From positions 124,001 to 188,000 of the forward strand of contig UCHD01000009.1 in assembly GCA_900472175.1 (NCBI GenBank): a stretch of 64,000 nucleotides of DNA, in the 5' to 3' direction. The DNA comes from Hyphomicrobiales bacterium (GTDB taxonomy: Bacteria; Pseudomonadota; Alphaproteobacteria; Rhizobiales; Rhizobiaceae). The translations under genes and the position numbers were made by a program. Shown here one piece after another: positions 1 to 64,000 of the stretch. Within the stretch, counting starts at the first letter, position 1; every line of letters begins with the position of its first letter. The notes under the pieces were generated by a model. The model searched no databases. It was not told the DNA's origin and saw nothing but the letters and a program-made list of their open reading frames with translations.

Positions 1-511
1 AATAGGGGTTGGACTCGTCCTTCGGCATCCACTTGGCGTTGATATCGCCATTGTTGCGCGCCTTGACGTGATTATCGCCCTCATAGCCATAACGCACATC
101 GCGCAGGCCGACCGCGCCTGCCATGTCCTGCAGTTCGCAGTCGCCATTGGCGGCACAGGTCAGACAGTCGAGCGGGTGATCGGAAATGTAGAGCTCCATC
201 ACGCCCTTGCGGATATCCTTCAGGCGGCTCGTCTGGGTATGGACGGTGATGCCGGGCGCGACCGGTGTCGTGCAGGAGGCCGGCGTGCCGTTGCGCCCTT
301 CGATTTCCACGAGACAGAGGCGGCAGGAGCCGAAGGCGTCAACCATATCGGTGGCGCAGAGCTTCGGCACCTGGATGCCGGCCTCCATCGAAGCGCGCAT
401 GATTGAGGTACCTTCCGGCACGGTGATCTCGTTGCCGTCGATGGTGAGTGTCACCATCTTTTCCGAGCGGGAAGCGGGGGTACCGAAGTCGATTTCAGGA
501 ACGAGGGGCAT
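1..511 (-). CDS. fdsA: Formate dehydrogenase alpha subunit, N-terminal part (cut by window edge)
   Basis: Catalytic subunit of a soluble NAD-dependent molybdenum formate dehydrogenase; only the first 170 codons are inside the window. The visible part begins MPLVPEIDFG and carries the NuoG-like N-terminal iron-sulfur domain: a plant-type 2Fe-2S site with cysteines in CATDMVDAFGSCRLC and a later CTT cysteine, then HPLDCLTCAANGDC, the start of the His/Cys cluster region. The molybdopterin domains lie beyond the window. It is the third gene of fdsGBA, 186 bp after fdsB. That gap is filled by a palindromic intergenic element. The ATG has GGAGG close upstream. The family assignment follows from the FdsB and FdsG neighbours as well as the motifs. 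Confidence 0.9.
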   Translation of the reverse strand, partial: MPLVPEIDFGTPASRSEKMVTLTIDGNEITVPEGTSIMRASMEAGIQVPKLCATDMVDAFGSCRLCLVEIEGRNGTPASCTTPVAPGITVHTQTSRLKDIRKGVMELYISDHPLDCLTCAANGDCELQDMAGAVGLRDVRYGYEGDNHVKARNNGDINAKWMPKDESNPY

Positions 512-560
512 GGAGGGCCTCCTGTGTGGATGTCGCCATATATGATTTTGCGGAGGCTTT

Positions 561-683
561 ACCCCCCTCTGTCACTGCGTGACATCTCCCCCACAAGGGG
601 GGAGATCGATCTTTTCCCTCGTAAGCCCGCTGCTTGCGATCTCCCCCCTTGTGGGGGAGATGCCCGACAGGGCAGAGAGGGGT
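561..683. repeat. RIME-like palindromic intergenic element
   Basis: The gap between fdsB and fdsA is almost filled by a two-hairpin element. Its outer ends (ACCCCCCTCTGTC and GCAGAGAGGGGT) are near-perfect inverted repeats. Inside are the pairs ATCTCCCCCACAAGGGGGGAGAT and ATCTCCCCCCTTGTGGGGGAGAT, each a long stem. The architecture matches the rhizobial intergenic mosaic elements (RIME1) known from Rhizobiaceae genomes. It sits inside an operon, so it should appear in the mRNA and may affect processing or fdsA dosage. That effect is inference. Confidence 0.75.
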
Positions 684-697
684 AGAACCACGAACTC

Positions 698-2254
698 TCA
701 TTCCGCGGCCTCCACCAATGGCACTGGGCGGAAATCGTCCGGAAAATGGTTCATCGCGCTGGTGACCGGATAGGGCGTGAAGCCGCCGAGTGCGCAGAGC
801 GAACCGAATTTCATCGTGTTACAGAGGTCAGCGAGCAAAGCGAGGTTCTTCTCGGGTTCGATGCCCTGCGCGATCTTGTCCGCCGTTTCGACGCCGCGGG
901 TCGAGCCGATCCGGCAAGGAGTGCATTTGCCGCAGGATTCGATGGCGCAGAATTCCATCGCAAAGCGGGCCTGTTTCAACATGTCGGCGGTATCATCGAA
1001 GACGGTGATGCCGGCATGGCCGATCAGGCCGTCCTTGGCGGCAAAGGCTTCATAGTCGAACGGCGTATCGAACAGGGCACGCGGGAAATAGGCGCCGAGC
1101 GGGCCGCCGACCTGAACCGCCTTGACCGGGCGTCCTGATGCCGTGCCGCCGCCGATCTCGTCGACGATCTGGCCAAGCGTCAGGCCGAAGGCTGCCTCGT
1201 ACAGTCCGCCATGCTTGACGTTTCCGGCGATCTGGATCGGGATCGTGCCGCGCGAGCGGCCCATGCCGAAGTCTTTATAAAAGACTGCGCCCTTGTCCAT
1301 GATGATCGGCACGGACGCGAGCGAGATGACGTTGTTGATCACGGTCGGACAGTTGAACAGCCCCTTGTGGGCAGGCAGCGGTGGCTTGGCGCGAACGATA
1401 CCACGCTTGCCTTCCAGCGAATTCAGAAGCGCCGTTTCCTCGCCGCAGACATAGGCACCCGCACCGCTGCGGATTTCGATATCGAAGGCCCGACCGGAGC
1501 CCATCACCGAAGCACCGAGAATACCGGCGCGCCGGGCGGTTTCGACAGCTTCCGTCATCGTGGCGATGGCGTGTGGATATTCCGAGCGGATATAGACGAA
1601 GCCCTTGGTAGCAAGAGTCGCGAGACCGGCGATCGCCATGCCTTCGATCAGCACGAAGGGATCGCCCTCCATGATCATCCGGTCGGCAAAGGTACCACTG
1701 TCGCCCTCGTCGGCGTTGCAGACGATGTATTTGCGGTCGCCGGCGGTATCGAGCACGGTCTTCCACTTGATGCCCGTCGGGAAACCGGCGCCGCCACGGC
1801 CGCGAAGACCGGACTCGGTGACCTGCGCCACCACATCGGCGGGCGCCATCGCCACGGCCTTGGCAAGGCCTTTCAGGCCGTCATGGGCCTTGTAGTCTTC
1901 CAGCGACAGCGGATCGACGATGCCGCAACGGGCAAAGGTCAGCCGTGTCTGATTTTTCAGGAAGGGAATGTCCTCGGTTTTCCCGAGACAGAGCGGATGA
2001 TTGCCGCCGGTAGCAAGGCCCGCGTCCAAAAGAGAAGAAATGTCGGATGCCTTGACCGGGCCATAGGCGATGCGGCCTTCCACCGTTTCGACCTCGACCA
2101 TCGGCTCCAGCCAATGCAGGCCGCGCGAGCCGTTGCGAACGATCGTGACGTCGATGCCGCGGGTTTCGATCTCACGCGCCAAGCCCTTGGCGACCCGATC
2201 GGCACCGAGGGCCAATGCTGCAGCATCCTGGGGAACGAAAATCCGCACGCTCAT
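698..2254 (-). CDS. fdsB: NAD-dependent formate dehydrogenase beta subunit (NuoF-like)
   Basis: FMN- and NAD-binding subunit that passes electrons from the molybdenum subunit to NAD+. At 518 residues it shows an N-terminal thioredoxin-fold extension fused to a NuoF core, the usual FdsB arrangement. Visible motifs are the FMN/NAD glycine-rich segment GRGGAGFPTGIKWK near residue 151, GAGAYVCGEETALL further on, and the 4Fe-4S cysteines ESCGKCTPCRIG near residue 440. Its ATG overlaps the fdsG stop by 4 bp (ATGA), showing translational coupling. The product is cytosolic. Formate oxidation supplies NADH and disposes of C1 units. Confidence 0.93.
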   Translation of the reverse strand: MSVRIFVPQDAAALALGADRVAKGLAREIETRGIDVTIVRNGSRGLHWLEPMVEVETVEGRIAYGPVKASDISSLLDAGLATGGNHPLCLGKTEDIPFLKNQTRLTFARCGIVDPLSLEDYKAHDGLKGLAKAVAMAPADVVAQVTESGLRGRGGAGFPTGIKWKTVLDTAGDRKYIVCNADEGDSGTFADRMIMEGDPFVLIEGMAIAGLATLATKGFVYIRSEYPHAIATMTEAVETARRAGILGASVMGSGRAFDIEIRSGAGAYVCGEETALLNSLEGKRGIVRAKPPLPAHKGLFNCPTVINNVISLASVPIIMDKGAVFYKDFGMGRSRGTIPIQIAGNVKHGGLYEAAFGLTLGQIVDEIGGGTASGRPVKAVQVGGPLGAYFPRALFDTPFDYEAFAAKDGLIGHAGITVFDDTADMLKQARFAMEFCAIESCGKCTPCRIGSTRGVETADKIAQGIEPEKNLALLADLCNTMKFGSLCALGGFTPYPVTSAMNHFPDDFRPVPLVEAAE

Positions 2255-2730
2255 GCCCGCACCTCCGCCACAAGCTCACGCACCGCATCGGCATCGAGCC
2301 TTCCGTGCACCTCGCCATCGAGCATCGCGGCGGGTGCGGTGGAACAGAGCCCCAGACAGTAGACAGGTTCCAGCGTCACCGCGCCATCGGGCGTCGTCTG
2401 GTGGAAATCGATACCCAGCAGGGATTTGACCCGTTCGGCCAGCTGATCGCCGCCCATGGACTGGCAGGCTTCGGCGCGACAGAGTTTGAGCACATGCCGG
2501 CCTTCCGGGTGATCACGGTAGTCATGATAGAAGGTGACGACGCCATGAACTTCGGCACGCGACAGGTTGAGTTCGCGGGCAATGACCGGCAGCGCTTCCT
2601 GCGGCACATAGCCGAACTCGGCCTGGATTTCATGCAGGATCGGCAGAAGCGGCCCTTCGAGCGACTTCATCGCGCTGACGATATCCAGCGTCCGTTCACC
2701 GATATCACGGCTTGATACATGCAGGTTCAA
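2251..2730 (-). CDS. fdsG: NAD-dependent formate dehydrogenase gamma subunit (NuoE-like)
   Basis: A 159-residue NuoE/FdsG protein carrying one thioredoxin-like 2Fe-2S cluster. The four cysteines appear as CRAEAC (residues about 84-89) and CLGLC (about 125-129), the CX4C...CX3C spacing of FdsG. It works with FdsB as the diaphorase module that transfers electrons to NAD+. It is the first gene of fdsGBA. About 210 bp separate it from the upstream LysR gene and must hold the operon promoter if the LysR gene is not co-transcribed. An ATAG-N7-CTAT palindrome lies at the far end of that gap. Confidence 0.92.
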   Translation of the reverse strand: MNLHVSSRDIGERTLDIVSAMKSLEGPLLPILHEIQAEFGYVPQEALPVIARELNLSRAEVHGVVTFYHDYRDHPEGRHVLKLCRAEACQSMGGDQLAERVKSLLGIDFHQTTPDGAVTLEPVYCLGLCSTAPAAMLDGEVHGRLDADAVRELVAEVRA

Positions 2731-2926
2731 CGTTCAGACCTCCCGAACTGAAATGAACAATTGGCTGCGCTCTGCAATACCTCCAACCGAACGAAGTCCC
2801 TCCAGACCATCATCGATTCAGATTTCCGGCTCGAAAGGGCCGATAACACGCGGTTTTGCAGCTCACGTACTGAAATACAGCGTGTCAGCAGGCTGGGAGA
2901 GGGTCAATAGGCGTGTTCCGTTAAGC

Positions 2927-2943
2927 GATAGATGTTTTCTATC
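2927..2943. promoter_or_regulatory. Candidate LysR-type operator upstream of fdsG
   Basis: GATAGATGTTTTCTATC is a perfect 6-bp inverted repeat that contains ATAG-N7-CTAT, a classical T-N11-A LysR-type half-site arrangement. It lies about 200 bp upstream of fdsG and touches the last codon of the LysR gene. It may be the binding site through which that regulator controls fdsGBA. No footprint is available, and the distance from the fdsG start is long. Confidence 0.4.
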
Positions 2944-3859
2944 AAAGGGCCTGCGCATCTGCGAGGATGCGCGCTTCGTGCAGCAGGGCAGAGACAAGCG
3001 GGGTAAACGGTTCCCGGTGCGTCGCGACCAGGCCAACCGTGTGGCGGGCATCCGGCTCGATGATCGGTATGAGCTTGATGTCTTCGTGAAAACCAAATGA
3101 TTTCGCGACGTTATAGGGCATGATGCTGGCCCAGTGGCCGGTGCGGACATGGGAGAACAGCACGATCATCGAGTTGGATTCCAGTGTCGGCGAGACGGTG
3201 GCGCCGGCCTCGGCGAAATGCTGGTTGATGATGCGACGGTTCTGCATATCTGCGGTCAATAGACAAAGCCGAATACTGCCGACTTCCTTCCAGGTCACAG
3301 TTTCGCGATCCGAAAGCGGGCTACCGGCGGCCGTGACCAGATGATAGCGCTCCACCTGCAGCGGCACGCTGGTGACGCGTCCGAGCGGTTCGTTCTCGAG
3401 GTAAGTGAGACCGGCATCAATCTCGAGGTTTTCCAAGAGGCCGAGGATTTTCAGCGAGGTTGTCGAGAGGATGGAGAAGGTGACGTCCGGGTGTTTCTCC
3501 TGAAACGGTGCGGTAATGCGCGGCACCATGGCAAGCGTTGTCGGTACCGCAGCCAGCCGGATATGACCGACAAGACCGCGGCGGGCGGCGCGCATTTCCT
3601 CGTGCATGGTGCGGGAATCGCCGACGATTCGGCGCGCCCATTCCAGTACGCGCTGCCCTTCCGGTGTCAGGCTCTGATAGCGCGAACCGCGGTTGACCAG
3701 CATGACGCCGAGCTGGTCTTCCAGCTGCTTGATCGCGGCCGAAAGCGTCGGCTGGGTAATGCCGCAAAGATCGGCGGCGCGGCCGAAATGCCGCTCCTGC
3801 GCCAGCGCGATGAAGAATTCCAGCTTGTCGATCAACCGCCACCCTCCCGCTGGCTGCAC
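2942..3859 (-). CDS. LysR-family transcriptional regulator, probable fds regulator
   Basis: A 305-residue LysR-type regulator. The winged helix-turn-helix covers roughly residues 9-68 (ALAQERHFGRAADLCGITQP then LSAAIKQLEDQLG), followed by a periplasmic-binding-fold effector domain. It lies directly upstream of fdsGBA on the same strand, so regulation of formate dehydrogenase is the natural guess. The displayed start is GTG immediately after the TGA of the preceding dehydrogenase. An internal TTG nine codons later (LIDKLEFF) is also possible and gives a more typical LysR N-terminus. The effector is unknown. Confidence 0.85.
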   Translation of the reverse strand: MQPAGGWRLIDKLEFFIALAQERHFGRAADLCGITQPTLSAAIKQLEDQLGVMLVNRGSRYQSLTPEGQRVLEWARRIVGDSRTMHEEMRAARRGLVGHIRLAAVPTTLAMVPRITAPFQEKHPDVTFSILSTTSLKILGLLENLEIDAGLTYLENEPLGRVTSVPLQVERYHLVTAAGSPLSDRETVTWKEVGSIRLCLLTADMQNRRIINQHFAEAGATVSPTLESNSMIVLFSHVRTGHWASIMPYNVAKSFGFHEDIKLIPIIEPDARHTVGLVATHREPFTPLVSALLHEARILADAQAL

Positions 3860-4630
3860 TCAGCAGATCAATTGACCGCCGTTCACTTCCAGCACCTGAC
3901 CGGTGATGTAACCCGAGAGCGCGTTCGACGCGAGGAACAAATAGGCTGGCGCGCAATCTTCCGCCGTTCCCAGGCGTTGCAGAGGGATGGTCTTGCGGGT
4001 GGCTTCGAGCTTTTCGGCGGAGGAATAGCGTTCGTGGAAATCGGTGGTGATTGTTCCCGGCGAAACGCAATTGACGCGAATACCCTCCGGCGCCAGTTCG
4101 CGGGCGAGTGCCTTGGAATAGGTCGAGACGAAGGCCTTGGTGGCGGAATAGATCGCCGATCCGGCGCTGCCGCCGGTGAGTGCCGAGATTGAGACAGTGT
4201 TGATAATGGCCGGATGCGTGCCTCGCCGGATGAACGGTAGCAGCGCCCGCGTGGTCTGAACTACGGAGGTCTGGTTAAGCTGCACCACCGTCTCATATTG
4301 TTCGTCTGTCAGATCACCCGCGAGAAACCGTCCGACCATCGTTCCGGCATTGTTGACGAGCACATCGATCGTTTTGAAACGGGACGCAATACCGGTGGCG
4401 AGAAGTTCAATGCCGCCAGCGGTCGAGAAGTCGGCATAGGAGAGAAAGGCCCGGCCCTCAGTCAGCGCCGCATCGAGAAAATCCGGCAGCGGTTCGCGCG
4501 CCACGCGGCCGCCGTGCAGGTAGACGTTTGCGCCGCAATCGAGAAACTGGCGTGCCACCTCCAATCCGATGCCGCGGCCGGCACCGGTGACGACGACATT
4601 CAAACCCTTGAACAGCGATGGATGAAACAT
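3860..4630 (-). CDS. Short-chain dehydrogenase/reductase (SDR)
   Basis: A classical SDR oxidoreductase of 256 residues. It has the cofactor loop TGAGRGIG near the N-terminus, NNAG in the core, and the catalytic Ser...Tyr-x-x-x-Lys as SISALTGGSAGSAIYSATK. The C-terminal YITGQVLEVNGGQ is typical of the family. I start it at MFHPSLFKG because GGGAGGG sits just upstream; the open frame extends 32 codons further without a ribosome site. The stop abuts the LysR start, so SDR and regulator are probably one transcript. The substrate cannot be deduced. The divergent glpR and the downstream formate genes do not define it. Confidence 0.8.
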   Translation of the reverse strand: MFHPSLFKGLNVVVTGAGRGIGLEVARQFLDCGANVYLHGGRVAREPLPDFLDAALTEGRAFLSYADFSTAGGIELLATGIASRFKTIDVLVNNAGTMVGRFLAGDLTDEQYETVVQLNQTSVVQTTRALLPFIRRGTHPAIINTVSISALTGGSAGSAIYSATKAFVSTYSKALARELAPEGIRVNCVSPGTITTDFHERYSSAEKLEATRKTIPLQRLGTAEDCAPAYLFLASNALSGYITGQVLEVNGGQLIC

Positions 4631-4752
4631 GGTGAAACCCTCCCGCGACCGACAGGCTGTCGCATGATGACCTGAATTGCAACGCGGAGAGTCTTCCTTC
4701 TTTGCGAAGGGCTCATTTTCGAGCACTCGCCGCGTTTATGAAATTGCGCTGC

Positions 4753-4786
4753 TTTCGTTTTTGCCTATTATGAAAGAAAACGAAAA
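4753..4786. promoter_or_regulatory. Candidate GlpR operator between SDR gene and glpR
   Basis: TTTCGTTTT at 4753 and AAAACGAAA at 4777 form a perfect 9-bp inverted repeat with a 15-bp spacer, just upstream of the glpR ribosome site. The TTCG core recurs in the glpD promoter. DeoR/GlpR-family repressors commonly bind repeated TTCG-type half-sites, so autoregulation of glpR, and perhaps control of the divergent SDR gene, is likely. Confidence 0.5.
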
Positions 4787-4804
4787 CGACGGGGAGGAAT
4801 TACC

Positions 4805-5569
4805 ATGTATCTGACGGGGCGCCAGTCGGAAATTCTGGAGCTGGCCAAGACCGAAGGCCGGGTTCTCGTCGATGAACTCGCCGCTCGTTTTTCGGTGACG
4901 CCGCAGACCATCCGCAAGGACCTGAACGACCTCTGCGACGGCCGGGTGCTGACGCGCATTCATGGCGGGGCAATTTTTCCGCGCGGCAATGAAAATGTGA
5001 AATACGAAGCCCGTCGCTCGATTGCGGCTCTCGAGAAGCAGGCAATCGGCCAGGCGGCAGCAGCGATGATTCCGAACAATTCGTCGCTGTTCATCAATAT
5101 CGGTACGACGACGGAAGCCGTCGGCGAAGCGCTGCTTGACCATACGGAGCTGATGGTTATTACCAATAACATCAATGTTGCCAATCGCTTGCGGGTTTAT
5201 CCCTCGATCGAAGTGGTGATTGCCGGTGGCGTGGTGCGCGGTGCCGATGGCGGTATCGTCGGTGAAGCGGCCGTCGATTTCATCCGGCAGTTCAAGGTCG
5301 ATTACGCGGTTATCGGCGCATCCGCGATCGATCATGACGGCGCGCTTCTGGATTTCGATTATCGCGAAGTGAAAGTGGCGCAGGCGATTATCGCCAATGC
5401 CAGGCATGTCATTCTTGTCTCCGATTCGACCAAATTCGAGCGCACGGCTCCGGTCCGGATCGGCCATATTACCCAGGTTCACACCTTCATTACCGATATT
5501 TGTCCCATCGAAAACGTCCGTAACATCTGCCAGGAGCAGGATGTGCGGTTGATCGAGACCGCGCGCTAA
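4805..5569 (+). CDS. glpR: DeoR-family repressor of glycerol genes
   Basis: A 254-residue DeoR/GlpR-type repressor. The N-terminal helix-turn-helix includes RQSEILELAKTEGRVLVDEL and the family signature VTPQTIRKDLNDLCDGRVLTRIHGGA in residues 6-58. A sugar-phosphate-isomerase-like sensor domain follows, with NIGTTTEAVGEAL and VSDSTKF. Family members are usually released by a phosphorylated substrate, here probably glycerol-3-phosphate. It is transcribed toward glpD with a 129-bp gap full of TTCG repeats. GGGGAGG lies 6-7 bp before the ATG. Gene order matches the rhizobial glycerol operon. Confidence 0.88.
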   Translation: MYLTGRQSEILELAKTEGRVLVDELAARFSVTPQTIRKDLNDLCDGRVLTRIHGGAIFPRGNENVKYEARRSIAALEKQAIGQAAAAMIPNNSSLFINIGTTTEAVGEALLDHTELMVITNNINVANRLRVYPSIEVVIAGGVVRGADGGIVGEAAVDFIRQFKVDYAVIGASAIDHDGALLDFDYREVKVAQAIIANARHVILVSDSTKFERTAPVRIGHITQVHTFITDICPIENVRNICQEQDVRLIETAR

Positions 5570-5607
5570 AAACGCTGGTTTTAGCGTCTGCTTGTTTTCC
5601 ATAAACA

Positions 5608-5654
5608 TTCGTTTGACATTCGTAATATTTTCGCTTTAATTAATTTCACTTTCG
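5608..5654. promoter_or_regulatory. Helically phased TTCG repeats in the glpD promoter (candidate GlpR operator)
   Basis: TTCG occurs on the + strand at 5608, 5619, 5630 and 5651, so the spacings are 11, 11 and 21 bp, that is, one and two helical turns. All lie within 95 bp upstream of glpD and mirror the core of the inverted repeat before glpR. Same-face phasing of half-sites is what a DeoR-type oligomer would need. Confidence 0.5.
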
Positions 5655-5698
5655 CATGTGCTCAAAATTGTGCAATGCGAAATGTGGGAGGGGAAGCA

Positions 5699-7216
5699 GT
5701 GCCTGCGCAGAACGTACTCGACATTTTCGTGATCGGTGGCGGCATCAATGGATGCGGCATCGCAAGGGATGCCGTTGGCCGTGGATATTCGGTTGCGCTG
5801 GCTGAAATGGACGATTTCGCTTCCGGCACATCATCGCGCGCCACCAAACTCATTCATGGCGGACTGCGCTATCTTGAACATTACGAGTTCAGGCTGGTGC
5901 GTGAATCCTTGATGGAGCGTGAAGTGCTTTGGGCCATGGCCCCGCATATCATCTGGCCGATGCGGTTCGTCCTGCCGTTCCACAAGGGTGGCATCCGCCC
6001 GGCCTGGCTCATTCGTCTCGGCCTCTTCCTTTACGATCACATTGGCGGCCGCAGGCTTTTGCCCGCCACCCGTACGCTCGACATGCGGCGCGACCCGGCC
6101 GCCAAGCCGCTGAAGGCGCTGTTCACCAAGGCCTTCGAATATTCAGACGGCTGGGTCGATGACGCCCGTCTCGTGGTGCTCAACGCCAAGGATGCGGCGC
6201 TCAAGGGTGCGCAGATCATGACGCGCAGCCGGGTCGTCTCGGCTGACCGCGAAGGCGCGCTCTGGTCCGTCAATGTCGAGGACGTGTCGACCGGTGCCAT
6301 CACGACCTTCAAGTCGCGGATGCTTGTCAACGCGGCTGGCCCCTGGGTCGACGTGGTCTTGTCGAACGCGGTGCGCAAGAACAAGGTTCACAACGTACGC
6401 CTGGTTCAAGGCAGCCACATCGTCGTGAAGAAGAAGTTCAACGATCCGCGCGCCTATTTCTTCCAGAACCCGGATAATCGCATCATCTTTGCGATCCCAT
6501 ATGAAACCGATTTCACGCTGATTGGCACGACCGATAACGATTTTACCGGCGACCCGAAGACCATTCAGATCACCGATGGCGAGATCAATTATCTCTGTAA
6601 CGCGGCGAGCGAGTATTTTTCCGAACCGGTCAAGCCGGCCGATGTGGTCTGGACCTATTCCGGCGTGCGGCCGCTGTTTGATGACGGGGCCTCGAAGGCG
6701 CAGGAAGCGACGCGCGATTACGTGCTGAAGATCGATGGCGGTGATGGCGAAGCGCCGTTGCTCAACGTCTTTGGCGGCAAGCTGACCACCTATCGCCGGC
6801 TTGGCGAGCATGCGCTCGAAAAGATCGCCAGTGCGATCGGTGCCAAGGGCAATCCGTGGACCGCCGGGAGCGTGCTGCCGGGCGGTGATTTTCCAGCGAC
6901 CGGCTACGAGGCCGAAGTCGCTAAACTCAAGGGCCGCTATCCCTTTCTGGCCGATCGCTATGCTCGCCGTCTGGTTCGGCTTTACGGAACGCTGGCGGCG
7001 AGCCTGCTTGGGAGCGCCGGCACGACCGACGATCTCGGGCGGCATTTCGGTGCTGATCTCTATGAGGTCGAGGTGCAGTGGCTGATTGGCCAGGAATGGG
7101 CGCGGCATGCCGAGGATATCCTCTGGCGCCGCACCAAACTGGGCCTGACATTGACCCAAGCGGAAGCCGACGGGTTGGAAGACTACATGCGGGAAACGAT
7201 CCGCAACGTTGCCTGA
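5699..7216 (+). CDS. glpD: Aerobic glycerol-3-phosphate dehydrogenase
   Basis: FAD-dependent enzyme that oxidises glycerol-3-phosphate to dihydroxyacetone phosphate and delivers electrons to the quinone pool at the inner membrane. The 505-residue product has the N-terminal Rossmann motif FVIGGGINGCGIARDA, the GlpD segment SGTSSRATKLIHGGLRYLE and NAAGPWVD. The start is taken as GTG at 5699 because GGGAGGGG lies directly upstream; an in-frame ATG 24 bp earlier has no ribosome site. It heads the glycerol uptake operon, so import and oxidation are co-regulated. Glycerol kinase is not in the window. Confidence 0.93.
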   Translation: MPAQNVLDIFVIGGGINGCGIARDAVGRGYSVALAEMDDFASGTSSRATKLIHGGLRYLEHYEFRLVRESLMEREVLWAMAPHIIWPMRFVLPFHKGGIRPAWLIRLGLFLYDHIGGRRLLPATRTLDMRRDPAAKPLKALFTKAFEYSDGWVDDARLVVLNAKDAALKGAQIMTRSRVVSADREGALWSVNVEDVSTGAITTFKSRMLVNAAGPWVDVVLSNAVRKNKVHNVRLVQGSHIVVKKKFNDPRAYFFQNPDNRIIFAIPYETDFTLIGTTDNDFTGDPKTIQITDGEINYLCNAASEYFSEPVKPADVVWTYSGVRPLFDDGASKAQEATRDYVLKIDGGDGEAPLLNVFGGKLTTYRRLGEHALEKIASAIGAKGNPWTAGSVLPGGDFPATGYEAEVAKLKGRYPFLADRYARRLVRLYGTLAASLLGSAGTTDDLGRHFGADLYEVEVQWLIGQEWARHAEDILWRRTKLGLTLTQAEADGLEDYMRETIRNVA

Positions 7217-7263
7217 AGGCCGCGCCGGGATGGCGCCGCCGATGGCTGGGAGGAAGCCTGAGA

Positions 7264-8358
7264 ATGCTTGAACTGAAAAACATAACCAAGGCTGTCGGAG
7301 CGGATACGCATATCCATCCGACGAACCTTGTGCTGGAGCGGGGCTCGCTGAATGTGCTGTTGGGCCCGACGCTATCCGGCAAGACATCGCTGATGCGGCT
7401 GATGGCCGGTCTCGACAAGCCGACGACCGGTACCATCACGTTCGACGGCAAGGATGTGACCGGTGTGCGGGTGCAGGATCGTTCCGTCGCCATGGTCTAT
7501 CAGCAGTTCATCAATTATCCGGCGATGACCGTTTACGAGAACATCGCCTCGCCGATGCGTATTTCCGGCAAGGACGCGGCAACGATCGATCGCGAGGTTC
7601 GCAAGGCGGCCGAGCTGATGAAGCTGACGCCTTATCTGGAGCGCACGCCGCTCAATCTGTCGGGCGGGCAGCAGCAGCGCACCGCGCTGGCGCGGGCCAT
7701 CGTCAAGAATGCCAGCCTGGTGCTGCTCGACGAGCCGCTCGCCAACCTCGACTACAAGCTGCGCGAGGAATTGCGCGAAGAATTGCCAAAACTGTTTGCG
7801 GCCGCGGGCTCGATCTTCGTCTATGCGACGACCGAACCACAGGAAGCGCTGCTGCTCGGCGGCAATACAGCAACGCTCAGCCAGGGCCGTATCAGCCAGT
7901 TCGGGCCGACCATCTCGGTGTATCGCAAGCCGGCGGATATCGCGACGGCAAAGACATTTGCCGATCCGCCGCTGAATACGCTCGACGTGGTGAAGTCCGG
8001 CAACGCATTCGAACGCGGCGGTCTCACCGTCCTCCCGGTCCCGGCGCATCTCGCCGGTATCGCCGATGGCGCCTATACCATCGCCTTCCATCCACACCAC
8101 CTGTCGCTCACGCGTCCGCACGAGACGGCGGCGACGCTGAAGGCGCGCATTATCATTTCCGAAATTGCCGGGTCCGAGAGCTTCATCCATGTCGATTGTG
8201 CGGGATCGCGCTGGGTCATGCTCGAACATGGAATTCACGATATCGAGCCGGATGCGGCGATCGAGCTTTTCGTCGATACCCGCCACCTGATGGCTTTCGG
8301 GGCAGACGGACGTGCGATCGGCGGCTCTGCCGCTAGCCAGACCGTTCGGGGGGCGTGA
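7264..8358 (+). CDS. glpS: Glycerol ABC transporter ATPase GlpS
   Basis: A 364-residue ABC ATPase of the MalK/UgpC type with a C-terminal TOBE-like regulatory domain. It has Walker A GPTLSGKT (about residue 34), a canonical signature LSGGQQQR (about 132) and Walker B LLLDEPLANLD. The switch histidine expected after Walker B is missing: where relatives read VTHDQ this protein reads ATTEP (about 187). It pairs with GlpT, which has the opposite defect. I start it at MLELKNITK, where GGGAGGAAG precedes the ATG; the open frame runs on upstream into glpD. It follows glpD by 47 bp, as in the rhizobial glycerol operon. Confidence 0.88.
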   Translation: MLELKNITKAVGADTHIHPTNLVLERGSLNVLLGPTLSGKTSLMRLMAGLDKPTTGTITFDGKDVTGVRVQDRSVAMVYQQFINYPAMTVYENIASPMRISGKDAATIDREVRKAAELMKLTPYLERTPLNLSGGQQQRTALARAIVKNASLVLLDEPLANLDYKLREELREELPKLFAAAGSIFVYATTEPQEALLLGGNTATLSQGRISQFGPTISVYRKPADIATAKTFADPPLNTLDVVKSGNAFERGGLTVLPVPAHLAGIADGAYTIAFHPHHLSLTRPHETAATLKARIIISEIAGSESFIHVDCAGSRWVMLEHGIHDIEPDAAIELFVDTRHLMAFGADGRAIGGSAASQTVRGA

Positions 8359-8368
8359 GGAGAAAATC

Positions 8369-9439
<1,071 letters not shown>

Positions 9440-9441
9440 TC

Positions 9442-10308
9442 ATGGAAAAGACCTGGAACAACAAGGCCTGGTTCATGGTTCTGCCGGTGCTGGTGCTGGT
9501 CGCCTTCTCGGCGGTCATCCCGTTGATGACGGTGGTCAACTATTCGGTACAGGACACGTTCGGCAACAATGAGTTCTTCTGGGCAGGCACCGACTGGTTC
9601 ACCCAGGTGCTGCAGTCAGACCGTTTTTGGGATGCGCTGACCCGCAACCTGATTTTCTCCGGCATTATCCTGGCGATCGAGATTCCGCTCGGCATCCTGA
9701 TCGCACTCAACATGCCGAAGACCGGGCTTGGCGTTCCCGTCTGCCTCGTCCTGATGTCGCTGCCGCTGCTTATTCCGTGGAATGTGGTGGGCACCATCTG
9801 GCAGGTGTTTGGACGCGTCGATATCGGGTTGCTCGGCTATACGCTGGATGCGATCGGCATTCCCTATAACTATGTCAACAACGTCTTCGATGCCTGGATA
9901 ACCCTGATCGTCATGGACATCTGGCACTGGACGAGTCTCGTCGTTCTGCTGTGCTATGCCGGCCTCGTGTCGATACCGGATGCCTATTATCAGGCCGCCA
10001 AGATCGATGGTGCCTCGCGCTGGGCGGTGTTCCGCTACATCCAGCTGCCGAAGATGAAGCGCGTGCTTCTGATCGCCTTCCTGCTGCGCTTCATGGATAG
10101 TTTCATGATCTATACCGAGCCCTTCGTCGTCACCGGCGGCGGACCGGGCAATGCCACCACATTCCTGTCGATCGATCTCGTCAAGACGGCCATCGGCCAG
10201 TTCGACCTCGGTCCGGCAGCAGCACTTTCGCTCATCTACTTCCTGATCATCCTGTTGCTCTCATGGATATTCTACACCGTGATGACCAATAGCGATGCGC
10301 AGAGCTGA
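9442..10308 (+). CDS. glpP: Glycerol ABC transporter permease GlpP
   Basis: A 288-residue inner-membrane permease of the MalF/UgpA type with about six hydrophobic helices. The cytoplasmic EAA loop that docks the ATPase appears as YYQAAKIDGASRWAVFRYIQ. The segment after it (MDSFMIYTEPFVVTGGGPG) is typical of CUT1-family permeases. It begins 2 bp after the glpT stop, so it is translationally coupled. It forms the channel with GlpQ. Confidence 0.9.
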   Translation: MEKTWNNKAWFMVLPVLVLVAFSAVIPLMTVVNYSVQDTFGNNEFFWAGTDWFTQVLQSDRFWDALTRNLIFSGIILAIEIPLGILIALNMPKTGLGVPVCLVLMSLPLLIPWNVVGTIWQVFGRVDIGLLGYTLDAIGIPYNYVNNVFDAWITLIVMDIWHWTSLVVLLCYAGLVSIPDAYYQAAKIDGASRWAVFRYIQLPKMKRVLLIAFLLRFMDSFMIYTEPFVVTGGGPGNATTFLSIDLVKTAIGQFDLGPAAALSLIYFLIILLLSWIFYTVMTNSDAQS

Positions 10309-10326
10309 CGGAAGGGAGAAAGAACA

Positions 10327-11151
10327 ATGACCACAGCAACACAATCTTCCGGCCGTAGCCTCTCCTGGCTCGTACCCACCATCTACATCCTCTTTCTGCT
10401 CTTGCCGATCTATTGGCTCGTCAACATGAGCTTCAAGACGAATACCGAGATCACCGGCACCTTTTCGCTCTATCCGCATGCGCCGACACTGCGGAACTAT
10501 GCGGTGATTTTCACCGATCCGTCCTGGTACAAGGGCTATATCAACTCGATCATCTATGTGGTGATGAATACGGTGATCTCCGTATCGGTGGCGCTGCCGG
10601 CGGCCTATGCCTTCTCGCGTTACCGGTTCCTTGGCGACAAGCACCTGTTCTTCTGGTTGCTCACCAACCGCATGGCGCCCCCGGCCGTTTTCGCGCTGCC
10701 GTTCTTCCAGCTTTATTCCGCTTTCGGCCTGATCGATACGCACATCGCCGTGGCGCTCGCGCACTGCCTGTTCAACGTGCCGCTGGCCGTCTGGATTCTC
10801 GAAGGTTTCATGTCGGGCGTGCCGAAGGAAATCGACGAGACCGCCTATATCGACGGTTATTCGTTCCCGCGCTTCTTCGTTCGCATCTTCATCCCCCTGA
10901 TCGCATCCGGGATCGGCGTCGCCGCATTCTTCAACTTCATGTTCTCCTGGGTCGAGCTTCTGATCGCCCGGACATTGACGACGACCGACGCCAAGCCGAT
11001 CGCCGCCATCATGACGCGCACGGTGTCTGCATCGGGCATGGACTGGGGCGTTCTTGCGGCGGCGGGTGTGCTCACCATCATCCCGGGCGCGATCGTCATC
11101 TATTTCGTCAGAAACTATATCGCCAAGGGCTTCGCCCTGGGGAGGGTCTAA
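10327..11151 (+). CDS. glpQ: Glycerol ABC transporter permease GlpQ
   Basis: A 274-residue MalG/UgpE-type permease, partner of GlpP. It has about six transmembrane segments starting at LSWLVPTIYILFLLLPIYWL and an EAA loop EIDETAYIDGYSFPRFFVRI. GGAAGGGAG lies upstream of the ATG, 18 bp after glpP. Its TAA shares a base with the ATG of glpU. Here glpQ denotes the permease of the rhizobial system and not a glycerophosphodiesterase. Confidence 0.9.
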   Translation: MTTATQSSGRSLSWLVPTIYILFLLLPIYWLVNMSFKTNTEITGTFSLYPHAPTLRNYAVIFTDPSWYKGYINSIIYVVMNTVISVSVALPAAYAFSRYRFLGDKHLFFWLLTNRMAPPAVFALPFFQLYSAFGLIDTHIAVALAHCLFNVPLAVWILEGFMSGVPKEIDETAYIDGYSFPRFFVRIFIPLIASGIGVAAFFNFMFSWVELLIARTLTTTDAKPIAAIMTRTVSASGMDWGVLAAAGVLTIIPGAIVIYFVRNYIAKGFALGRV

Positions 11152-11570
11152 TGGCCACCGTATCCCAACGTAACACGCGCTGGCCCCTCGCGCTGGCTGC
11201 CGTTCTCATCGTCTATGCCGCCCTGACCGGTCTGCTGATCTCGATCTTGCCGGTCAAGGACGGAGTGCGTGATTGGTTTGCGCCTTTGATCCGCGGCGGC
11301 TGGATGGCGTGGTCGTTTCCGGGCGCGATGTTCTTTCTGACCATCTTCGCGCTGCTGTCGCTGATGGCGGTGTGGGAATATGCCCGGCCGGGTGGCAGTC
11401 CTCGGGTCGGCATCCTGCGCTTCGAGACGACACGCGGGGACAGGCTGTTCGTGTCGCTGCTCGGCAGCGCCTTCATTCATCTCGCATGGCTGGGACTTGT
11501 CGGTCCCAACGTGTGGTGGGCTCTTGCGCTTTCCTTCGTGTACGCCGTCGGCGTGTTCAAGCTGGTTTGA
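11151..11570 (+). CDS. glpU: Small membrane protein GlpU of the glycerol transport operon
   Basis: A 139-residue integral membrane protein with about four hydrophobic segments: LALAAVLIVYAALTGLLISI, GAMFFLTIFALLSLMAVW, and two in the last third including WWALALSFVYAVGVFKLV. Its start codon overlaps the glpQ stop, placing it inside the transporter operon. The R. leguminosarum glycerol operon has a small membrane protein named GlpU at the same position. Its role is unknown; an accessory subunit of the importer is a reasonable guess. Confidence 0.8.
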   Translation: MATVSQRNTRWPLALAAVLIVYAALTGLLISILPVKDGVRDWFAPLIRGGWMAWSFPGAMFFLTIFALLSLMAVWEYARPGGSPRVGILRFETTRGDRLFVSLLGSAFIHLAWLGLVGPNVWWALALSFVYAVGVFKLV

Positions 11571-11586
11571 GGCAGGATTACTGAAA

Positions 11587-11609
11587 CGGATTGCCTGGGA
11601 GGCAATCCG
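11587..11609 (+). other. Intercistronic hairpin between glpU and glpV
   Basis: CGGATTGCC and GGCAATCCG form a perfect 9-bp stem around TGGGA, without a following U-run. It lies 37 bp before glpV. Such stems before periplasmic-binding-protein genes often mark mRNA processing that raises binding-protein yield; that role is inferred. Confidence 0.5.
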
Positions 11610-11645
11610 ACATCGCAATCGCAAAACCTTTAAGGGAGGACAATT

Positions 11646-13364
11646 ATGCGACGGCACCTACTAACATCGACGGCAGTTATGCTGCTGGCCTTTACCGGGT
11701 CCGCGTTCGCGGGCATGGACGAAGCCAAGCAGTTCCTGGACAAGGAAATCGGCGATCTCTCGACGCTTTCCCGCGCTGATCAGGAAAAGGAAATGCAATG
11801 GTTCATCGATGCCGCAAAGCCATTTGCCGGCATGGACATCAAGGTTGCTTCCGAAACCCTGACGACCCACGAATACGAATCCAAGACGCTGGCTGCAGCC
11901 TTCACCGCGATCACCGGCATCAAGATCACGCATGACCTGATCGGCGAAGGCGACGTCGTCGAAAAGCTGCAGACCCAGATGCAGACCGGCGAAAACATCT
12001 ATGACGCCTATGTCAACGACTCGGACCTGATCGGTACCCATTGGCGCTACCAGCAGGCCCGCTCGCTGACCAAGTGGATGGCCAACGAAGGCAAGGACGT
12101 CACCAACCCCGGTCTCGACCTCGCCGACTTCATCGGCACCAAGTTCACGACCGCGCCGGATGGAGACCTCTACCAGCTGCCCGACCAGCAGTTCGCGAAC
12201 CTCTACTGGTTCCGCTATGACTGGTTCAACGACGAGAAGAACAAGGCGGACTTCAAGGCGAAGTATGGCTATGACCTCGGCGTTCCGGTCAACTGGTCGG
12301 CTTACGAAGACATCGCCGAGTTCTTCACCGGTCGCGAAATCGACGGCAAGAAGGTCTATGGTCACATGGACTATGGCAAGAAGGACCCGTCGCTCGGCTG
12401 GCGCTTCACCGACGCCTGGCTCTCCATGGCCGGCAACGGCGACAAGGGCCTGCCGAACGGTCTGCCCGTCGACGAGTGGGGCATCAAGGTCAACGAAAAG
12501 TCCCAGCCGGTCGGCTCCTGCGTTGCTCGTGGTGGTGACACCAACGGTCCTGCAGCCGTCTATTCGATCCAGAAGTATCTCGACTGGTTGAAGGCTTACG
12601 CTCCGGCTTCCGCCCAGGGCATGACCTTCGGCGAAGCTGGTCCGGTTCCAGCCCAGGGTGAAGTCGCCCAGCAGATCTTCACCTACACGGCGTTCACAGC
12701 CGATTTCGTCAAGGAAGGCCTGCCGGTCGTCAATGCTGACGGCACGCCGAAGTGGCGCTTCGCTCCGAGCCCGCATGGCGTCTACTGGAAGGATGGAATG
12801 AAGCTCGGTTATCAGGACGTAGGTTCCTGGACGCTGATGAAGTCGACCCCGGAAGACCGCGCCAAGGCCGCATGGCTTTACGCGCAGTTCGTCACCTCGA
12901 AAACCGTCGACCTCAAGAAAAGCCATGTCGGCCTGACGTTGACCCGTGAATCGTCCATCCAGGACAAGAGCTTCACGGATCGTGCGCCGAAGCTCGGTGG
13001 TTTGATCGAGTTCTATCGTTCGCCGGCCCGCGTTCAGTGGTCGCCGACCGGCACGAACATCCCGGACTATCCGAAGCTGGCCCAGCTGTGGTGGCAGGCA
13101 ATCGGTGATGCTTCCTCCGGTGCCAAGACCGCCCAGGAAGCCATGGATTCGCTGTGCGCCGAGCAGGAAAAGGTTCTGCAGCGCCTGGAGCGTTCCGGCG
13201 TTCAGGGCGATATCGGTCCGAAGCTCGCCGAAGAGCATGATCTCGACTTCTGGAACAAGGATGCCGTATCGAAGGGCAACCTCGCTCCGCAGCTGAAGAT
13301 CGAGAACGAAAAAGAAAAGCCACAGACCATCAACTACGACGAACTGGTCAAGAGCTGGCAGTAA
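11646..13364 (+). CDS. glpV: Periplasmic glycerol-binding protein GlpV
   Basis: Extracytoplasmic solute-binding protein of the glycerol ABC importer. It has 572 residues, longer than typical MalE-type binding proteins (about 400-450), as known for rhizobial GlpV. The N-terminus MRRHLLTSTAVMLLAFTGSAFA is a Sec signal peptide with an AFA cleavage site. A strong GGGAGGA precedes the ATG. It ends the operon, followed by a GC-rich hairpin and a rho-independent terminator. It is separated from glpU by a hairpin that could permit higher expression than the membrane genes. Confidence 0.9.
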   Translation: MRRHLLTSTAVMLLAFTGSAFAGMDEAKQFLDKEIGDLSTLSRADQEKEMQWFIDAAKPFAGMDIKVASETLTTHEYESKTLAAAFTAITGIKITHDLIGEGDVVEKLQTQMQTGENIYDAYVNDSDLIGTHWRYQQARSLTKWMANEGKDVTNPGLDLADFIGTKFTTAPDGDLYQLPDQQFANLYWFRYDWFNDEKNKADFKAKYGYDLGVPVNWSAYEDIAEFFTGREIDGKKVYGHMDYGKKDPSLGWRFTDAWLSMAGNGDKGLPNGLPVDEWGIKVNEKSQPVGSCVARGGDTNGPAAVYSIQKYLDWLKAYAPASAQGMTFGEAGPVPAQGEVAQQIFTYTAFTADFVKEGLPVVNADGTPKWRFAPSPHGVYWKDGMKLGYQDVGSWTLMKSTPEDRAKAAWLYAQFVTSKTVDLKKSHVGLTLTRESSIQDKSFTDRAPKLGGLIEFYRSPARVQWSPTGTNIPDYPKLAQLWWQAIGDASSGAKTAQEAMDSLCAEQEKVLQRLERSGVQGDIGPKLAEEHDLDFWNKDAVSKGNLAPQLKIENEKEKPQTINYDELVKSWQ

Positions 13365-13376
13365 AGACAACAAGCT

Positions 13377-13399
13377 GGCGCCGGGTCCAGCCCGGCGCC
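13377..13399 (+). other. GC-rich hairpin after glpV
   Basis: GGCGCCGGG and CCCGGCGCC form a perfect 9-bp stem with a 5-base loop just after the glpV stop. No U-run follows, so it is more likely a 3' stabilising structure than the main terminator. Confidence 0.5.
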
Positions 13400-13428
13400 G
13401 GGCTTCAGCCTCCGTTGAAATGAAAACC

Positions 13429-13457
13429 GCCCGAAGAGCCGATCTTCGGGCGTTTTT
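13429..13457 (+). terminator. Rho-independent terminator of the glp operon
   Basis: GCCCGAAGA and TCTTCGGGC form a perfect 9-bp stem around GCCGA, followed by GTTTTTCGTTTTT. It ends the glpDSTPQUV transcript about 65 bp after glpV. Confidence 0.88.
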
Positions 13458-13559
13458 CGTTTTTAAAGGAGACATCTCTGCTTTAATGCGCCAGTTTTTG
13501 AACGGGAGATGGGCGGGCGATCCGCGCAGCCGTCACAGTCTGCCGATGGATGAATTGGC

Positions 13560-14432
13560 TTATGGCGCTGGAGTGCCGGGGTCCGTGAGGGGCAATCCGC
13601 CAGCACTTTCGCCAGCCATCATGCCGTCTATCATCGGCAAGCCGTCACTTCCCGTCAGCGGAAACCACCTGCTCCGGTCAAAATACAGATTTTCCGCCGT
13701 TTTCTTGCCCCGCGCTGTAATCTGATTGGCGAAGAAATTGTAGCGAGGGGTATCGCCGAATTCTTTCTTGAACTGGATGCGGCTGCCGAATTTGCGGAAG
13801 TCGAACGGTTCGAGTGCGTGGATCTTGCCGATGATCTCCTCCGGGTTGCCCCAGCGAACCTGACGCAGGAAGATGTTTGCCGCCTCTCCGGCGAGTTGGG
13901 ATACCTTGGCCGTATCGGCCGCATTCTCGATATTCAGCTTGATGCGGAAGGAGGTGACGCGGTTCTCCCCATCGCCCTTGATGACGATGAAGAGCGAGGA
14001 TTGTTCAGGGGCGCCAGAAGGGGGGAGATCGACCGAGGATGAACATTCCCAATCGTCCTTGTTGGCGCGGCTGATGGTCCAGGCTAATTCACCGAAACCA
14101 CCGTCCCGCAGTTGCTCGCATAAGGTCAGCGGGTCGCTCTGGATCAGGCGGATGAAATGCTGTTCCGGGCTTCTGAGGTCGTTAAAGGCATAGACGGGCA
14201 AGACCATGCGTGCCGGCGGCATCCGTATGCTCCTGCTTTGGGTTATCTTTATCTGCTGTTGTGCGGGTTCTATCTGCGGGATGAGATTGGGATATCCAAG
14301 ATAGGTCAGCAGCAGATCGAGATTGCGGTGGCTGTTGGCAAGCAGAACCGTCGCCAGGATGCCGGCAAAGACCAGCCCGAGTGCGACGAGGAAGAATATC
14401 TTTCCGGATCGGCTTTTCCGCTGCACATTCAT
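13560..14432 (-). CDS. Membrane-anchored rhizobial hypothetical protein
   Basis: A 290-residue protein with a basic N-terminus (MNVQRKSRSGK) and one hydrophobic helix (FFLVALGLVFAGILATVLLA, residues 13-32). The rest is polar and should face the periplasm. The middle holds LCEQLRDGGF and DWECSSSVDLP, whose cysteines could form a disulfide. It resembles a rhizobial family of unknown function (possibly DUF6030), recalled from memory and not verified. It is convergent with the glp operon and faces no obvious partner. No enzymatic motif is visible. Confidence 0.65.
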   Translation of the reverse strand: MNVQRKSRSGKIFFLVALGLVFAGILATVLLANSHRNLDLLLTYLGYPNLIPQIEPAQQQIKITQSRSIRMPPARMVLPVYAFNDLRSPEQHFIRLIQSDPLTLCEQLRDGGFGELAWTISRANKDDWECSSSVDLPPSGAPEQSSLFIVIKGDGENRVTSFRIKLNIENAADTAKVSQLAGEAANIFLRQVRWGNPEEIIGKIHALEPFDFRKFGSRIQFKKEFGDTPRYNFFANQITARGKKTAENLYFDRSRWFPLTGSDGLPMIDGMMAGESAGGLPLTDPGTPAP

Positions 14433-14890
14433 GCCGAAACCTGAACTCCGCAGTTTTCACCGGCCTGAGACATCAGCAGCCCATATGCCTTGCCCATCCG
14501 GCGTTCTCATCTGTGCCAAGCCCATCCTGGCATAGGTTCTTGGCAGGATCGCGGAGACGTTTTGTTCCTCAGCCGATCGCCTCATCCAAGCGATAGGTAT
14601 TTGTCGATAAAAAACAGACATATCAAGGTATAAAATGAAAGAAACCATACGATCCCGCGGCGGCCGGGAGTTCGCTGCAAGAAAAGACGATGGGTTCGTG
14701 CTTGTGCATCTGGCAATACCGCCGCATTGCCAAGTGTCTTTTCAACGGGCTGATCAGACGCCAGCCCAGGATTGGTGACGTCATCCCGGTGTTTTGATCC
14801 CCGCGTCCAGCCTGGCGGTAAGTTTTGCCACGGATAGGCAAGCCGCAGCGAGTATAGGCGGCGCCGGCCGCGTTTGAATCCAGTAACCGT
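14433..14890. other. 458-bp intergenic stretch without a convincing gene
   Basis: Upstream of the membrane-anchored hypothetical gene. The only coding candidate is a 47-codon + strand frame starting at 14635 (MKETIRSRGGREFAARKDDG...) with no ribosome site or domain. A longer minus-strand frame (14457-14648) has unconvincing composition. No terminator, RNA gene or repeat was recognised. Confidence 0.4.
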
Positions 14891-15289
14891 TTATTGTGCG
14901 GCAGTCGCCGGACGAGGTGCCGTTTCGCCGCTGAAGATGATCACTGCAAACAGCAGTACGCCCGCGAAGGTGATCAATGAAGCAATCGCCACAACCGGCT
15001 CCATCGCCGGATTTCCGGTGAGCATGAGGTAAAGTGCCGGAACCATCAGGGCGACGCCGGTCGTGTAGACCATGTACTGGATCATGGCGATCCGCCGTTC
15101 TGCCTTGGCAGGGTTCAGCGCGTGATATCCGCCAAAGATCGCCATCGTCACCCAACCGAGCAGGTTGGCATGGGCATGTGCGCCGATTGCGCTGTGATCC
15201 TGCGAGATTGCCATGGTCAGGCCCATGGCAATGCCGATGATCAGAAAAATGATGGCGGTGCGAAAATAGAGCTTTGCGATGCGTGGCAT
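14891..15289 (-). CDS. Four-helix membrane protein with HxHxxxxGW motif
   Basis: A 132-residue integral membrane protein with four predicted helices. Helix 2 contains AIGAHAHANLLGWVTMAIFGG, and the His-x-His...GlyTrp pattern resembles the heme-ligand helix of heme-copper oxidase subunit I and related NnrS-like proteins. Only this small module is present, without the further histidines of an oxidase, so activity as a terminal oxidase is unlikely. The start is MPRIAKLYF because GGGGAAGAG precedes it; the frame extends 31 codons upstream. It may be a heme or metal sensor, but function is unknown. Confidence 0.65.
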   Translation of the reverse strand: MPRIAKLYFRTAIIFLIIGIAMGLTMAISQDHSAIGAHAHANLLGWVTMAIFGGYHALNPAKAERRIAMIQYMVYTTGVALMVPALYLMLTGNPAMEPVVAIASLITFAGVLLFAVIIFSGETAPRPATAAQ

Positions 15290-15396
15290 GTCTCTTCCCC
15301 CAAGGTGTTGCCCTGAGGGAATATTAGCACTCGGTGTGGTTCGGTGCGAAGGGCCAAATTTGGTCGTTTCCGGGCGGGTCAAGCCAAAGGGAAAGC

Positions 15397-16197
15397 TCAG
15401 TTTCCCTCGTCGGGAATGTTGAGGACGTGACCGCAGGCCTTGCAGTGTACGGCGTTGGCATCATGGCGTTGCAAGCCGCATTGCGGACAGGGGAAGACGA
15501 CCTTGAGCGGGCGCACGATCGCCTGCGCCAGCCGCACGAACAGCGAGATGCCGAAGATCATCGTCACGATCGAGGTCAGCTTGCCCAGCGTGCCCGGCAG
15601 GGTGATGTCACCAAAGCCCGTCGTCGTGATGGTGGCGACGGTGAAATAGAGGGCATCGACAAACCCTTCGACGCCGGCCGCCTGATGATAGAAGAACGCG
15701 GTGTAGACGAAGCCGGTGACAAGGAACAGGAACGTCACGAAATTGATGCACGCGCGGATGACCTCTTCCCATTCGGCATAGCCAGCGCGCTTGATCAGCA
15801 GCGTGAATGCCTTGCTCTGGCCAAGCGACCAGATGCGAAGGGCGCGCAGGAACGCGAAATTGGAAAATTGCGCCGGAAATAGCAGCGTTGCCAGGATGGC
15901 GATATCGACCCAGGTCATCGGCCGTGTCAGCCAGCGACGGAAGCTTGAGGCGATCAGCGCCCGCGCGCCGAGTTCGAAAGCAATCAACACAGCGACCGCA
16001 TAATCGATGATAAGGTAGGTGTCGCCAGCAGCGAAATAAGGGCCGACGAGGAAGAAGATGATGATGGTGAGATCGATGATCGCCATGGTGATCTGGAACC
16101 GGATCGCCGTGGCACTGGTGCCGAGATAAAGCGCGCGCAATTTGCAGCGCAGGGCATGGAATGGAGGTTCTTCCGGTTTTTCAGTCTGCTCTGTCAT
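15397..16197 (-). CDS. Voltage-gated-type potassium channel with C-terminal zinc ribbon
   Basis: A 266-residue ion channel subunit. Hydrophobic segments S1-S6 are recognisable, with a reduced S4 (LRALRIWSL) and the selectivity filter TTTGFGD (about residues 191-197) between the last two helices. The cytosolic tail ends in CPQCGLQRHDANAVHCKACG, a CxxC...CxxC zinc ribbon, where many prokaryotic channels carry RCK or cyclic-nucleotide domains. It probably assembles as a tetramer in the inner membrane. It diverges from lpiA across a 224-bp shared promoter region. The activating signal is unknown. Confidence 0.82.
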   Translation of the reverse strand: MTEQTEKPEEPPFHALRCKLRALYLGTSATAIRFQITMAIIDLTIIIFFLVGPYFAAGDTYLIIDYAVAVLIAFELGARALIASSFRRWLTRPMTWVDIAILATLLFPAQFSNFAFLRALRIWSLGQSKAFTLLIKRAGYAEWEEVIRACINFVTFLFLVTGFVYTAFFYHQAAGVEGFVDALYFTVATITTTGFGDITLPGTLGKLTSIVTMIFGISLFVRLAQAIVRPLKVVFPCPQCGLQRHDANAVHCKACGHVLNIPDEGN

Positions 16198-16421
16198 GAC
16201 GTTGAAATAGGCTGGTGCGGCAAGCCGGTCAATGCTGATGGATGTGATGAGGCGTGATTGCCCGGCCGTGGTTGCATTGCAATTTCACCGTGTCCACCGC
16301 GCGGGCACAAAAAGGCTGGAATCCGGTGTTTGAAGATTACATTAAGTTCACTTTATTTAGCTGTCGCAGGATGTATATCGTCAGATGAAGCTTCAGTCTG
16401 AATTGCCCCACCAGGTGCTCC

Positions 16422-19022
16422 ATGTCCAATCCAGCCGATAGAAACGATGAGCCAGATGGTGCACAGATCCTGGTTCAGCGGGTGTGGCTTCAGGGCCGGC
16501 TGCTGACCGCGATCGCCACGATCCTCATCCTTGCCCTTGCGGGCTATGCGATCTTCCATCTGACTAGTGAAGTTCGCTACGAAGACGTGATGGCCGCGCT
16601 GGCCAATACCAGCAATACGTCCATCGCGCTTGCCATCGGTTTTACGGCCTTGAGCTTCTTTGCCTTGACCTTCTACGATGTCGGGGCGTTGATCTATCTC
16701 AAGCGCCGTCTGCCCTATGCCGACGTGGCGTTGACGGCATCGGCTGCCTATGCGGTCGGCAACACGGCAGGGTTCGGTCCCTTGAGCGGTGGCGCCATCC
16801 GCTATCGCGCCTATTCCCGCCTCGGCCTGAAGCCGGAAGAAATCGGCGCGGTCATTGCCTTCGTTACGCTGGCTTTCGGGCTTGGGCTTGCGAGCGTGGC
16901 GGCGCTCAGCCTGTTGATGATCGCCCCGGAAGTGGCGCCGCTGGTGGGAATGAGTTCACCGGCGCTGCGCACCATTGCGGTGGTGATCCTGACTGTTCTG
17001 CTGGCTTTGATGGTGGCTGGGCGCAATGGCCGGGCCTTGCAGCTCGGGCGCTTTTCTCTGCGCATTCCGGATTCACGCACGGCGTCGCGGCAGTTTCTTG
17101 TCACCGTTCTCGACCTCGCCGCCTCTGCCTCCGTGCTTTACGTGCTGCTGCCTGATGGCGTCATCGGTTGGCCGGCGTTTCTTGCGATTTATGCGGTGGC
17201 CGTTGGGCTTGGCGTTCTCAGCCATGTGCCGGCTGGTCTCGGCGTTTTTGAAACGGTGATCGTCGCAGCACTCGGTCAGGCTGTGGATGTGGATACGGTG
17301 CTGGGCGCGCTGGTTCTTTACCGTCTGATCTATCATGTCCTGCCGCTGCTTCTGGCCGTCATCTTCGTCATCGGTGCTGAACTGCGTAGCCTCTATCGCA
17401 AGCCGGTCGGCTCCAGCCTGCGTCGCGTCGCGGGCCGGTTGACGCCGCTTCTCTTGGCAACGCTGGCGCTCATTCTGGCTGCCATGCTGGTGTTTTCCAG
17501 CGTGACCCCGACGCCGGATGACAATCTGGCTTTCCTCTCTGACTATGTGCCGCTGCCGATCATCGAAGGCACGCATTTCCTCGCAAGCCTGCTCGGCCTG
17601 GTTCTCGTCATTGTCGCACGTGGGTTGGCACGGCGGCTGGACAGTGCCTGGTGGGCGGCGCTGATCGTTGCCGTCATCGCGTTGTTGTTTTCTCTCCTGA
17701 AGGCGGTTGCGCTGATCGAGGCGAGCCTTCTGGGCTTCTTCATCGTCAGCCTGCTTGCCACGCACCGGCTTTTCAACCGGCCGGCAAACCTGTCGAACGA
17801 GCGGCTGACGCTGCCATGGCTGACCGCGATGCTGGCGCTCTGCGCCTTTGCGGTGATCGTGCTGTTGTTCGTTTACCGCGACGTCGAATACAGCAATACG
17901 CTCTGGTGGCAGTTCGAGCTGTCGGAGGAGGCACCGCGCGGCCTGCGCGCGGTGCTCGGCTTGACGATTTTCTCCGGGGCTGCGGCACTCTGGAGCCTGC
18001 TGCGGCCCGCCAAGGGTACAAGAGAGGCGTCGTCCAACGAAGACATCGACAAGGCGATCGCCATCGCCAATGCGCAGGATATGTCAGACGCCAATCTTGT
18101 GCGGATGGGCGACAAGAGCCTGATGTTTTCGACCGATGGCCGCGCATTCATCATGTATGGCCGCCAGGCGCGGTCCTGGATCGCGCTGTTCGATCCGGTC
18201 GGCCCGCGTGATGCGTGGCCGGACCTGATCTGGCGGTTCATCGAGGAGGCGCGTTCCTGCGGCTGCCGCCCGGTTTTCTATCAGGTCTCACCGGCAGGGC
18301 TTTCCTACTACGCGGATGCGGGTCTGCGGGCGTTCCGCCTCGGCGAACTGGCTACCGCTGACCTGACCACCTTCGAGCTGAAAGGCGGCAAGTGGGCCAC
18401 GCTTCGCCAGACGGTCAGCCGCGCGCAACGCGACGGGCTTGAGTTTGCCGTTATCGAACGCGAGGATGTCCCGGCGATCATGAGCGATCTTGTGGCCGTG
18501 TCCGATGCCTGGCTTGCCCATCATCGCGCCAAGGAAAAGGGCTTTTCTCTGGGGGCATTCAATCCGGATTACATTACTGCCCAGCCGGTTGGGGTGTTGC
18601 GGTTGAACGGACAAATCGTTGCGTTCGCCAATATCCTGGTGACGGATGTGCGCGAGGAAGGGACCATCGATCTCATGCGCTTCCTGCCGGATGCACCAAA
18701 AGGTTCGATGGACTTTCTGTTCGTATCGCTGATGGAATATCTGCGCGACAAGGGGTTCAAGCGGTTCAATCTTGGCATGGCGCCGTTGGCCGGTCTTTCC
18801 GGCCGCCGTTCCTCGCCGGTGTGGGACAAGGTTGGCCGCACGGTTTTCGAACACGGCGAACGCTTCTATAACTTCAAAGGCCTGAAGGCCTTCAAGTCGA
18901 AATTCCACCCGTACTGGCAGCCTCGCTACATGGCGGCGGGTGGTGGTATCAATCCTGTCCTGGCCCTGATGGATGCAACATTCCTGATTGGCGGCGGTAT
19001 GAAGGGAATTGTGAAGAAATGA
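16422..19022 (+). CDS. lpiA: Lysyl-phosphatidylglycerol synthase/flippase LpiA (MprF family)
   Basis: Bifunctional membrane enzyme that transfers lysine from Lys-tRNA to phosphatidylglycerol and flips the product. The 866-residue length is standard. Residues 1 to about 480 form many membrane helices (flippase), including the conserved NTAGFGPLSGGAIRYRAYS. The last 300 residues form the cytosolic GNAT-like synthase domain with MGDKSLMFSTDGRAFIMYGR and FNLGMAPLAGLSGR. In R. tropici lpiA is acid-inducible and cotranscribed with atvA, the same arrangement as here. Its stop overlaps the next start (ATGA). The product changes envelope charge and acid and peptide tolerance. Confidence 0.92.
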   Translation: MSNPADRNDEPDGAQILVQRVWLQGRLLTAIATILILALAGYAIFHLTSEVRYEDVMAALANTSNTSIALAIGFTALSFFALTFYDVGALIYLKRRLPYADVALTASAAYAVGNTAGFGPLSGGAIRYRAYSRLGLKPEEIGAVIAFVTLAFGLGLASVAALSLLMIAPEVAPLVGMSSPALRTIAVVILTVLLALMVAGRNGRALQLGRFSLRIPDSRTASRQFLVTVLDLAASASVLYVLLPDGVIGWPAFLAIYAVAVGLGVLSHVPAGLGVFETVIVAALGQAVDVDTVLGALVLYRLIYHVLPLLLAVIFVIGAELRSLYRKPVGSSLRRVAGRLTPLLLATLALILAAMLVFSSVTPTPDDNLAFLSDYVPLPIIEGTHFLASLLGLVLVIVARGLARRLDSAWWAALIVAVIALLFSLLKAVALIEASLLGFFIVSLLATHRLFNRPANLSNERLTLPWLTAMLALCAFAVIVLLFVYRDVEYSNTLWWQFELSEEAPRGLRAVLGLTIFSGAAALWSLLRPAKGTREASSNEDIDKAIAIANAQDMSDANLVRMGDKSLMFSTDGRAFIMYGRQARSWIALFDPVGPRDAWPDLIWRFIEEARSCGCRPVFYQVSPAGLSYYADAGLRAFRLGELATADLTTFELKGGKWATLRQTVSRAQRDGLEFAVIEREDVPAIMSDLVAVSDAWLAHHRAKEKGFSLGAFNPDYITAQPVGVLRLNGQIVAFANILVTDVREEGTIDLMRFLPDAPKGSMDFLFVSLMEYLRDKGFKRFNLGMAPLAGLSGRRSSPVWDKVGRTVFEHGERFYNFKGLKAFKSKFHPYWQPRYMAAGGGINPVLALMDATFLIGGGMKGIVKK

Positions 19023-20398
19023 TCTTGAAGACATTCTGTCAGGCCGCCTTTGCAGCCAGCCTTTTCCTTGCGGCATCCCCGGCGCGATCGCAGGACCCGG
19101 CGGCGTTCGATACCGGCATGATCCCGTCGCCCCATATCCTGATGCCCACCGGCGACGTTGCCGCCGCCGTCGTGCTGATTTCCGACAAGGCCGGATGGTC
19201 TGACAGGGAAGATACGCTGGCCAAGAGCCTGACCGACGGCGGAGCCCTGGTGATCGGCATCGATCTGCCGACTTATCTGGCGTCGCTGGCGAAGGACGAT
19301 GGCGACTGCATCTACATGGTGTCCGACATCGAAGCGCTGAGCCAGCAGGTCCAGCGGGCGGCGAAGAACAATGATTACCGGCTGCCCATCGTTGCCGGTG
19401 CCGGGGCAGGTGGCGCGCTCGCTCTCGCAATTGCTGCACAAACCCCGGCTGCGACAATCGGCCAGACGCTCGCCATCGACCCCGAGGCCGGCATCGCGCT
19501 GAGCAAGCAGCTGTGCACGCCAGCTGACAAGAAAAAGGTCGGTGACCGGATGGTCTATGGCCTGACCGACGGGCCGTTGCCCGATCCGGTTACCGTACTG
19601 TTTACAAAGGACGCTCCAGCAGATGGCCGCGCCCATGTCGACACTTTGGTTGCCAAACACAGTGATATCGAAGTGACCGAAACCGATGACGATATGTGGT
19701 CGGCTTTTTCCGATACCCTCTCCGCACTGGTCTCCGCGTCCGCTGGCGAGGACAATCCACTCGGCCTGCCCTTGACGGTGCTCGAGGCCAAGCCGACGCG
19801 CGATACGATGGCGATCGTCTATTCCGGCGATGGCGGCTGGCGCGATATCGACAAGGAAGTTGGTGACGTTCTCCAGCAACAGGGCATGCCGGTGGTCGGC
19901 ATCGATTCTCTGCGCTACTTCTGGTCGGAGCGTCGGCCGCAGGAGACCGCCGATGACCTGCATCGCATCATCGCGTTCTATGGCAAACGCTGGAACGTCA
20001 AGCATGTGCTGCTGATCGGTTATTCCTTCGGTGCCGATATCGTGCCGCGGACCTACAATCTGCTGCCACAAGCGGACCGGGACCGGGTGGCGCAGGTGTC
20101 GCTGCTCGCGGTGTCGCATCAGGTGGATTACAAGATTTCGGTGCTCGGCTGGCTGGGTGCGGCTGCGGCTGATGGTGCCGGTGATCCGGCCGACGACATC
20201 ACCAAGATGAAACCGGCTCTCGTGCAGTGCATCTACGGGACCGATGAGGACGACGATGTCTGCCCGACGCTGAAGGATACGGGCGTAGAAGTCATTGCCA
20301 TCGATGGCGGCCATCACTTCGACGAGGATTATCCGGCGCTGGTCAAACGCATTCTGGATGGGTTTGATCGCAGGTTGGCGGCTGTCACCAAGCCTTAG
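19019..20398 (+). CDS. acvB: Lysyl-phosphatidylglycerol hydrolase AcvB/AtvA
   Basis: Periplasmic serine hydrolase of 459 residues with a Sec signal (MILKTFCQAAFAASLFLAAS). The C-terminal alpha/beta-hydrolase half has the nucleophile elbow GYSFGAD with Ser336 and a late histidine in IDGGHHFDED. AcvB of Agrobacterium degrades lysyl-phosphatidylglycerol and is needed for virulence; AtvA of R. tropici contributes to acid tolerance. The 4-bp overlap with lpiA couples synthesis and turnover of the same lipid. Confidence 0.9.
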   Translation: MILKTFCQAAFAASLFLAASPARSQDPAAFDTGMIPSPHILMPTGDVAAAVVLISDKAGWSDREDTLAKSLTDGGALVIGIDLPTYLASLAKDDGDCIYMVSDIEALSQQVQRAAKNNDYRLPIVAGAGAGGALALAIAAQTPAATIGQTLAIDPEAGIALSKQLCTPADKKKVGDRMVYGLTDGPLPDPVTVLFTKDAPADGRAHVDTLVAKHSDIEVTETDDDMWSAFSDTLSALVSASAGEDNPLGLPLTVLEAKPTRDTMAIVYSGDGGWRDIDKEVGDVLQQQGMPVVGIDSLRYFWSERRPQETADDLHRIIAFYGKRWNVKHVLLIGYSFGADIVPRTYNLLPQADRDRVAQVSLLAVSHQVDYKISVLGWLGAAAADGAGDPADDITKMKPALVQCIYGTDEDDDVCPTLKDTGVEVIAIDGGHHFDEDYPALVKRILDGFDRRLAAVTKP

Positions 20399-20431
20399 CC
20401 GGCGCTAAGCCTTGGCCGGCGCGCCTATCTG

Positions 20432-20467
20432 GGACACGGGATCGCCCAGGCGGGCAGTCCCGTGTCC
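20432..20467. terminator. Terminator hairpin between convergent acvB and hypothetical gene
   Basis: GGACACGGGA and TCCCGTGTCC form a perfect 10-bp stem extended internally by GCCC/GGGC. It sits in the 73-bp gap between convergent genes. The U-run is weak, so efficiency is uncertain. Confidence 0.6.
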
Positions 20468-20471
20468 TTCG

Positions 20472-20978
<507 letters not shown>

Positions 20979-20986
20979 CTAAACGC

Positions 20987-21013
20987 AAAAAGAGCGGCCG
21001 GAGCCGCTCTTTG
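20987..21013 (-). terminator. Rho-independent terminator after cheW
   Basis: Read on the minus strand: AGAGCGGC, loop TCCG, GCCGCTCT, then TTTTTGCG. It lies about 24 bp after the cheW stop and ends the chemoreceptor-cheW transcript. Confidence 0.85.
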
Positions 21014-21036
21014 ATGGCGAAGCGAAGCGGCAGCAA

Positions 21037-21516
21037 TCAGGCTGCGACGTCTTCCATTTCGCGTTCCTTGAACATGCGGGCAAGATTGAGGAAGCAGATC
21101 ATGCCGGTCTCGTTGGCGATGATGCCTTCCGCATAGCTCTTGTCGAAGGATGTGGTGATTTCCGGGACCGGCTGAACCTGGTCGCCGCGAACCGTGAGGA
21201 TGTCGGAGACGCGGTCGACAACGAGGCCGATGACCATGTTGTGCACTTCGGCAACCACAATGGCGCTGCGCTCGTTGGCAACCGTGCTCTTCATGCCAAG
21301 CTTGTGGGCGAGATCGATGATCGGGATGACGGTGCCGCGCAGGTTCATCACGCCGAGAACATCGGCAGGCGAGTGTGGGATCGGGGTGGACGGTGCCCAG
21401 CCGCGGATTTCGCGGATCGTCGTGGTCTTCACGCAGAACTCCTGATCGTGAAGACGGAAGGCGATGATCTCGAGCGTTTCGTGACCGAAGGTACCTGTAG
21501 AGATCGTGTTGTTCAT
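21037..21516 (-). CDS. cheW: Chemotaxis coupling protein CheW
   Basis: A 159-residue CheW that links chemoreceptors to the CheA kinase. Typical segments are IIAFRLHDQEFCVKTTTIRE, VLGVMNLRGTVIPIIDLAHK and GLVVDRVSDILTV. Its ATG shares one base with the TGA of the upstream chemoreceptor (TGATG), so the two are translationally coupled. CheA, CheY and CheR are absent from the window, so it probably serves the main chemotaxis system or adapts this receptor to it. Confidence 0.92.
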   Translation of the reverse strand: MNNTISTGTFGHETLEIIAFRLHDQEFCVKTTTIREIRGWAPSTPIPHSPADVLGVMNLRGTVIPIIDLAHKLGMKSTVANERSAIVVAEVHNMVIGLVVDRVSDILTVRGDQVQPVPEITTSFDKSYAEGIIANETGMICFLNLARMFKEREMEDVAA

Positions 21517-23306
21517 CAAAATTCTTCCCAGCTATCCCGATTGGCGGCAACTGCCACGTTTGAACTAAAGGCCTTCGCTACCCGGCTGACCATGGTTCTG
21601 GCCGGGGAAGCGACCGGTTTTGCGTCCTGCCGCGCTGCCGCCAAGCGACCCTGCGATGCCTCGCCGACCTTGAATTGGCTGAGAAGACTGAAAAGACCGT
21701 CCGCTTGCTTCGCCAAGGCGTGGCTGGCAGCCGTGGATTGCTCGACCATTGCTGCATTCTGCTGTGTACCTTGGTCCATTGTATTCACAGCCTGGTTAAT
21801 TTCTTTCAAACCTGTCGCCTGTTCTTTTGCACCCTCTACAATAGCGGTCACATTGGTGTTGATCTGATCCACCTGGGTCAGGATTTCTTGCAAGGCGTTG
21901 CCAGCCTGGCCGACGAGAGAGACGCCGTTACTGACCTGATCGGTTGACGTGGTGATCAGGTTCTTGATTTCCTTCGCCGCTGTTGCCGAGCGCTGGGCGA
22001 GTTCGCGCACTTCCTGCGCCACCACGGCAAAACCCTTGCCGGCATCGCCGGCGCGCGCGGCCTCGACACCTGCATTCAACGCAAGCAGGTTGGTCTGGAA
22101 AGCGATCTGGTCGATCACGCCGATAATGCTGGAAATCTCGCGCGACGAGTTCTCGATCTCGCCCATCGCCTTGACGGCGTTTCGCACCACCTCGCTGGAA
22201 CGTTCGGCGCCGAGCTTGGTCTGGGCGACCAGTGTGCCTGCTTCCTCGGCGCGGCGGCTGCTATCGGCCACGGTCGTGGTGATCTGCTCCAGCGCTGCCG
22301 CAGTCTCTTCAACCGATGCGGCCTGTTGCTCGGTGCGTTTTGAAAGATCCTGAGCCGCACTGCTGATTTCGCCTGAGCCGGCTGCGATTGCCTGCGCATT
22401 GGCGCCGACGGCGCGCATGGCTTCTTTCAACTTGTCGATGGAATCGTTGAAGCTGAGGCGGAGCGTTTCCAGTGCCGGGATGAATGGCCTGTCAAGGTGC
22501 TGATCGAGATTGCCATCGGCCAGTTCCCGCATCGCTGCCGCCAGTTCCTGACTGTTGTTGACGCGGCCGGTAATATCGGTGGCGAATTTTACCACTTTCA
22601 TCACGGTTCCGTTCAAATCGAAGATTGGATTGTAGCTGGCCTGGATCCAGACCTCCCTGCCACCATTACCGATCCGCTTGAATTCATCGGCGATGAACTG
22701 GCCATTGCGCAGCTTGGCCCAGAAGTCCCTGTATTCGTCGCTGCGGCTATAGGTCTGCTCGCAGAACAGGCTGTGATGCTTGCCCTGAATGTCGGACAGT
22801 TGATAACCGAGCGTCGAGAGAAAATTTCCGTTGGCCGTCAGGATGTCGCCGTCCGGGGTGAACTCGATGACGGCCTGGGCGCGCGAGATCGCATTGATCT
22901 TGCCGGCGTCTTCGGCGCTTTTCAGTTTGGCGGCCGTGATGTCGGTGGCGAACTTTACGATTTTATAGGGCTTGGAGCCGCGGAAAACCGGATTGTAGGA
23001 CGCCTCGATCCAGATTTCCCGGCCACCCTTTCCGATCCGCTTGTACTGGCGGCGATCAAATTCGCCGCGGACAAGCCGCGCCCAGAAGTCGCTATAGTCC
23101 GTGCTTGCCGCGTCGGCCGGATCGACAAACATGCGGTGGTGCTGACCGACGATGTCCTTGAGGTCATACCCCAGTGTCTTGCAGAAATTTTCGTTGGCCG
23201 TCAGGATTTTTCCCTGCAGATCGAACTCGATGATTGCCTGAGATCGCTGCATCGCCGCCAGGATTGCCTTGGCATCGCTGCCGAACGGTGATGGGAAACT
23301 GCTCAT
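21516..23306 (-). CDS. Soluble chemoreceptor with two PAS domains
   Basis: A 596-residue methyl-accepting chemotaxis protein without membrane helices. Two PAS domains lie at about residues 15-125 and 135-250. They are clearly duplicates: each ends in (K/N)GGRE-(I/V)W-ASYNP and VKFATDIT. A HAMP-like linker (LAAAMRELADGNLDQHL) leads into the signalling domain with the conserved hairpin tip IDQIAFQTNLLALNAGVEAA. It ends in WEEF, a CheR/CheB tether of the W-x-x-F type. PAS domains suggest redox, oxygen or energy sensing, but the cofactor is unknown. It is cotranscribed with cheW. Confidence 0.9.
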   Translation of the reverse strand: MSSFPSPFGSDAKAILAAMQRSQAIIEFDLQGKILTANENFCKTLGYDLKDIVGQHHRMFVDPADAASTDYSDFWARLVRGEFDRRQYKRIGKGGREIWIEASYNPVFRGSKPYKIVKFATDITAAKLKSAEDAGKINAISRAQAVIEFTPDGDILTANGNFLSTLGYQLSDIQGKHHSLFCEQTYSRSDEYRDFWAKLRNGQFIADEFKRIGNGGREVWIQASYNPIFDLNGTVMKVVKFATDITGRVNNSQELAAAMRELADGNLDQHLDRPFIPALETLRLSFNDSIDKLKEAMRAVGANAQAIAAGSGEISSAAQDLSKRTEQQAASVEETAAALEQITTTVADSSRRAEEAGTLVAQTKLGAERSSEVVRNAVKAMGEIENSSREISSIIGVIDQIAFQTNLLALNAGVEAARAGDAGKGFAVVAQEVRELAQRSATAAKEIKNLITTSTDQVSNGVSLVGQAGNALQEILTQVDQINTNVTAIVEGAKEQATGLKEINQAVNTMDQGTQQNAAMVEQSTAASHALAKQADGLFSLLSQFKVGEASQGRLAAARQDAKPVASPARTMVSRVAKAFSSNVAVAANRDSWEEF

Positions 23307-23654
23307 AGCTATCGATCCTTGTGCGCACGGTTTAGCAACGCGCGCGGCTACGCGCCGCGCAATCGGGGCGGTTTTGCTGAATGGGAATGCGGACGGCTGG
23401 CGTACGAAACCGGTACTTGCGTGGTGTCGTCAGGTCATGCCGGGTAACCGGCTTTGCGCGAATGCTTCATGCCCCGGTTGATCCCGGTCGCGATGGCAAT
23501 ATCTAGGGGCTAAAACTTCAATAGATATTTAAGATTTGCCGGTTTTCGAACTCGTACCGGTGTAAATATGACAAATGACAATACCCGGCGCAACGCCGGG
23601 TATTGGTTCGTATTATAGGTACATTCTGGGGTTGCATAAGCCCAGGCTTGCCGG
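23307..23654. other. 348-bp intergenic region: chemoreceptor promoter and rocD terminator
   Basis: Contains the promoter region of the chemoreceptor gene (no specific box recognised) and, at its rocD end, a strong hairpin at 23579-23605. No gene or RNA was recognised. Confidence 0.4.
23579..23605 (-). terminator. Hairpin terminator after rocD
   Basis: CAATACCCGGCG and CGCCGGGTATTG form a perfect 12-bp stem with loop CAA or TTG. On the minus strand it is followed by a moderately T-rich TCATTTGTCATATTT. It ends the arginase-aminotransferase transcript. Confidence 0.7.
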
Positions 23655-24860
23655 TTACTGCGCCGTCAAAACACCGGCGAACTGCTCGACGGCCCAATCG
23701 ACCTGATCAGCCGTGATCACCAGCGGCGGAGCGATTCGGATCGTGTCGCCATGGGTGTCCTTGGCGAGGATGCCGCGTTCCTTCAGTGCTTCGCAGTATT
23801 TGCGGGCGCCGCCGGCTTCGGGAACCAGTTCGACGGCCAGCATCAGGCCACGGCCGCGTACGTCCTTGATGATGTTGGAGCGGATGTCCTTGAGGCCGGC
23901 CTGGAAACGCTCGCCCATGCGGGCGGAGTTACCGATCATGTCTTCTTCCGTCAGCGCCTTCAGCGAAGCGCGGGCGATGGCGCAGGCGAGCGGATTGCCG
24001 CCAAAGGTCGAGCCATGCTGGCCGGGCTTCAGCACGCCGAGCACTTCGGAATTCGAAAGAACGGCCGAGACCGGATAAAAGCCGCCGGACAGTGCCTTGC
24101 CGATCAGCGTCACGTCGGCTTCGATGCCCTCGTGCTCTTCGGCGAGCAGCTTGCCGGTGCGGCCGAGGCCGGTCTGGATTTCATCGAGGATCAGCGTAAT
24201 GCCATGCTTGGAGCAGAGCGCGCGCACTTCCGGGAAATAGCCCTGCGGCGGGATCATCACGCCGGCTTCGCCCTGGATTGGCTCGATCAGAAAGGCAACG
24301 GTGTTCTCATTGATCGCGGCGCGGAATGCCTCAATGTCGCCGAAGGGGACGGTCTTGAAGCCGGGCGCGAACGGGCCGAAGCCGGAGCGGGCGTCCGGAT
24401 CAGTCGAGAAGCCGACAATACCCATGGTGCGGCCATGAAAGTTGTTGGAGCAGACGATGATCTCCGCCTTGTTTTCCGCAACGCCCTTGACCTCGTAGCC
24501 CCATTTGCGCACCGCCTTGACGGCGGTTTCGACGGCTTCGGCGCCGGAATTCATCGGCAGGATCTTGTGGCTGCCGGTCAGCGCTGCCAGTTCCTCGTAG
24601 AAATGCGCCAACTGGTCGTTGCGGAAGGCGCGGGAGGTGAGCGTCAGCTTTTGCGCCTGTTCCATCATCGCTGCCAGGATTTTGGGGTGGCAATGGCCCT
24701 GGTTGACGGCGGAATAGGCCGACAGGCAATCGAGGTAACGATTACCATCGAGGTCCCAGACATAGACGCCCTCACCGCGCGAAAGCACGACATCGATCGG
24801 CTTGTAGTTATGCGCGCCCAGCCGGTATTCGGTTTCGATCAGTGCGTTTGTCGTATTCAT
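23655..24860 (-). CDS. rocD: Ornithine aminotransferase
   Basis: PLP-dependent class III aminotransferase of 401 residues that converts ornithine and 2-oxoglutarate to glutamate semialdehyde and glutamate. The PLP lysine is in [34 protein letters not shown] and the C-terminal IRIAPPLVI are family hallmarks. A GGAGG precedes the ATG. It lies 28 bp downstream of arginase, so the two carry arginine to glutamate. Confidence 0.93.
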
Positions 24861-24888
24861 GGGTCCTCCAGTGGCTTTTGTTATTGGC

Positions 24889-25824
24889 TCAGGCGCTGCG
24901 GGTCGGCCGGTCGAGAATGCGGCGGCCGAACAGGCTTGCGGTCAACTCGACGAGAATGCGGGCGCTCTTGCCGCGGTCGTCGAGGAAGGGGTTGAGCTCG
25001 ACCAGATCGAGCGATGAGACGAGGCCGCTGTCGCAAAGCATTTCCATGATCAGATGCGCTTCGCGGAAGGTCGCGCCACCGGGAACCGTGGTGCCGACGC
25101 CGGGCGCCAGTTCCGGATCGAGGAAATCGACGTCGAGGCTGACATGCAACAGGCCGTTGGCGGCTTTAATCTTAGCGATGATCTCGTGCATGATATGGGC
25201 CATGCCGGTCTCATCGATGGCGCGCATGTCATAGACATTGACGCCATGTTCGGCGATTTCCTCGCGCTCACGGTCATCGACGGAGCGGATACCGACCTGG
25301 AAGACGTTCTTCGGATCGACCATCGGACGGTCCTTGTCGAGGATCGGTGCGAACTCGGCCTGGCCGCAGAAGAAAGCCACCGGCATGCCGTGCATATTGC
25401 CTGAAGGGGAGGTTGCCGGCGAATTGAAATCGGCATGGGCATCAAGCCAGAGCACGAAAAGCGGGCGGTTCTGTTCCTGGGCATAGCGCGCCATGCCGGA
25501 GACCGAGCCCATCGACAGGGCGTGGTCGCCACCGAGGATGACCGGGAACTTGCCGGCGCGGGCAGCCTGATGCACCGATTCGTCGAGCGCGCGGGTGATC
25601 GCCGCGACGATCTGCAAATTGTTGGCTTTCGGGTGGTTCGGCAGGTCGCGTGCAGGCAGCGGCTTCAGGTCACCGTCGTCGGTGACGCTGTGGCCGAGGC
25701 CAGCCAGCATTGTGTCGAGACCTGCAATGCGCAGGGCTGCGGGACCCATTGCAGCACCACGCCGGCCGGAGCCTTCTTCAAGCGGTGCGCCGATGAGTAC
25801 GATGTTCTTCTTGGATTCTGCCAT
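24889..25824 (-). CDS. rocF: Arginase
   Basis: Manganese ureohydrolase of 311 residues that splits arginine into ornithine and urea. The metal-site segments are [24 protein letters not shown] and [17 protein letters not shown]. The ATG has GGGGAAG upstream. It forms an operon with rocD, and the divergent Lrp-type regulator gene begins 138 bp away across a repeated operator-like sequence. Confidence 0.94.
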
Positions 25825-25893
25825 GGTCTTCCCCGCAAGTTCGCGCGATGCCGGTTTGCCCGGTTTGTGCGCGGATTATACGGGTTTGTTCGT

Positions 25894-25926
25894 TGGCAAA
25901 TAGATGGAAAACTGGCAAATAGGTGG
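25894..25926. promoter_or_regulatory. Direct-repeat operator candidate between rocF and the Lrp-type gene
   Basis: TGGCAAATAGATGG at 25894 and TGGCAAATAGGTGG at 25913 are direct repeats differing at one base and offset by 19 bp, close to two helical turns. They sit in the divergent rocF/regulator promoter. Lrp/AsnC proteins bind phased repeats as dimers or octamers, so this is the likely arginine-catabolism operator. Confidence 0.55.
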
Positions 25927-25962
25927 CAATAATTGACACTATGAGAAATGCGGATAGGCAAA

Positions 25963-26406
25963 ATGATAAGTCTCGACGATCTTGACCATTCCCTGATCAG
26001 CGCGCTGCGCCACAATGCCCGCACGCCCGTCTCGGCTCTCGCCGTCACCACCGGCGCGTCGCGTGCGACCGTTGCCGCTCGCATCGACAGGCTGGTGGCA
26101 TCCGGAACGATTGCCGCCTTCACGATCCGCACGGGAGCGGAGCTTTCCGGCAGTGGTGTACGCGCCATCGTCATGATCGAAATTCACGGCAAAATGGCCG
26201 ATCGTGTTGCCACGCAGCTGCGCGGCATGCCGCAGGTACGGGCGCTGCATTCGACCAATGGCCGCTGGGATTTTATTGCCGAGCTGGAAGACAAGGATCT
26301 CGGCACCTTCGACGAAACGCTGCGGCTCATCCGGCTGATCGACGGGATCAACCTGACGGAGACGAACATTTTGCTGAAAACCAGCAAGATTTCGGTGGCG
26401 GTTTAG
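25963..26406 (+). CDS. Lrp/AsnC-family regulator of arginine catabolism
   Basis: A 147-residue Lrp/AsnC-type regulator. An N-terminal winged helix-turn-helix (ISALRHNARTPVSALAVTTG then SRATVAARIDRL) precedes an RAM-type ligand domain with VRALHSTNGRWDFIAELEDKD. Divergent orientation to rocF-rocD makes it the probable activator, with arginine or ornithine as candidate effector. The start at MISLDDLD gives the usual Lrp N-terminus; an ATG five codons earlier (MRIGK) is possible. Confidence 0.83.
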   Translation: MISLDDLDHSLISALRHNARTPVSALAVTTGASRATVAARIDRLVASGTIAAFTIRTGAELSGSGVRAIVMIEIHGKMADRVATQLRGMPQVRALHSTNGRWDFIAELEDKDLGTFDETLRLIRLIDGINLTETNILLKTSKISVAV

Positions 26407-26441
26407 TTTCGGTGGTTATGAGCGCTGCCAACGGGCATCGC

Positions 26442-29400
26442 TCAATATTCCTTCTCATAGAAAATCCCGCCGCCTGCGCCACTGGCGCCGGCTTCTCCGC
26501 GCAGCTTGACACCACGGCCGACGTCGAGATTGATGATCGCCTTGCCGCCGCCGGCCTCCGAGCCCGATTGCAGTTCGAGATAGGTTCGGTCGTTGAGGTA
26601 CTTTCCGGCCGTCACCGTGGCGCCGCCGGTCGCATCCGTCGAAACGTCGAGATCGTCGACACCGAGTTTGTTGCGCAATCCGCTCAGGAGCGAGTTGGAT
26701 CCGCCGCCGGCCAGTTCGCTGACGGCCGCCGCCAGCTGGGCGATCTGCAGCGCCGAAAGATTGGACAGCGACCGGTTGAAGATCAGCTGCGCCAGGATTT
26801 CGTCCTGTGGCAAAGCGGGCGATGAGGAGAACGTGATGGCCGGATTGTTGGCCGGGCCGGCAACATTGACGGTAACCGTTGTTGATCCGGCGGTGGAGGT
26901 TGCGTCGAGATCGAGGGTGGGCACCAGGTTGCCGCCGAAGCTGATCGTGCCATCGGCGAAATTGAGGCGCTTGCCGAGGATTTCCAGCCGGCCACGCCGC
27001 ATTTCGAAACCACCCGATACCGCCGGTTCGGCAGCCGTTCCGCGAATAGTCAGATCGCCGCCAAGCTCGGCATCGATGCCGCGGCCGCGCACGAACAGCT
27101 TGCTGGGAGCGCTGACCGCCAGGTCAAAGGCAATGCCACCGCTCTTGGTGCTACCGCCACTGGCCGTGTCCTTGCTGACATCCGCCTGCATCTGCCTGAC
27201 CTTGGCCGGGGCATTCTTGTGCTTGATGTTGATCTCGGACAGCGACGCCGGCAGCTTTTCCGGAATGGTGATCGAGGCTTTATGGATGGTGACCTTGCCG
27301 CCCAGCACCGGCGTTGCGGTCAGCGAGCCCTTGAGGGTCATGGCGCCATCGACGCTGGCGGTGAACAGGCTACCATCGACATAGGTTGCATTGGCAAGAC
27401 GGATGGCGAGGTCGGCCGGGAAACCGGAGCCGGGTGCAATGCCAACCGTGCCGGTCACATCCAGCGTGCCGCCGCTGGCGAGCTTGCCGGAAAGCTTCTG
27501 GATGCTCGCCTGCTTGCCATCGAGCGCAACATTGGCAGTGAGATCGGTGATCGCCAGATTGCGGCGGACATCGACGAGGCGCGCGCCGGAGGTGGAGATC
27601 GTTCCGGTCACCTGCGGCGCCGTTGCGGCACCAGTGATGGAGAGATCGACATTGGCAGCGCCGGTCAGGGTGAAGCCCTGCTCGGCCAGAAGATTGGCGG
27701 CGAGGCCGAAGGGCAGATTGCCCGAAACCTTCATGTCGATCGGCTTGTTGCCGGTGATGCCGACTTTGCCATTGCCCTTGAAGCCAAGGCCGCCGGCACC
27801 GTTGATGGTGGTGTCGAGTGTCACGATGTTGTTGGCAAACTGACCTTTCGCCGCGATATCGAGGGCGCCGACGCCGGCGGATTTCGCCTGCGCGACTGCG
27901 GCGTTCGCCCAGCGCAAATCGTAGGCGACGATGGGTACTGCTGCGGTGCCGGTGACATCGACCTTACCGCTGATCGCACCGTCCGCGCCGAGCGATGATA
28001 CAAATGTGTTGGCGAGGCTTGCGGGCAAGGCGTTGAGATTGACATCAAGGTCGAGTTTTTCGCCCGCCGAGCCGGTCACCGCGATTGTGCCGCCAGAGGC
28101 GCCAATCGTCAGTTTCTGCAGGCGGACCGTGCCGTTTTCGATGGTGATGGTCGTTGGTGCGGACAGTTTCACCGGGATTTTTCGCGGGGTTGCCGAGAAC
28201 GATGCAAGATTGACGGTGGTCTTGCCGTTTGCCGTTTCGATACCGGCGCGCAGGTTGAGCGGCGCTCCGTCGTACTGGCCATCCAGCGTCACATCGGTCT
28301 TTCCGGCCTGCTGGGTGAAGTCGAGTTTCAGGCCATTGACGCGATTTTCACCCTGCGCGAAGGCCTCGACGGAGAGATTGCCCTTGATCGCCAAGGCCTT
28401 GAGGTCGGCGATGGTGATATCGGCGACCGGCTTGGTGATGACGAGATCGCCGCGCTTGATACCGGAGCCGCTCGCCTTCAGCGCGATCGAGGTTTTGCCG
28501 CCGGCGCTGTTGATCGAGGCCGATCCGGCAATGTCGCCGGAGGCTTTTTCACCGGCCATGGCGGCGAGCAGGCCGACATCGGGGAAGGTGAAGTCGACAT
28601 TGCCCTGCGGCAGGAAATCGGTGGTGAACTGGATCTTGCCGTTCAATCGGTTGTCGCCGACCTGAACCTGAAGAACCGGAAGGCTGGTGCGTCCCTCTTC
28701 GGATACCAGATCGGCATTGACGTTGATGGCCTGGCCACCAAGAGCACCGGTGGCCTTGATCTTGGCCTGCGGGTTTTTCGGATTGGCTGTCGCGTCTGCG
28801 GTCAGTTGGAGGTCACTGAGTGTGCGGCCTGCCAACGTTGCACCGCTGGAGGTGACTTCGGCCTTGATGCCCAGATTGTCGAGCGGGCCGGTGGCATCGA
28901 CCTTGAAGTCGGCGATGCCGCTGGCATCCGCCAAGACCTTGCCGAGATCGGGCAGCGTGCCGGTGAGGGCGGCCGTCAGGGCTCCATCCTTGAGACCGAG
29001 CGAGCCCGCGGCCTGGATCGTACCGGAACCGACGGCCAGCCTGCTGATATCAACGGCACCCTCGGCGCCGGTGGTCACCATGCCGGATAACGTGACCGGC
29101 GTATCGAATTTGGCGGAGAGGGACGTTGGTAGGCCAGCCGGAAGGACGGACAGATTGAATCCTGCGTTCAAAGCCTTTGCGGCAATTTCGAATGCGCCGT
29201 TGATCGTGCCGCCGAGGTTATTGCTGTCAATGGTGACGGGATCAAAACCGATCCGTTCTGGCGATACGTCCAGGATGGTCTCAACCTTCAACGGTCCCTT
29301 TACCAGCCTGTCGAGATCGGCGCTTGTCAGCTGTGTGTTGCCGGTTTCGATACTGGTTTTGATCAGGCCGGTCTGGGTCGACAGGTTGAAGGCATCGCTC

Positions 29401-32153
29401 TGGGCCGTCAGCTTGATCGCGTCGATGCGGCCCTGCGGCAGGGCCAGTTGACCGACGCTTGCCTGGACGTCGATGATGGCGGACTGCATGCCGCCGGTGA
29501 TGGATGCGGTTCCAGTGTCGAGCACGACATGTGCTTCGCCATTCTCGAGCGGCAGACGCGCGTCGATGCCCGCCAGCGTCGCGGTCATATCGAGCTTTTC
29601 ACCGGCGCTGCCATTCAGAGTGACGGTGCCGCCGGATGCAGCGATTGCCAGTTGCTGCAGATTGACCGCGCCGTTTTCGATCGTAATCGTTGTCGGCGCC
29701 GCGAGTTGCAACGGGATTTTCTTCGGTGCGGCGGCGAATGATTGGAGATTGATCGTCGTCTTGCCGCCAGCACTCTGCAGGTCGCCGCGTGCCGTCAGCG
29801 GTGAGTCATCATAGGTGCCGTCGAGCGCGAAGTTGGTTTTCGGCCCCTGCTGTTCGAAGCCGAGCTTGAGGCCGGCAAGGCGGGTATCGCCCTGTTTGAC
29901 CTCTTCCACCGTAACAGCACCCTTGATCGCGAGCGCCTTCAGATCGGCAATGGTGATGTCGGCGGCGGGCTTGCTGATCACCAGGTCGCCCCGGGTGATG
30001 CCCGAGCCATTGGCTTTGACGGCAACCGAGGTCACGCCGTTTTCAGACGTGATGCTGGCTGTTCCGGCAAGATCGCCGGACGCGGTCTGTCCGGCCATGG
30101 CGGCGAGCAGCCCGAGATCGGGAAGATTGAACGTGAGCGAACCGTTCGGCTGGAAGTCTTCCGTCAGGTCGAGCGCGCCGGTCAGCGCGTTCTGGCCGAT
30201 GGTGGCTTCGATCGAGGGAATGCTGGTAGCACCCTTGGCGGAGGCGATCTCGGCCTTGGCGTCGATTTTCTGTCCGTCCAGCGAGCCGGTCGCGGTTACC
30301 GTCGCATTCGGGCCGTTCTGACCGACGATGGCATCGGCATTGACGGCGAGATCGTTGAGCGTGCGTCCCGCAAGTGTTGCGCCGTTTGCCGTTACCTCGG
30401 CTTTGATGGCCAAAGCATCGAGCGGACCACTGACATCCGCCTTGAAGTTGGCAGCACCCTTGGCGTTGGCGAGGAACCTGCCGATTTCAGGAACGATGCC
30501 ACTGACCGCTGCCGTCAGGTTTCCGGTTTCGAGTGCCGCCGATCCGGCAGCCTCGATCGTTCCGGACTTGAGGGCGAGATCGCTGACGGTGAAGCTGCCG
30601 TTGGCGCCGGTACCAAGATTGCCGGTGATGGCAATGGTCGTGTCGAATTTTTCCGCGAGGGCAGGGGGCAGGACAGCCGGTAGGGCAAAGAGCTTAAACC
30701 CAGTAGCGAGCGTGTTTTCAGCAATGGTGTAGGAGCCAGTCAGCGTACCGCCAATGCTGGCGCTTTCGAGAGTCAGCGGATCGAAAGAGACGGTTTCAGG
30801 GGTCACCGATAGTGTGCCGTCGATCTTCACCGGTCCCTTGACGAGGCGGTCGATATCGGCGCTGACGAAGCGGGTTGCACCGGTTTCGATCGTCGTCTTC
30901 AGGGGGCCTGTCTTCGTGGAGAGGTTGAAACCATCGCTAAAGGCGTGCAGGCTGATTGCCTCGATCTCGCCCTGTGGCAGCGTTGCCTTGCCGATATCGG
31001 CACCGATGTCGAGTACGGCTGCCTGGGCCTCGCCGATCAGCGAGATGCTGGCGTTGTTGATGGAAAACTGCGCTTCGCCCTTGGCCAGCGGTAGCCGGAA
31101 ATCGATCGGGCCATTGGTGCCGGTGAGGCTTGCCTGCAGGTCGTTCTGGCCCAGCGTGCTATAGGTTCCAGAGGCAGCAAACGCGAAAGCCGCGGTGGTG
31201 AATTTGCCGCGCTGGATGCGCATGGTCGTGCCGTCGAGCGCCGCAGAAAGGTCGATGTCGGTGGTGCCTTCGAAAAGCGGCCGGAAGACAGCAGGCAGGA
31301 GATCGCGGAATGTGCCGCCGCCCTTGAGCGCCATGGTGCGAAAGCCATCCGGCGCAAGTGTGTGCTCACCGTCCACTTTCAGCACCTGATTGCCATCGAG
31401 GGCTGCGGTTGCCGTGCCAGTCCATTTCGTCAGTGGACCGTTGCCGGTGACCGAAATGCTGACCGCCGGTTCGCCGGGCAGATGCATGGCCTTGGCAAGC
31501 AACCCGCCTTTCGGCTCCTCGATGGTGGTTTCCAGCTTCAGTTCGTCGTTTGCCGGATTGAAGACGATATCGGCGATGGCCTTGGCGTCAGGACGGTCGC
31601 GTTGTGCAATGGCAAGGGCAGCGGCAATGCTAGCATTGGTCGCGTTCAGCTTACCCTGCGCATTGAGGAACTGATCGGCGCCGGCAATCTCCTTGCCGAT
31701 GATGATTTCCTCAAAATTGAACGCGTCGATCTTGACTTCAAGCGGCAGAGTAAAGGTCTTGCGGACTTCCTTGGTTTCCTGTGAAGGGATCGGCAGCCTT
31801 TCGAGGCGCACGGATCCGGCCGACAGTTTTGCGGCATCGAAACGTTTGGAGAAAAGGGCGGTGGGGGACCAGTCGATGGCGACCTCGCGGATTTCCGCAT
31901 AGACGCCCTTGCTGTCGAACAGCGTTACACTCGAAGCCTTGAAATCACCGGTGAGCAGTGCACTCGGGTCGTTGATGCGAACGATCTGGTCCGGGGTCGA
32001 GGCGTATTTCTCGATCATCGCGGCGACAAAGCGCGCACCGGGGGCGGTGAAGCCTGCGAAAAGCACCAGGAGCACGAGGGCGAACAGGGCAAAGCCTGTG
32101 CCATAAGCCAGCCAACGCAGCGCGATCTTCAGAAAACGGGGCAAACGATTCAT
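26442..32153 (-). CDS. tamB: Translocation and assembly module inner-membrane protein TamB
   Basis: A 1,903-residue TamB-type protein. One N-terminal membrane anchor (IALRWLAYGTGFALFALVLL) is followed by a very long periplasmic beta-rich region, ending in the family C-terminal domain (GRLEILGKRLNFADGTISFG ... GGGIFYEKEY). With TamA it bridges the two membranes and takes part in outer-membrane protein insertion and lipid transport. It lies 99 bp downstream of tamA. Unusually, residues of about 340-1365 consist of two tandem copies of a 513-residue unit. Convergent with the Lrp gene. Confidence 0.92.
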   Translation of the reverse strand: MNRLPRFLKIALRWLAYGTGFALFALVLLVLFAGFTAPGARFVAAMIEKYASTPDQIVRINDPSALLTGDFKASSVTLFDSKGVYAEIREVAIDWSPTALFSKRFDAAKLSAGSVRLERLPIPSQETKEVRKTFTLPLEVKIDAFNFEEIIIGKEIAGADQFLNAQGKLNATNASIAAALAIAQRDRPDAKAIADIVFNPANDELKLETTIEEPKGGLLAKAMHLPGEPAVSISVTGNGPLTKWTGTATAALDGNQVLKVDGEHTLAPDGFRTMALKGGGTFRDLLPAVFRPLFEGTTDIDLSAALDGTTMRIQRGKFTTAAFAFAASGTYSTLGQNDLQASLTGTNGPIDFRLPLAKGEAQFSINNASISLIGEAQAAVLDIGADIGKATLPQGEIEAISLHAFSDGFNLSTKTGPLKTTIETGATRFVSADIDRLVKGPVKIDGTLSVTPETVSFDPLTLESASIGGTLTGSYTIAENTLATGFKLFALPAVLPPALAEKFDTTIAITGNLGTGANGSFTVSDLALKSGTIEAAGSAALETGNLTAAVSGIVPEIGRFLANAKGAANFKADVSGPLDALAIKAEVTANGATLAGRTLNDLAVNADAIVGQNGPNATVTATGSLDGQKIDAKAEIASAKGATSIPSIEATIGQNALTGALDLTEDFQPNGSLTFNLPDLGLLAAMAGQTASGDLAGTASITSENGVTSVAVKANGSGITRGDLVISKPAADITIADLKALAIKGAVTVEEVKQGDTRLAGLKLGFEQQGPKTNFALDGTYDDSPLTARGDLQSAGGKTTINLQSFAAAPKKIPLQLAAPTTITIENGAVNLQQLAIAASGGTVTLNGSAGEKLDMTATLAGIDARLPLENGEAHVVLDTGTASITGGMQSAIIDVQASVGQLALPQGRIDAIKLTAQSDAFNLSTQTGLIKTSIETGNTQLTSADLDRLVKGPLKVETILDVSPERIGFDPVTIDSNNLGGTINGAFEIAAKALNAGFNLSVLPAGLPTSLSAKFDTPVTLSGMVTTGAEGAVDISRLAVGSGTIQAAGSLGLKDGALTAALTGTLPDLGKVLADASGIADFKVDATGPLDNLGIKAEVTSSGATLAGRTLSDLQLTADATANPKNPQAKIKATGALGGQAINVNADLVSEEGRTSLPVLQVQVGDNRLNGKIQFTTDFLPQGNVDFTFPDVGLLAAMAGEKASGDIAGSASINSAGGKTSIALKASGSGIKRGDLVITKPVADITIADLKALAIKGNLSVEAFAQGENRVNGLKLDFTQQAGKTDVTLDGQYDGAPLNLRAGIETANGKTTVNLASFSATPRKIPVKLSAPTTITIENGTVRLQKLTIGASGGTIAVTGSAGEKLDLDVNLNALPASLANTFVSSLGADGAISGKVDVTGTAAVPIVAYDLRWANAAVAQAKSAGVGALDIAAKGQFANNIVTLDTTINGAGGLGFKGNGKVGITGNKPIDMKVSGNLPFGLAANLLAEQGFTLTGAANVDLSITGAATAPQVTGTISTSGARLVDVRRNLAITDLTANVALDGKQASIQKLSGKLASGGTLDVTGTVGIAPGSGFPADLAIRLANATYVDGSLFTASVDGAMTLKGSLTATPVLGGKVTIHKASITIPEKLPASLSEINIKHKNAPAKVRQMQADVSKDTASGGSTKSGGIAFDLAVSAPSKLFVRGRGIDAELGGDLTIRGTAAEPAVSGGFEMRRGRLEILGKRLNFADGTISFGGNLVPTLDLDATSTAGSTTVTVNVAGPANNPAITFSSSPALPQDEILAQLIFNRSLSNLSALQIAQLAAAVSELAGGGSNSLLSGLRNKLGVDDLDVSTDATGGATVTAGKYLNDRTYLELQSGSEAGGGKAIINLDVGRGVKLRGEAGASGAGGGIFYEKEY
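28052..31130. repeat. Tandem 1,539-bp (513-residue) duplication within tamB
   Basis: Anchor sequences recur at exactly 1,539 bp. The CCCTG(T/C)GGCAG segment occurs at 30961 and 29422, CCGGCCATGGCGGCGAGCA at 30091 and 28552, and GCCGTTTTCG at 29670 and 28131. The encoded proteins align without shift, for example DRLVKGPVKI with DRLVKGPLKV and SGATLAGRTLSDL with NGATLAGRTLNDL. Outer limits are approximate. Confidence 0.8.
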
Positions 32154-32252
32154 GGTTCATCCATAGCGCAAGTCGCGTTGCGGTGAAATTGCTTCTCCCT
32201 GAAACCCAATCTTTCAAACCGGGTTCAGGCCGTGGTGACTGCCCTCACGCAA

Positions 32253-34163
32253 TCAGAAGGATTGGCCGATCCCGGCGTAAATTCCGTATTTGGTGCCGCC
32301 CGGATAGGCATTCAGCGGCACGGCGACATCCAGCCGGATCGGTCCGAACGGTGTGTTGTAGCGCAGGCCGATACCGGCACCAGCGCGGATATCGGAAAAA
32401 TCCGGGGCCGTCTTTGACGACACCGTTCCCGCATCGATGAAGGGAACGATGCCGATCGTGTCGGTAATGCCGATGCGTGCTTCCACCGTGGCGTTGACAT
32501 AAGAGCGGCCACCGAGGATTTCGTTGTCGCCGTTGCGCGGGCTGATCTCCTGATAGGAATAGCCGCGCACGGTGCCGCCACCGCCAAGATAGAAACGCCG
32601 GTTTGCCGGAATCGATGCCAGTCCGTCGCCGCCGGCGATCACACCGGCGCCAAGCCTTCCGGCCAGAACGAAACGGTTTTCCTCGCCGAAGCCGACATAG
32701 GCGGCGGCCGATCCCTCGAACGAGCTGAAGAAGCTCTGACCGTTGATCTCATAGCTCGGCTTGGCATTGATCGAAGCGCGATATCCCGAGACGGGGTTGA
32801 GCTTGTTGTCACGCGTGTCGCGGACATATTCGATCGGGATTGCGGCCGTCAGGTATTCGTTCTTGCCGAACGCATCATCGACATCGGCCCAGGCCAGCTC
32901 GCCGCCGGCAGATACCGTGTCCGTATCCGAAAGTTCGAACGTTGCACCCGCAGCCGCCGTAAAGATCGTTGCCTTGTAGGCATCGGGATCAAGTAGTTGT
33001 GCCTTCAGGCTGGCGTTGAAGGTGGAGGTTGGCCCAAACGCGCCGGGCTTGGCAAACAGCAGACCGGCCGAATAGTCGAGATCGCCGATATCGGTGGTCT
33101 CGCCGATGCGGCTGACCGAGCCTTCGAGCCGCAGAGATTCGGCCCGGCCGAACAGGTTGCGATGACCCCAGTAGCCCTGGAGGCCGAAGCCGTCGGTGGT
33201 GGAGTATTGCGCACCGGCGCCAAAATAGCGCTGCTTGCCTTCCGAAACTTCGATGGTCATCGGGATGGTGCCGTCGGGCGCCAGTTCATTGGCTTGTTTG
33301 ATGGTGATGCTGGAAAATACGCCCAGTTGCCGCAGCCGGTCGGATGCCTTGCGCAGCGCTTCGGGTGAATAGGGTTTGCCGCCGTTCAGGCGGGAGTAAT
33401 CGGCAACGAAACCCGGATCGACGGTCTTGGTGCCGCTGACGGTGACCGTGCCCACGGGTGCGACGGGGCCGCCTTCGGCCGCGATCGTCACATCGACGGT
33501 ATTCGTCGCATGATCGGCAATCACGCTGCGTTCGATCAATTTGGCGAGGGGCCGGCCTTCCTGCTTGAGATCTTCGACGACCTTTTCACCCGCCTTGATG
33601 ATCAGGGTCGAATCCGCACGCGCGCCGGGTTTCAGATATTCGTCCGGCCGGCGCCCAATGGCGTCACCCTTGAGCACAACGTCACCGAGGGTGAAAACGG
33701 GACCGGGGGTAACGGTAATTTCAACGGGTACCGGGGTACCATCCGGAAAGACGGGATCGGGCGGTAGCGTGTCGATGTCCTGACCGTTGACCTTGACGGC
33801 GACGGTGCCACCGTAGCGGGCCTGTTCGTACAGGGCTGCCAGCAGGCGGTCGCGGTCGTCGCGGGCCTTGATGGCAAGGCCAAGATCGCCGGAAACCGGC
33901 TTGTCCTTGTCCTGAAACAGACGCGAGCTGTTTTCCAGCGCCGACTTCAGATCCTCGTCGCCGGACGATTCATTCAGCGTCAGACTGAAATTGACGGGAT
34001 CGACGATGTCGTTGGGCTCTTCTTCTTTTTCGAAAAACCGCATGCCGAAGATCTTGAAGGCATAGGCGTCACTGACCGACAGCGGGCCGCAGGCAGCCAG
34101 AGCCGCGACTGCAAAAGCAGCACCAATCTTCCGATACGCAACACTCATAGTCGGCAAACGCAT
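32253..34163 (-). CDS. tamA: Outer-membrane translocation and assembly protein TamA (Omp85 family)
   Basis: A 636-residue Omp85-family protein. The N-terminus (IGAAFAVAALAACGPLSVSD) is an export signal. POTRA-type domains occupy roughly residues 50-330, and a C-terminal 16-strand barrel carries GGGGTVRGY, the family's conserved barrel loop, and a final strand IYAGIGQSF. It partners TamB encoded just downstream. I start at MRLPTMSVAYRK, where GCGGAA precedes the ATG. The frame runs 87 codons further upstream without support, and MSVAYRK is an alternative. Confidence 0.9.
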   Translation of the reverse strand: MRLPTMSVAYRKIGAAFAVAALAACGPLSVSDAYAFKIFGMRFFEKEEEPNDIVDPVNFSLTLNESSGDEDLKSALENSSRLFQDKDKPVSGDLGLAIKARDDRDRLLAALYEQARYGGTVAVKVNGQDIDTLPPDPVFPDGTPVPVEITVTPGPVFTLGDVVLKGDAIGRRPDEYLKPGARADSTLIIKAGEKVVEDLKQEGRPLAKLIERSVIADHATNTVDVTIAAEGGPVAPVGTVTVSGTKTVDPGFVADYSRLNGGKPYSPEALRKASDRLRQLGVFSSITIKQANELAPDGTIPMTIEVSEGKQRYFGAGAQYSTTDGFGLQGYWGHRNLFGRAESLRLEGSVSRIGETTDIGDLDYSAGLLFAKPGAFGPTSTFNASLKAQLLDPDAYKATIFTAAAGATFELSDTDTVSAGGELAWADVDDAFGKNEYLTAAIPIEYVRDTRDNKLNPVSGYRASINAKPSYEINGQSFFSSFEGSAAAYVGFGEENRFVLAGRLGAGVIAGGDGLASIPANRRFYLGGGGTVRGYSYQEISPRNGDNEILGGRSYVNATVEARIGITDTIGIVPFIDAGTVSSKTAPDFSDIRAGAGIGLRYNTPFGPIRLDVAVPLNAYPGGTKYGIYAGIGQSF

Positions 34164-34342
34164 AATTTCCGCATTCCGCTGTTCAGGCCACTTCAAACAC
34201 CTGCCTGCCATCACGGCAGGGGTACAATCGCATGACAAGGTTTGCCGTTTGTTAATGATGACCCTACACAGCATTGATCGTGGGATGAAGGCTTTCGGGC
34301 GCTTTTCTTGTCCGAAACTCCGGCTGGTGTGGCATGTGGGAA

Positions 34343-34370
34343 ACAAAAAACCCCGGATTTCTCCGGGGTT
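34343..34370 (-). terminator. Terminator after the glycine-zipper gene
   Basis: On the minus strand AACCCCGG, a short loop, CCGGGGTT then TTTTG. It lies 50 bp past the stop of the small lipoprotein gene and upstream of tamA. Confidence 0.85.
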
Positions 34371-34420
34371 GCGCGTGGAAAAGCGGTGTAAGACGCCACT
34401 TTTCGCGGTGTGGCGTGCAA

Positions 34421-34678
34421 TCAACGCGGGCAGCTGTCAATGTAGCGGCGGCCGTAGCGGTCGCGGTAGTAGCACTGGCCGGGTTGCTCAGTCACGTGGC
34501 CGATAACAGCGCCAGAAACGCCACCGATTGCCGCGCCAACGGCAGCGCCGCGAACGTCGCCGGTGATTGCTCCGCCGATGATTGCGCCGGAAACCGCCCC
34601 GATACCGGCACCCTTTTCAGTCTGCGTGCAGCTCGCAACGGATAGCGCGAGCAGGACAAGCACGATGGCCTTCTTCAT
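34421..34678 (-). CDS. Small glycine-zipper lipoprotein
   Basis: An 85-residue protein with a lipoprotein signal (MKKAIVLVLLALSVASC; cysteine 17 as lipid site) followed by a glycine-zipper hairpin, GIGAVSGAIIGGAITGD and AAVGAAIGGVSGAVIGH. The tail CYYRDRYGRRYIDSC could be disulfide-bonded. Related proteins occur in Brucella and rhizobia as envelope lipoproteins of unknown function. It has its own terminator, so it is not part of the tamAB transcript. Confidence 0.8.
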   Translation of the reverse strand: MKKAIVLVLLALSVASCTQTEKGAGIGAVSGAIIGGAITGDVRGAAVGAAIGGVSGAVIGHVTEQPGQCYYRDRYGRRYIDSCPR

Positions 34679-35121
34679 TTATTTCTCCAAAATCTGGACG
34701 CGAGACCCAAGTTCCCGGCCGTCCGTTTCTCCCCAGGGATGGAAGATGGACGGTAAGGTCCCCCTCCGGTCGAACTTGCACCTTTAAAAGATAAATACCT
34801 GCCTGTGAAAGTCTACAGATATCCTGCAAAATCCCCTTGGCACAAGTAATGCTATTCAACCTGAACGGAAGCTGAAGGCTGTTCCCTGCGTGACAGGTTT
34901 GGGCATGAGAGGCTTGGGTATTTTCTGTCCGGCAGAATTTTCGTCAGGATTGAAAGTAGCGGTTGCGGCCAGCCGAAAAAAAACAAATGATACGAATGCC
35001 GTAACGCTTTGAGGAGAAAGCCTGCGGTCCAGGCATGAGAGTTGACGCGGTTCTGTCGCGGGAACGAGTTTATCTGCCCGACAGCCGCTCGTGTTGGCAA
35101 GACCAACCTCGGAGGAGCGAG
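34679..35121. other. 443-bp divergent intergenic region before coxS
   Basis: No gene is visible; an open frame continuous with coxS starts at 35035 but lacks a ribosome site. The region holds a sigma-54-like element at 34838 and otherwise nothing recognised. Confidence 0.4.
34838..34853 (+). promoter_or_regulatory. Sigma-54-like promoter element upstream of coxS
   Basis: TTGGCACAAGTAATGCTA keeps the essential GG-N10-GC spacing of -24/-12 promoters (consensus TGGCAC-N5-TTGCW, one mismatch). It points toward coxS but lies about 270 bp upstream. No enhancer-binding protein gene is nearby. Confidence 0.3.
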
Positions 35122-35610
35122 ATGGCAAAAGTGAAAATGACGGTCAACGGCCGGCAGGTCGGCAGTGACTGCGAGGACCGCACCCTTCTGGTGCATTTTT
35201 TACGAGACAATCTGGCTCTGACCGGAACGCATGTCGGCTGCGACACCACGCAATGCGGCGCTTGTGTCGTTCATATGGACGGCCGCTCGGTAAAGAGCTG
35301 CACCATCCTGGCCGCGCAGGCGGCGGGTTCGACAATCACGACGATCGAGGGACTGGCCGCAAACGGCGAACTGCACCCCGTGCAGGCAGCCTTCAAAGCC
35401 AATCACGGTCTGCAATGCGGTTTCTGTACGCCCGGCATGGTGATGACCGCCGTCGACATGATCCGCCGCCATGGTGCCAATCTGGATGAGGCGACGGTGC
35501 GCGCGGAACTCGACGGCAATATCTGTCGATGCACCGGCTACCACAATATCGTCAAGTCGATCCTCGCCGCCGCCGCCGAAATGGCCGGTGCGCAGCAGGC
35601 AGCCGAATAA
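35122..35610 (+). CDS. coxS: Molybdenum hydroxylase small (2Fe-2S) subunit, CoxS type
   Basis: Iron-sulfur subunit of a CO-dehydrogenase/xanthine-oxidase family enzyme, 162 residues. The plant-type cluster cysteines are in [18 protein letters not shown] followed by SC. The second, alpha-proteobacterial-type cluster is QCGFCTPGM and CRCTGY. It starts at [10 protein letters not shown] with GGAGGAG upstream. First gene of an S-L-M operon; it passes electrons from molybdenum (CoxL) to FAD (CoxM). Confidence 0.88.
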
Positions 35611-35741
35611 GCAGCGGTCGCAGACTAAGGTAGCCGGTGGATACGGAATGAACGCGCTTCCCGGAGCGTCGTCATTTCGCGATTGCTTCCAACGTCTGCC
35701 ACGACCTGACCACGCAGAAATATCTCGGGAGGAGATGAAGC

Positions 35742-38090
35742 ATGGGTGTTGAAGGCATTGGCGCAAGCGTTGCGCGAAAGGAAGACAAGCGGTTTTTGAC
35801 CGGCAAGGGCCGGTACACAGACGACATGAGCGTCCCGGGCATGAAATATGCGTTTTTCGTGCGCAGCCCCTATGCCCATGCCAAGATCAAGAGCATCGAC
35901 ATGTCGGCGGCCAAGGACATGCCCGGCGTCATCGGCATCCTGGAAGGCAAGCAATTGCAGGCCGATGCGATCGGCAACATCATCTGCGGCTGGATGATCC
36001 ATTCCAAGGATGGTTCGCCGATGAACATGGGTGTGTGGCGGCCCCTGGCACATGAAACCGTGCGCTATGTCGGCGATGCCGTTGCCATCGTCGTTGCTGA
36101 CAGTCTGGGCGAGGCCCGCGATGCGGCCGAGGCGGTGGTGGTTGACTACGACGTTCTTCCGGCGGTCACCGAAGCTGTCAAGGCGCTGGAGCCGGGGCAA
36201 CCGCAATTGCATCCGGAGGCGCCAAACAATCTGATCTTCGACTGGCAGATCGGCGACGGTGCCGCAACGGACAAAGCGATCGCGGACGCTGCGCATGTGA
36301 CCGAAATCACCCTTCGCAACAATCGGCTTGCGCCAAACCCGATGGAGCCGCGCGCAACGCTCGGCATCTATGACAGCGCCGAGGATCACTATACCTGTTA
36401 CACGACAAGCCAGAATCCGCATGTCGCCCGGCTGGTGATGAGCGCATTTTACAATGTGGCGCCGGAAAACAAGCTGCGGGTGATCGCGCCGGATGTCGGC
36501 GGCGGCTTCGGCTCGAAAATCTATATCTATCCCGAAGAGATCGTCTGTCTCTGGGCGTCGAAGAAGACCGGCGTGCCGGTCAAATGGACATGCGACCGCA
36601 CCGAAGCGTTCCTCACCGACGCGCATGGCCGCGACCATGTTTCGACGGTGAAGATGGCGTTCGACAAGGACAATCGGATCATCGGCCTGAAGGTCGATAC
36701 GATCGCCAATCTCGGCGCCTACATGTCGCTGTTCTCGTCCGCCGTGCCGACCTATCTCTATGCCACCCTGTTGTCCGGCCAATATGCCATTCCGGCCATC
36801 CATGCCAATGTCCGCACAGTCTATACCAACACGGTGCCGGTCGATGCCTATCGCGGTGCCGGGCGGCCGGAGGCGACCTATCTGCTGGAGCGGACGATGG
36901 AGACCGCGGCGCGGGAACTCGGCGTCTCGCCGGCCGAGCTTCGCCGCCAGAACTTCGTGCGGACTTTCCCCTACCAGACGCCGGTGATCATGAATTACGA
37001 TGCCGGCGACTACGAGGCATCGCTCGAAGCGGCGATGGCATCGGCCGACTGGAACGGGTTTGCCGCCCGCAAGGCGGAGGCGGCCCGGCGCGGCAAAAAG
37101 CGTGGTATCGGCATGAGCTGTTATATCGAAGCCTGTGGTATTGCGCCGTCGGCGGCTGTCGGCTCGCTCGGGGCCGGTGTCGGCCTGTGGGAATCGGCCG
37201 AGGTCCGGGTCAATGCCGTCGGGACGATCGAGGTAATGACCGGGTCGCACAGTCATGGCCAGGGGCACGAGACCACCTTTGCCCAGCTGGTCGCCGATCG
37301 GCTCGGCGTTCCGATCGATAGTGTCAACATCGTCCATGGCGATACCGACAAGGTACAGATGGGTATGGGAACCTATGGCTCCCGCTCCGGCGCCGTGGGG
37401 ATGTCGGCGGTGGTCAAGGCGCTCGACAAGGTGGAGGCCAAGGCCAAGAAGATCGCCGCCCACCTGATGGAGGCGGACGAAAGCGATATCGTCATTGAGA
37501 ATGGCGAACTGAAGGTGGCGGGTACCGACAAGACGCTGCCCTGGTTCCAGGTGGCGCTCGCCGCCTACACCGCCCACAACCTGCCGGCGGGCATGGAGCC
37601 GGGATTGAAGGAGGGCGCGTTCTACGATCCGTCCAATTTCACCTTCCCGGCCGGGTGTTACATCTGCGAGGTCGAGGTCGATCCGGAAACGGGCGTGACC
37701 GACATCATCCAGTTCGTGGCGGCTGACGATTTCGGCAACATCATCAACCCGATGATCGTCGAGGGCCAGGTGCATGGCGGGATCGCGCAAGGGATCGGCC
37801 AGGCGCTGCTCGAAAACGTCCATTACGATCCGCAGAACGGTCAGCTGATCACGGCGAGCTACATGGATTATGCCATGCCGCGCGCCGACGACCTGCCGTC
37901 GTTCACGCTGTCGCACCAGAACACGCCGTGTCCGTCAAATCCGTTGGGGATCAAGGGCTGTGGCGAGGCGGGTGCGATTGGTTCGCCACCGGCGCTGATG
38001 AACGCCATTACCGATGCGATCGGCAACAACAGTCTGACGATGCCTGCGACGCCGCAAAAGGTCTGGGCCGCGCTCAACGCCGCCAACTGA
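35742..38090 (+). CDS. coxL: Molybdenum hydroxylase large subunit, form II CoxL type
   Basis: Molybdopterin-cytosine-dinucleotide subunit of 782 residues. Segments typical of the family include VGGGFGSK, the active-site loop AYRGAGRPE near residue 370 and the late catalytic glutamate in GCGEAGAIG. AYRGAGR identifies form II; form I CO dehydrogenases have AYxCSFR. Physiological CO oxidation by form II proteins is disputed, so another aldehyde or heterocycle may be the substrate. GGAGGAG precedes the ATG. Maturation genes (coxDEFG) are not in the window. Confidence 0.87.
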   Translation: MGVEGIGASVARKEDKRFLTGKGRYTDDMSVPGMKYAFFVRSPYAHAKIKSIDMSAAKDMPGVIGILEGKQLQADAIGNIICGWMIHSKDGSPMNMGVWRPLAHETVRYVGDAVAIVVADSLGEARDAAEAVVVDYDVLPAVTEAVKALEPGQPQLHPEAPNNLIFDWQIGDGAATDKAIADAAHVTEITLRNNRLAPNPMEPRATLGIYDSAEDHYTCYTTSQNPHVARLVMSAFYNVAPENKLRVIAPDVGGGFGSKIYIYPEEIVCLWASKKTGVPVKWTCDRTEAFLTDAHGRDHVSTVKMAFDKDNRIIGLKVDTIANLGAYMSLFSSAVPTYLYATLLSGQYAIPAIHANVRTVYTNTVPVDAYRGAGRPEATYLLERTMETAARELGVSPAELRRQNFVRTFPYQTPVIMNYDAGDYEASLEAAMASADWNGFAARKAEAARRGKKRGIGMSCYIEACGIAPSAAVGSLGAGVGLWESAEVRVNAVGTIEVMTGSHSHGQGHETTFAQLVADRLGVPIDSVNIVHGDTDKVQMGMGTYGSRSGAVGMSAVVKALDKVEAKAKKIAAHLMEADESDIVIENGELKVAGTDKTLPWFQVALAAYTAHNLPAGMEPGLKEGAFYDPSNFTFPAGCYICEVEVDPETGVTDIIQFVAADDFGNIINPMIVEGQVHGGIAQGIGQALLENVHYDPQNGQLITASYMDYAMPRADDLPSFTLSHQNTPCPSNPLGIKGCGEAGAIGSPPALMNAITDAIGNNSLTMPATPQKVWAALNAAN

Positions 38091-38102
38091 GGAGGAAACG
38101 AT

Positions 38103-38900
38103 ATGTATGCGACCAATTACCACCGCGCATCCTCGGTTCAGGATGCGGTGAAGCTGCAGGCGGGTGCCGACGAGGGCAAGTATCTGTCCGGCGGCATGAC
38201 GCTGATCGCGACGATGAAGCAACGGCTGGCATCGCCGAGCGATCTCGTCGATCTGCGGCATATCCCCGACCTCAAGGGTATTTCCGGCAATGGGAAGTCC
38301 GTGCGAATCGGCGCTGCGGTGACGCATTTCGATGTCGCGTCGTCCGCAGAGCTGAAGGCTGTCTGTCCGGCAATCTGCGATCTCGCCCATCACATCGGCG
38401 ATCCGCATGTGCGCCATATGGGCACGATCGGCGGGTCGGTGGCCAACAACGACCCGGCGGCGGATTATCCGGCAGCCCTTCTGGCGCTCGATGCTATCGT
38501 TGTCACCAATGCCCGCGAGATCAAGGCGGCGGACTTCTTCACCGGCCTGTTCGAGACAGCGTTGGAGGACGGCGAGATGATTGTCGCCATCACGTTCGAT
38601 GCGCCGCAAAGAGCCGCCTATGCCAAGTTCCGCAATCCGGCGTCGCGCTATGCCATGACCGGGGTCTTCGTTGCCCGCCGGGACAATGGCGATGTGCGGG
38701 TGGCGGTCACCGGTGCCGGTGCCGATGGGGTCTTTCGGCATTCCGGCATGGAGGCAACCCTTGCCGCCAACTGGTCGCCGGATGCGCTTGCCGGTATTGC
38801 GGTCGACCCGTCGAACCTTATGGCGGATATCCATGCCAGTTCGGAATACCGCGCCAATCTGGTGAAGGTCATGGCCAAACGCGCCGTTGCGGCCTCGTAA
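38103..38900 (+). CDS. coxM: Molybdenum hydroxylase medium (FAD) subunit, CoxM type
   Basis: FAD-binding subunit of 265 residues, with flavin-binding loops SGGMTLIATMKQR (about 31-43) and HMGTIGGSVANNDPAADYPA (about 103-122). It takes electrons from CoxS. It begins 12 bp after coxL with GGAGGAAACG upstream, and a terminator follows within 35 bp, closing the coxSLM operon. Confidence 0.88.
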   Translation: MYATNYHRASSVQDAVKLQAGADEGKYLSGGMTLIATMKQRLASPSDLVDLRHIPDLKGISGNGKSVRIGAAVTHFDVASSAELKAVCPAICDLAHHIGDPHVRHMGTIGGSVANNDPAADYPAALLALDAIVVTNAREIKAADFFTGLFETALEDGEMIVAITFDAPQRAAYAKFRNPASRYAMTGVFVARRDNGDVRVAVTGAGADGVFRHSGMEATLAANWSPDALAGIAVDPSNLMADIHASSEYRANLVKVMAKRAVAAS

Positions 38901-38933
38901 AGGATTACCGCTGGTTTCCTTGAAACAGAATAT

Positions 38934-38958
38934 AAGGACGGGATCCCCCGTCCTTTTT
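38934..38958 (+). terminator. Terminator of coxSLM
   Basis: AAGGACGGG and CCCGTCCTT form a 9-bp stem followed by TTT, 34 bp after coxM and just before the hemA promoter. Confidence 0.85.
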
Positions 38959-38966
38959 ACATGGTC

Positions 38967-38980
38967 TTGACTCAGATCAA
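38967..38980. promoter_or_regulatory. FNR/FixK-type box upstream of hemA
   Basis: TTGACTCAGATCAA matches the FNR/FixK consensus TTGAT-N4-ATCAA at nine of ten defined positions. It lies about 145 bp before hemA and just after the coxSLM terminator. Oxygen-responsive control of hemA by FixK/FNR proteins is known in rhizobia, where heme demand rises under microaerobiosis. Confidence 0.65.
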
Positions 38981-39125
38981 GGTTAAGTGGAATGAAATTC
39001 ACGACGGATAGTTTGGAACTGTTCAAAATTAGGGGCCTTTTGCCGCACTTGGCCGCGATAACCCTCGCAAAGGTTGACGCCGCCACGCTTTGGATCAAAA
39101 AGACGGCAAGGTTCTGGAGACAATG

Positions 39126-40343
39126 ATGGATTTCGAGAGTTTCTTTAAGGGTGAGTTGGACGGCCTGCATCAGGAAGGCCGTTACCGCGTTTTTGCCGAT
39201 CTGGAACGCCAGAGCGGGCAATTTCCCAAGGCGACCCGTTACAATTCGGCCGGCGAGAAACAGGACGTCACCGTCTGGTGTTCCAACGACTATCTCGGCA
39301 TGGGCCAGCATCCCAAGGTCACCGAGGCGATGAAACTCGCCATCGACCAGTGTGGCGCGGGTGCGGGAGGCACCCGGAATATCTCGGGCACCAACCACTA
39401 TCACGTTCTTCTCGAGCGCGAACTTGCTGATCTGCATGGCAAGGAATCGGCGCTGCTGTTTACCTCCGGCTACGTGTCCAACTGGGCCGCACTCGGAACG
39501 CTCTGTTCGAAGATTCCCGGTGTGATCGTCTTTTCGGACGCCGGGAATCACGCATCGATGATCGAAGGCATCCGCTACTCCAAGTGCGAGCGGGTGATCT
39601 TCAAGCATAACTCGCTGACGGATCTCGAAGCGAAGCTGCAGGCTGCCGATCCGCGTGCGCCAAAAATCATTGCCTTCGAATCGGTCTATTCGATGGATGG
39701 CGATATCGCTCCGATCAAGGAAATCTGCGATCTCGCGGACAAGTATGGCGCGATGACCTATCTCGATGAAGTGCACGCTGTCGGCATGTACGGTGCGCGT
39801 GGCGGTGGTATCGCCGAGCGCGAAGGCCTGATGCACCGCCTGACGGTGATCGAGGGCACGCTCGGCAAGGCGTTTGGCGTCATGGGCGGTTACATCGCTG
39901 CATCGACGGCGCTGTGCGATTTCATCCGCTCCTTCGCATCCGGTTTCATCTTCACGACGGCGCTGCCCCCGGCACTGGCTGCCGGTGCGGTCGCCTCGAT
40001 CCGGCACCTGAAGGAAAGCCAGGTCGAACGCTTCGCCCATCAGGAACGTGTTCGCCGTCTGCGCAATCTGCTCGACAAGAACGGCATTCCGCATCTCAAC
40101 AATCCGAGCCATATCGTGCCGGTGATTGTTGGCGACGCATCCAAGTGCAAGTGGATCTCCGACCTGCTGCTTGATAATTGCGGCGTTTATGTTCAGCCGA
40201 TCAACTATCCGACGGTTCCGAAGAAGACCGAGCGTCTGCGCATCACGCCGACGCCGCTGCATTCGGATGCCGATCTCGATCATCTGGTCGGCGCGCTGCA
40301 CCAGCTCTGGTCGCGTTGCGCACTGGCAAGGGCCGTCGCATAA
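39126..40343 (+). CDS. hemA: 5-aminolevulinate synthase
   Basis: PLP enzyme that condenses glycine and succinyl-CoA, the first step of alphaproteobacterial heme synthesis. The 405-residue product has [36 protein letters not shown] and the PLP lysine in EGTLGKAFG. With the start at 39126 that lysine is residue 248, its usual number in this family. GGAGA lies 5 bp before this ATG; the adjacent upstream ATG at 39123 is too close to it. Confidence 0.95.
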
Positions 40344-40368
40344 GAGTTGCCAAAGACTTGAAGTTGCA

Positions 40369-40400
40369 ATGCGGATCATCGAAAGATGGTCCGCATTTTT
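40369..40400 (+). terminator. Terminator after hemA
   Basis: ATGCGGATCAT and ATGGTCCGCAT pair with one wobble around CGAAAG, followed by TTTT. It lies 25 bp after hemA and 30 bp before the next gene. Confidence 0.85.
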
Positions 40401-40429
40401 GATTCTGGGCAGTCTTTCAGGAGTTTTGA

Positions 40430-41548
40430 ATGGGCATCGCGCGCAGGCTCAATCAGGTGATCGACCGGTTTCTCGAATCCGGTAAAATCACCGGAACCGT
40501 GGTGCTTGCCTATCAGCATGGCAAACCGCTTTTCCGTCGCGCGGCCGGTTATGCCGACCGGGAGGCGGGCAAGCCGGTCGAATTCGATACGATCTTTCGC
40601 CTCGCTTCGGTGACAAAGCCCATTGTTGCAGCAACGGCGCTGGCGATGGCCGATCAAGGCCGACTGTCTTTGTCCGACTTGGTGGCGGATTATCTGCCGT
40701 GGTTTCAACCGAAGGCGCCACGTGGCGCGGCCGCGGATATGACCCTTCACCATCTCCTTACTCATACGTCCGGACTGGTCTACGACGTCGCACTCGAGCA
40801 TCTGCCTGCGGATCGCGCCATCACTGTCGGTCTGCTCGATACCGATCTCGGCTACAAGGCCAATTTCGGCCGCCACAATGCTGTGCCGCTGGCCTTTAAG
40901 CCGGGGACTCAGTGGGCCTATTCTTTCGCTACGGATATTCTGGGGGCAGTGATTTCCACTGTTCACGGTGGCACGCTGGAAGAGGCAGTGGTGACTTACG
41001 TTGCTGAACCTCTCGGAATGACTGACAGCCGCTTTCATGTCACTGACGTTGCCCGGCTCGCCGTGCCCTACGCCGACGGTGATCCGGTTGCGGTGCGTAT
41101 GACCGACCCATATTTTGCGCCGTCAGATGCAGACTGGACGGTGGGTTTTTCACCGTCTCGAATCTTCAATCCCAAAGCCTTCCAATCCGGTGGTGCTGGC
41201 ATGGCGGGAACGGCTGATGACATCCTTGTTTTTCTTGAGATGTTGCGGACGGGAGGAGGCGCTATTCTCAAGCCGGAGACGGTGAGTCTCGGCCTTTCAA
41301 ATCGGATCGGCAGGCTGGTTTCCGATCCCGGCTGCTCTTTCGGTTATTTTGGCGCGGTGGTTGAAAACCCGGATGAGGCGCAGACGCCGCACTCGGTGGG
41401 TACTATCCGTTGGGGTGGTGTCTACGGCCACAATTGGTTCATCGATCCGGCCAAGGGGCTGACGGTGCTGAACATGAGCAACAATGCCGTGGAAGGCTGC
41501 ATGGGTGAATTTCCGAACCGGATCGTCGAGGCAGTCTACGCAGTTTAG
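40430..41548 (+). CDS. Serine hydrolase of the beta-lactamase (class C/EstB) fold
   Basis: A 372-residue penicillin-binding-fold hydrolase with the nucleophile motif SVTK (Ser60) and a second motif beginning at Tyr164 (YSF, where class C enzymes have YxN). No signal peptide is visible, so it is probably cytoplasmic. The relaxed second motif and the RWGG segment in place of KTG point to an esterase-like member and argue against a true beta-lactamase. It follows the hemA terminator by 30 bp, so read-through or a very short promoter must serve it. Substrate unknown. Confidence 0.78.
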   Translation: MGIARRLNQVIDRFLESGKITGTVVLAYQHGKPLFRRAAGYADREAGKPVEFDTIFRLASVTKPIVAATALAMADQGRLSLSDLVADYLPWFQPKAPRGAAADMTLHHLLTHTSGLVYDVALEHLPADRAITVGLLDTDLGYKANFGRHNAVPLAFKPGTQWAYSFATDILGAVISTVHGGTLEEAVVTYVAEPLGMTDSRFHVTDVARLAVPYADGDPVAVRMTDPYFAPSDADWTVGFSPSRIFNPKAFQSGGAGMAGTADDILVFLEMLRTGGGAILKPETVSLGLSNRIGRLVSDPGCSFGYFGAVVENPDEAQTPHSVGTIRWGGVYGHNWFIDPAKGLTVLNMSNNAVEGCMGEFPNRIVEAVYAV

Positions 41549-41555
41549 CCCGGCT

Positions 41556-42749
41556 TCAAGCCGCTGCGGCCTTGCGATCGACGATTGCCTTGGCCATACG
41601 CCGTGCGTCGCCGTCAATGGCAAAGACGTCGTCCATGGCAGATGCCGCAGGCGCCGTGATCATCGCCTCCATCACGGTCTCGGTTATTTCCGCCATCTGC
41701 AGGAAACCGACATGTCCGCCGATGAAGGCCTCCAGTGCCACTTCCTTGGCGGCATTTAGGATTGCACTCTGCATGCCGCCGCGCTCCATCGCCAGCCGGG
41801 CGAGGCGCAGCGCCGGGAAGCGCTCTTCATCCGGAGCTTCGAAATCCAGCCGCGATAGTTTTGCGAAATCCAGCCGTTCGACGTCGAGCGCCGGCCGCGC
41901 CGGATGCGATAGCGCGTAACCGATGGCTGTGCGCATGTCCGGGCAGCCGAGCTGCGCCAGCACTGAGCCGTCGCTATAGCCGACCATCGAATGGATCACC
42001 GATTGCGGATGGACGATGACTTCAATCTGGTCCGGGCGCATGCCGAACAGATGCTTGGCCTCGATCATCTCGAGCGCCTTGTTGAACATCGAGGCGCTGT
42101 CGATCGAGATCTTCAGGCCCATCGACCAATTGGGGTGGGCGCGGGCCGTGGCGGCGGTGACATCGCGCATCTCGGTAAGCGTCGAGCGACGGAAGGGGCC
42201 GCCGGAGGCGGTGAGGATGATGCGCTCGACGGCATGGCGCTGATGTTCTTCCAGCACCTGGTAGATGGCGTTGTGTTCGCTATCGACCGGCAGCAGCTTG
42301 CCGCCACCGGCATGAACGGCGCGCACGAAAAGATCTCCGGCCGAAACCAGGCACTCCTTGTTGGCAAGCGCGATATCAGCGCCGCGCCGCGCCGCAGCCA
42401 ACGTTGGGGCAAGACCTGCCGTGCCAACAATGGCGGCCATCACCCAGCCCGCATCACGCTGCGCCGCTTCGATCAGTCCGCTACGGCCAGCGGCGGCTTC
42501 AATGCCGGTGCCTGCCAGCGCTGCCTTGAGGTTTTCGTACTGGCCTTCATCCGCCGTTACTGCGAGTTCGGCGCCGGTCGCTTTTGCCTGTTCGGCAAGC
42601 AGTGCCACATTGCCGTTGCCGGTCAACGCGGCGATATCGAAGGCTTCGCGTCCGCCGAGTTGGCGGATGACGTCGAGTGTGCTGGTGCCGATCGAGCCCG
42701 TCGAGCCCAGAATGGTCAAGCGGCGTTTGCCTTGCGCGCCGGAGGTCAT
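41556..42749 (-). CDS. dxr: 1-deoxy-D-xylulose-5-phosphate reductoisomerase
   Basis: NADPH-dependent second enzyme of the non-mevalonate isoprenoid pathway, about 397 residues. Visible: the N-terminal NADPH loop ILGSTGSIGTSTLDV, VDSEHNAIYQ with the metal and substrate residues, LTASGGPF and the SIDSASMFNKALEMIEAKHL segment. The start MTSGAQGKRR has GGGA 7 bp upstream; MKNKKQRDLA ten codons earlier is possible. Stands alone, convergent with the serine hydrolase gene 7 bp away. Confidence 0.93.
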   Translation of the reverse strand: MTSGAQGKRRLTILGSTGSIGTSTLDVIRQLGGREAFDIAALTGNGNVALLAEQAKATGAELAVTADEGQYENLKAALAGTGIEAAAGRSGLIEAAQRDAGWVMAAIVGTAGLAPTLAAARRGADIALANKECLVSAGDLFVRAVHAGGGKLLPVDSEHNAIYQVLEEHQRHAVERIILTASGGPFRRSTLTEMRDVTAATARAHPNWSMGLKISIDSASMFNKALEMIEAKHLFGMRPDQIEVIVHPQSVIHSMVGYSDGSVLAQLGCPDMRTAIGYALSHPARPALDVERLDFAKLSRLDFEAPDEERFPALRLARLAMERGGMQSAILNAAKEVALEAFIGGHVGFLQMAEITETVMEAMITAPAASAMDDVFAIDGDARRMAKAIVDRKAAAA

Positions 42750-42917
42750 GGCCAAGTCCCGTTGTTTTTTGTTTTTCATGGTAGGCTCTACAGGTGAAAG
42801 TGGATGCCAACAAGGGTAGCTTCGCTCCGGGTGGGAGCGATAGGGTCGCAGGTGCTGCGAATCACTGGCCGCTGCTCCTGGGGCAGGGGCAGTTTTTTGC
42901 CGGAAAGGATGTTCCCA

Positions 42918-43631
42918 ATGCTGAAACTTGCGCTGTTTCTTTCCTGTTCCTGCGTGTTGATCGATGCCACGTCGGTTTCGACCATCGCTGCCGAATCGGT
43001 GCCGAACGAGCTGGTGGGGACATGGCTGGCGGAAGATATCGGAGGTGGCGGCGTCATCGATTATCTGCAGACCACGCTGGAAATCAATGATGACGGCACC
43101 TATTCCGGCTTTGCGGGCTGCAACAACTATACCGGCACCTTCGACCTGAAGAAGGGCGAAATCCTGTTTGGTCCCGCGGGCGCGACGCGCAAGATGTGCG
43201 TGCCGGCGGTGATGGATCAGGAGACGAAATTCTTCGCCGCCCTGAAAACCGGCCTGTCTTGGAAAATCGAGCAAACCAAGCTGGTGCTGGCAAAAGCCGA
43301 TTCGAAAACCGCCCTGCGGCTTGCACCGCATACGGTGTCATCGGATGTCCTGATCAATATTCCGGGCGCCCGGATGGTTGACCGGCAGTCGATACGTTAC
43401 GACTGTGCCGGCCAGCCGATCGCTGCCGAATATATCAATGCCGGTCCGGTCTCGCTGGTGACACTGACGATTGGCGGCGAGTTCGTGATTGCCTCCAACG
43501 TTCTCTCGGGATCGGGCGCCAAATATGCGGGCGGACAGTATGTCTGGTGGACGAAAGGCGATGAGGCGACCTTGATCGATACGATGAAGGGCGAAGACGC
43601 CCCCGGTATCGCCTGCTCGAAAGTGGAATAG
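42918..43631 (+). CDS. Exported META-domain protein fused to an MliC-type lysozyme inhibitor domain
   Basis: A 237-residue secreted or lipid-anchored protein (signal MLKLALFLSCSCVLIDATSV). Residues of about 30-125 form a META/HslJ domain (LVGTW ... GFAGCNNYTGTFDLKKGEI ... KMC). The last 80 residues resemble MliC/PliC inhibitors of C-type lysozyme, from YDCAGQPIAAEYI to GIAC, the two end cysteines presumably paired. MliC family members protect peptidoglycan from host lysozyme. The chosen ATG has AAGG about 9 bp upstream. Confidence 0.75.
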   Translation: MLKLALFLSCSCVLIDATSVSTIAAESVPNELVGTWLAEDIGGGGVIDYLQTTLEINDDGTYSGFAGCNNYTGTFDLKKGEILFGPAGATRKMCVPAVMDQETKFFAALKTGLSWKIEQTKLVLAKADSKTALRLAPHTVSSDVLINIPGARMVDRQSIRYDCAGQPIAAEYINAGPVSLVTLTIGGEFVIASNVLSGSGAKYAGGQYVWWTKGDEATLIDTMKGEDAPGIACSKVE

Positions 43632-43639
43632 GCCCTGTC

Positions 43640-43670
43640 CACCGGCAGGAACGCCGGTGGTTTCTCTCTA
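43640..43670. terminator. Terminator between META-MliC gene and the monooxygenase gene
   Basis: CCACCGGC and GCCGGTGG form an 8-bp perfect stem followed on the + strand by TTTCTCTCT. The two flanking genes converge here. Confidence 0.7.
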
Positions 43671-43683
43671 CGGTTTTGATCTT

Positions 43684-45081
43684 TTACCCGCGCGCCGCCA
43701 GCCTTGCCCATTCCTGCGCCTGGTGGCGATAGGTTGCGCCCGGATGCGGCGCGGCAAGCCGTGGGCTTTGGCCGAACAGCTTTTCACGCAGGGTACCCTT
43801 CGCATAGTCCTTCTTGTAGACGCCGCGTTTCTGCAATTCCGGCACCAGCAGGTCGACCGCGTCCTCGAAGCTTTCCGGCGTCACCGCATAGGCGAGGTTG
43901 AAGCCATCGACATCGGTATCCTCGACCCACTCCTGCAGCAGGTCGGCAACTGTCGAGGGCGAGCCGACAAAGACCGGGCCGAAACCGCCGATGCCGACCC
44001 AATCGGCCATTTCCCGCACGGTCCAGACCTTGCCGGGGTCGATCGTGGTGAACGTCTCGACCGCCGATTGAACCGCATTGGTGTAGCGATGACGCAGTGG
44101 CTCGTCGGGTGCGAATTGGCCAAAATCGATGCCGGTCCAGCCGGAGATCAGGGCTTGTGCACCCTCGTAAGAGACATATTTCCGGTAATCGTCGAACTTC
44201 TTCTTCGCTTCGGCATCGGTTTCGCCGAGGATGACGGTCTGCAGGTTGAAGGCAAGGATCTTTCTGGGATCGCGGCCGGCCTTTTCGGCGGCCTCACGGA
44301 CATTGGCGACGTAGCGTTTCAAAACCGGCTTGGAGGGTGCGGCGACGAAGATGCACTCGGCATGGGCGCCGGCGAAATCCTTGCCGCGGCTTGATGCGCC
44401 GGCCTGATAGAGCACCGGCGTTCGCTGTGGGGATGGCTCGCTCAGGTGAATGCCAGGCACGGTGAAATGCTTGCCCGCGTGATGGATCGGATGAACCTTT
44501 TCCGGGTGGGTGAAGATGCCGCTGTCGCGTTCGCGCACCACCGCGTCCTCCTCCCAGCTACCTTCCCAGAGTTTGTAGCAAACCTCGAGATATTCCTCGG
44601 CCAGATCATAGCGATCGTCATGGTTGGTCTGGTTTGCCTGGCCGATGTTCTGGGCGCCGCTGTTCAGATAGGACGTGACGATGTTCCAGCCGACGCGCCC
44701 TTTGGTCAGGTGATCGAGTGTCGAGATGCGGCGGGCGAATGTGTAGGGATGTTCGAAGGAAAGGGATGCCGTCAGGCCGAAGCCGAGATGTTCGGTGACA
44801 TAAGCCATGGTCGGCACAAGCTGCAGCGGGTCGTTGACCGGCACCTGGGCCGAGTGGCGCAAAGCCGCATCGACATTGCCGTTCAGCACGTCATAGACGC
44901 CGAGAACATCGGCGAGGAACAGGCCATCGAACTTGCCGCGCTCAAGGGTCTTTGCCAGATGCACCCAGTAGTCGAGGTCCTTGTATTTCCATGACTGGTC
45001 GCGCGGATGCCGCCAGAGGCCCGGCGACTGGTGTCCGACGCAGTTCATGTCGAAGGCGTTCAGCCTGATTTCGCGGCTCAT
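43684..45081 (-). CDS. FMN-dependent monooxygenase of the NtaA/SnaA/DszA (LLM) family
   Basis: A 465-residue bacterial-luciferase-like flavin monooxygenase. The N-terminal pattern MSREIRLNAFDMNCVGHQSPG, then FDGLFLADVLGVYD and GRVGWNIVTSYLNS, are hallmarks of the NtaA/SnaA/DszA branch, which oxidises aminopolycarboxylates or cleaves sulfones using FMNH2 and O2. It is the last gene of a minus-strand operon with a CUT2 ABC importer, beginning 21 bp after a permease gene. With two DszC/SfnB-like genes nearby, an organosulfur substrate is likely. No flavin reductase gene was seen close by. Confidence 0.85.
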   Translation of the reverse strand: MSREIRLNAFDMNCVGHQSPGLWRHPRDQSWKYKDLDYWVHLAKTLERGKFDGLFLADVLGVYDVLNGNVDAALRHSAQVPVNDPLQLVPTMAYVTEHLGFGLTASLSFEHPYTFARRISTLDHLTKGRVGWNIVTSYLNSGAQNIGQANQTNHDDRYDLAEEYLEVCYKLWEGSWEEDAVVRERDSGIFTHPEKVHPIHHAGKHFTVPGIHLSEPSPQRTPVLYQAGASSRGKDFAGAHAECIFVAAPSKPVLKRYVANVREAAEKAGRDPRKILAFNLQTVILGETDAEAKKKFDDYRKYVSYEGAQALISGWTGIDFGQFAPDEPLRHRYTNAVQSAVETFTTIDPGKVWTVREMADWVGIGGFGPVFVGSPSTVADLLQEWVEDTDVDGFNLAYAVTPESFEDAVDLLVPELQKRGVYKKDYAKGTLREKLFGQSPRLAAPHPGATYRHQAQEWARLAARG

Positions 45082-45102
45082 GTTCGTTTCCTTGTGTAGA
45101 TG

Positions 45103-46092
45103 TCAGGCCTTACGCCGGGTGATGAAGCTCAGGGCCAGCACGGCGAAGATCAGCAGGCCGGTTCCGACCTGTTGCCAGTAGAAATTCAACCCGGTGAGCA
45201 GCAGGCCATTGGCGACGATGCCGAGCAAAAGCACACCAAGCACGGTGCCGGGGATATTGGGGCGGCCAAGCCTCGAGAGCGTCGTGCCGATGAAGGTGGC
45301 GCCGATGGCATTGAGCAGGAAGGCGCTGCCGGAGGAGGGGATGTAGACGGTGACCGTCGCCGACAGGATCAGCCCGGCGACCGCAGCGATCAGGCCGGCG
45401 AGAATGAAGGCCACGGCCACATGGGCACGGGCCGCAATGCCGGAATAGCGCACGACGCTCGGCTGAATGCCGATGGCGAGCGCGACACGGCCGAAGCGGG
45501 CGCGGGTGAGGACCACGGTTGCACCAACGATGATGATGGCGGCGATGATAAGCGGAACCGGAATGCCGCCGATCGCGCCGCGTCCGAGAAAGCGAAAAGC
45601 TTCGGGAACGCCCGATGGTGGCAGATAGACCGGGTTGCCGCCATTGGTCAGAAGCTGCTGGATGCTGCGGCCGATGAAGAGCGTGCCAAGCGTGGCGAGA
45701 AACGGCGAAATACCGATGCCTGAAATCAGCACTGCATTGAAAGCCCCGACTGCTGCGCCAGCGCCAAGACCTGCCAAGGCTGCGACTGCGACGGGCTGGC
45801 CTGCGAGGACCAGGGAAACAAAGGCGAAGCTGGCGAAATCAATGGCCGTGCCGACCGACAGGTCGATGCCGCCAACCGAGACGGCAAAGGTCATGGCAAT
45901 GGCGGCGATAGCGAGCAGCGTAAAATTGTTGACGAGAATGCTCTGCAGGTTGGCGATGGTCAGAAACGTCGGGGTCGCGAAGGAGAAGATCGCAAACACC
46001 GTGACGAGCGCCAGCACGAGTGCGTTATCGACGACCACGCCGATGAGGGCGCGGGGGACGGACGGTTCGATTGCGGAGGTCTGCAGGGTCAT
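45103..46092 (-). CDS. CUT2 (ribose-type) ABC transporter permease, first system, subunit 2
   Basis: A 329-residue RbsC-type permease with about 8-10 helices. Typical segments are AMTFAVSVGGIDLSVGTAID, GISPFLATLGTLFIGRSI and the late GRPNIPGTVLGVLLLGIVANG. It starts 2 bp after the other permease gene. Two different permeases in one system suggest a heterodimeric channel. RbsC-family members normally carry sugars, but the genetic partners here are flavin monooxygenases. Confidence 0.88.
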   Translation of the reverse strand: MTLQTSAIEPSVPRALIGVVVDNALVLALVTVFAIFSFATPTFLTIANLQSILVNNFTLLAIAAIAMTFAVSVGGIDLSVGTAIDFASFAFVSLVLAGQPVAVAALAGLGAGAAVGAFNAVLISGIGISPFLATLGTLFIGRSIQQLLTNGGNPVYLPPSGVPEAFRFLGRGAIGGIPVPLIIAAIIIVGATVVLTRARFGRVALAIGIQPSVVRYSGIAARAHVAVAFILAGLIAAVAGLILSATVTVYIPSSGSAFLLNAIGATFIGTTLSRLGRPNIPGTVLGVLLLGIVANGLLLTGLNFYWQQVGTGLLIFAVLALSFITRRKA

Positions 46093-46094
46093 GA

Positions 46095-47112
46095 TCAGGC
46101 CTCCTGCCTGCGCAGCAATGTCGTTGCCGAAACGACGAGCAGGATCAGCAGACCCTGGACGCCGCTCACCAGCACGCTTGAAATGTTGAGAAGCTGGAAA
46201 CCGTTGACGAGGAAACCGACGAACAGGGTGGATAACAGCGTGCCGATGACCGTCGGCACCAGCCGCCGCGAGAAGACGGAGCCGAGCAGGGCCGTGACCA
46301 CCACCGGCAGCAGCATTTCGCCGGAGCCGGTGGTGCTGCCGCTGAGATTGGAGACCGACAAAATGCCGGCAAACCCGCCGCACAGGCCGCTGGCGATGAA
46401 GGCGCCTGCGACCAGCCGGCGAACCGGCAGGCCGGCCGCGCGGGCCGCATCGGGAAACTCGCCGACGGCGTAGAGCTGGAGCCCGGCCGAAGTGTATTGC
46501 ACGATGGCTGCAGCAATCAGCGTGAAGACCAGCAACACATAGGCGAGCGCCGGAATGCCCAGAGGCCCGGATGAGGACAGAGCCGTCAGCAGCGGCGTCG
46601 AGGCGGGAATGACGGTGTTTTGCGTCAGCACCAGTTCGAGGCCGGCGACGATGTTCATTACGGCAAGCGTTGCAAGCAGCGGCACGATGCCTGCAACGAC
46701 CACGGCGATGGCATTGACCGCACCGATCAGGAGGCCGGTGAGGAGGGCGGCTGCGACTGCCGTTGCATCGCCATAGCCGAGTTGCGCTGCCGTCGCATAG
46801 ACGGCAGCGCTCAGGCCCATATTAGCGGCGAGCGACAGGTCGATGCCGCCGGTGACGACGTTGGAGCCACCGGCGATCAGCACGATGGTCAGGCCGATGG
46901 CCAGAACGCCTGATATCGCCGACTGGCCAAGCACGTTGCCGATATTGCCGACGCTGAGAAAGTAAGGTGCCGTCAGTGAAAAGACGAGCAGGATGGCAAC
47001 GAAGGCTACCAGCGATCCGGCGCGAAGGGCGCTGGCCGCGAGATTTCCACTCCGGCTCGGCTTGGACGTCGATACGCCCGGTTCAAAATGGATGACGGGG
47101 GCAAGCTGGATA

Positions 47113-47123
<11 letters not shown>
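46095..47123 (-). CDS. CUT2 (ribose-type) ABC transporter permease, first system, subunit 1
   Basis: A 342-residue RbsC-type permease with an N-terminal polar extension. Core segments: GLTIVLIAGGSNVVTGGIDL, GIVPLLATLAVMNIVAGLEL and RLVPTVIGTLLSTLFVGFLV. The start MSVDIQLAPV overlaps the upstream ATPase gene by 11 bp, indicating translational coupling. The open frame extends 28 codons upstream inside the ATPase gene without a ribosome site. Confidence 0.88.
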
Positions 47124-48651
<1,528 letters not shown>

Positions 48652-48730
48652 GACATGTTTGTCCTGCTGATCGGCCCGTGTGGAATGGCGATCCGGTATC
48701 GGTCCGGATCGCCCTGAAGACATGTTGATG

Positions 48731-49741
48731 TCAGCCGATGCCGAGCTTCTTGGTGACTTCGTTGACATTTGCCTTGTTGGCGATCAGCGCATGCACGTAG
48801 GTTTCACGCGGAAGTGTCTGGCCGGCGAGCAGCCTGGCGACATTCTGGATTGCCGTGCGGCCGATTTCGGCCGGCTGCTGCGCGACATCGGCACCGGCCG
48901 GCGAATTCGGATCAGCAACGAGTTGCAACACTTCCGGGCTGCCATCGACGCCGTAGGTGAGAATTTCGGTACGGCCGGCAGCGGCCACCGCCTGGGTGGC
49001 GCCGAGTTGCGGGATATCCCAGGCCGACCAGATCGCCTTGATCGAGCCCTTCTCCGGGTATTTGTTGAGAAGTGCTGTGATCTGCGTGAACGCGTCCTGA
49101 ACCGTGTTCGGGATGACGTCGCGCAATTCCGGCTCAAGGATTTTGACCTTGGGGAAATATTTGACGACATTGACCAGCTGGTCGTAGCGGATGGCGCAGG
49201 GCGTCACGCCGTAAAAACCGTTGAAGACGACGATGTTGCCTTCGCCGCCGATATCGGAAACCAGCTGCAGCGCCAGGTCCTTGCCGATGCCCCAATTGTC
49301 GGAGGTGGTGTTGTTGATCGAATTGGTCGAACCGACATCGACGGTCAGGACCGGAATGCCCGCGTCGCGCGCCTTTTTCAGCCAGGGATCGATGACGCTG
49401 AGCGTTCCAAGGATCTGGACGATGGCATCCGGCTTCTGGGCAATCAGCGTTTGCAACTGCGATACCAGCTTGCCGTCGTTGCGCCCTGCATCCACAGCAA
49501 TCGGCTCACCTCCGAGGCGCTTCACTTCCTCGATCTGGGCATTGTAGGCCTGAAGGTCGAAGAAGTGATCGGTGCCGGTGGCGCTGATGGCGATACGCTT
49601 GCCTTTCAGCGAGAGTTCACCTTCCGCCGCCGCTGTCCGGCTGCCGATAAGGCTGGCTCCGGCAATGGCCGCACCAGCGACTGCCGAGAGTTTCAAAAGG
49701 TCACGGCGGCCAACGCCCTGCGCCGGTTTATCCTGTGTCAT
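48731..49741 (-). CDS. CUT2-type periplasmic binding protein with Tat signal, first system
   Basis: A 336-residue RbsB/Peripla_BP_4-type binding protein. The N-terminus has a twin-arginine signal (GRRDLLKLSAVAGAAIAGAS, cleavage near TAAAEG), so it is exported folded, unusual for this family. The core shows KRIAISATGTDHFFDLQAYN and NWGIGKDLALQL. First gene of the operon binding protein-ATPase-two permeases-LLM monooxygenase. A TCTATAGA element lies 23 bp upstream of the ATG. The ligand is unknown; sulfur compounds are suggested by context. Confidence 0.87.
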   Translation of the reverse strand: MTQDKPAQGVGRRDLLKLSAVAGAAIAGASLIGSRTAAAEGELSLKGKRIAISATGTDHFFDLQAYNAQIEEVKRLGGEPIAVDAGRNDGKLVSQLQTLIAQKPDAIVQILGTLSVIDPWLKKARDAGIPVLTVDVGSTNSINNTTSDNWGIGKDLALQLVSDIGGEGNIVVFNGFYGVTPCAIRYDQLVNVVKYFPKVKILEPELRDVIPNTVQDAFTQITALLNKYPEKGSIKAIWSAWDIPQLGATQAVAAAGRTEILTYGVDGSPEVLQLVADPNSPAGADVAQQPAEIGRTAIQNVARLLAGQTLPRETYVHALIANKANVNEVTKKLGIG

Positions 49742-49764
49742 GGTCAATCCCCGTTTAAATAATA

Positions 49765-49772
49765 TCTATAGA
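49765..49772. promoter_or_regulatory. CTATAGA element before the first-system binding-protein gene
   Basis: TCTATAGA, a perfect palindrome in an AT-rich stretch, 23 bp upstream of the minus-strand ATG. Related elements occur at 52434, 52667, 56586 and 58128, all before genes of this cluster. It could be an operator or a -10 region used by a dedicated regulator. Confidence 0.5.
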
Positions 49773-49834
49773 ATAGGTGTATTATGCGGATTGCCGAGGA
49801 AGAAATTTCCAAAGATGGAACAGCGGCCGGAAAA

Positions 49835-49858
49835 CTTGGGCTGGGAAGTTACCCAGCC
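49835..49858 (-). terminator. Hairpin after the second-system permease gene
   Basis: GGCTGGG and CCCAGCC form a 7-bp stem; on the minus strand AAGTTTT follows. It separates the second ABC operon from the first-system operon downstream. Confidence 0.6.
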
Positions 49859-49886
49859 GGGCGAAATCGCAGCCGGCGGGGTCATG

Positions 49887-50933
49887 TCAGGGGGAGGGAC
49901 TGCGAACAGTTCCGTAGGTCAGCGCCAAGGCGCCGACGAGGACGGCGCCCTTGACGAAATCCTGCGTGTAATAGGGCGCGTTGAGCATGGTCAGGCCGTT
50001 GAGCAGAACGCCGATGAAGACGGCACCGACGATGGTGCCGAGAACATTCGGCCGCCGCTTGCCCAGCACTGCGAAGCCGATCAGGGCGGCAGCGACAGCA
50101 TCCATCAGCAACGAGCCGCCGGAGGAGACGTCGCCGCGCCCGACGCGGGCAGCAATAACGATACCGCCGAGCGAGGCAAGCGTGCCGGAGATCACATAGG
50201 CAAGCATCTTCAGCCGCGCCGTCGATGCACCCGCCAGCCGCGTCGCCACCTCATTGCCGCCGGTGGCAAACAGCAAGCGGCCGATGCGGGTCCGCTCCGT
50301 CAGCACGAACAGTGCAATGGCGACGAGAGCCATCAGCACGACGGAAACCGGGACGATACCGGCGAGGCTTGTGCGGCCGATCAGGAGAAAGGCGGGATCG
50401 TAGGCGCCGGTGGCGGTTGTGCCGTCCGGGAGGATCAGCCCGGCTGAGATCGAGCGGCCAGCAGTCGGGATCAGTTGCAGGCCGGATAGCAGGAACATTA
50501 TCGACAGCGTGGCCAAGAGATCGGGAACCTTCAACCGGACGATGAGGAAGGCGTTGACGAGGCCGATCAGCGCTCCGAAGGCAAGCACCAGCGGGACGGT
50601 GGCAATGGCACCGAGCCCCCAGACGATCATCGCATAGCTGGCCGCCATGACGCTGGAGGCGGCTATCGCGCCGATCGACAGATCGAAGCCGCCGACGGCG
50701 AGCGTCACGGTGACGCCTGCACCGAGAATCGCGACGACGGCCACGGCCTGCAGGATGCTCATCAGGTTGCCGAGATTGGCGAAGGCGGGCTCGGCGGCAG
50801 AGAAGCCAAAAAGCAGCGCTGCCAGAAGAATGAAGACGGCGCCCGATCGCAAGGCCGTACCGAGGTCTGCAAGCCAGCCAACCCGGTTTGCGTTGCGTTG
50901 TACCGGAGCGGCTTCGTCAATGGTCGATGTCAT
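49887..50933 (-). CDS. CUT2 (ribose-type) ABC transporter permease, second system
   Basis: A 348-residue RbsC-type permease: GVTVTLAVGGFDLSIGAIAA, KVPDLLATLSIMFLLSGLQL and RPNVLGTIVGAVFIGVLLNG. Its start overlaps the ATPase stop by 4 bp (ATGA). Only one permease exists in this system, so it should act as a homodimer, unlike the first system. Confidence 0.88.
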   Translation of the reverse strand: MTSTIDEAAPVQRNANRVGWLADLGTALRSGAVFILLAALLFGFSAAEPAFANLGNLMSILQAVAVVAILGAGVTVTLAVGGFDLSIGAIAASSVMAASYAMIVWGLGAIATVPLVLAFGALIGLVNAFLIVRLKVPDLLATLSIMFLLSGLQLIPTAGRSISAGLILPDGTTATGAYDPAFLLIGRTSLAGIVPVSVVLMALVAIALFVLTERTRIGRLLFATGGNEVATRLAGASTARLKMLAYVISGTLASLGGIVIAARVGRGDVSSGGSLLMDAVAAALIGFAVLGKRRPNVLGTIVGAVFIGVLLNGLTMLNAPYYTQDFVKGAVLVGALALTYGTVRSPSP

Positions 50934-52411
50934 GCGTGGATTTCCTCGGAAAGACCGCCGCGCGCGGCGCCGGGCGCTGCGGCAAGGCTGTGGTGGTCGA
51001 TGATCAGAATGCGGTCGGCAACCTCGTAGGCTTCTTCCGGGTCGGAGGTGGCGATCAGGGTGGCACGGTCGCTGCGGCTGCGGATCGCCTGGATGATATC
51101 GTGACGGGCGCCGACATCGACGCCTTGAAAGGGTTCGTCGAGCAGCAGAAGCCGGCTCGGTTCGGCTTCCCAGCGGGCCAAAACCACCTTTTGCTGGTTG
51201 CCGCCGGAAAGCGAGGTTATCGGGGCCAGTGGTCCGGATGCCTTGATGCGCAGGCGGTCGATTGCCTGTTCGGCCTCGCGCCGTTCACGGCCGCCAAACA
51301 GCAGGCCGCGCGGATACCATTTGGAGAGGTGTGGCAGGCTGATGGTGGCCGCCAGCGAACTTCCCGGCCAATCGGCTGGCATCAAGGAAGAGCGGTGCCG
51401 GTCTTCTGCGGCCATGGCGACACCGGCGGCAATCGCCTCTGCCGGTGTTTTCGGCCAGTGCCGGCGGCCGTCCAGATACATCTCTCCGGCGGCAAGGCGG
51501 CCGTTGCCGAAGATCGCGGAGAGCAGACGGCTCTTGCCGGCCCCCAGCACACCAGTGATCGCCACCACCTCGCCGGTGTGAACGGTGAGATCGAAAGGAA
51601 GGGAGCCGGGCAACAGCCGCGCGTCGCGCATCTCGAAGACCGGCGGCCCTTCAGGCGCGCGAATGCCGGGCCGGGCCGATTGCAGCTTGCGGCCGATCAT
51701 CGTTTCGATTGCCGCATCAAAATCGATCGGACGTTCAAAGGCACCGGCGACCGTACCGCCGCGCATGACGAGCACCCTGTCGGCAATTGCCTGCAGATCG
51801 GCGGTTCGGTGCGAAATGTAGAGAATGGCAAGGCCGCCATCGCGCAGACGCTTGAGAATATCGAACAGGCGCTGGCTTTCGGCAATGGAAAGGCTGGCGG
51901 TCGGTTCGTCGAGGATCAAGAGGTCTGCCCGGTTGGCGAGCGCGCGGGCTATGGCCACCAGTTGCCGGTCTGCTGCGGTCAAGTCGGCGAAGTCCCGGTC
52001 CAGCGGCAGATCGAACCCGGCGATGTCGAGGATCGCCTGGGCTTGCCGGTTGACGCTGGACCGGGAGACGAAGAAGGGCTGGCCGCGCTGGCAGAAGCGC
52101 GTCAGCAACAACGTATCTGCAACGGTGAGACCGGCAGCGCCGACCAGACCGGTCGATTGATGGACGGTAACGACGCCTGCAGCGGCGGCCTCTGCGGGCG
52201 AGCGCGGGGCATAGGTCCGGCCGTTCAGCGTGATTACGCCGCTATCGGCGGGCAACACTCCGGAGAGGATCTTCACCAGTGTCGATTTTCCGGCGCCGTT
52301 TGCCCCCATCAGCGCGACGATCTTGCCTGCAGCGATTGTCAGCGACGTGTTGACCAGCGCGCGCGTGGACTGAAAGCTGCGGCTGAGCGCATCGACGTGA
52401 AGCAGGGGCAT
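50930..52411 (-). CDS. CUT2 ABC transporter ATPase, second system (two fused ABC domains)
   Basis: A 493-residue RbsA-like protein. Domain 1 has GANGAGKST, a degenerate signature DLTAADRQ, LILDEPTASL and ISHRTAD. Domain 2 has GVLGAGKSR, LSGGNQQKV and LLLDEPFQGVD. It diverges from its binding-protein gene across 362 bp holding two CTATA-type elements, one 27 bp before this ATG. Confidence 0.88.
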   Translation of the reverse strand: MPLLHVDALSRSFQSTRALVNTSLTIAAGKIVALMGANGAGKSTLVKILSGVLPADSGVITLNGRTYAPRSPAEAAAAGVVTVHQSTGLVGAAGLTVADTLLLTRFCQRGQPFFVSRSSVNRQAQAILDIAGFDLPLDRDFADLTAADRQLVAIARALANRADLLILDEPTASLSIAESQRLFDILKRLRDGGLAILYISHRTADLQAIADRVLVMRGGTVAGAFERPIDFDAAIETMIGRKLQSARPGIRAPEGPPVFEMRDARLLPGSLPFDLTVHTGEVVAITGVLGAGKSRLLSAIFGNGRLAAGEMYLDGRRHWPKTPAEAIAAGVAMAAEDRHRSSLMPADWPGSSLAATISLPHLSKWYPRGLLFGGRERREAEQAIDRLRIKASGPLAPITSLSGGNQQKVVLARWEAEPSRLLLLDEPFQGVDVGARHDIIQAIRSRSDRATLIATSDPEEAYEVADRILIIDHHSLAAAPGAARGGLSEEIHA

Positions 52412-52433
52412 GAAAAAAGCAATCCAATATTCT

Positions 52434-52444
52434 TATAGTCTATA
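52434..52444. promoter_or_regulatory. ATAG-T-CTAT element before the second-system ATPase gene
   Basis: TATAGTCTATA is a perfect odd palindrome. On the minus strand it reads TATAGACTATA, with TATAGA 27 bp upstream of the start codon, the same arrangement as at 58128. Confidence 0.5.
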
Positions 52445-52666
52445 TAATTTGTCATATATTTTCCGCTGGTGACAGCCAGGCTGGCGGAACAGCTTTGCGA
52501 AGTACCGGCTGAGCCGGTAATTTCTTTGCGGCAGGATGGGCTCCGGCAGAACGTTCGCGCCAGCTGGGCTACCTGTCCCCAATGCGCCTGTGCTTCGGTA
52601 GGACTTTGCCGTGGAGGCCAGTTCCCGTGAAACAGGTTTCTCTCCAATCCGGAAAAATGGCACTAA

Positions 52667-52677
52667 TTAGTCTATGA
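52667..52677. promoter_or_regulatory. Related CTAT element before the second-system binding-protein gene
   Basis: TTAGTCTATGA shares TAGTCTAT with the elements at 52434 and 58128 but is less symmetric. It lies about 100 bp before the + strand binding-protein gene. Confidence 0.35.
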
Positions 52678-52773
52678 AATTTATGGATTGAATATCTAAT
52701 AAGTATTGCGTCCCGAGGAAGGCTGGCTGCTTGCCGGTGACGTGTCCAATTGTCTTCAGAAGGAACGCTTTTT

Positions 52774-53820
52774 ATGAAAACCATTCTCCGTCTGGCGGCA
52801 ACCGCCGCCTTCATTCCCTTCCTGTTCGTCTCGGCTGCCAAGGCCGATGGTGTTGCCGGTGCACCGGCGCCATTCGACAAGGGCGGCGTCAAGCTGGCAT
52901 TGATCAGCTACATTTCCACCGGTGACTTCTTCCAGGCCTATCAGGCTGGCGCCGAGGCGCAGGCAAAGGCGCTTGGTATCGATCTGCGGGTCTTCCCCGG
53001 CCGCCAGAATGCAGCGGAACAGCGCGAACAGATCCTGCAGGCGATCAATCTCGGCGTCGAAGGCATCGTCATCGACCACGGTGTTCCTGAATCACTTGCT
53101 GATGTCGTGCAGCAGGCGTTGGACAAGGGCATCAAGGTCGTCGCCTTCGACGTCAATCTCAACAATCCGAAGGTGCCGCAGGTCGAACAGAGCGACCACG
53201 CCTTGGCAAAACAGGCGCTTGAGCAGGCGGTCAAGGACAACGGCACCAGCTTCACCGCCGGTTACGTCTATGTCGCCGGCTTTGCGCCGCTTGATCGCCG
53301 CAACGAGGTCTGGGACACGTTCAAGGCGGAGAACAAGGGCGTCGTCGAAAAGGCGCGCTTCGGCAATGTCAGCGATACGACAGCCACCACAACGGCCGAC
53401 CAGGCGAAGGCGGCACTGCGGGCCAATCCGGATATTACCGTGGTTTTTGCCCCCTATGACGAATTTGCCCGTGGCGTGAAGCTGGCGGCGGCCGATCTCG
53501 GCATCGCCGACAGGCTGAAGATTTACTCGGCCGATGTTTCCACCGCCGATATTCAGGAGATCGTCGAGGAGGGCAGCCCCTGGGTCGCTACGGTCGCGAC
53601 CAATCCAGCCGTGGTTGGCGCGGTCTCGATCCGCGCGGCTGCGCTTGAAATTGCCGGACAGGACGTTCCCCGCCAGATCACCGTCGAGCCGACGCTGCTG
53701 ACCCAGAAAAGCCTGAGAGACGCCGGCGTCAAAACCATCGAGGAACTCGCCGCCAAGATCCCGGCCTTCAGCGCCAGCGATGCGGTCACGGCAAACTGGA
53801 TCCCGGCCAAGCTGTTCTGA
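52774..53820 (+). CDS. CUT2-type periplasmic binding protein, second system
   Basis: A 348-residue RbsB-type binding protein with a Sec signal (MKTILRLAATAAFIPFLFVS, cleavage near AKA). The core includes FPGRQNAAEQREQILQAINL and GIVIDHGVPESLADVVQQAL. The start at MKTILRL has AAGGA upstream; the frame extends eight codons further. It is followed after 71 bp by an SfnB-type oxidoreductase on the same strand, linking uptake with oxidation. Confidence 0.87.
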   Translation: MKTILRLAATAAFIPFLFVSAAKADGVAGAPAPFDKGGVKLALISYISTGDFFQAYQAGAEAQAKALGIDLRVFPGRQNAAEQREQILQAINLGVEGIVIDHGVPESLADVVQQALDKGIKVVAFDVNLNNPKVPQVEQSDHALAKQALEQAVKDNGTSFTAGYVYVAGFAPLDRRNEVWDTFKAENKGVVEKARFGNVSDTTATTTADQAKAALRANPDITVVFAPYDEFARGVKLAAADLGIADRLKIYSADVSTADIQEIVEEGSPWVATVATNPAVVGAVSIRAAALEIAGQDVPRQITVEPTLLTQKSLRDAGVKTIEELAAKIPAFSASDAVTANWIPAKLF

Positions 53821-53837
53821 TCCTTTGCATTGTAACG

Positions 53838-53859
53838 GCGGAGCCGCTTGTGGCTCCGC
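53838..53859 (+). other. Intercistronic hairpin between binding-protein and SfnB-type genes
   Basis: GCGGAGCC and GGCTCCGC form a perfect 8-bp stem, then a pyrimidine-rich run (TATCCTTCTTTT). It may act as a partial terminator that keeps binding-protein mRNA in excess. Confidence 0.55.
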
Positions 53860-53891
53860 TGCTATCCTTCTTTTAGAACTGGAGCGTTCCC

Positions 53892-55103
53892 ATGAGCCAA
53901 TCCAACGTCGTCTATGCAACCGGCCTCGGCGTCACGCGCGACAGCCTGTTTGCCGGTGCTGCCGAAATCTCCCACGATCTGTCGCTGCACGCAGCGGACC
54001 TTGACAGGGAAGGGCGCCCGCCGGTCGGCGAGATCGTCAAACTGAAGAAGGCCGGCCTGCTCAACGCCCTGCATGCGCGTGAGATTGGTGGTGGCGGGCT
54101 GAATTGGGTCGATGCGCTGAAGCTCGTTCGCATCCTGGCACGAGGCGAAAGCTCCATCGGCCAGCTGCTCGGCTACCACTATGTCAACAGCCAGTCGATC
54201 TACTGGTCGTTTGCGGATCAGGCGCGGGCGCAGGTGCTGGGCGCTGAGACCGTGGCTCAGAATCTCTACTGGGGTGCGGCGGTCAACCCGCGCGACGCCG
54301 GCCTGACATTGACGCGCCGTGGTACCGGTTACGTGCTGAACGGCCGTAAATCCTTCTCCACCGCCGCCCGGGTTTCCGACTATATCAATGCCAGCGCGAC
54401 GCTGGAGGACAAGATCGCCAATTTCGCCGTGCCAACTGATCGTCCAGGCTATGTCGCCAACGACGACTGGGACAATATCGGCCAGCGACTGTCGGATTCA
54501 GGCAGCGTCGAGTTCCATGACTTTCCGGTCTATGATGAGGATTTCATCGCGCCACCTGCCGATGAAAATGCGGCGCTACCGGCTCTGGCAACGTTCAATA
54601 CGCCGCTGATTCAGCTGGTCTTCGTCAATTTTTATCTGGGCGCCGCTGAAGGCGCGCTGGCTGCCGCCATCGATTATGTCCGCACCACCACCCGCCCCTG
54701 GGTGACGTCGGGTGTCGAGCGTGCGGCCGACGATCCGTATATTCTCGAACGTGTCGGCGAATTCACGGCTGCGCTGAAGGCCTCTGCGGCTCTTGCGGAC
54801 AGTGCAGCCCTGGCGGTGCAAACGGCCCTTTCGAAGGGACGGGATGTGACCGCGCGCGAACGCGGCGAGGCGGCGGCTGAAGCTTACGCTGCCAAGGTTC
54901 ACGCCACCCATGTCGCCCTCGATATCACCGCGCGCGTTTTTGAGGTGACCGGCGCCCGGTCAACTGCCGAAAAATACCGGTTCGACCGCTTCTGGCGTAA
55001 TGTCCGAACACACACGCTGCACGATCCGGTGTTCTACAAGGCGAAGGAAGTTGGCGAGTTCGTGCTGAACGATAAAATCCCGGTGGTGAGTTTGTACAGC
55101 TGA
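53892..55103 (+). CDS. SfnB/DszC-type flavin oxidoreductase (acyl-CoA dehydrogenase fold), copy 1
   Basis: A 403-residue acyl-CoA-dehydrogenase-fold protein. The C-terminal FWRNVRTHTLHDPVFYK is the signature of the SfnB/DszC branch, whose members use reduced flavin and O2 to oxidise sulfur compounds and do not dehydrogenate acyl-CoA. GTGYVLNGRKSFSTAARVSD marks the middle beta domain. It is cotranscribed with the second-system binding protein. Its relative across the terminator (55302) is similar but not a recent copy. The exact substrate is unknown. Confidence 0.85.
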   Translation: MSQSNVVYATGLGVTRDSLFAGAAEISHDLSLHAADLDREGRPPVGEIVKLKKAGLLNALHAREIGGGGLNWVDALKLVRILARGESSIGQLLGYHYVNSQSIYWSFADQARAQVLGAETVAQNLYWGAAVNPRDAGLTLTRRGTGYVLNGRKSFSTAARVSDYINASATLEDKIANFAVPTDRPGYVANDDWDNIGQRLSDSGSVEFHDFPVYDEDFIAPPADENAALPALATFNTPLIQLVFVNFYLGAAEGALAAAIDYVRTTTRPWVTSGVERAADDPYILERVGEFTAALKASAALADSAALAVQTALSKGRDVTARERGEAAAEAYAAKVHATHVALDITARVFEVTGARSTAEKYRFDRFWRNVRTHTLHDPVFYKAKEVGEFVLNDKIPVVSLYS

Positions 55104-55211
55104 GCACGCCCCTGTGCGGTGGATTTGGCCTTTCGGGCCGTCATCCGTTTCATTGCAGGCCCACGCGGTGTTACGTGCATCGGCATCGTTTGAGCATGGT
55201 AATATTCATGC

Positions 55212-55245
55212 AAAAGCCCTCCTGGTTCGGCCAGGAGGGCTTTTT
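55212..55245. terminator. Bidirectional terminator between the two SfnB-type genes
   Basis: AAAGCCCTCCTGG, loop TTCG, then CCAGGAGGGCTTTTT, a 13-bp stem with U-runs on both strands. The two convergent oxidoreductase genes both end here. Confidence 0.92.
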
Positions 55246-55301
55246 GTGGTGGTTTGGAGCCAGCTTCGCTTGGGTTTGTCCGGATGTGAAGAGCCTCAGC
55301 C

Positions 55302-56519
55302 TCACAGTGCTCCATTCTTCGGTGGCGCCACGCCGTTCAAATGATAATTGCCGACGACATGGGCCTTCCAGCGCACCGGATCGTGCAGCGTATGGGTGCG
55401 GGCATTGCGCCAGTGGCGGTCGAGATTGAGGCCAATGCGGGTGGCCGAGGTGCCCGCGAGTTCAAACAGGGTGGTGGAGGCGGCAAGCGCCACTTCGGTC
55501 GTCAGTACCTTTGCGGCGGCGACCGAGAGAGTGGCGTCGACAACATTGGCCCCGGTCGCGTCCATCTGGGCAACATCGACCTTGCGGCCGGCCCGTTCGA
55601 TCAGGGCCGCAGCCGCCTCTATCTTGATGGCGATCTCGCCGATCCGGGCGATGGTCAGCGGGTCGTCTGCGGCGCGGTCGACGCCTGAATCCTTCCACGG
55701 GCGGCTCTGGGTGCGGACGAAATCCAGCGTCTCGGCAAAGGCGGCACGGGCGATACCGAGATCGACACCGGCATGGATGATCTGGCCGACCGAACCGATG
55801 GTGGTCGGCCGCTCAAAGCCTTTGTGATGGAAGACGATGGCATCGGCATTGACATAGACATTGTTGAAGATGGTGGTGCCGCTGCCGGTGGTGCGCTGGC
55901 CAAAGCCATCCCAGTCATCGATGATCTCGATACCCTCAGTGCCCTTGGCGACGAAGGACATGGTCAGCCGATCCTCGGGATCGAGCGCGAACACGGTGAT
56001 CCAGTCGGCGAAGAGGACACCGGTCGAATAGAATTTCCGGCCGTTGACCCGGTAGCCCGGTCCTTCCGGCGTGATGCGGGTATTGTAATCGGCCACCGTC
56101 TTGGTGCCGCGTTCGGAAAGCGCGTTGCCGAAACGGTCGCCCGCCAGTGCGCGGCCGAAGAAATAGCGCTTCTGTTCCTCGCTACCGTCTACCCGCAAGG
56201 CTTCCAGAATGTAGAAATGGTTTTGTGGAATCTGGCCGATCGACGCATCCGCCTCCGACAGGATCGCGGTCACTTCCGCAAGCACCGCATTGGACACATC
56301 CAGCCCGCCATATTCGGCGGGAACGGTAATCGCCAGAAGCCCGGACTCGGCGATCGCCTCGAGTTCGTCATAGGGCAGGGTGCGGTTGGCATCGCGATCG
56401 GCGGCTCGGGTGGCGAAATCGGCGGCCAGTGCCCGGGCAGTTTCGATGGCTTCGAAATCGCTGCGGAGGCGACCGGCCGTTTGTTTGACGATTGGCTGAT
56501 ACTGCAGGATGGTTTCCAT
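55302..56519 (-). CDS. SfnB/DszC-type flavin oxidoreductase (acyl-CoA dehydrogenase fold), copy 2
   Basis: A 405-residue relative of copy 1 with LPYDELEAIAESGLLAITVP and PAEYGGLDV in the helical domain, GYRVNGRKFYSTGVLFADWI in the beta domain and HWRNARTHTLHDPVRWK at the C-terminus. The SfnB family acts in sulfur acquisition from sulfones and related compounds. The start METILQYQP is chosen because GGAG lies 6 bp upstream; an ATG 12 bp earlier overlaps that site. A TCTATAGA element lies about 67 bp upstream. Confidence 0.86.
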   Translation of the reverse strand: METILQYQPIVKQTAGRLRSDFEAIETARALAADFATRAADRDANRTLPYDELEAIAESGLLAITVPAEYGGLDVSNAVLAEVTAILSEADASIGQIPQNHFYILEALRVDGSEEQKRYFFGRALAGDRFGNALSERGTKTVADYNTRITPEGPGYRVNGRKFYSTGVLFADWITVFALDPEDRLTMSFVAKGTEGIEIIDDWDGFGQRTTGSGTTIFNNVYVNADAIVFHHKGFERPTTIGSVGQIIHAGVDLGIARAAFAETLDFVRTQSRPWKDSGVDRAADDPLTIARIGEIAIKIEAAAALIERAGRKVDVAQMDATGANVVDATLSVAAAKVLTTEVALAASTTLFELAGTSATRIGLNLDRHWRNARTHTLHDPVRWKAHVVGNYHLNGVAPPKNGAL

Positions 56520-56585
56520 CGCACGCTCCATTTTTTGTACGGACCATGGGTGGAAGAAGTCGGGCGGAAAGATAAGATTATAATT

Positions 56586-56593
56586 TCTATAGA
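56586..56593. promoter_or_regulatory. CTATAGA element before SfnB-type copy 2
   Basis: TCTATAGA, identical to the element at 49765, in AT-rich sequence about 67 bp upstream of the minus-strand start. An AAGAAAAG/CTTTTCTT inverted repeat lies just upstream at 56605-56621, at the end of the preceding gene. Confidence 0.5.
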
Positions 56594-56619
56594 TCGAGTG
56601 GACTAAGAAAAGTCTTTTC

Positions 56620-58104
56620 TTAAAGTGGGTTTTGCGCCGTCTTTGGCATTTGTGACCGCAAGCATTCGGCGATCCGGGTTGCAACGAACACGGCATGGTC
56701 GGTTACCTGCGGCAGGCCCATCAACTCGCCGAACGTGCCGCGTGCCAGCGGTCCGGCGATCAGCAGGGATGGTGTCACGCCCGCCACCGGCCCGATGGCT
56801 TCCGAGTTTCGGGTGCAGGACAGCCCAAGGCCGGTCGGATCGAGTTCCAGATAACCGTTGTGCGAGAGTTCGGCGAGGAAAGGCTGGCTCGCGAGGATGC
56901 CGCCATGGCCGGGACCGGTGGTGACGACGACGGCGTCATAGCTTTTCTCGACGGTGCCGGGACACCGCCGCAGGCGTAGCGCGCAGTGGATCGCACCCGC
57001 CTCGACATGAGTTGCCGCAATCGACCCGGCGAGGATTTCAAGGCGCCCTTCGGCAATCGCCGCATCAAGGGCAGCTTCCACCTGCGGCGCGACGCGGAAA
57101 CGGTGTACATCCCAGAATGGACGCAGATGCCGGACGATGCGCTGCCGTTCCTGCAGCGGCAGAACCTGCCACAGCGCCTGTCCCTGCGCCCGGACCTGAT
57201 CGATGACGCCGTGCCAGGTCCGGCCATCCAGAGCCGCTTGCCGGATAGTGTGGCGGATGTTTCTGAGCAATGTCCGTGCCGTGAAGGCCGGTTCCGTCAG
57301 GAAGTCGCCGGCGGGGTCCTGCGCCACCGGCGCATGGCCACGCGAGCGCAGTCCACGCCGTGAAACTGCGGTGATCGGGCCAGTGTGGCCTTTGAGGGCG
57401 AGGGCCGCGATCACATCGGCGGAGGTGAGGCCATTGCCGACGACAAGCACCCGGTCCGAGGGGCGTATGGCTGCGAGCGCACCGGCTTTGGTTGGGTCGG
57501 GCACGAACCGGGGATGATCTTTCAGCACGGCTTGAAGCTGGCCTGGAGCAACCGGCGGCGGGTGGCTGGTGGCAATGACGACGATGTCAGCCTTGGTCTG
57601 TGCGCCATCGTCGTCGTTGATCGACCAGTGCGCCCCATCGCGCAGGACATGGGCGACGGTGCTGCGCCGATGCTGAACGGCGCCGCTGGCGACGAGTGGC
57701 TGCAGCATGGCATTGACATAATCGCCAAACACGCTGCGGCGTGGAAACAGCGCGCCGTCAGGCCGCAGGGCCTCGTCATCGCCGGCCGTCGCAGAATGTG
57801 CCGTGATCCAGCGTAGAAAATGATCCGGTTCGTCGGTCAGCAGGCTCATGCGCGCGGCCGGAACGTTGATGCGGTGGGCGTGTTCGGCCGTGTCGTAGGC
57901 GAGGCCTTTGCCAAGGCACTCGCGCGGCTCGAAGACGATGATTTCCGGTGCCGGAATCTGGTTCGCCAGTGCAAGATGAAAGGCTGTCGCTGCGCCCGAG
58001 ACACCGCCGCCGATAATGGCAACCACCGGCCGTTGCGAGGCCTTCGGCGCTCCGCTTGAGGCGGCACCGGACAAGGTCATCGGGTTGACGATCAACTGGT
58101 TCAT
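56620..58104 (-). CDS. FAD/NAD(P)-binding oxidoreductase
   Basis: A 494-residue two-dinucleotide-domain flavoprotein. The first Rossmann loop is VVAIIGGGVSGAATAFHLAL (about residues 27-46) and the second VLVVGNGLTSADVIAAL (about 218). It resembles uncharacterised FAD/NAD(P)-binding proteins (NAD_binding_9 type) that are often found with ABC transporters. It is the first gene of a minus-strand pair with SfnB copy 2 and has the cluster's CTATAGA-type element 28 bp before its ATG. It could supply reduced flavin or electrons or oxidise an intermediate; neither is shown. Confidence 0.8.
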   Translation of the reverse strand: MNQLIVNPMTLSGAASSGAPKASQRPVVAIIGGGVSGAATAFHLALANQIPAPEIIVFEPRECLGKGLAYDTAEHAHRINVPAARMSLLTDEPDHFLRWITAHSATAGDDEALRPDGALFPRRSVFGDYVNAMLQPLVASGAVQHRRSTVAHVLRDGAHWSINDDDGAQTKADIVVIATSHPPPVAPGQLQAVLKDHPRFVPDPTKAGALAAIRPSDRVLVVGNGLTSADVIAALALKGHTGPITAVSRRGLRSRGHAPVAQDPAGDFLTEPAFTARTLLRNIRHTIRQAALDGRTWHGVIDQVRAQGQALWQVLPLQERQRIVRHLRPFWDVHRFRVAPQVEAALDAAIAEGRLEILAGSIAATHVEAGAIHCALRLRRCPGTVEKSYDAVVVTTGPGHGGILASQPFLAELSHNGYLELDPTGLGLSCTRNSEAIGPVAGVTPSLLIAGPLARGTFGELMGLPQVTDHAVFVATRIAECLRSQMPKTAQNPL

Positions 58105-58127
58105 GACACCTCACCGCCGGGCCGCTT

Positions 58128-58139
58128 GATAGTCTATAG
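58128..58139. promoter_or_regulatory. ATAG-T-CTAT element before the FAD/NAD(P) oxidoreductase gene
   Basis: GATAGTCTATAG; on the minus strand CTATAGACTATC, with TATAGA 28 bp upstream of the start codon. It is the same arrangement as at 52434. Confidence 0.5.
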
Positions 58140-58211
58140 TTTTTATCAATATTACCCGGCGGTCAAGTCTTTAGCGTGTTGACGGACCACGCCAGAGGCT
58201 GGAGGCCGGCT

Positions 58212-58424
58212 TCAGGATGTCTCGTCCAGGGCCAGAAGGACGCGCGTCAACAGTTCTTCCTCATCGCGAACGCCGTGGCGATACAACGTCAGTACTAAGG
58301 CCGCCACCGGGTCGTTGGCATCGCTATCGGGAGCGATGTTGCGGGCGGTCTTCGCTCTGTCGAAGACACGCTGGCAAAGCTCCACATGGTTGGGGAGCAT
58401 CGGCTCGTTGCGCCATTTCGTCAT
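58212..58424 (-). CDS. Small hypothetical protein
   Basis: A 70-residue soluble protein (MTKWRNEPMLPNHVELCQRV...). The start is chosen at MTKWRN because AGGAGA sits just upstream; the frame extends 16 codons more. Rich in Arg, Glu and Leu, with the tail RHGVRDEEELLTRVLLALDE. It lacks any recognised domain. It looks like a conserved small rhizobial protein; function unknown. Confidence 0.6.
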   Translation of the reverse strand: MTKWRNEPMLPNHVELCQRVFDRAKTARNIAPDSDANDPVAALVLTLYRHGVRDEEELLTRVLLALDETS

Positions 58425-58551
58425 GTTTCGTCTCCTGTTGCCGGCGGGCATGCCGGGGCTGGATTCCAACAAGGAATGCGCCGTTCAGAGATGCGGGCAT
58501 TCCTTGATCGATACGAGTGACGATGGATTGTGGCGGTTTTTTATCGCGGGA

Positions 58552-58689
58552 TCAGACCGGTGCGGCGGCTGCGGCCGGATCCATCATCGGAACTGCGGCG
58601 TTCAGATCGTTGTCGGCATATTTGATGGCAAGAATGCTCAAAATCGACCCGACGATCACGAAGACAACGGCGCGCATGGTCATTTGCAT
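58552..58689 (-). CDS. Tiny single-helix membrane protein (45 residues)
   Basis: A 45-residue frame starting MQMTMRAVVFVIVGSILSIL and ending AAAAAPV before TGA. One hydrophobic helix (residues 6-24) is followed by a short polar segment with KYADNDLNAA. AGGAAAAGAAACA precedes the first ATG; ATGs two and four codons later are alternatives. The combination of helix, ribosome site and rhizobial-type composition supports a real gene, though it is very short. Confidence 0.55.
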   Translation of the reverse strand: MQMTMRAVVFVIVGSILSILAIKYADNDLNAAVPMMDPAAAAAPV

Positions 58690-58889
58690 TGTTTCTTTTC
58701 CTGTTTAAGCATGTTTGCAAACGTCTGGGGCACGGGTTTGTTCCGAAGACAGGCGCTGGAGACATGCTGCTGGAACCACCAGGAGCGGCAAGGCGCCTTA
58801 CCTCTATATGGTATTGGTTGGGCGCTTGCTGGCGGCTTATTATGCAAATACATCATATTGGCGGGATGAAGAGCAGCCGGGGGTAGTGC

Positions 58890-60620
58890 GTGCATCAGGA
58901 TATGGCATTGGTAGCGACGGTCGCGATCAGCTTCGTGCTGGCAGCCGGCTGTGGTTATTTCGCGGACCGGCTTCGGCTGCCACCACTGGTCGGATATCTG
59001 GTTGCCGGTATTCTGATGGGACCTTTTACACCCGGGTTTACAGCAGATACCGCGTTGGCCAGCCAACTCGCCGAGATTGGCGTCATTCTGCTGATGTTCG
59101 GCGTCGGCCTGCATTTCTCCGCCGCTGATCTTATCGCCGTTCGCGGTGTGGCCATCCCGGGTGCCATCGGCCAGATCATACTGGCAACGCTTCTGGGGAT
59201 CGGCCTCAGTACATTGTGGGGCTGGAACCTCGGCGCCGGACTGGTTTTCGGCCTGAGCATCTCGGTTGCCAGTACTGTCGTTCTGCTCAAGGCGCTGGAG
59301 GAGCGAAATCTGGTCAACTCGCCGAATGGCCGGGTGGCCATCGGGTGGCTGATCGTCGAGGACCTGGCAATGGTGCTGGCGCTCGTTCTGCTGCCGATCG
59401 TCGCCGAGGTTCTGGGCGCTCAAGGTGCCGCGGCGCACGGAGCAGAAGCGAGCTCTACGCCGGTTGCGCTGACGATCGTGCTGACCCTGGTCAAGCTTGG
59501 TGCATTCGCTGTTCTTGCCATTGTTCTTGGGCCACGAATCGTTCCCTGGCTTCTGACGCTGGTTGCCCGCACCGGATCGCGCGAACTGTTCACGCTGACG
59601 GTTCTAGCCATTGCGCTTGGCATCGCCTTCGGTTCGGCCACGCTTTTCGGTGTTTCGTTTGCACTCGGCGCGTTCTTCGCCGGCGTGGTCATGAGCGAAT
59701 CGCATCTCAGCCACAGGGCGGCGGCCGATTCTCTGCCGTTGCAGAATGCCTTTTCGGTGCTGTTCTTCGTGTCCGTCGGTATGCTGTTCAGCCCGATGAT
59801 CCTCATCAATCAGCCGCTTGCAGTCCTCGCCATTGTGGCGTTGATCACGCTTGGAAAATCGCTGATTGCTGCCGGATTCGTGCTGTTGCTGCGCTATCCC
59901 CTGTCGATGGCGTTGACCGTGGCGGCGAGCCTGGCGCAAATCGGTGAATTTTCCTTCATCGTCGCCGGTCTCGGCGTCTCCCTGGGCCTGATGTCACAGG
60001 AGGGATATGACCTCATCCTGGCAGGCGCCATCCTGTCGATTACCCTCAACCCGCTGATTTTCTGGGCTGCGGCAAAGCTGAACACAGCGCTCAGTAGCAC
60101 TGCGCCAAACTATGGTGCGCGAAAACTTGCAGTGTTGAGCCGGGAGCTCGACGTCATCAAGGCGCGGGTCGAAGAAAAGGAAAGCCAGCAGCAACTGAAG
60201 AAACAGCAGCTGGTCCACACTTTTCCGCTGTTTTCCGAAGTCAATGAGCACGCGCTAGAGGAGCTTCTCCTCCTGTTCCGTCCGGCCTCGGCCTCACCGG
60301 GCGACAAGGTCATCCGGGTTGGGGAGCGTGGCGATGCGATGTATTTCATCTCGTCCGGTGCCGCCGAAGTCCGCCTGCCCGGCAATGCCATCATGCTGGA
60401 GGCCGGCGCGTTTTTTGGTGAGATGGCGCTGCTCAGCGGCGGGCTGCGCACCGCCGATGTGATTGCGGTAGATTTCTGCCAGTTCCTGAGGCTCGACCGG
60501 CGCGATTTCAACATCTTCATGGCGCGGCATCCCCGCCTGCGTGCCGCCGTCAGCGACATGGCCCGGGAGCGCAACAAGATGAATGTGCCCGGCGGTCTCA
60601 GGGGCGGCGCCGCGGATTGA
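58890..60620 (+). CDS. KefB-type cation:proton antiporter with cyclic-nucleotide-binding-type domain
   Basis: A 576-residue CPA2-family monovalent cation/proton antiporter. About 12-13 helices cover residues 5-390, including LPPLVGYLVAGILMGPFTPG and SFALGAFFAGVVMSES. Instead of the usual RCK/TrkA-N domain, a coiled linker (EEKESQQQLKKQQL) leads to a cNMP-binding-like domain (about 445-570) with GDKVIRVGERGDAMYFISSG and GAFFGEMALLSGG. Gating by a nucleotide is therefore likely but unproven. GTG is taken as start because GGGGG lies upstream; an in-frame ATG four codons later is also possible. Confidence 0.85.
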   Translation: MHQDMALVATVAISFVLAAGCGYFADRLRLPPLVGYLVAGILMGPFTPGFTADTALASQLAEIGVILLMFGVGLHFSAADLIAVRGVAIPGAIGQIILATLLGIGLSTLWGWNLGAGLVFGLSISVASTVVLLKALEERNLVNSPNGRVAIGWLIVEDLAMVLALVLLPIVAEVLGAQGAAAHGAEASSTPVALTIVLTLVKLGAFAVLAIVLGPRIVPWLLTLVARTGSRELFTLTVLAIALGIAFGSATLFGVSFALGAFFAGVVMSESHLSHRAAADSLPLQNAFSVLFFVSVGMLFSPMILINQPLAVLAIVALITLGKSLIAAGFVLLLRYPLSMALTVAASLAQIGEFSFIVAGLGVSLGLMSQEGYDLILAGAILSITLNPLIFWAAAKLNTALSSTAPNYGARKLAVLSRELDVIKARVEEKESQQQLKKQQLVHTFPLFSEVNEHALEELLLLFRPASASPGDKVIRVGERGDAMYFISSGAAEVRLPGNAIMLEAGAFFGEMALLSGGLRTADVIAVDFCQFLRLDRRDFNIFMARHPRLRAAVSDMARERNKMNVPGGLRGGAAD

Positions 60621-60772
60621 TCGTTCCTGAATACGGGATGAGTGTCAGCCGGCCTCCCGGTTTTATCTCTCGCAGCCGCGCAATTTTCGGATGAAAAAGC
60701 CGGAAGATTGGCAAGAAGCGGTGGCGAAAATTGATGTAGACTATGGCGGTCACACCCATCCCGGAGACCGCC

Positions 60773-62056
60773 ATGACCGCTCCACACCCCTCCAAGACCC
60801 ATATCGGCAATCATAAACTGCATCCTGAAACGCTGATGCTGAACTACGGTTACGATCCGGAACTCTCCGAAGGCGCGGTCAAGCCGCCGGTGTTTCTGAC
60901 GTCTACATTCGTGTTCAAGTCGGCCGAGGAAGGACGCGATTTCTTCGATTTCGTTTCCGGCCGCCGCGAGCCGCCAGCAGGGACCGGAGCAGGGCTGGTC
61001 TATTCCCGTTTCAATCACCCCAACAGCGAAATCGTCGAGGATCGCCTCGCTGTCTACGAGCGCACGGAAAGCTGCGCGCTGTTTTCTTCCGGCATGTCGG
61101 CGATTGCAACGACGCTCCTGGCGTTCGTCCGGCCGGGCGATGCCATCCTTCATTCGCAGCCGCTTTATGGCGGTACCGAAACGCTGTTGGCAAAGACCTT
61201 TCTCAACATGGGTGTCGCTGCTGTCGGCTTTGCCGATGGTGTCAACGAGGCGTCCGTGCAATCGGCGGCTGAAGAGGCGATGGCGAAAGGCCGGGTCTCG
61301 GTGATCCTGATCGAAACGCCGGCCAACCCCACCAACAGCCTCGTCGACGTCGCGATGATCCGCAAGATCGCCGATGCGATCGGCCGGAAACAGGGCCACA
61401 CGCCGATCATTGCCTGCGACAATACCCTGCTTGGCCCGGTCTTCCAGCGGCCGATCGAGCATGGCGCCGATATCTCGCTCTATTCGCTGACCAAGTATGT
61501 CGGCGGCCATTCAGACCTGATTGCCGGGGCGGCTCTCGGCGCAAAAGCGGTGATGAAACAGGTCAAGGCGCTGCGCGGCGCCATCGGCACGCAGCTCGAT
61601 CCGCATTCCTGCTGGATGCTTGGCCGGTCTCTCGAGACATTGTCGATCCGCATGGAGAAGGCCAACAACAACGCGCTCGAAATCGCCAATTTTCTGAAGG
61701 ATCATCCGAAGGTCGCGGGCATTCACTATCTACCGTATCATGACCCGGCATCCGCCCTTGGGAAAACATTCGCGGCACAATGCAGCGGGGCGGGATCGAC
61801 CTTTTCCTTCGATATCCGCGGTGGTCAGCCGGCGTCCTTCAGGTTTCTCAATGCGCTGCAGATCTTCAAGCTGGCGGTCAGTCTTGGCGGCACGGAATCG
61901 CTGGCCAGCCATCCGGCAAGCATGACCCATTCCGGCGTGCCACTGGAGGTTCGCCAACGGATCGGGGTGCTTGAATCCACCATCCGCCTGTCGATCGGCA
62001 TCGAACATCCGGATGACCTGATCGCCGACCTGACAATGGCGCTGGATGCCGCCTGA
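60773..62056 (+). CDS. Cystathionine gamma-synthase family PLP enzyme
   Basis: A Cys/Met metabolism PLP enzyme of 427 residues. The PLP lysine is in [11 protein letters not shown] (Lys241); [21 protein letters not shown] and [13 protein letters not shown] are family segments. Members include cystathionine synthases and lyases, O-acetylhomoserine sulfhydrylase and methionine gamma-lyase, and the sequence alone does not decide among them. It starts at MTAPHPS with GGAG upstream. Location between the organosulfur cluster and a sulfatase gene fits sulfur metabolism. Confidence 0.86.
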
Positions 62057-62399
62057 CATATCCGGCGACGATTTTTTCTTATTTTTCGCTTTGTCTTGAA
62101 ACGGTTACATTCCGTTGCCATATTACGCTCATGGAATTCGTTTCCAGCGGTTGACCACGGATGTACTGGCAACTGTTGTCGAGACGGGTCGGAGAGGTCG
62201 GGTGTTCACCCGGCCTTTTTCTTTGCCGGTATCCCGGCGGTTTTTCTGCCACGCGGCTTTCTCTTCAAATTGTGTTTACGCTGTCGTTCGTTATCTCGCC
62301 TTTCGCAGGGATGGCCCTACTTGTCATTGCAGATGATTTAGACGAACATTTGCCATGGCCATCCGGCCTTCCGGCCACTTCCCTCGACAGGAGAAAACC
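62057..62399. other. 343-bp intergenic region
   Basis: Contains the terminator at 62195. Frames such as 62096-62341 (Cys-rich) lack a ribosome site and are not believed. A promoter for the small lipoprotein gene should lie in the last 150 bp; no specific box was recognised. Confidence 0.4.
62195..62224 (+). terminator. Rho-independent terminator downstream of the PLP enzyme gene
   Basis: GGTCGGGTG, loop TT, CACCCGGCC (one wobble pair), then TTTTTCTTT. It lies about 140 bp after the stop. Confidence 0.75.
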
Positions 62400-62564
62400 A
62401 TGCCCCTTAAATCTCTGATGGCCGTTGCGGCGCTGGCGCTTCTGGCGCTTTCGGGATGCGCAAGCACCGGCGCAAACAACACGACCTATGCGCAATACCA
62501 GGGCTACGGCCCGGTGCCGGACCTCGGCCCTTCGGACGCGGGGGGCGTACGCATCGGCTACTGA
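62400..62564 (+). CDS. Very small lipoprotein (54 residues)
   Basis: Starts MPLKSLMAVAALALLALSGC, a lipoprotein signal with the lipid cysteine at residue 20 (LSGC lipobox). The mature part is only about 35 residues, with TYAQYQGYGPVPDLGP and no domain. CAGGAG precedes the ATG. Similar short entericidin-like or envelope lipoproteins are common, and function is unknown. A hairpin follows 20 bp after the stop. Confidence 0.65.
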   Translation: MPLKSLMAVAALALLALSGCASTGANNTTYAQYQGYGPVPDLGPSDAGGVRIGY

Positions 62565-62583
62565 CGTTCGTTGAACGAACCCC

Positions 62584-62613
62584 TTGCAGGGGGATGCTGG
62601 CATGCCCCTGCAA
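62584..62613 (+). other. Hairpin after the small lipoprotein gene
   Basis: TTGCAGGGG and CCCCTGCAA form a perfect 9-bp stem with a 12-base loop. No U-run follows, so it may be a weak terminator or an mRNA end structure. Confidence 0.45.
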
Positions 62614-62810
62614 CTACACTTGCTTACTGATGCCGGTACGGCGGCATCCAGCTGGTTGTCTTGATTTCCCAGATATTTCGCGTTGATCCAAGTTTGGCGG
62701 CCACTCCACGGGGCTACAGGCCGACCTAAACCTGCCTGCTTTTTCCGTGTGATCACAGCAGAACCGGCCGCTGCATTGATCGGCCAAAAACAGGGGCGAG
62801 GCCTTTTTTC

Positions 62811-62838
62811 ATCGGATCGTTCCGATTGTTACAGTAAC
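62811..62838. promoter_or_regulatory. Paired palindromes upstream of the sulfatase gene
   Basis: ATCGGA-N4-TCCGAT at 62811-62826 and GTTAC-A-GTAAC at 62828-62838 lie back to back about 140 bp before the sulfatase ATG. They look like two operator sites for different regulators, or one extended site. The proteins that bind are unknown. Confidence 0.35.
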
Positions 62839-62973
62839 GTACTTCCTCCGGCGAATTTTCCGATCAGAGTTGCAGGGTCGAAAAAGCGACCTGCCAGGAC
62901 AGCCCAGCTGTCCCGCAAAGAGGAGATCCGTAATGTCCGGAAACTTTCACACCCGGCACGATGGGAGACCGTC

Positions 62974-64000
62974 ATGACCAGTAAACTTTCCCGCAGACTG
63001 CTGAGCGCTACCGCCGCAGCCGCGATGACGTTGATTGCCGCGCCTTTTGCGACCGCACAGGCACAGGACGCTGCGGCAGCCAAGCCCAACATCCTTGTCA
63101 TCTTCGGCGACGATATCGGCCAGACCAATATTTCGGCCTACTCGATGGGCGTGCTTGGCTACAAGACACCGAACATCGACCGCATCGCTAAAGAAGGCAT
63201 GATTTTCACCGATTATTATGCCGAGAACAGCTGCACGGCTGGGCGCTCGACCTTCATCACGGGGCAGGTGTGCCTGCGAACCGGGTTGTGCAAAGTTGGT
63301 GCACCTGGTGCGCCAGTTGGCCTGCAAGCGGGCGACATCACCATCGCGCAGGCGTTGAAGCCGCTCGGTTATGCAACGGGGCAATTTGGCAAGAATCATC
63401 TTGGCGACAAGGACGAATATCTGCCGACCAATCACGGGTTCGATGAGTTCTTCGGAAACCTATACCATCTCAATGCCGAGGAAGAGCCGGAAGCGCCATA
63501 TTGGCCGAAGGACGATCCGGCTTTCCTGAAGGCTTATAATCCTCGTGGTGTCCTCAAGGCCTCCGCCGACGGCAAGATCGAGGACACCGGCGCGTTGACC
63601 AAAAAGCGCATGGAAACGATTGACGACGAGACGACCGCCGCCGCAATCGACTTCATCGAGCGGAAGGCGAAGGAAAAGAAGCCGTTCTTCACCTGGATGA
63701 ACACGACGCGCATGCACGCCTTCACCCACGTGCGTGAATCGATGCGCGGCCAAAGCGGCATGGTTGGTAACGACTATGCCGACGGCATGGTTGAGCATGA
63801 CGGCGATGTCGGCAAGCTCCTCAAGACACTGGACGACCTTGGCATCTCCGACAACACGATCGTCGTCTATACGACCGACAACGGCCCGAACCAATGGTCA
63901 TGGCCTGATGCGGCAACGACCCCGTTCCGCAGTGAAAAGGACACCAACTGGGAAGGTGCCTTCCGCGTGCCGGCCATGGTTCGCTGGCCGGGCAAGGTCA
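62974..64000 (+). CDS. Periplasmic arylsulfatase, N-terminal part (cut by window edge)
   Basis: First 342 codons of a formylglycine-dependent sulfatase; the stop lies beyond the window. A Sec signal (LLSATAAAAMTLIAAPFATA, cleavage near AQA) precedes PNILVIFGDDIGQTN with the metal-binding aspartates. The modified cysteine is Cys87 in SCTAGRSTFITGQ, a (C/S)-x-(P/A)-x-R motif. GKNHLGD and TTDNGPNQ supply further active-site residues. It would release sulfate from organic sulfate esters in the periplasm and requires a formylglycine-generating enzyme. GGGAG precedes the ATG. Confidence 0.88.
   Translation, partial: MTSKLSRRLLSATAAAAMTLIAAPFATAQAQDAAAAKPNILVIFGDDIGQTNISAYSMGVLGYKTPNIDRIAKEGMIFTDYYAENSCTAGRSTFITGQVCLRTGLCKVGAPGAPVGLQAGDITIAQALKPLGYATGQFGKNHLGDKDEYLPTNHGFDEFFGNLYHLNAEEEPEAPYWPKDDPAFLKAYNPRGVLKASADGKIEDTGALTKKRMETIDDETTAAAIDFIERKAKEKKPFFTWMNTTRMHAFTHVRESMRGQSGMVGNDYADGMVEHDGDVGKLLKTLDDLGISDNTIVVYTTDNGPNQWSWPDAATTPFRSEKDTNWEGAFRVPAMVRWPGKV

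What the first reader, a model, noticed from the sequence alone, without database searches (positions are those of the whole stretch)
43684..58104. Candidate organosulfur-acquisition locus built on two ribose-type (CUT2) ABC importers
Seen: a DszA/NtaA-type LLM monooxygenase, two SfnB/DszC-type acyl-CoA-dehydrogenase-fold proteins with the RTHTLHDPV signature, an FAD/NAD(P) oxidoreductase, and two complete CUT2 importers. One importer has two permeases and a Tat-exported binding protein; the other has one permease and a Sec-exported binding protein. Established: DszA and DszC act in successive steps of dibenzothiophene desulfurisation, SfnB proteins serve sulfur acquisition, and CUT2 importers normally carry sugars. 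Inference: the locus imports sulfur-containing compounds, possibly sugar-like or S-glycosidic, and oxidises them to release sulfite or sulfate. The pairing of CUT2 transporters with C-S oxygenases is unusual and I know of no named system with this layout. No flavin reductase is visible nearby.
Basis: partly seen in the sequence, partly recalled or inferred. Interest (0 to 1): 0.75.

Follow-up and report, generated by a model that had tools for sequence, protein, structure and literature searches.

The report
Thiosugar import and sulfur-release gene cluster
A gene cluster of root-associated Rhizobium relatives seems to import a sulfur-containing sugar, probably 5-methylthioribose or something close to it, and to oxidise it with flavin enzymes so that the bacterium can use the sulfur; the parts are of known kinds, but I found no description of this combination.

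Summary
In detail: eleven genes (43684-58104) encode an NtaA/DmoA-type LLM monooxygenase, two acyl-CoA-dehydrogenase-fold (group D) oxygenases, an FAD oxidoreductase and two CUT2 importers. The Sec-exported binding protein (S2) belongs with MtrB, the predicted 5-methylthioribose (MTR) binding protein. Its best structural match is the MTR transporter protein 4RY8. Relatives of its importer sit beside MTR kinase (mtnK) in six loci, one of them in this same genome, and an mtrY-like gene accompanies it in some relatives. S2 lies 62-189 bp upstream of the DszC-like gene in all 79 Rhizobium-type loci where that place is held (80 loci). Importer modules shuffle around a core of S2, DszC-like, SfnB and usually LLM. 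More distant relatives again join one importer or the other to SfnB-type or LLM enzymes. Best reading: uptake of MTR or a near relative, stepwise S-oxidation and C-S cleavage towards methanesulfinate or methanesulfonate, then sulfite through the genome's SsuD. Ligand, reactions and regulation are inferred. Some S2-type importers have neither mtnK nor these oxygenases nearby. A new variant of known kinds.

The parts
43684..45081 (-). LLM, group C FMNH2-dependent monooxygenase of the NtaA/DmoA family; proposed C-S cleaving enzyme
   Evidence: TIGR03860 578 bits; best PDB match 6ak1 dimethyl-sulfide monooxygenase, 557 bits; at 80% identity or more in 64 of 80 loci, one of them (L057) with an in-frame stop
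45103..46092 (-). P1a, CUT2 permease of importer 1
   Evidence: PF02653 102 bits
46095..47123 (-). P1b, second CUT2 permease of importer 1
   Evidence: PF02653 81 bits
47113..48651 (-). A1, double-domain CUT2 ATPase of importer 1
   Evidence: two ABC_tran stretches; best NCBIfam matches are sugar ATPases (AraG, xylose, RbsA), all below cut-off
48731..49747 (-). S1, Tat-type signal, CUT2 binding protein of importer 1
   Evidence: PF13407; best PDB match 4wt7 (580 bits), Avi_5165 with bound allitol (PMC10318746 passages)
49887..50933 (-). P2, CUT2 permease of importer 2 (MtrC type)
   Evidence: NCBIfam CUT2 matches; 45-56% identical homologues beside mtnK in L130, L132, L133, L142, L143, L144
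50930..52411 (-). A2, CUT2 ATPase of importer 2 (MtrA type)
   Evidence: 42-45% identical homologues next to mtnK in L130, L132, L133, L142, L143
52671..52687 (+). conserved imperfect inverted repeat upstream of S2 (consensus about TCTAYTAAA-N4-TAGA), possible regulator site
   Evidence: site of 12 bits or more upstream of S2 in 79 of 79 loci with S2 held, with a matrix built from these same loci; weakest in the window (17.2 bits against a median of 33.0)
52774..53820 (+). S2, Sec-exported binding protein of importer 2 (MtrB type; MTR-type ligand proposed)
53892..55103 (+). DszC-like group D oxygenase; proposed thioether/sulfoxide oxygenase
   Evidence: NF043015 292 bits, below cut-off; PDB: DszC 268, 8cda 267, MsuC 245 bits; 62-189 bp after S2 in 79 loci
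55302..56519 (-). SfnB family group D oxidoreductase
   Evidence: TIGR04022 594 bits, above cut-off 430.9; at 60% identity or more in 75 of 80 loci
56620..58104 (-). FAD/NAD(P)-binding oxidoreductase, accessory, role unknown
   Evidence: PF13454 116 bits; at 60% identity or more in 9 of 80 loci; relatives also in L136 (57%) and L163/L175 (47%), and an annotated FAD oxidoreductase at the matching place in Shinella L182

Best explanation
The locus is a sulfur-scavenging unit for methylthio-sugars. S2 captures 5-methylthioribose (MTR) or a close 5-alkylthio-pentose, and A2-P2 (or another CUT2 permease) imports it. Importer 1 (S1-A1-P1a-P1b) brings in a related polyol-like compound. Inside, the DszC-like enzyme oxidises the thioether to sulfoxide and sulfone with FMNH2 and O2. 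The DmoA-type LLM breaks the C-S bond, giving methanesulfinate and a sugar aldehyde. SfnB takes part in the remaining S-oxidation. The SsuD encoded elsewhere releases sulfite, and a flavin reductase from elsewhere feeds the oxygenases. Shown here: gene content, families, synteny and phylogeny. Inferred: ligand, reactions, order of steps and regulation.
Against: No ligand, activity or sulfur response was tested. S2-type importers also occur with neither mtnK nor LLM/SfnB/DszC/mtrY hits in the DNA held: L166 with L172 and L173 (S2 76% identical), L134, L135, L141. S2 differs from the mtnK-linked group at 43 positions fixed in each group; 4RY8 agrees with S2 at 12 of them and with the mtnK-linked group at 11, so the ligands may differ. 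The genome already has an mtnK route for MTR. S1's closest solved relative holds allitol, not a sulfur compound, and its more distant relatives lie with sugar-type genes without these oxygenases. LLM is missing beside importer 1 in L021, L023 and L024; SfnB is not in the held DNA of 5 loci; 5 loci have neither importer upstream. LadA is LLM's second-best match, and no group C enzyme of Acinetobacter oxidised DMS.
Confidence: 0.5

Rival explanations
1. A sulfur-starvation regulon rather than one pathway: the importers bring in MTR, which MtnK and the salvage enzymes use, while the oxygenases handle small sulfides (methanethiol, DMS, methanesulfinate) that arise elsewhere. The genes sit together because they are switched on together.
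For: mtnK, an mtnA-like gene, transketolase-like genes and a RuBisCO-like gene exist in the genome beside another MTR-type importer (all but mtnK and the RuBisCO-like match by eye). LLM resembles DMS monooxygenase. Group D enzymes act on DMS and DMSO in Acinetobacter. The importer modules come and go independently of the oxygenases.
Against: S2 and the DszC-like gene stay 62-189 bp apart in 79 loci even where A2-P2 is gone, which suggests a shared substrate. The mtnK-linked importer would already serve salvage.
Confidence: 0.25
2. A different organosulfur substrate (a sulfonated or sulfone-bearing sugar, polyol or glycoside); S2 has drifted away from MTR.
For: 43 fixed differences from the mtnK-linked group; allitol in the S1 relative 4WT7; neighbouring sulfonate-type or MetQ-type ABC genes in L131 and L182.
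Against: At four positions of the pocket region where S2 and the mtnK-linked group differ (D109, P113, F178, T211) S2 equals 4RY8; these four were picked by me, over all 43 positions the agreement is even. mtrY-like genes accompany some of these loci.
Confidence: 0.15
3. A mosaic of unrelated genes: ordinary sugar importers beside oxygenases that act on carbon or nitrogen substrates.
For: CUT2-type permeases are common: 40 PF02653 places in this genome. TIGR03860-type enzymes in the PDB list include nitrilotriacetate, EDTA and alkane enzymes. Most of the 80 loci come from one genus. Only 7 of 297 genomes of the order have a DszC-like match at E 1e-60.
Against: Recurring association with SfnB-type or LLM enzymes in L131, L136, L160, L162, L163/L175, L182, L183. 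The DszC-like protein is nearest to DszC and far from the sugar N-oxygenase-type DnmZ (268 against 53 bits); SfnB's best matches are DszC and MsuC (189, 185 bits).
Confidence: 0.1

Closest known systems
Predicted MTR importer MtrACB with MtnK (MetJ regulon, PMC3228920, passages)
   Same: S2/A2/P2 are homologous to the importer genes next to mtnK; S2 is nearest to 4RY8; mtrY-like genes accompany some of these loci
   Different: here the importer stands with flavin oxygenases instead of MtnK/MtnA; P2-A2 can be missing while S2 stays; a second CUT2 importer is added
Dms/Msu/Ssu dimethyl sulfide pathway of Acinetobacter and Pseudomonas (PMC13352529: abstract, passages, sections 22 and 27; PMC8234197: passages)
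   Same: group D oxygenases, group C C-S cleaving oxygenase, SsuD in the genome
   Different: dedicated sugar-type importers; the C-S step would be by a DmoA/NtaA-type enzyme instead of SfnG; no PF01613 reductase gene nearby
4S dibenzothiophene pathway DszABC
   Same: a DszC-like and an LLM enzyme together
   Different: the DszC-like protein is far below the DszC cut-off; LLM is nearer to DmoA than to BdsA; no DszB was noticed among the ORFs, though no DszB model was run
sulfo-SMO sulfoquinovose pathway (recalled)
   Same: sugar importer plus LLM monooxygenase in Rhizobiaceae
   Different: that system uses a CUT1 importer and an SsuD-type enzyme (recalled); here CUT2 and NtaA/DmoA type

Membership tests
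CUT2 sugar-type ABC importer | PF02653 permease, double-domain ATPase, PF13407 binding protein | tested here: met
   for both importers (PF02653 of P2; A2 by NCBIfam matches over both halves)
MtrACB MTR importer (importer 2) | binding protein in the clade of 4RY8 and mtnK-linked MtrB | tested here: met
MtrACB MTR importer (importer 2) | mtnK next to the importer | tested here: not met
   the genome's only mtnK match lies on another contig beside a paralogous importer
MtrACB MTR importer (importer 2) | mtrY (COG5276/LVIVD) next to mtrB | tested here: not met
   no tblastn hit of the mtrY-like protein in the window; present in six of 80 loci, L183 and L175
MtrACB MTR importer (importer 2) | binds and transports MTR | not testable with these tools
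   needs a binding assay
SfnB (TIGR04022), gene 55302-56519 | score above curated cut-off | tested here: met
   594 against 430.9 bits
SfnB (TIGR04022), gene 53892-55103 | score above curated cut-off | tested here: not met
   251 against 430.9 bits
DszC (NF043015), gene 53892-55103 | score above curated cut-off | tested here: not met
   292 against 850 bits
NtaA/DmoA LLM (TIGR03860) | score above curated cut-off | tested here: met
   578 against 279.7 bits
SfnG dimethylsulfone monooxygenase (TIGR04021) | score above curated cut-off | tested here: not met
   71 against 383 bits
SsuD (TIGR03565), terminal step elsewhere in the genome | score above curated cut-off | tested here: met
   611 against 518.2 bits at G000:C48

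The most novel reading that the evidence does not exclude
A new sulfur-assimilation route: dedicated CUT2 importers take up plant- and microbe-derived 5-methylthioribose (and a related methylthio-polyol or its oxide), and a DszC-like/DmoA-like/SfnB trio removes its sulfur oxidatively, in parallel with the methionine salvage pathway. It would be common in Rhizobium and matter in the legume rhizosphere.
Probability: 0.4. Interest if true: 0.78.

Novelty: new variant of a known kind. Interest (0 to 1): 0.6.

Why it matters
MTR is a by-product of polyamine and ethylene synthesis (recalled), and E. coli excretes it (PMC3228920, PMC6302742 passages), so it should be around roots. The fates I know of (recalled) are salvage to methionine and the shunts that split it. 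An oxidative route would add a sulfur source to soil sulfur cycling, give substrates to flavoenzyme groups without a known one (SfnB, the DszC-like group), and offer a solute for CUT2 importers of unknown specificity. One of these, an orthologue of importer 1 in R. johnstonii 3841 (pRL90085 by my gene count), was reported as induced in legume rhizospheres, with a mutant colonisation index of 0.52 and unknown solute (PMC3333776 passages). All of this is directly testable.

Tried and rejected
Structure of S1: the model was too weak (pLDDT 54) and was not used for fold searches. Sigma-54-like promoter upstream of S2: no match to the pattern tried in 80 upstream stretches. The conserved upstream repeat gave no site of 8 bits or more in L130 (mtn locus) or in the short locus L177 around ssuD, so no wider regulon can be claimed. 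A second DXP reductoisomerase tied to an MTR-isoprenoid shunt: the dxr beside LLM is the genome's only match, so it is taken as housekeeping. Literature: no paper in the library held 'methylthioribose', 'monooxygenase' and 'sulfur source' together. The 8 papers with 'methylthioribose' and 'Rhizobium' and the 9 with 'methylthioribose', 'sulfur source' and 'uptake' were seen as listings and did not look relevant, apart from PMC3228920. Searches listed 30 of 162, 25 of 340, 30 of 167, 4 of 4, 20 of 33 and 15 of 414 papers and gave no such locus by title and abstract. Most subscription papers are not held. A first pocket table had two rows read from the wrong strand (L133, L142); one search replaces it. 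One ORF of L130 scanned (protein 3) lay on the strand opposite to the mtnA-like gene and gave nothing; that gene is named by eye. P2 and A2 relatives were not tested in a tree.
Full report
WHAT IS THERE. From left to right: LLM, P1a, P1b, A1, S1, P2, A2 (all -), then divergently S2 and the DszC-like gene (+), then SfnB and FAD (-). P1a, P1b and A1 are tightly packed, P2 and A2 overlap by 4 bases, and S2 ends 71 bases before the DszC-like gene (there P1a was still read from 46113, its ATG is at 46092). Families: LLM TIGR03860 578 bits; SfnB TIGR04022 594 bits; the DszC-like protein below the cut-offs of both DszC and SfnB; FAD PF13454. In this genome only two places score above 240 bits with the SfnB model, and both are here; the next has 102.

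HOW CONSERVED. A scan of public genomes with the DszC-like protein gave 124 relatives, of which the best 80 were held; by title nearly all are Rhizobium, Pararhizobium or 'Rhizobiales bacterium'. S2 lies upstream of the DszC-like gene, 62-189 bases away, in 79; the last (L040) starts at the gene. SfnB is present at 60% identity or more in 75 of 80, LLM in 64, FAD in 9. Of the 16 loci without LLM, six (L034 type) and two (L040, L065) end too soon, five are loci without either importer, and in L021, L023 and L024 it is missing between META and P1a, which adjoin. L057's LLM has an in-frame stop. The importers vary: both in 37, only P2-A2 in 24, only the S1 cassette in 12, neither in 5, upstream not held in 2. 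So S2, DszC-like, SfnB and usually LLM form the core and the importers are modules. The 80 loci are not independent of each other. In the order as a whole the DszC-like gene is rare: 7 of 297 genomes at E 1e-60 or better, 4 of them at 74% identity or more.

THE mtrY MARKER. PMC3228920 (passages read) says that the predicted MTR importer's binding-protein gene is usually followed by a COG5276 gene, mtrY. In L034, L044, L047, L058, L073 and L076 an LVIVD-repeat protein (PF08309 42-44 bits in the two scanned) lies beside a second S2 paralogue. It recurs in Ensifer L183 (87% identical) in a row with the S2 paralogue, P2, A2, S2, DszC-like, LLM and SfnB, and at 70-72% identity beside S2-type proteins in L124-L127 and L129, but not in L121-L123. 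In L175/L163 it stands with LLM genes, two SfnB-like genes, FAD and importer 1, without S2. It is absent from the window.

IMPORTER 1. S1 matches 4WT7 with 580 bits; that structure holds allitol (PMC10318746 passages). Among 297 genomes of the order, 13 have S1 relatives at E 1e-70 or better. Of the 14 places, nine are 69% identical or more, and six of these nine have LLM or DszC/SfnB-type genes within about 10 kb: the window, L171, L160, L162 (binding protein only, without A1/P1 hits), L163 and, about 7 kb off, L138/L169. Three do not: L159, L161, L170. None of the five places at 43-59% has such genes in the stretch fetched; four (L164, L165, L167, L168) lie with kinase-, aldolase- and dehydrogenase-like genes recognised by eye, and L166 has importer 1 convergent with an S2-type importer. 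Shinella L182 has, as annotated, FAD, LLM, acyl-CoA dehydrogenase (71% to DszC-like), SfnB, a one-SBP two-permease importer, LLM, SfnB and a MetQ-type gene in a row (the second LLM and SfnB confirmed). L136 has FAD 57%, LLM 65%, DszC-like 72%, SfnB 75% and P1a, P1b, A1. In R. johnstonii 3841 the oxygenases stand with importer 2 on pRL9, and the importer 1 orthologue (SBP 91%) is on the same plasmid beside glpK. Counting genes from the glycerol gene pRL90074, taken as the annotated glpD, its binding protein is pRL90085, described in PMC3333776 as a CUT2 protein of unknown solute, induced in legume rhizospheres, mutant colonisation index 0.52 (passages). The identification is by count, not by a table.

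SULFUR LINK OUTSIDE THE ORDER. L131, from a genome labelled as sharing only the phylum, has SsuB-like (219 bits, cut-off 395) and SsuA-like genes (163.0 bits, cut-off 163.5), an SfnB-like gene below cut-off (182 bits), A2 52%, P2 57%, an SfnB above cut-off (652 bits) and S2 66% in one row. Inside the order but in another family, L160 has LLM 64% and an SfnB-like gene (33%) with importer 1. These are the most independent signs that the importers serve sulfur compounds.

MECHANISM PROPOSED (inferred). Uptake by S2 with A2-P2; thioether to sulfoxide to sulfone by the DszC-like enzyme, as DszC does with dibenzothiophene and as Dms1-3 do with DMS (PMC13352529, section 22 read; no group C enzyme there oxidised DMS); C-S cleavage by LLM, nearest to DMS monooxygenase; methanesulfinate to methanesulfonate as by MsuC (PMC8234197 passages), possibly by SfnB, whose pair sfnAB is called uncharacterised there; then SsuD to sulfite. 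Reduced flavin must come from elsewhere, for instance one of four PF01613 proteins; in Acinetobacter one reductase serves the whole pathway. Allitol and 5-methylthioribitol have chains of equal length with the same ribo-type hydroxyls, so allitol in the S1 relative could stand in for such a compound; this is speculation.

VERDICT. The main rival is a sulfur-starvation regulon in which MTR goes to MtnK and the oxygenases handle small sulfides; an mtnK-oxygenase double mutant grown on MTR would separate the two.

Noticed in passing
window 60743-62056 (+): A cystathionine gamma-synthase family protein (NF005455, 801 bits, cut-off 504) stands 2.6 kb beyond the FAD gene, behind a Kef-like gene named by eye; both are held near the locus in 5 of 80 relatives.
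   Followed up: partly
window 41556-42773 (-): The genome's only DXP reductoisomerase match lies next to LLM; among the 80 loci it is seen only in L021-L024.
   Followed up: yes
L032:12653-14167 and 19 other loci (cluster 0); L181:11829-13163: In R. leguminosarum-type loci a second NtaA/DmoA-type LLM (553 bits in L032) follows SfnB; in the annotated L100 and L101 a peptide-type ABC system and a class V aminotransferase lie on the other side of the locus.
   Followed up: partly
L130 (own genome, contig C13): An MTR locus: MtrB/C/A-type importer, mtnK, and by eye an mtnA-like gene and two transketolase-like halves, then a RuBisCO-like protein (PF00016).
   Followed up: partly
window 52671-52687 and upstream of S2 in 79 of 79 testable loci: Conserved inverted repeat TCTAYTAAA-N4-TAGA, also in six places in the 6.0-6.5 kb bin of the loci, about where the S2 paralogue beside mtrY starts; the regulator is unknown.
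   Followed up: partly
L140:6390-13512 and L185:8950-14481: Another Rhizobium cluster with alternating LLM and DszC-like genes (33-39% identical), beside transport genes that look sulfonate-type or peptide-type by eye.
   Followed up: no
L138 and L139: Tandem LLM-DszC-LLM-DszC genes beside a GroEL-like gene and peptide-type ABC genes (by eye) in two genomes of family f50.
   Followed up: no
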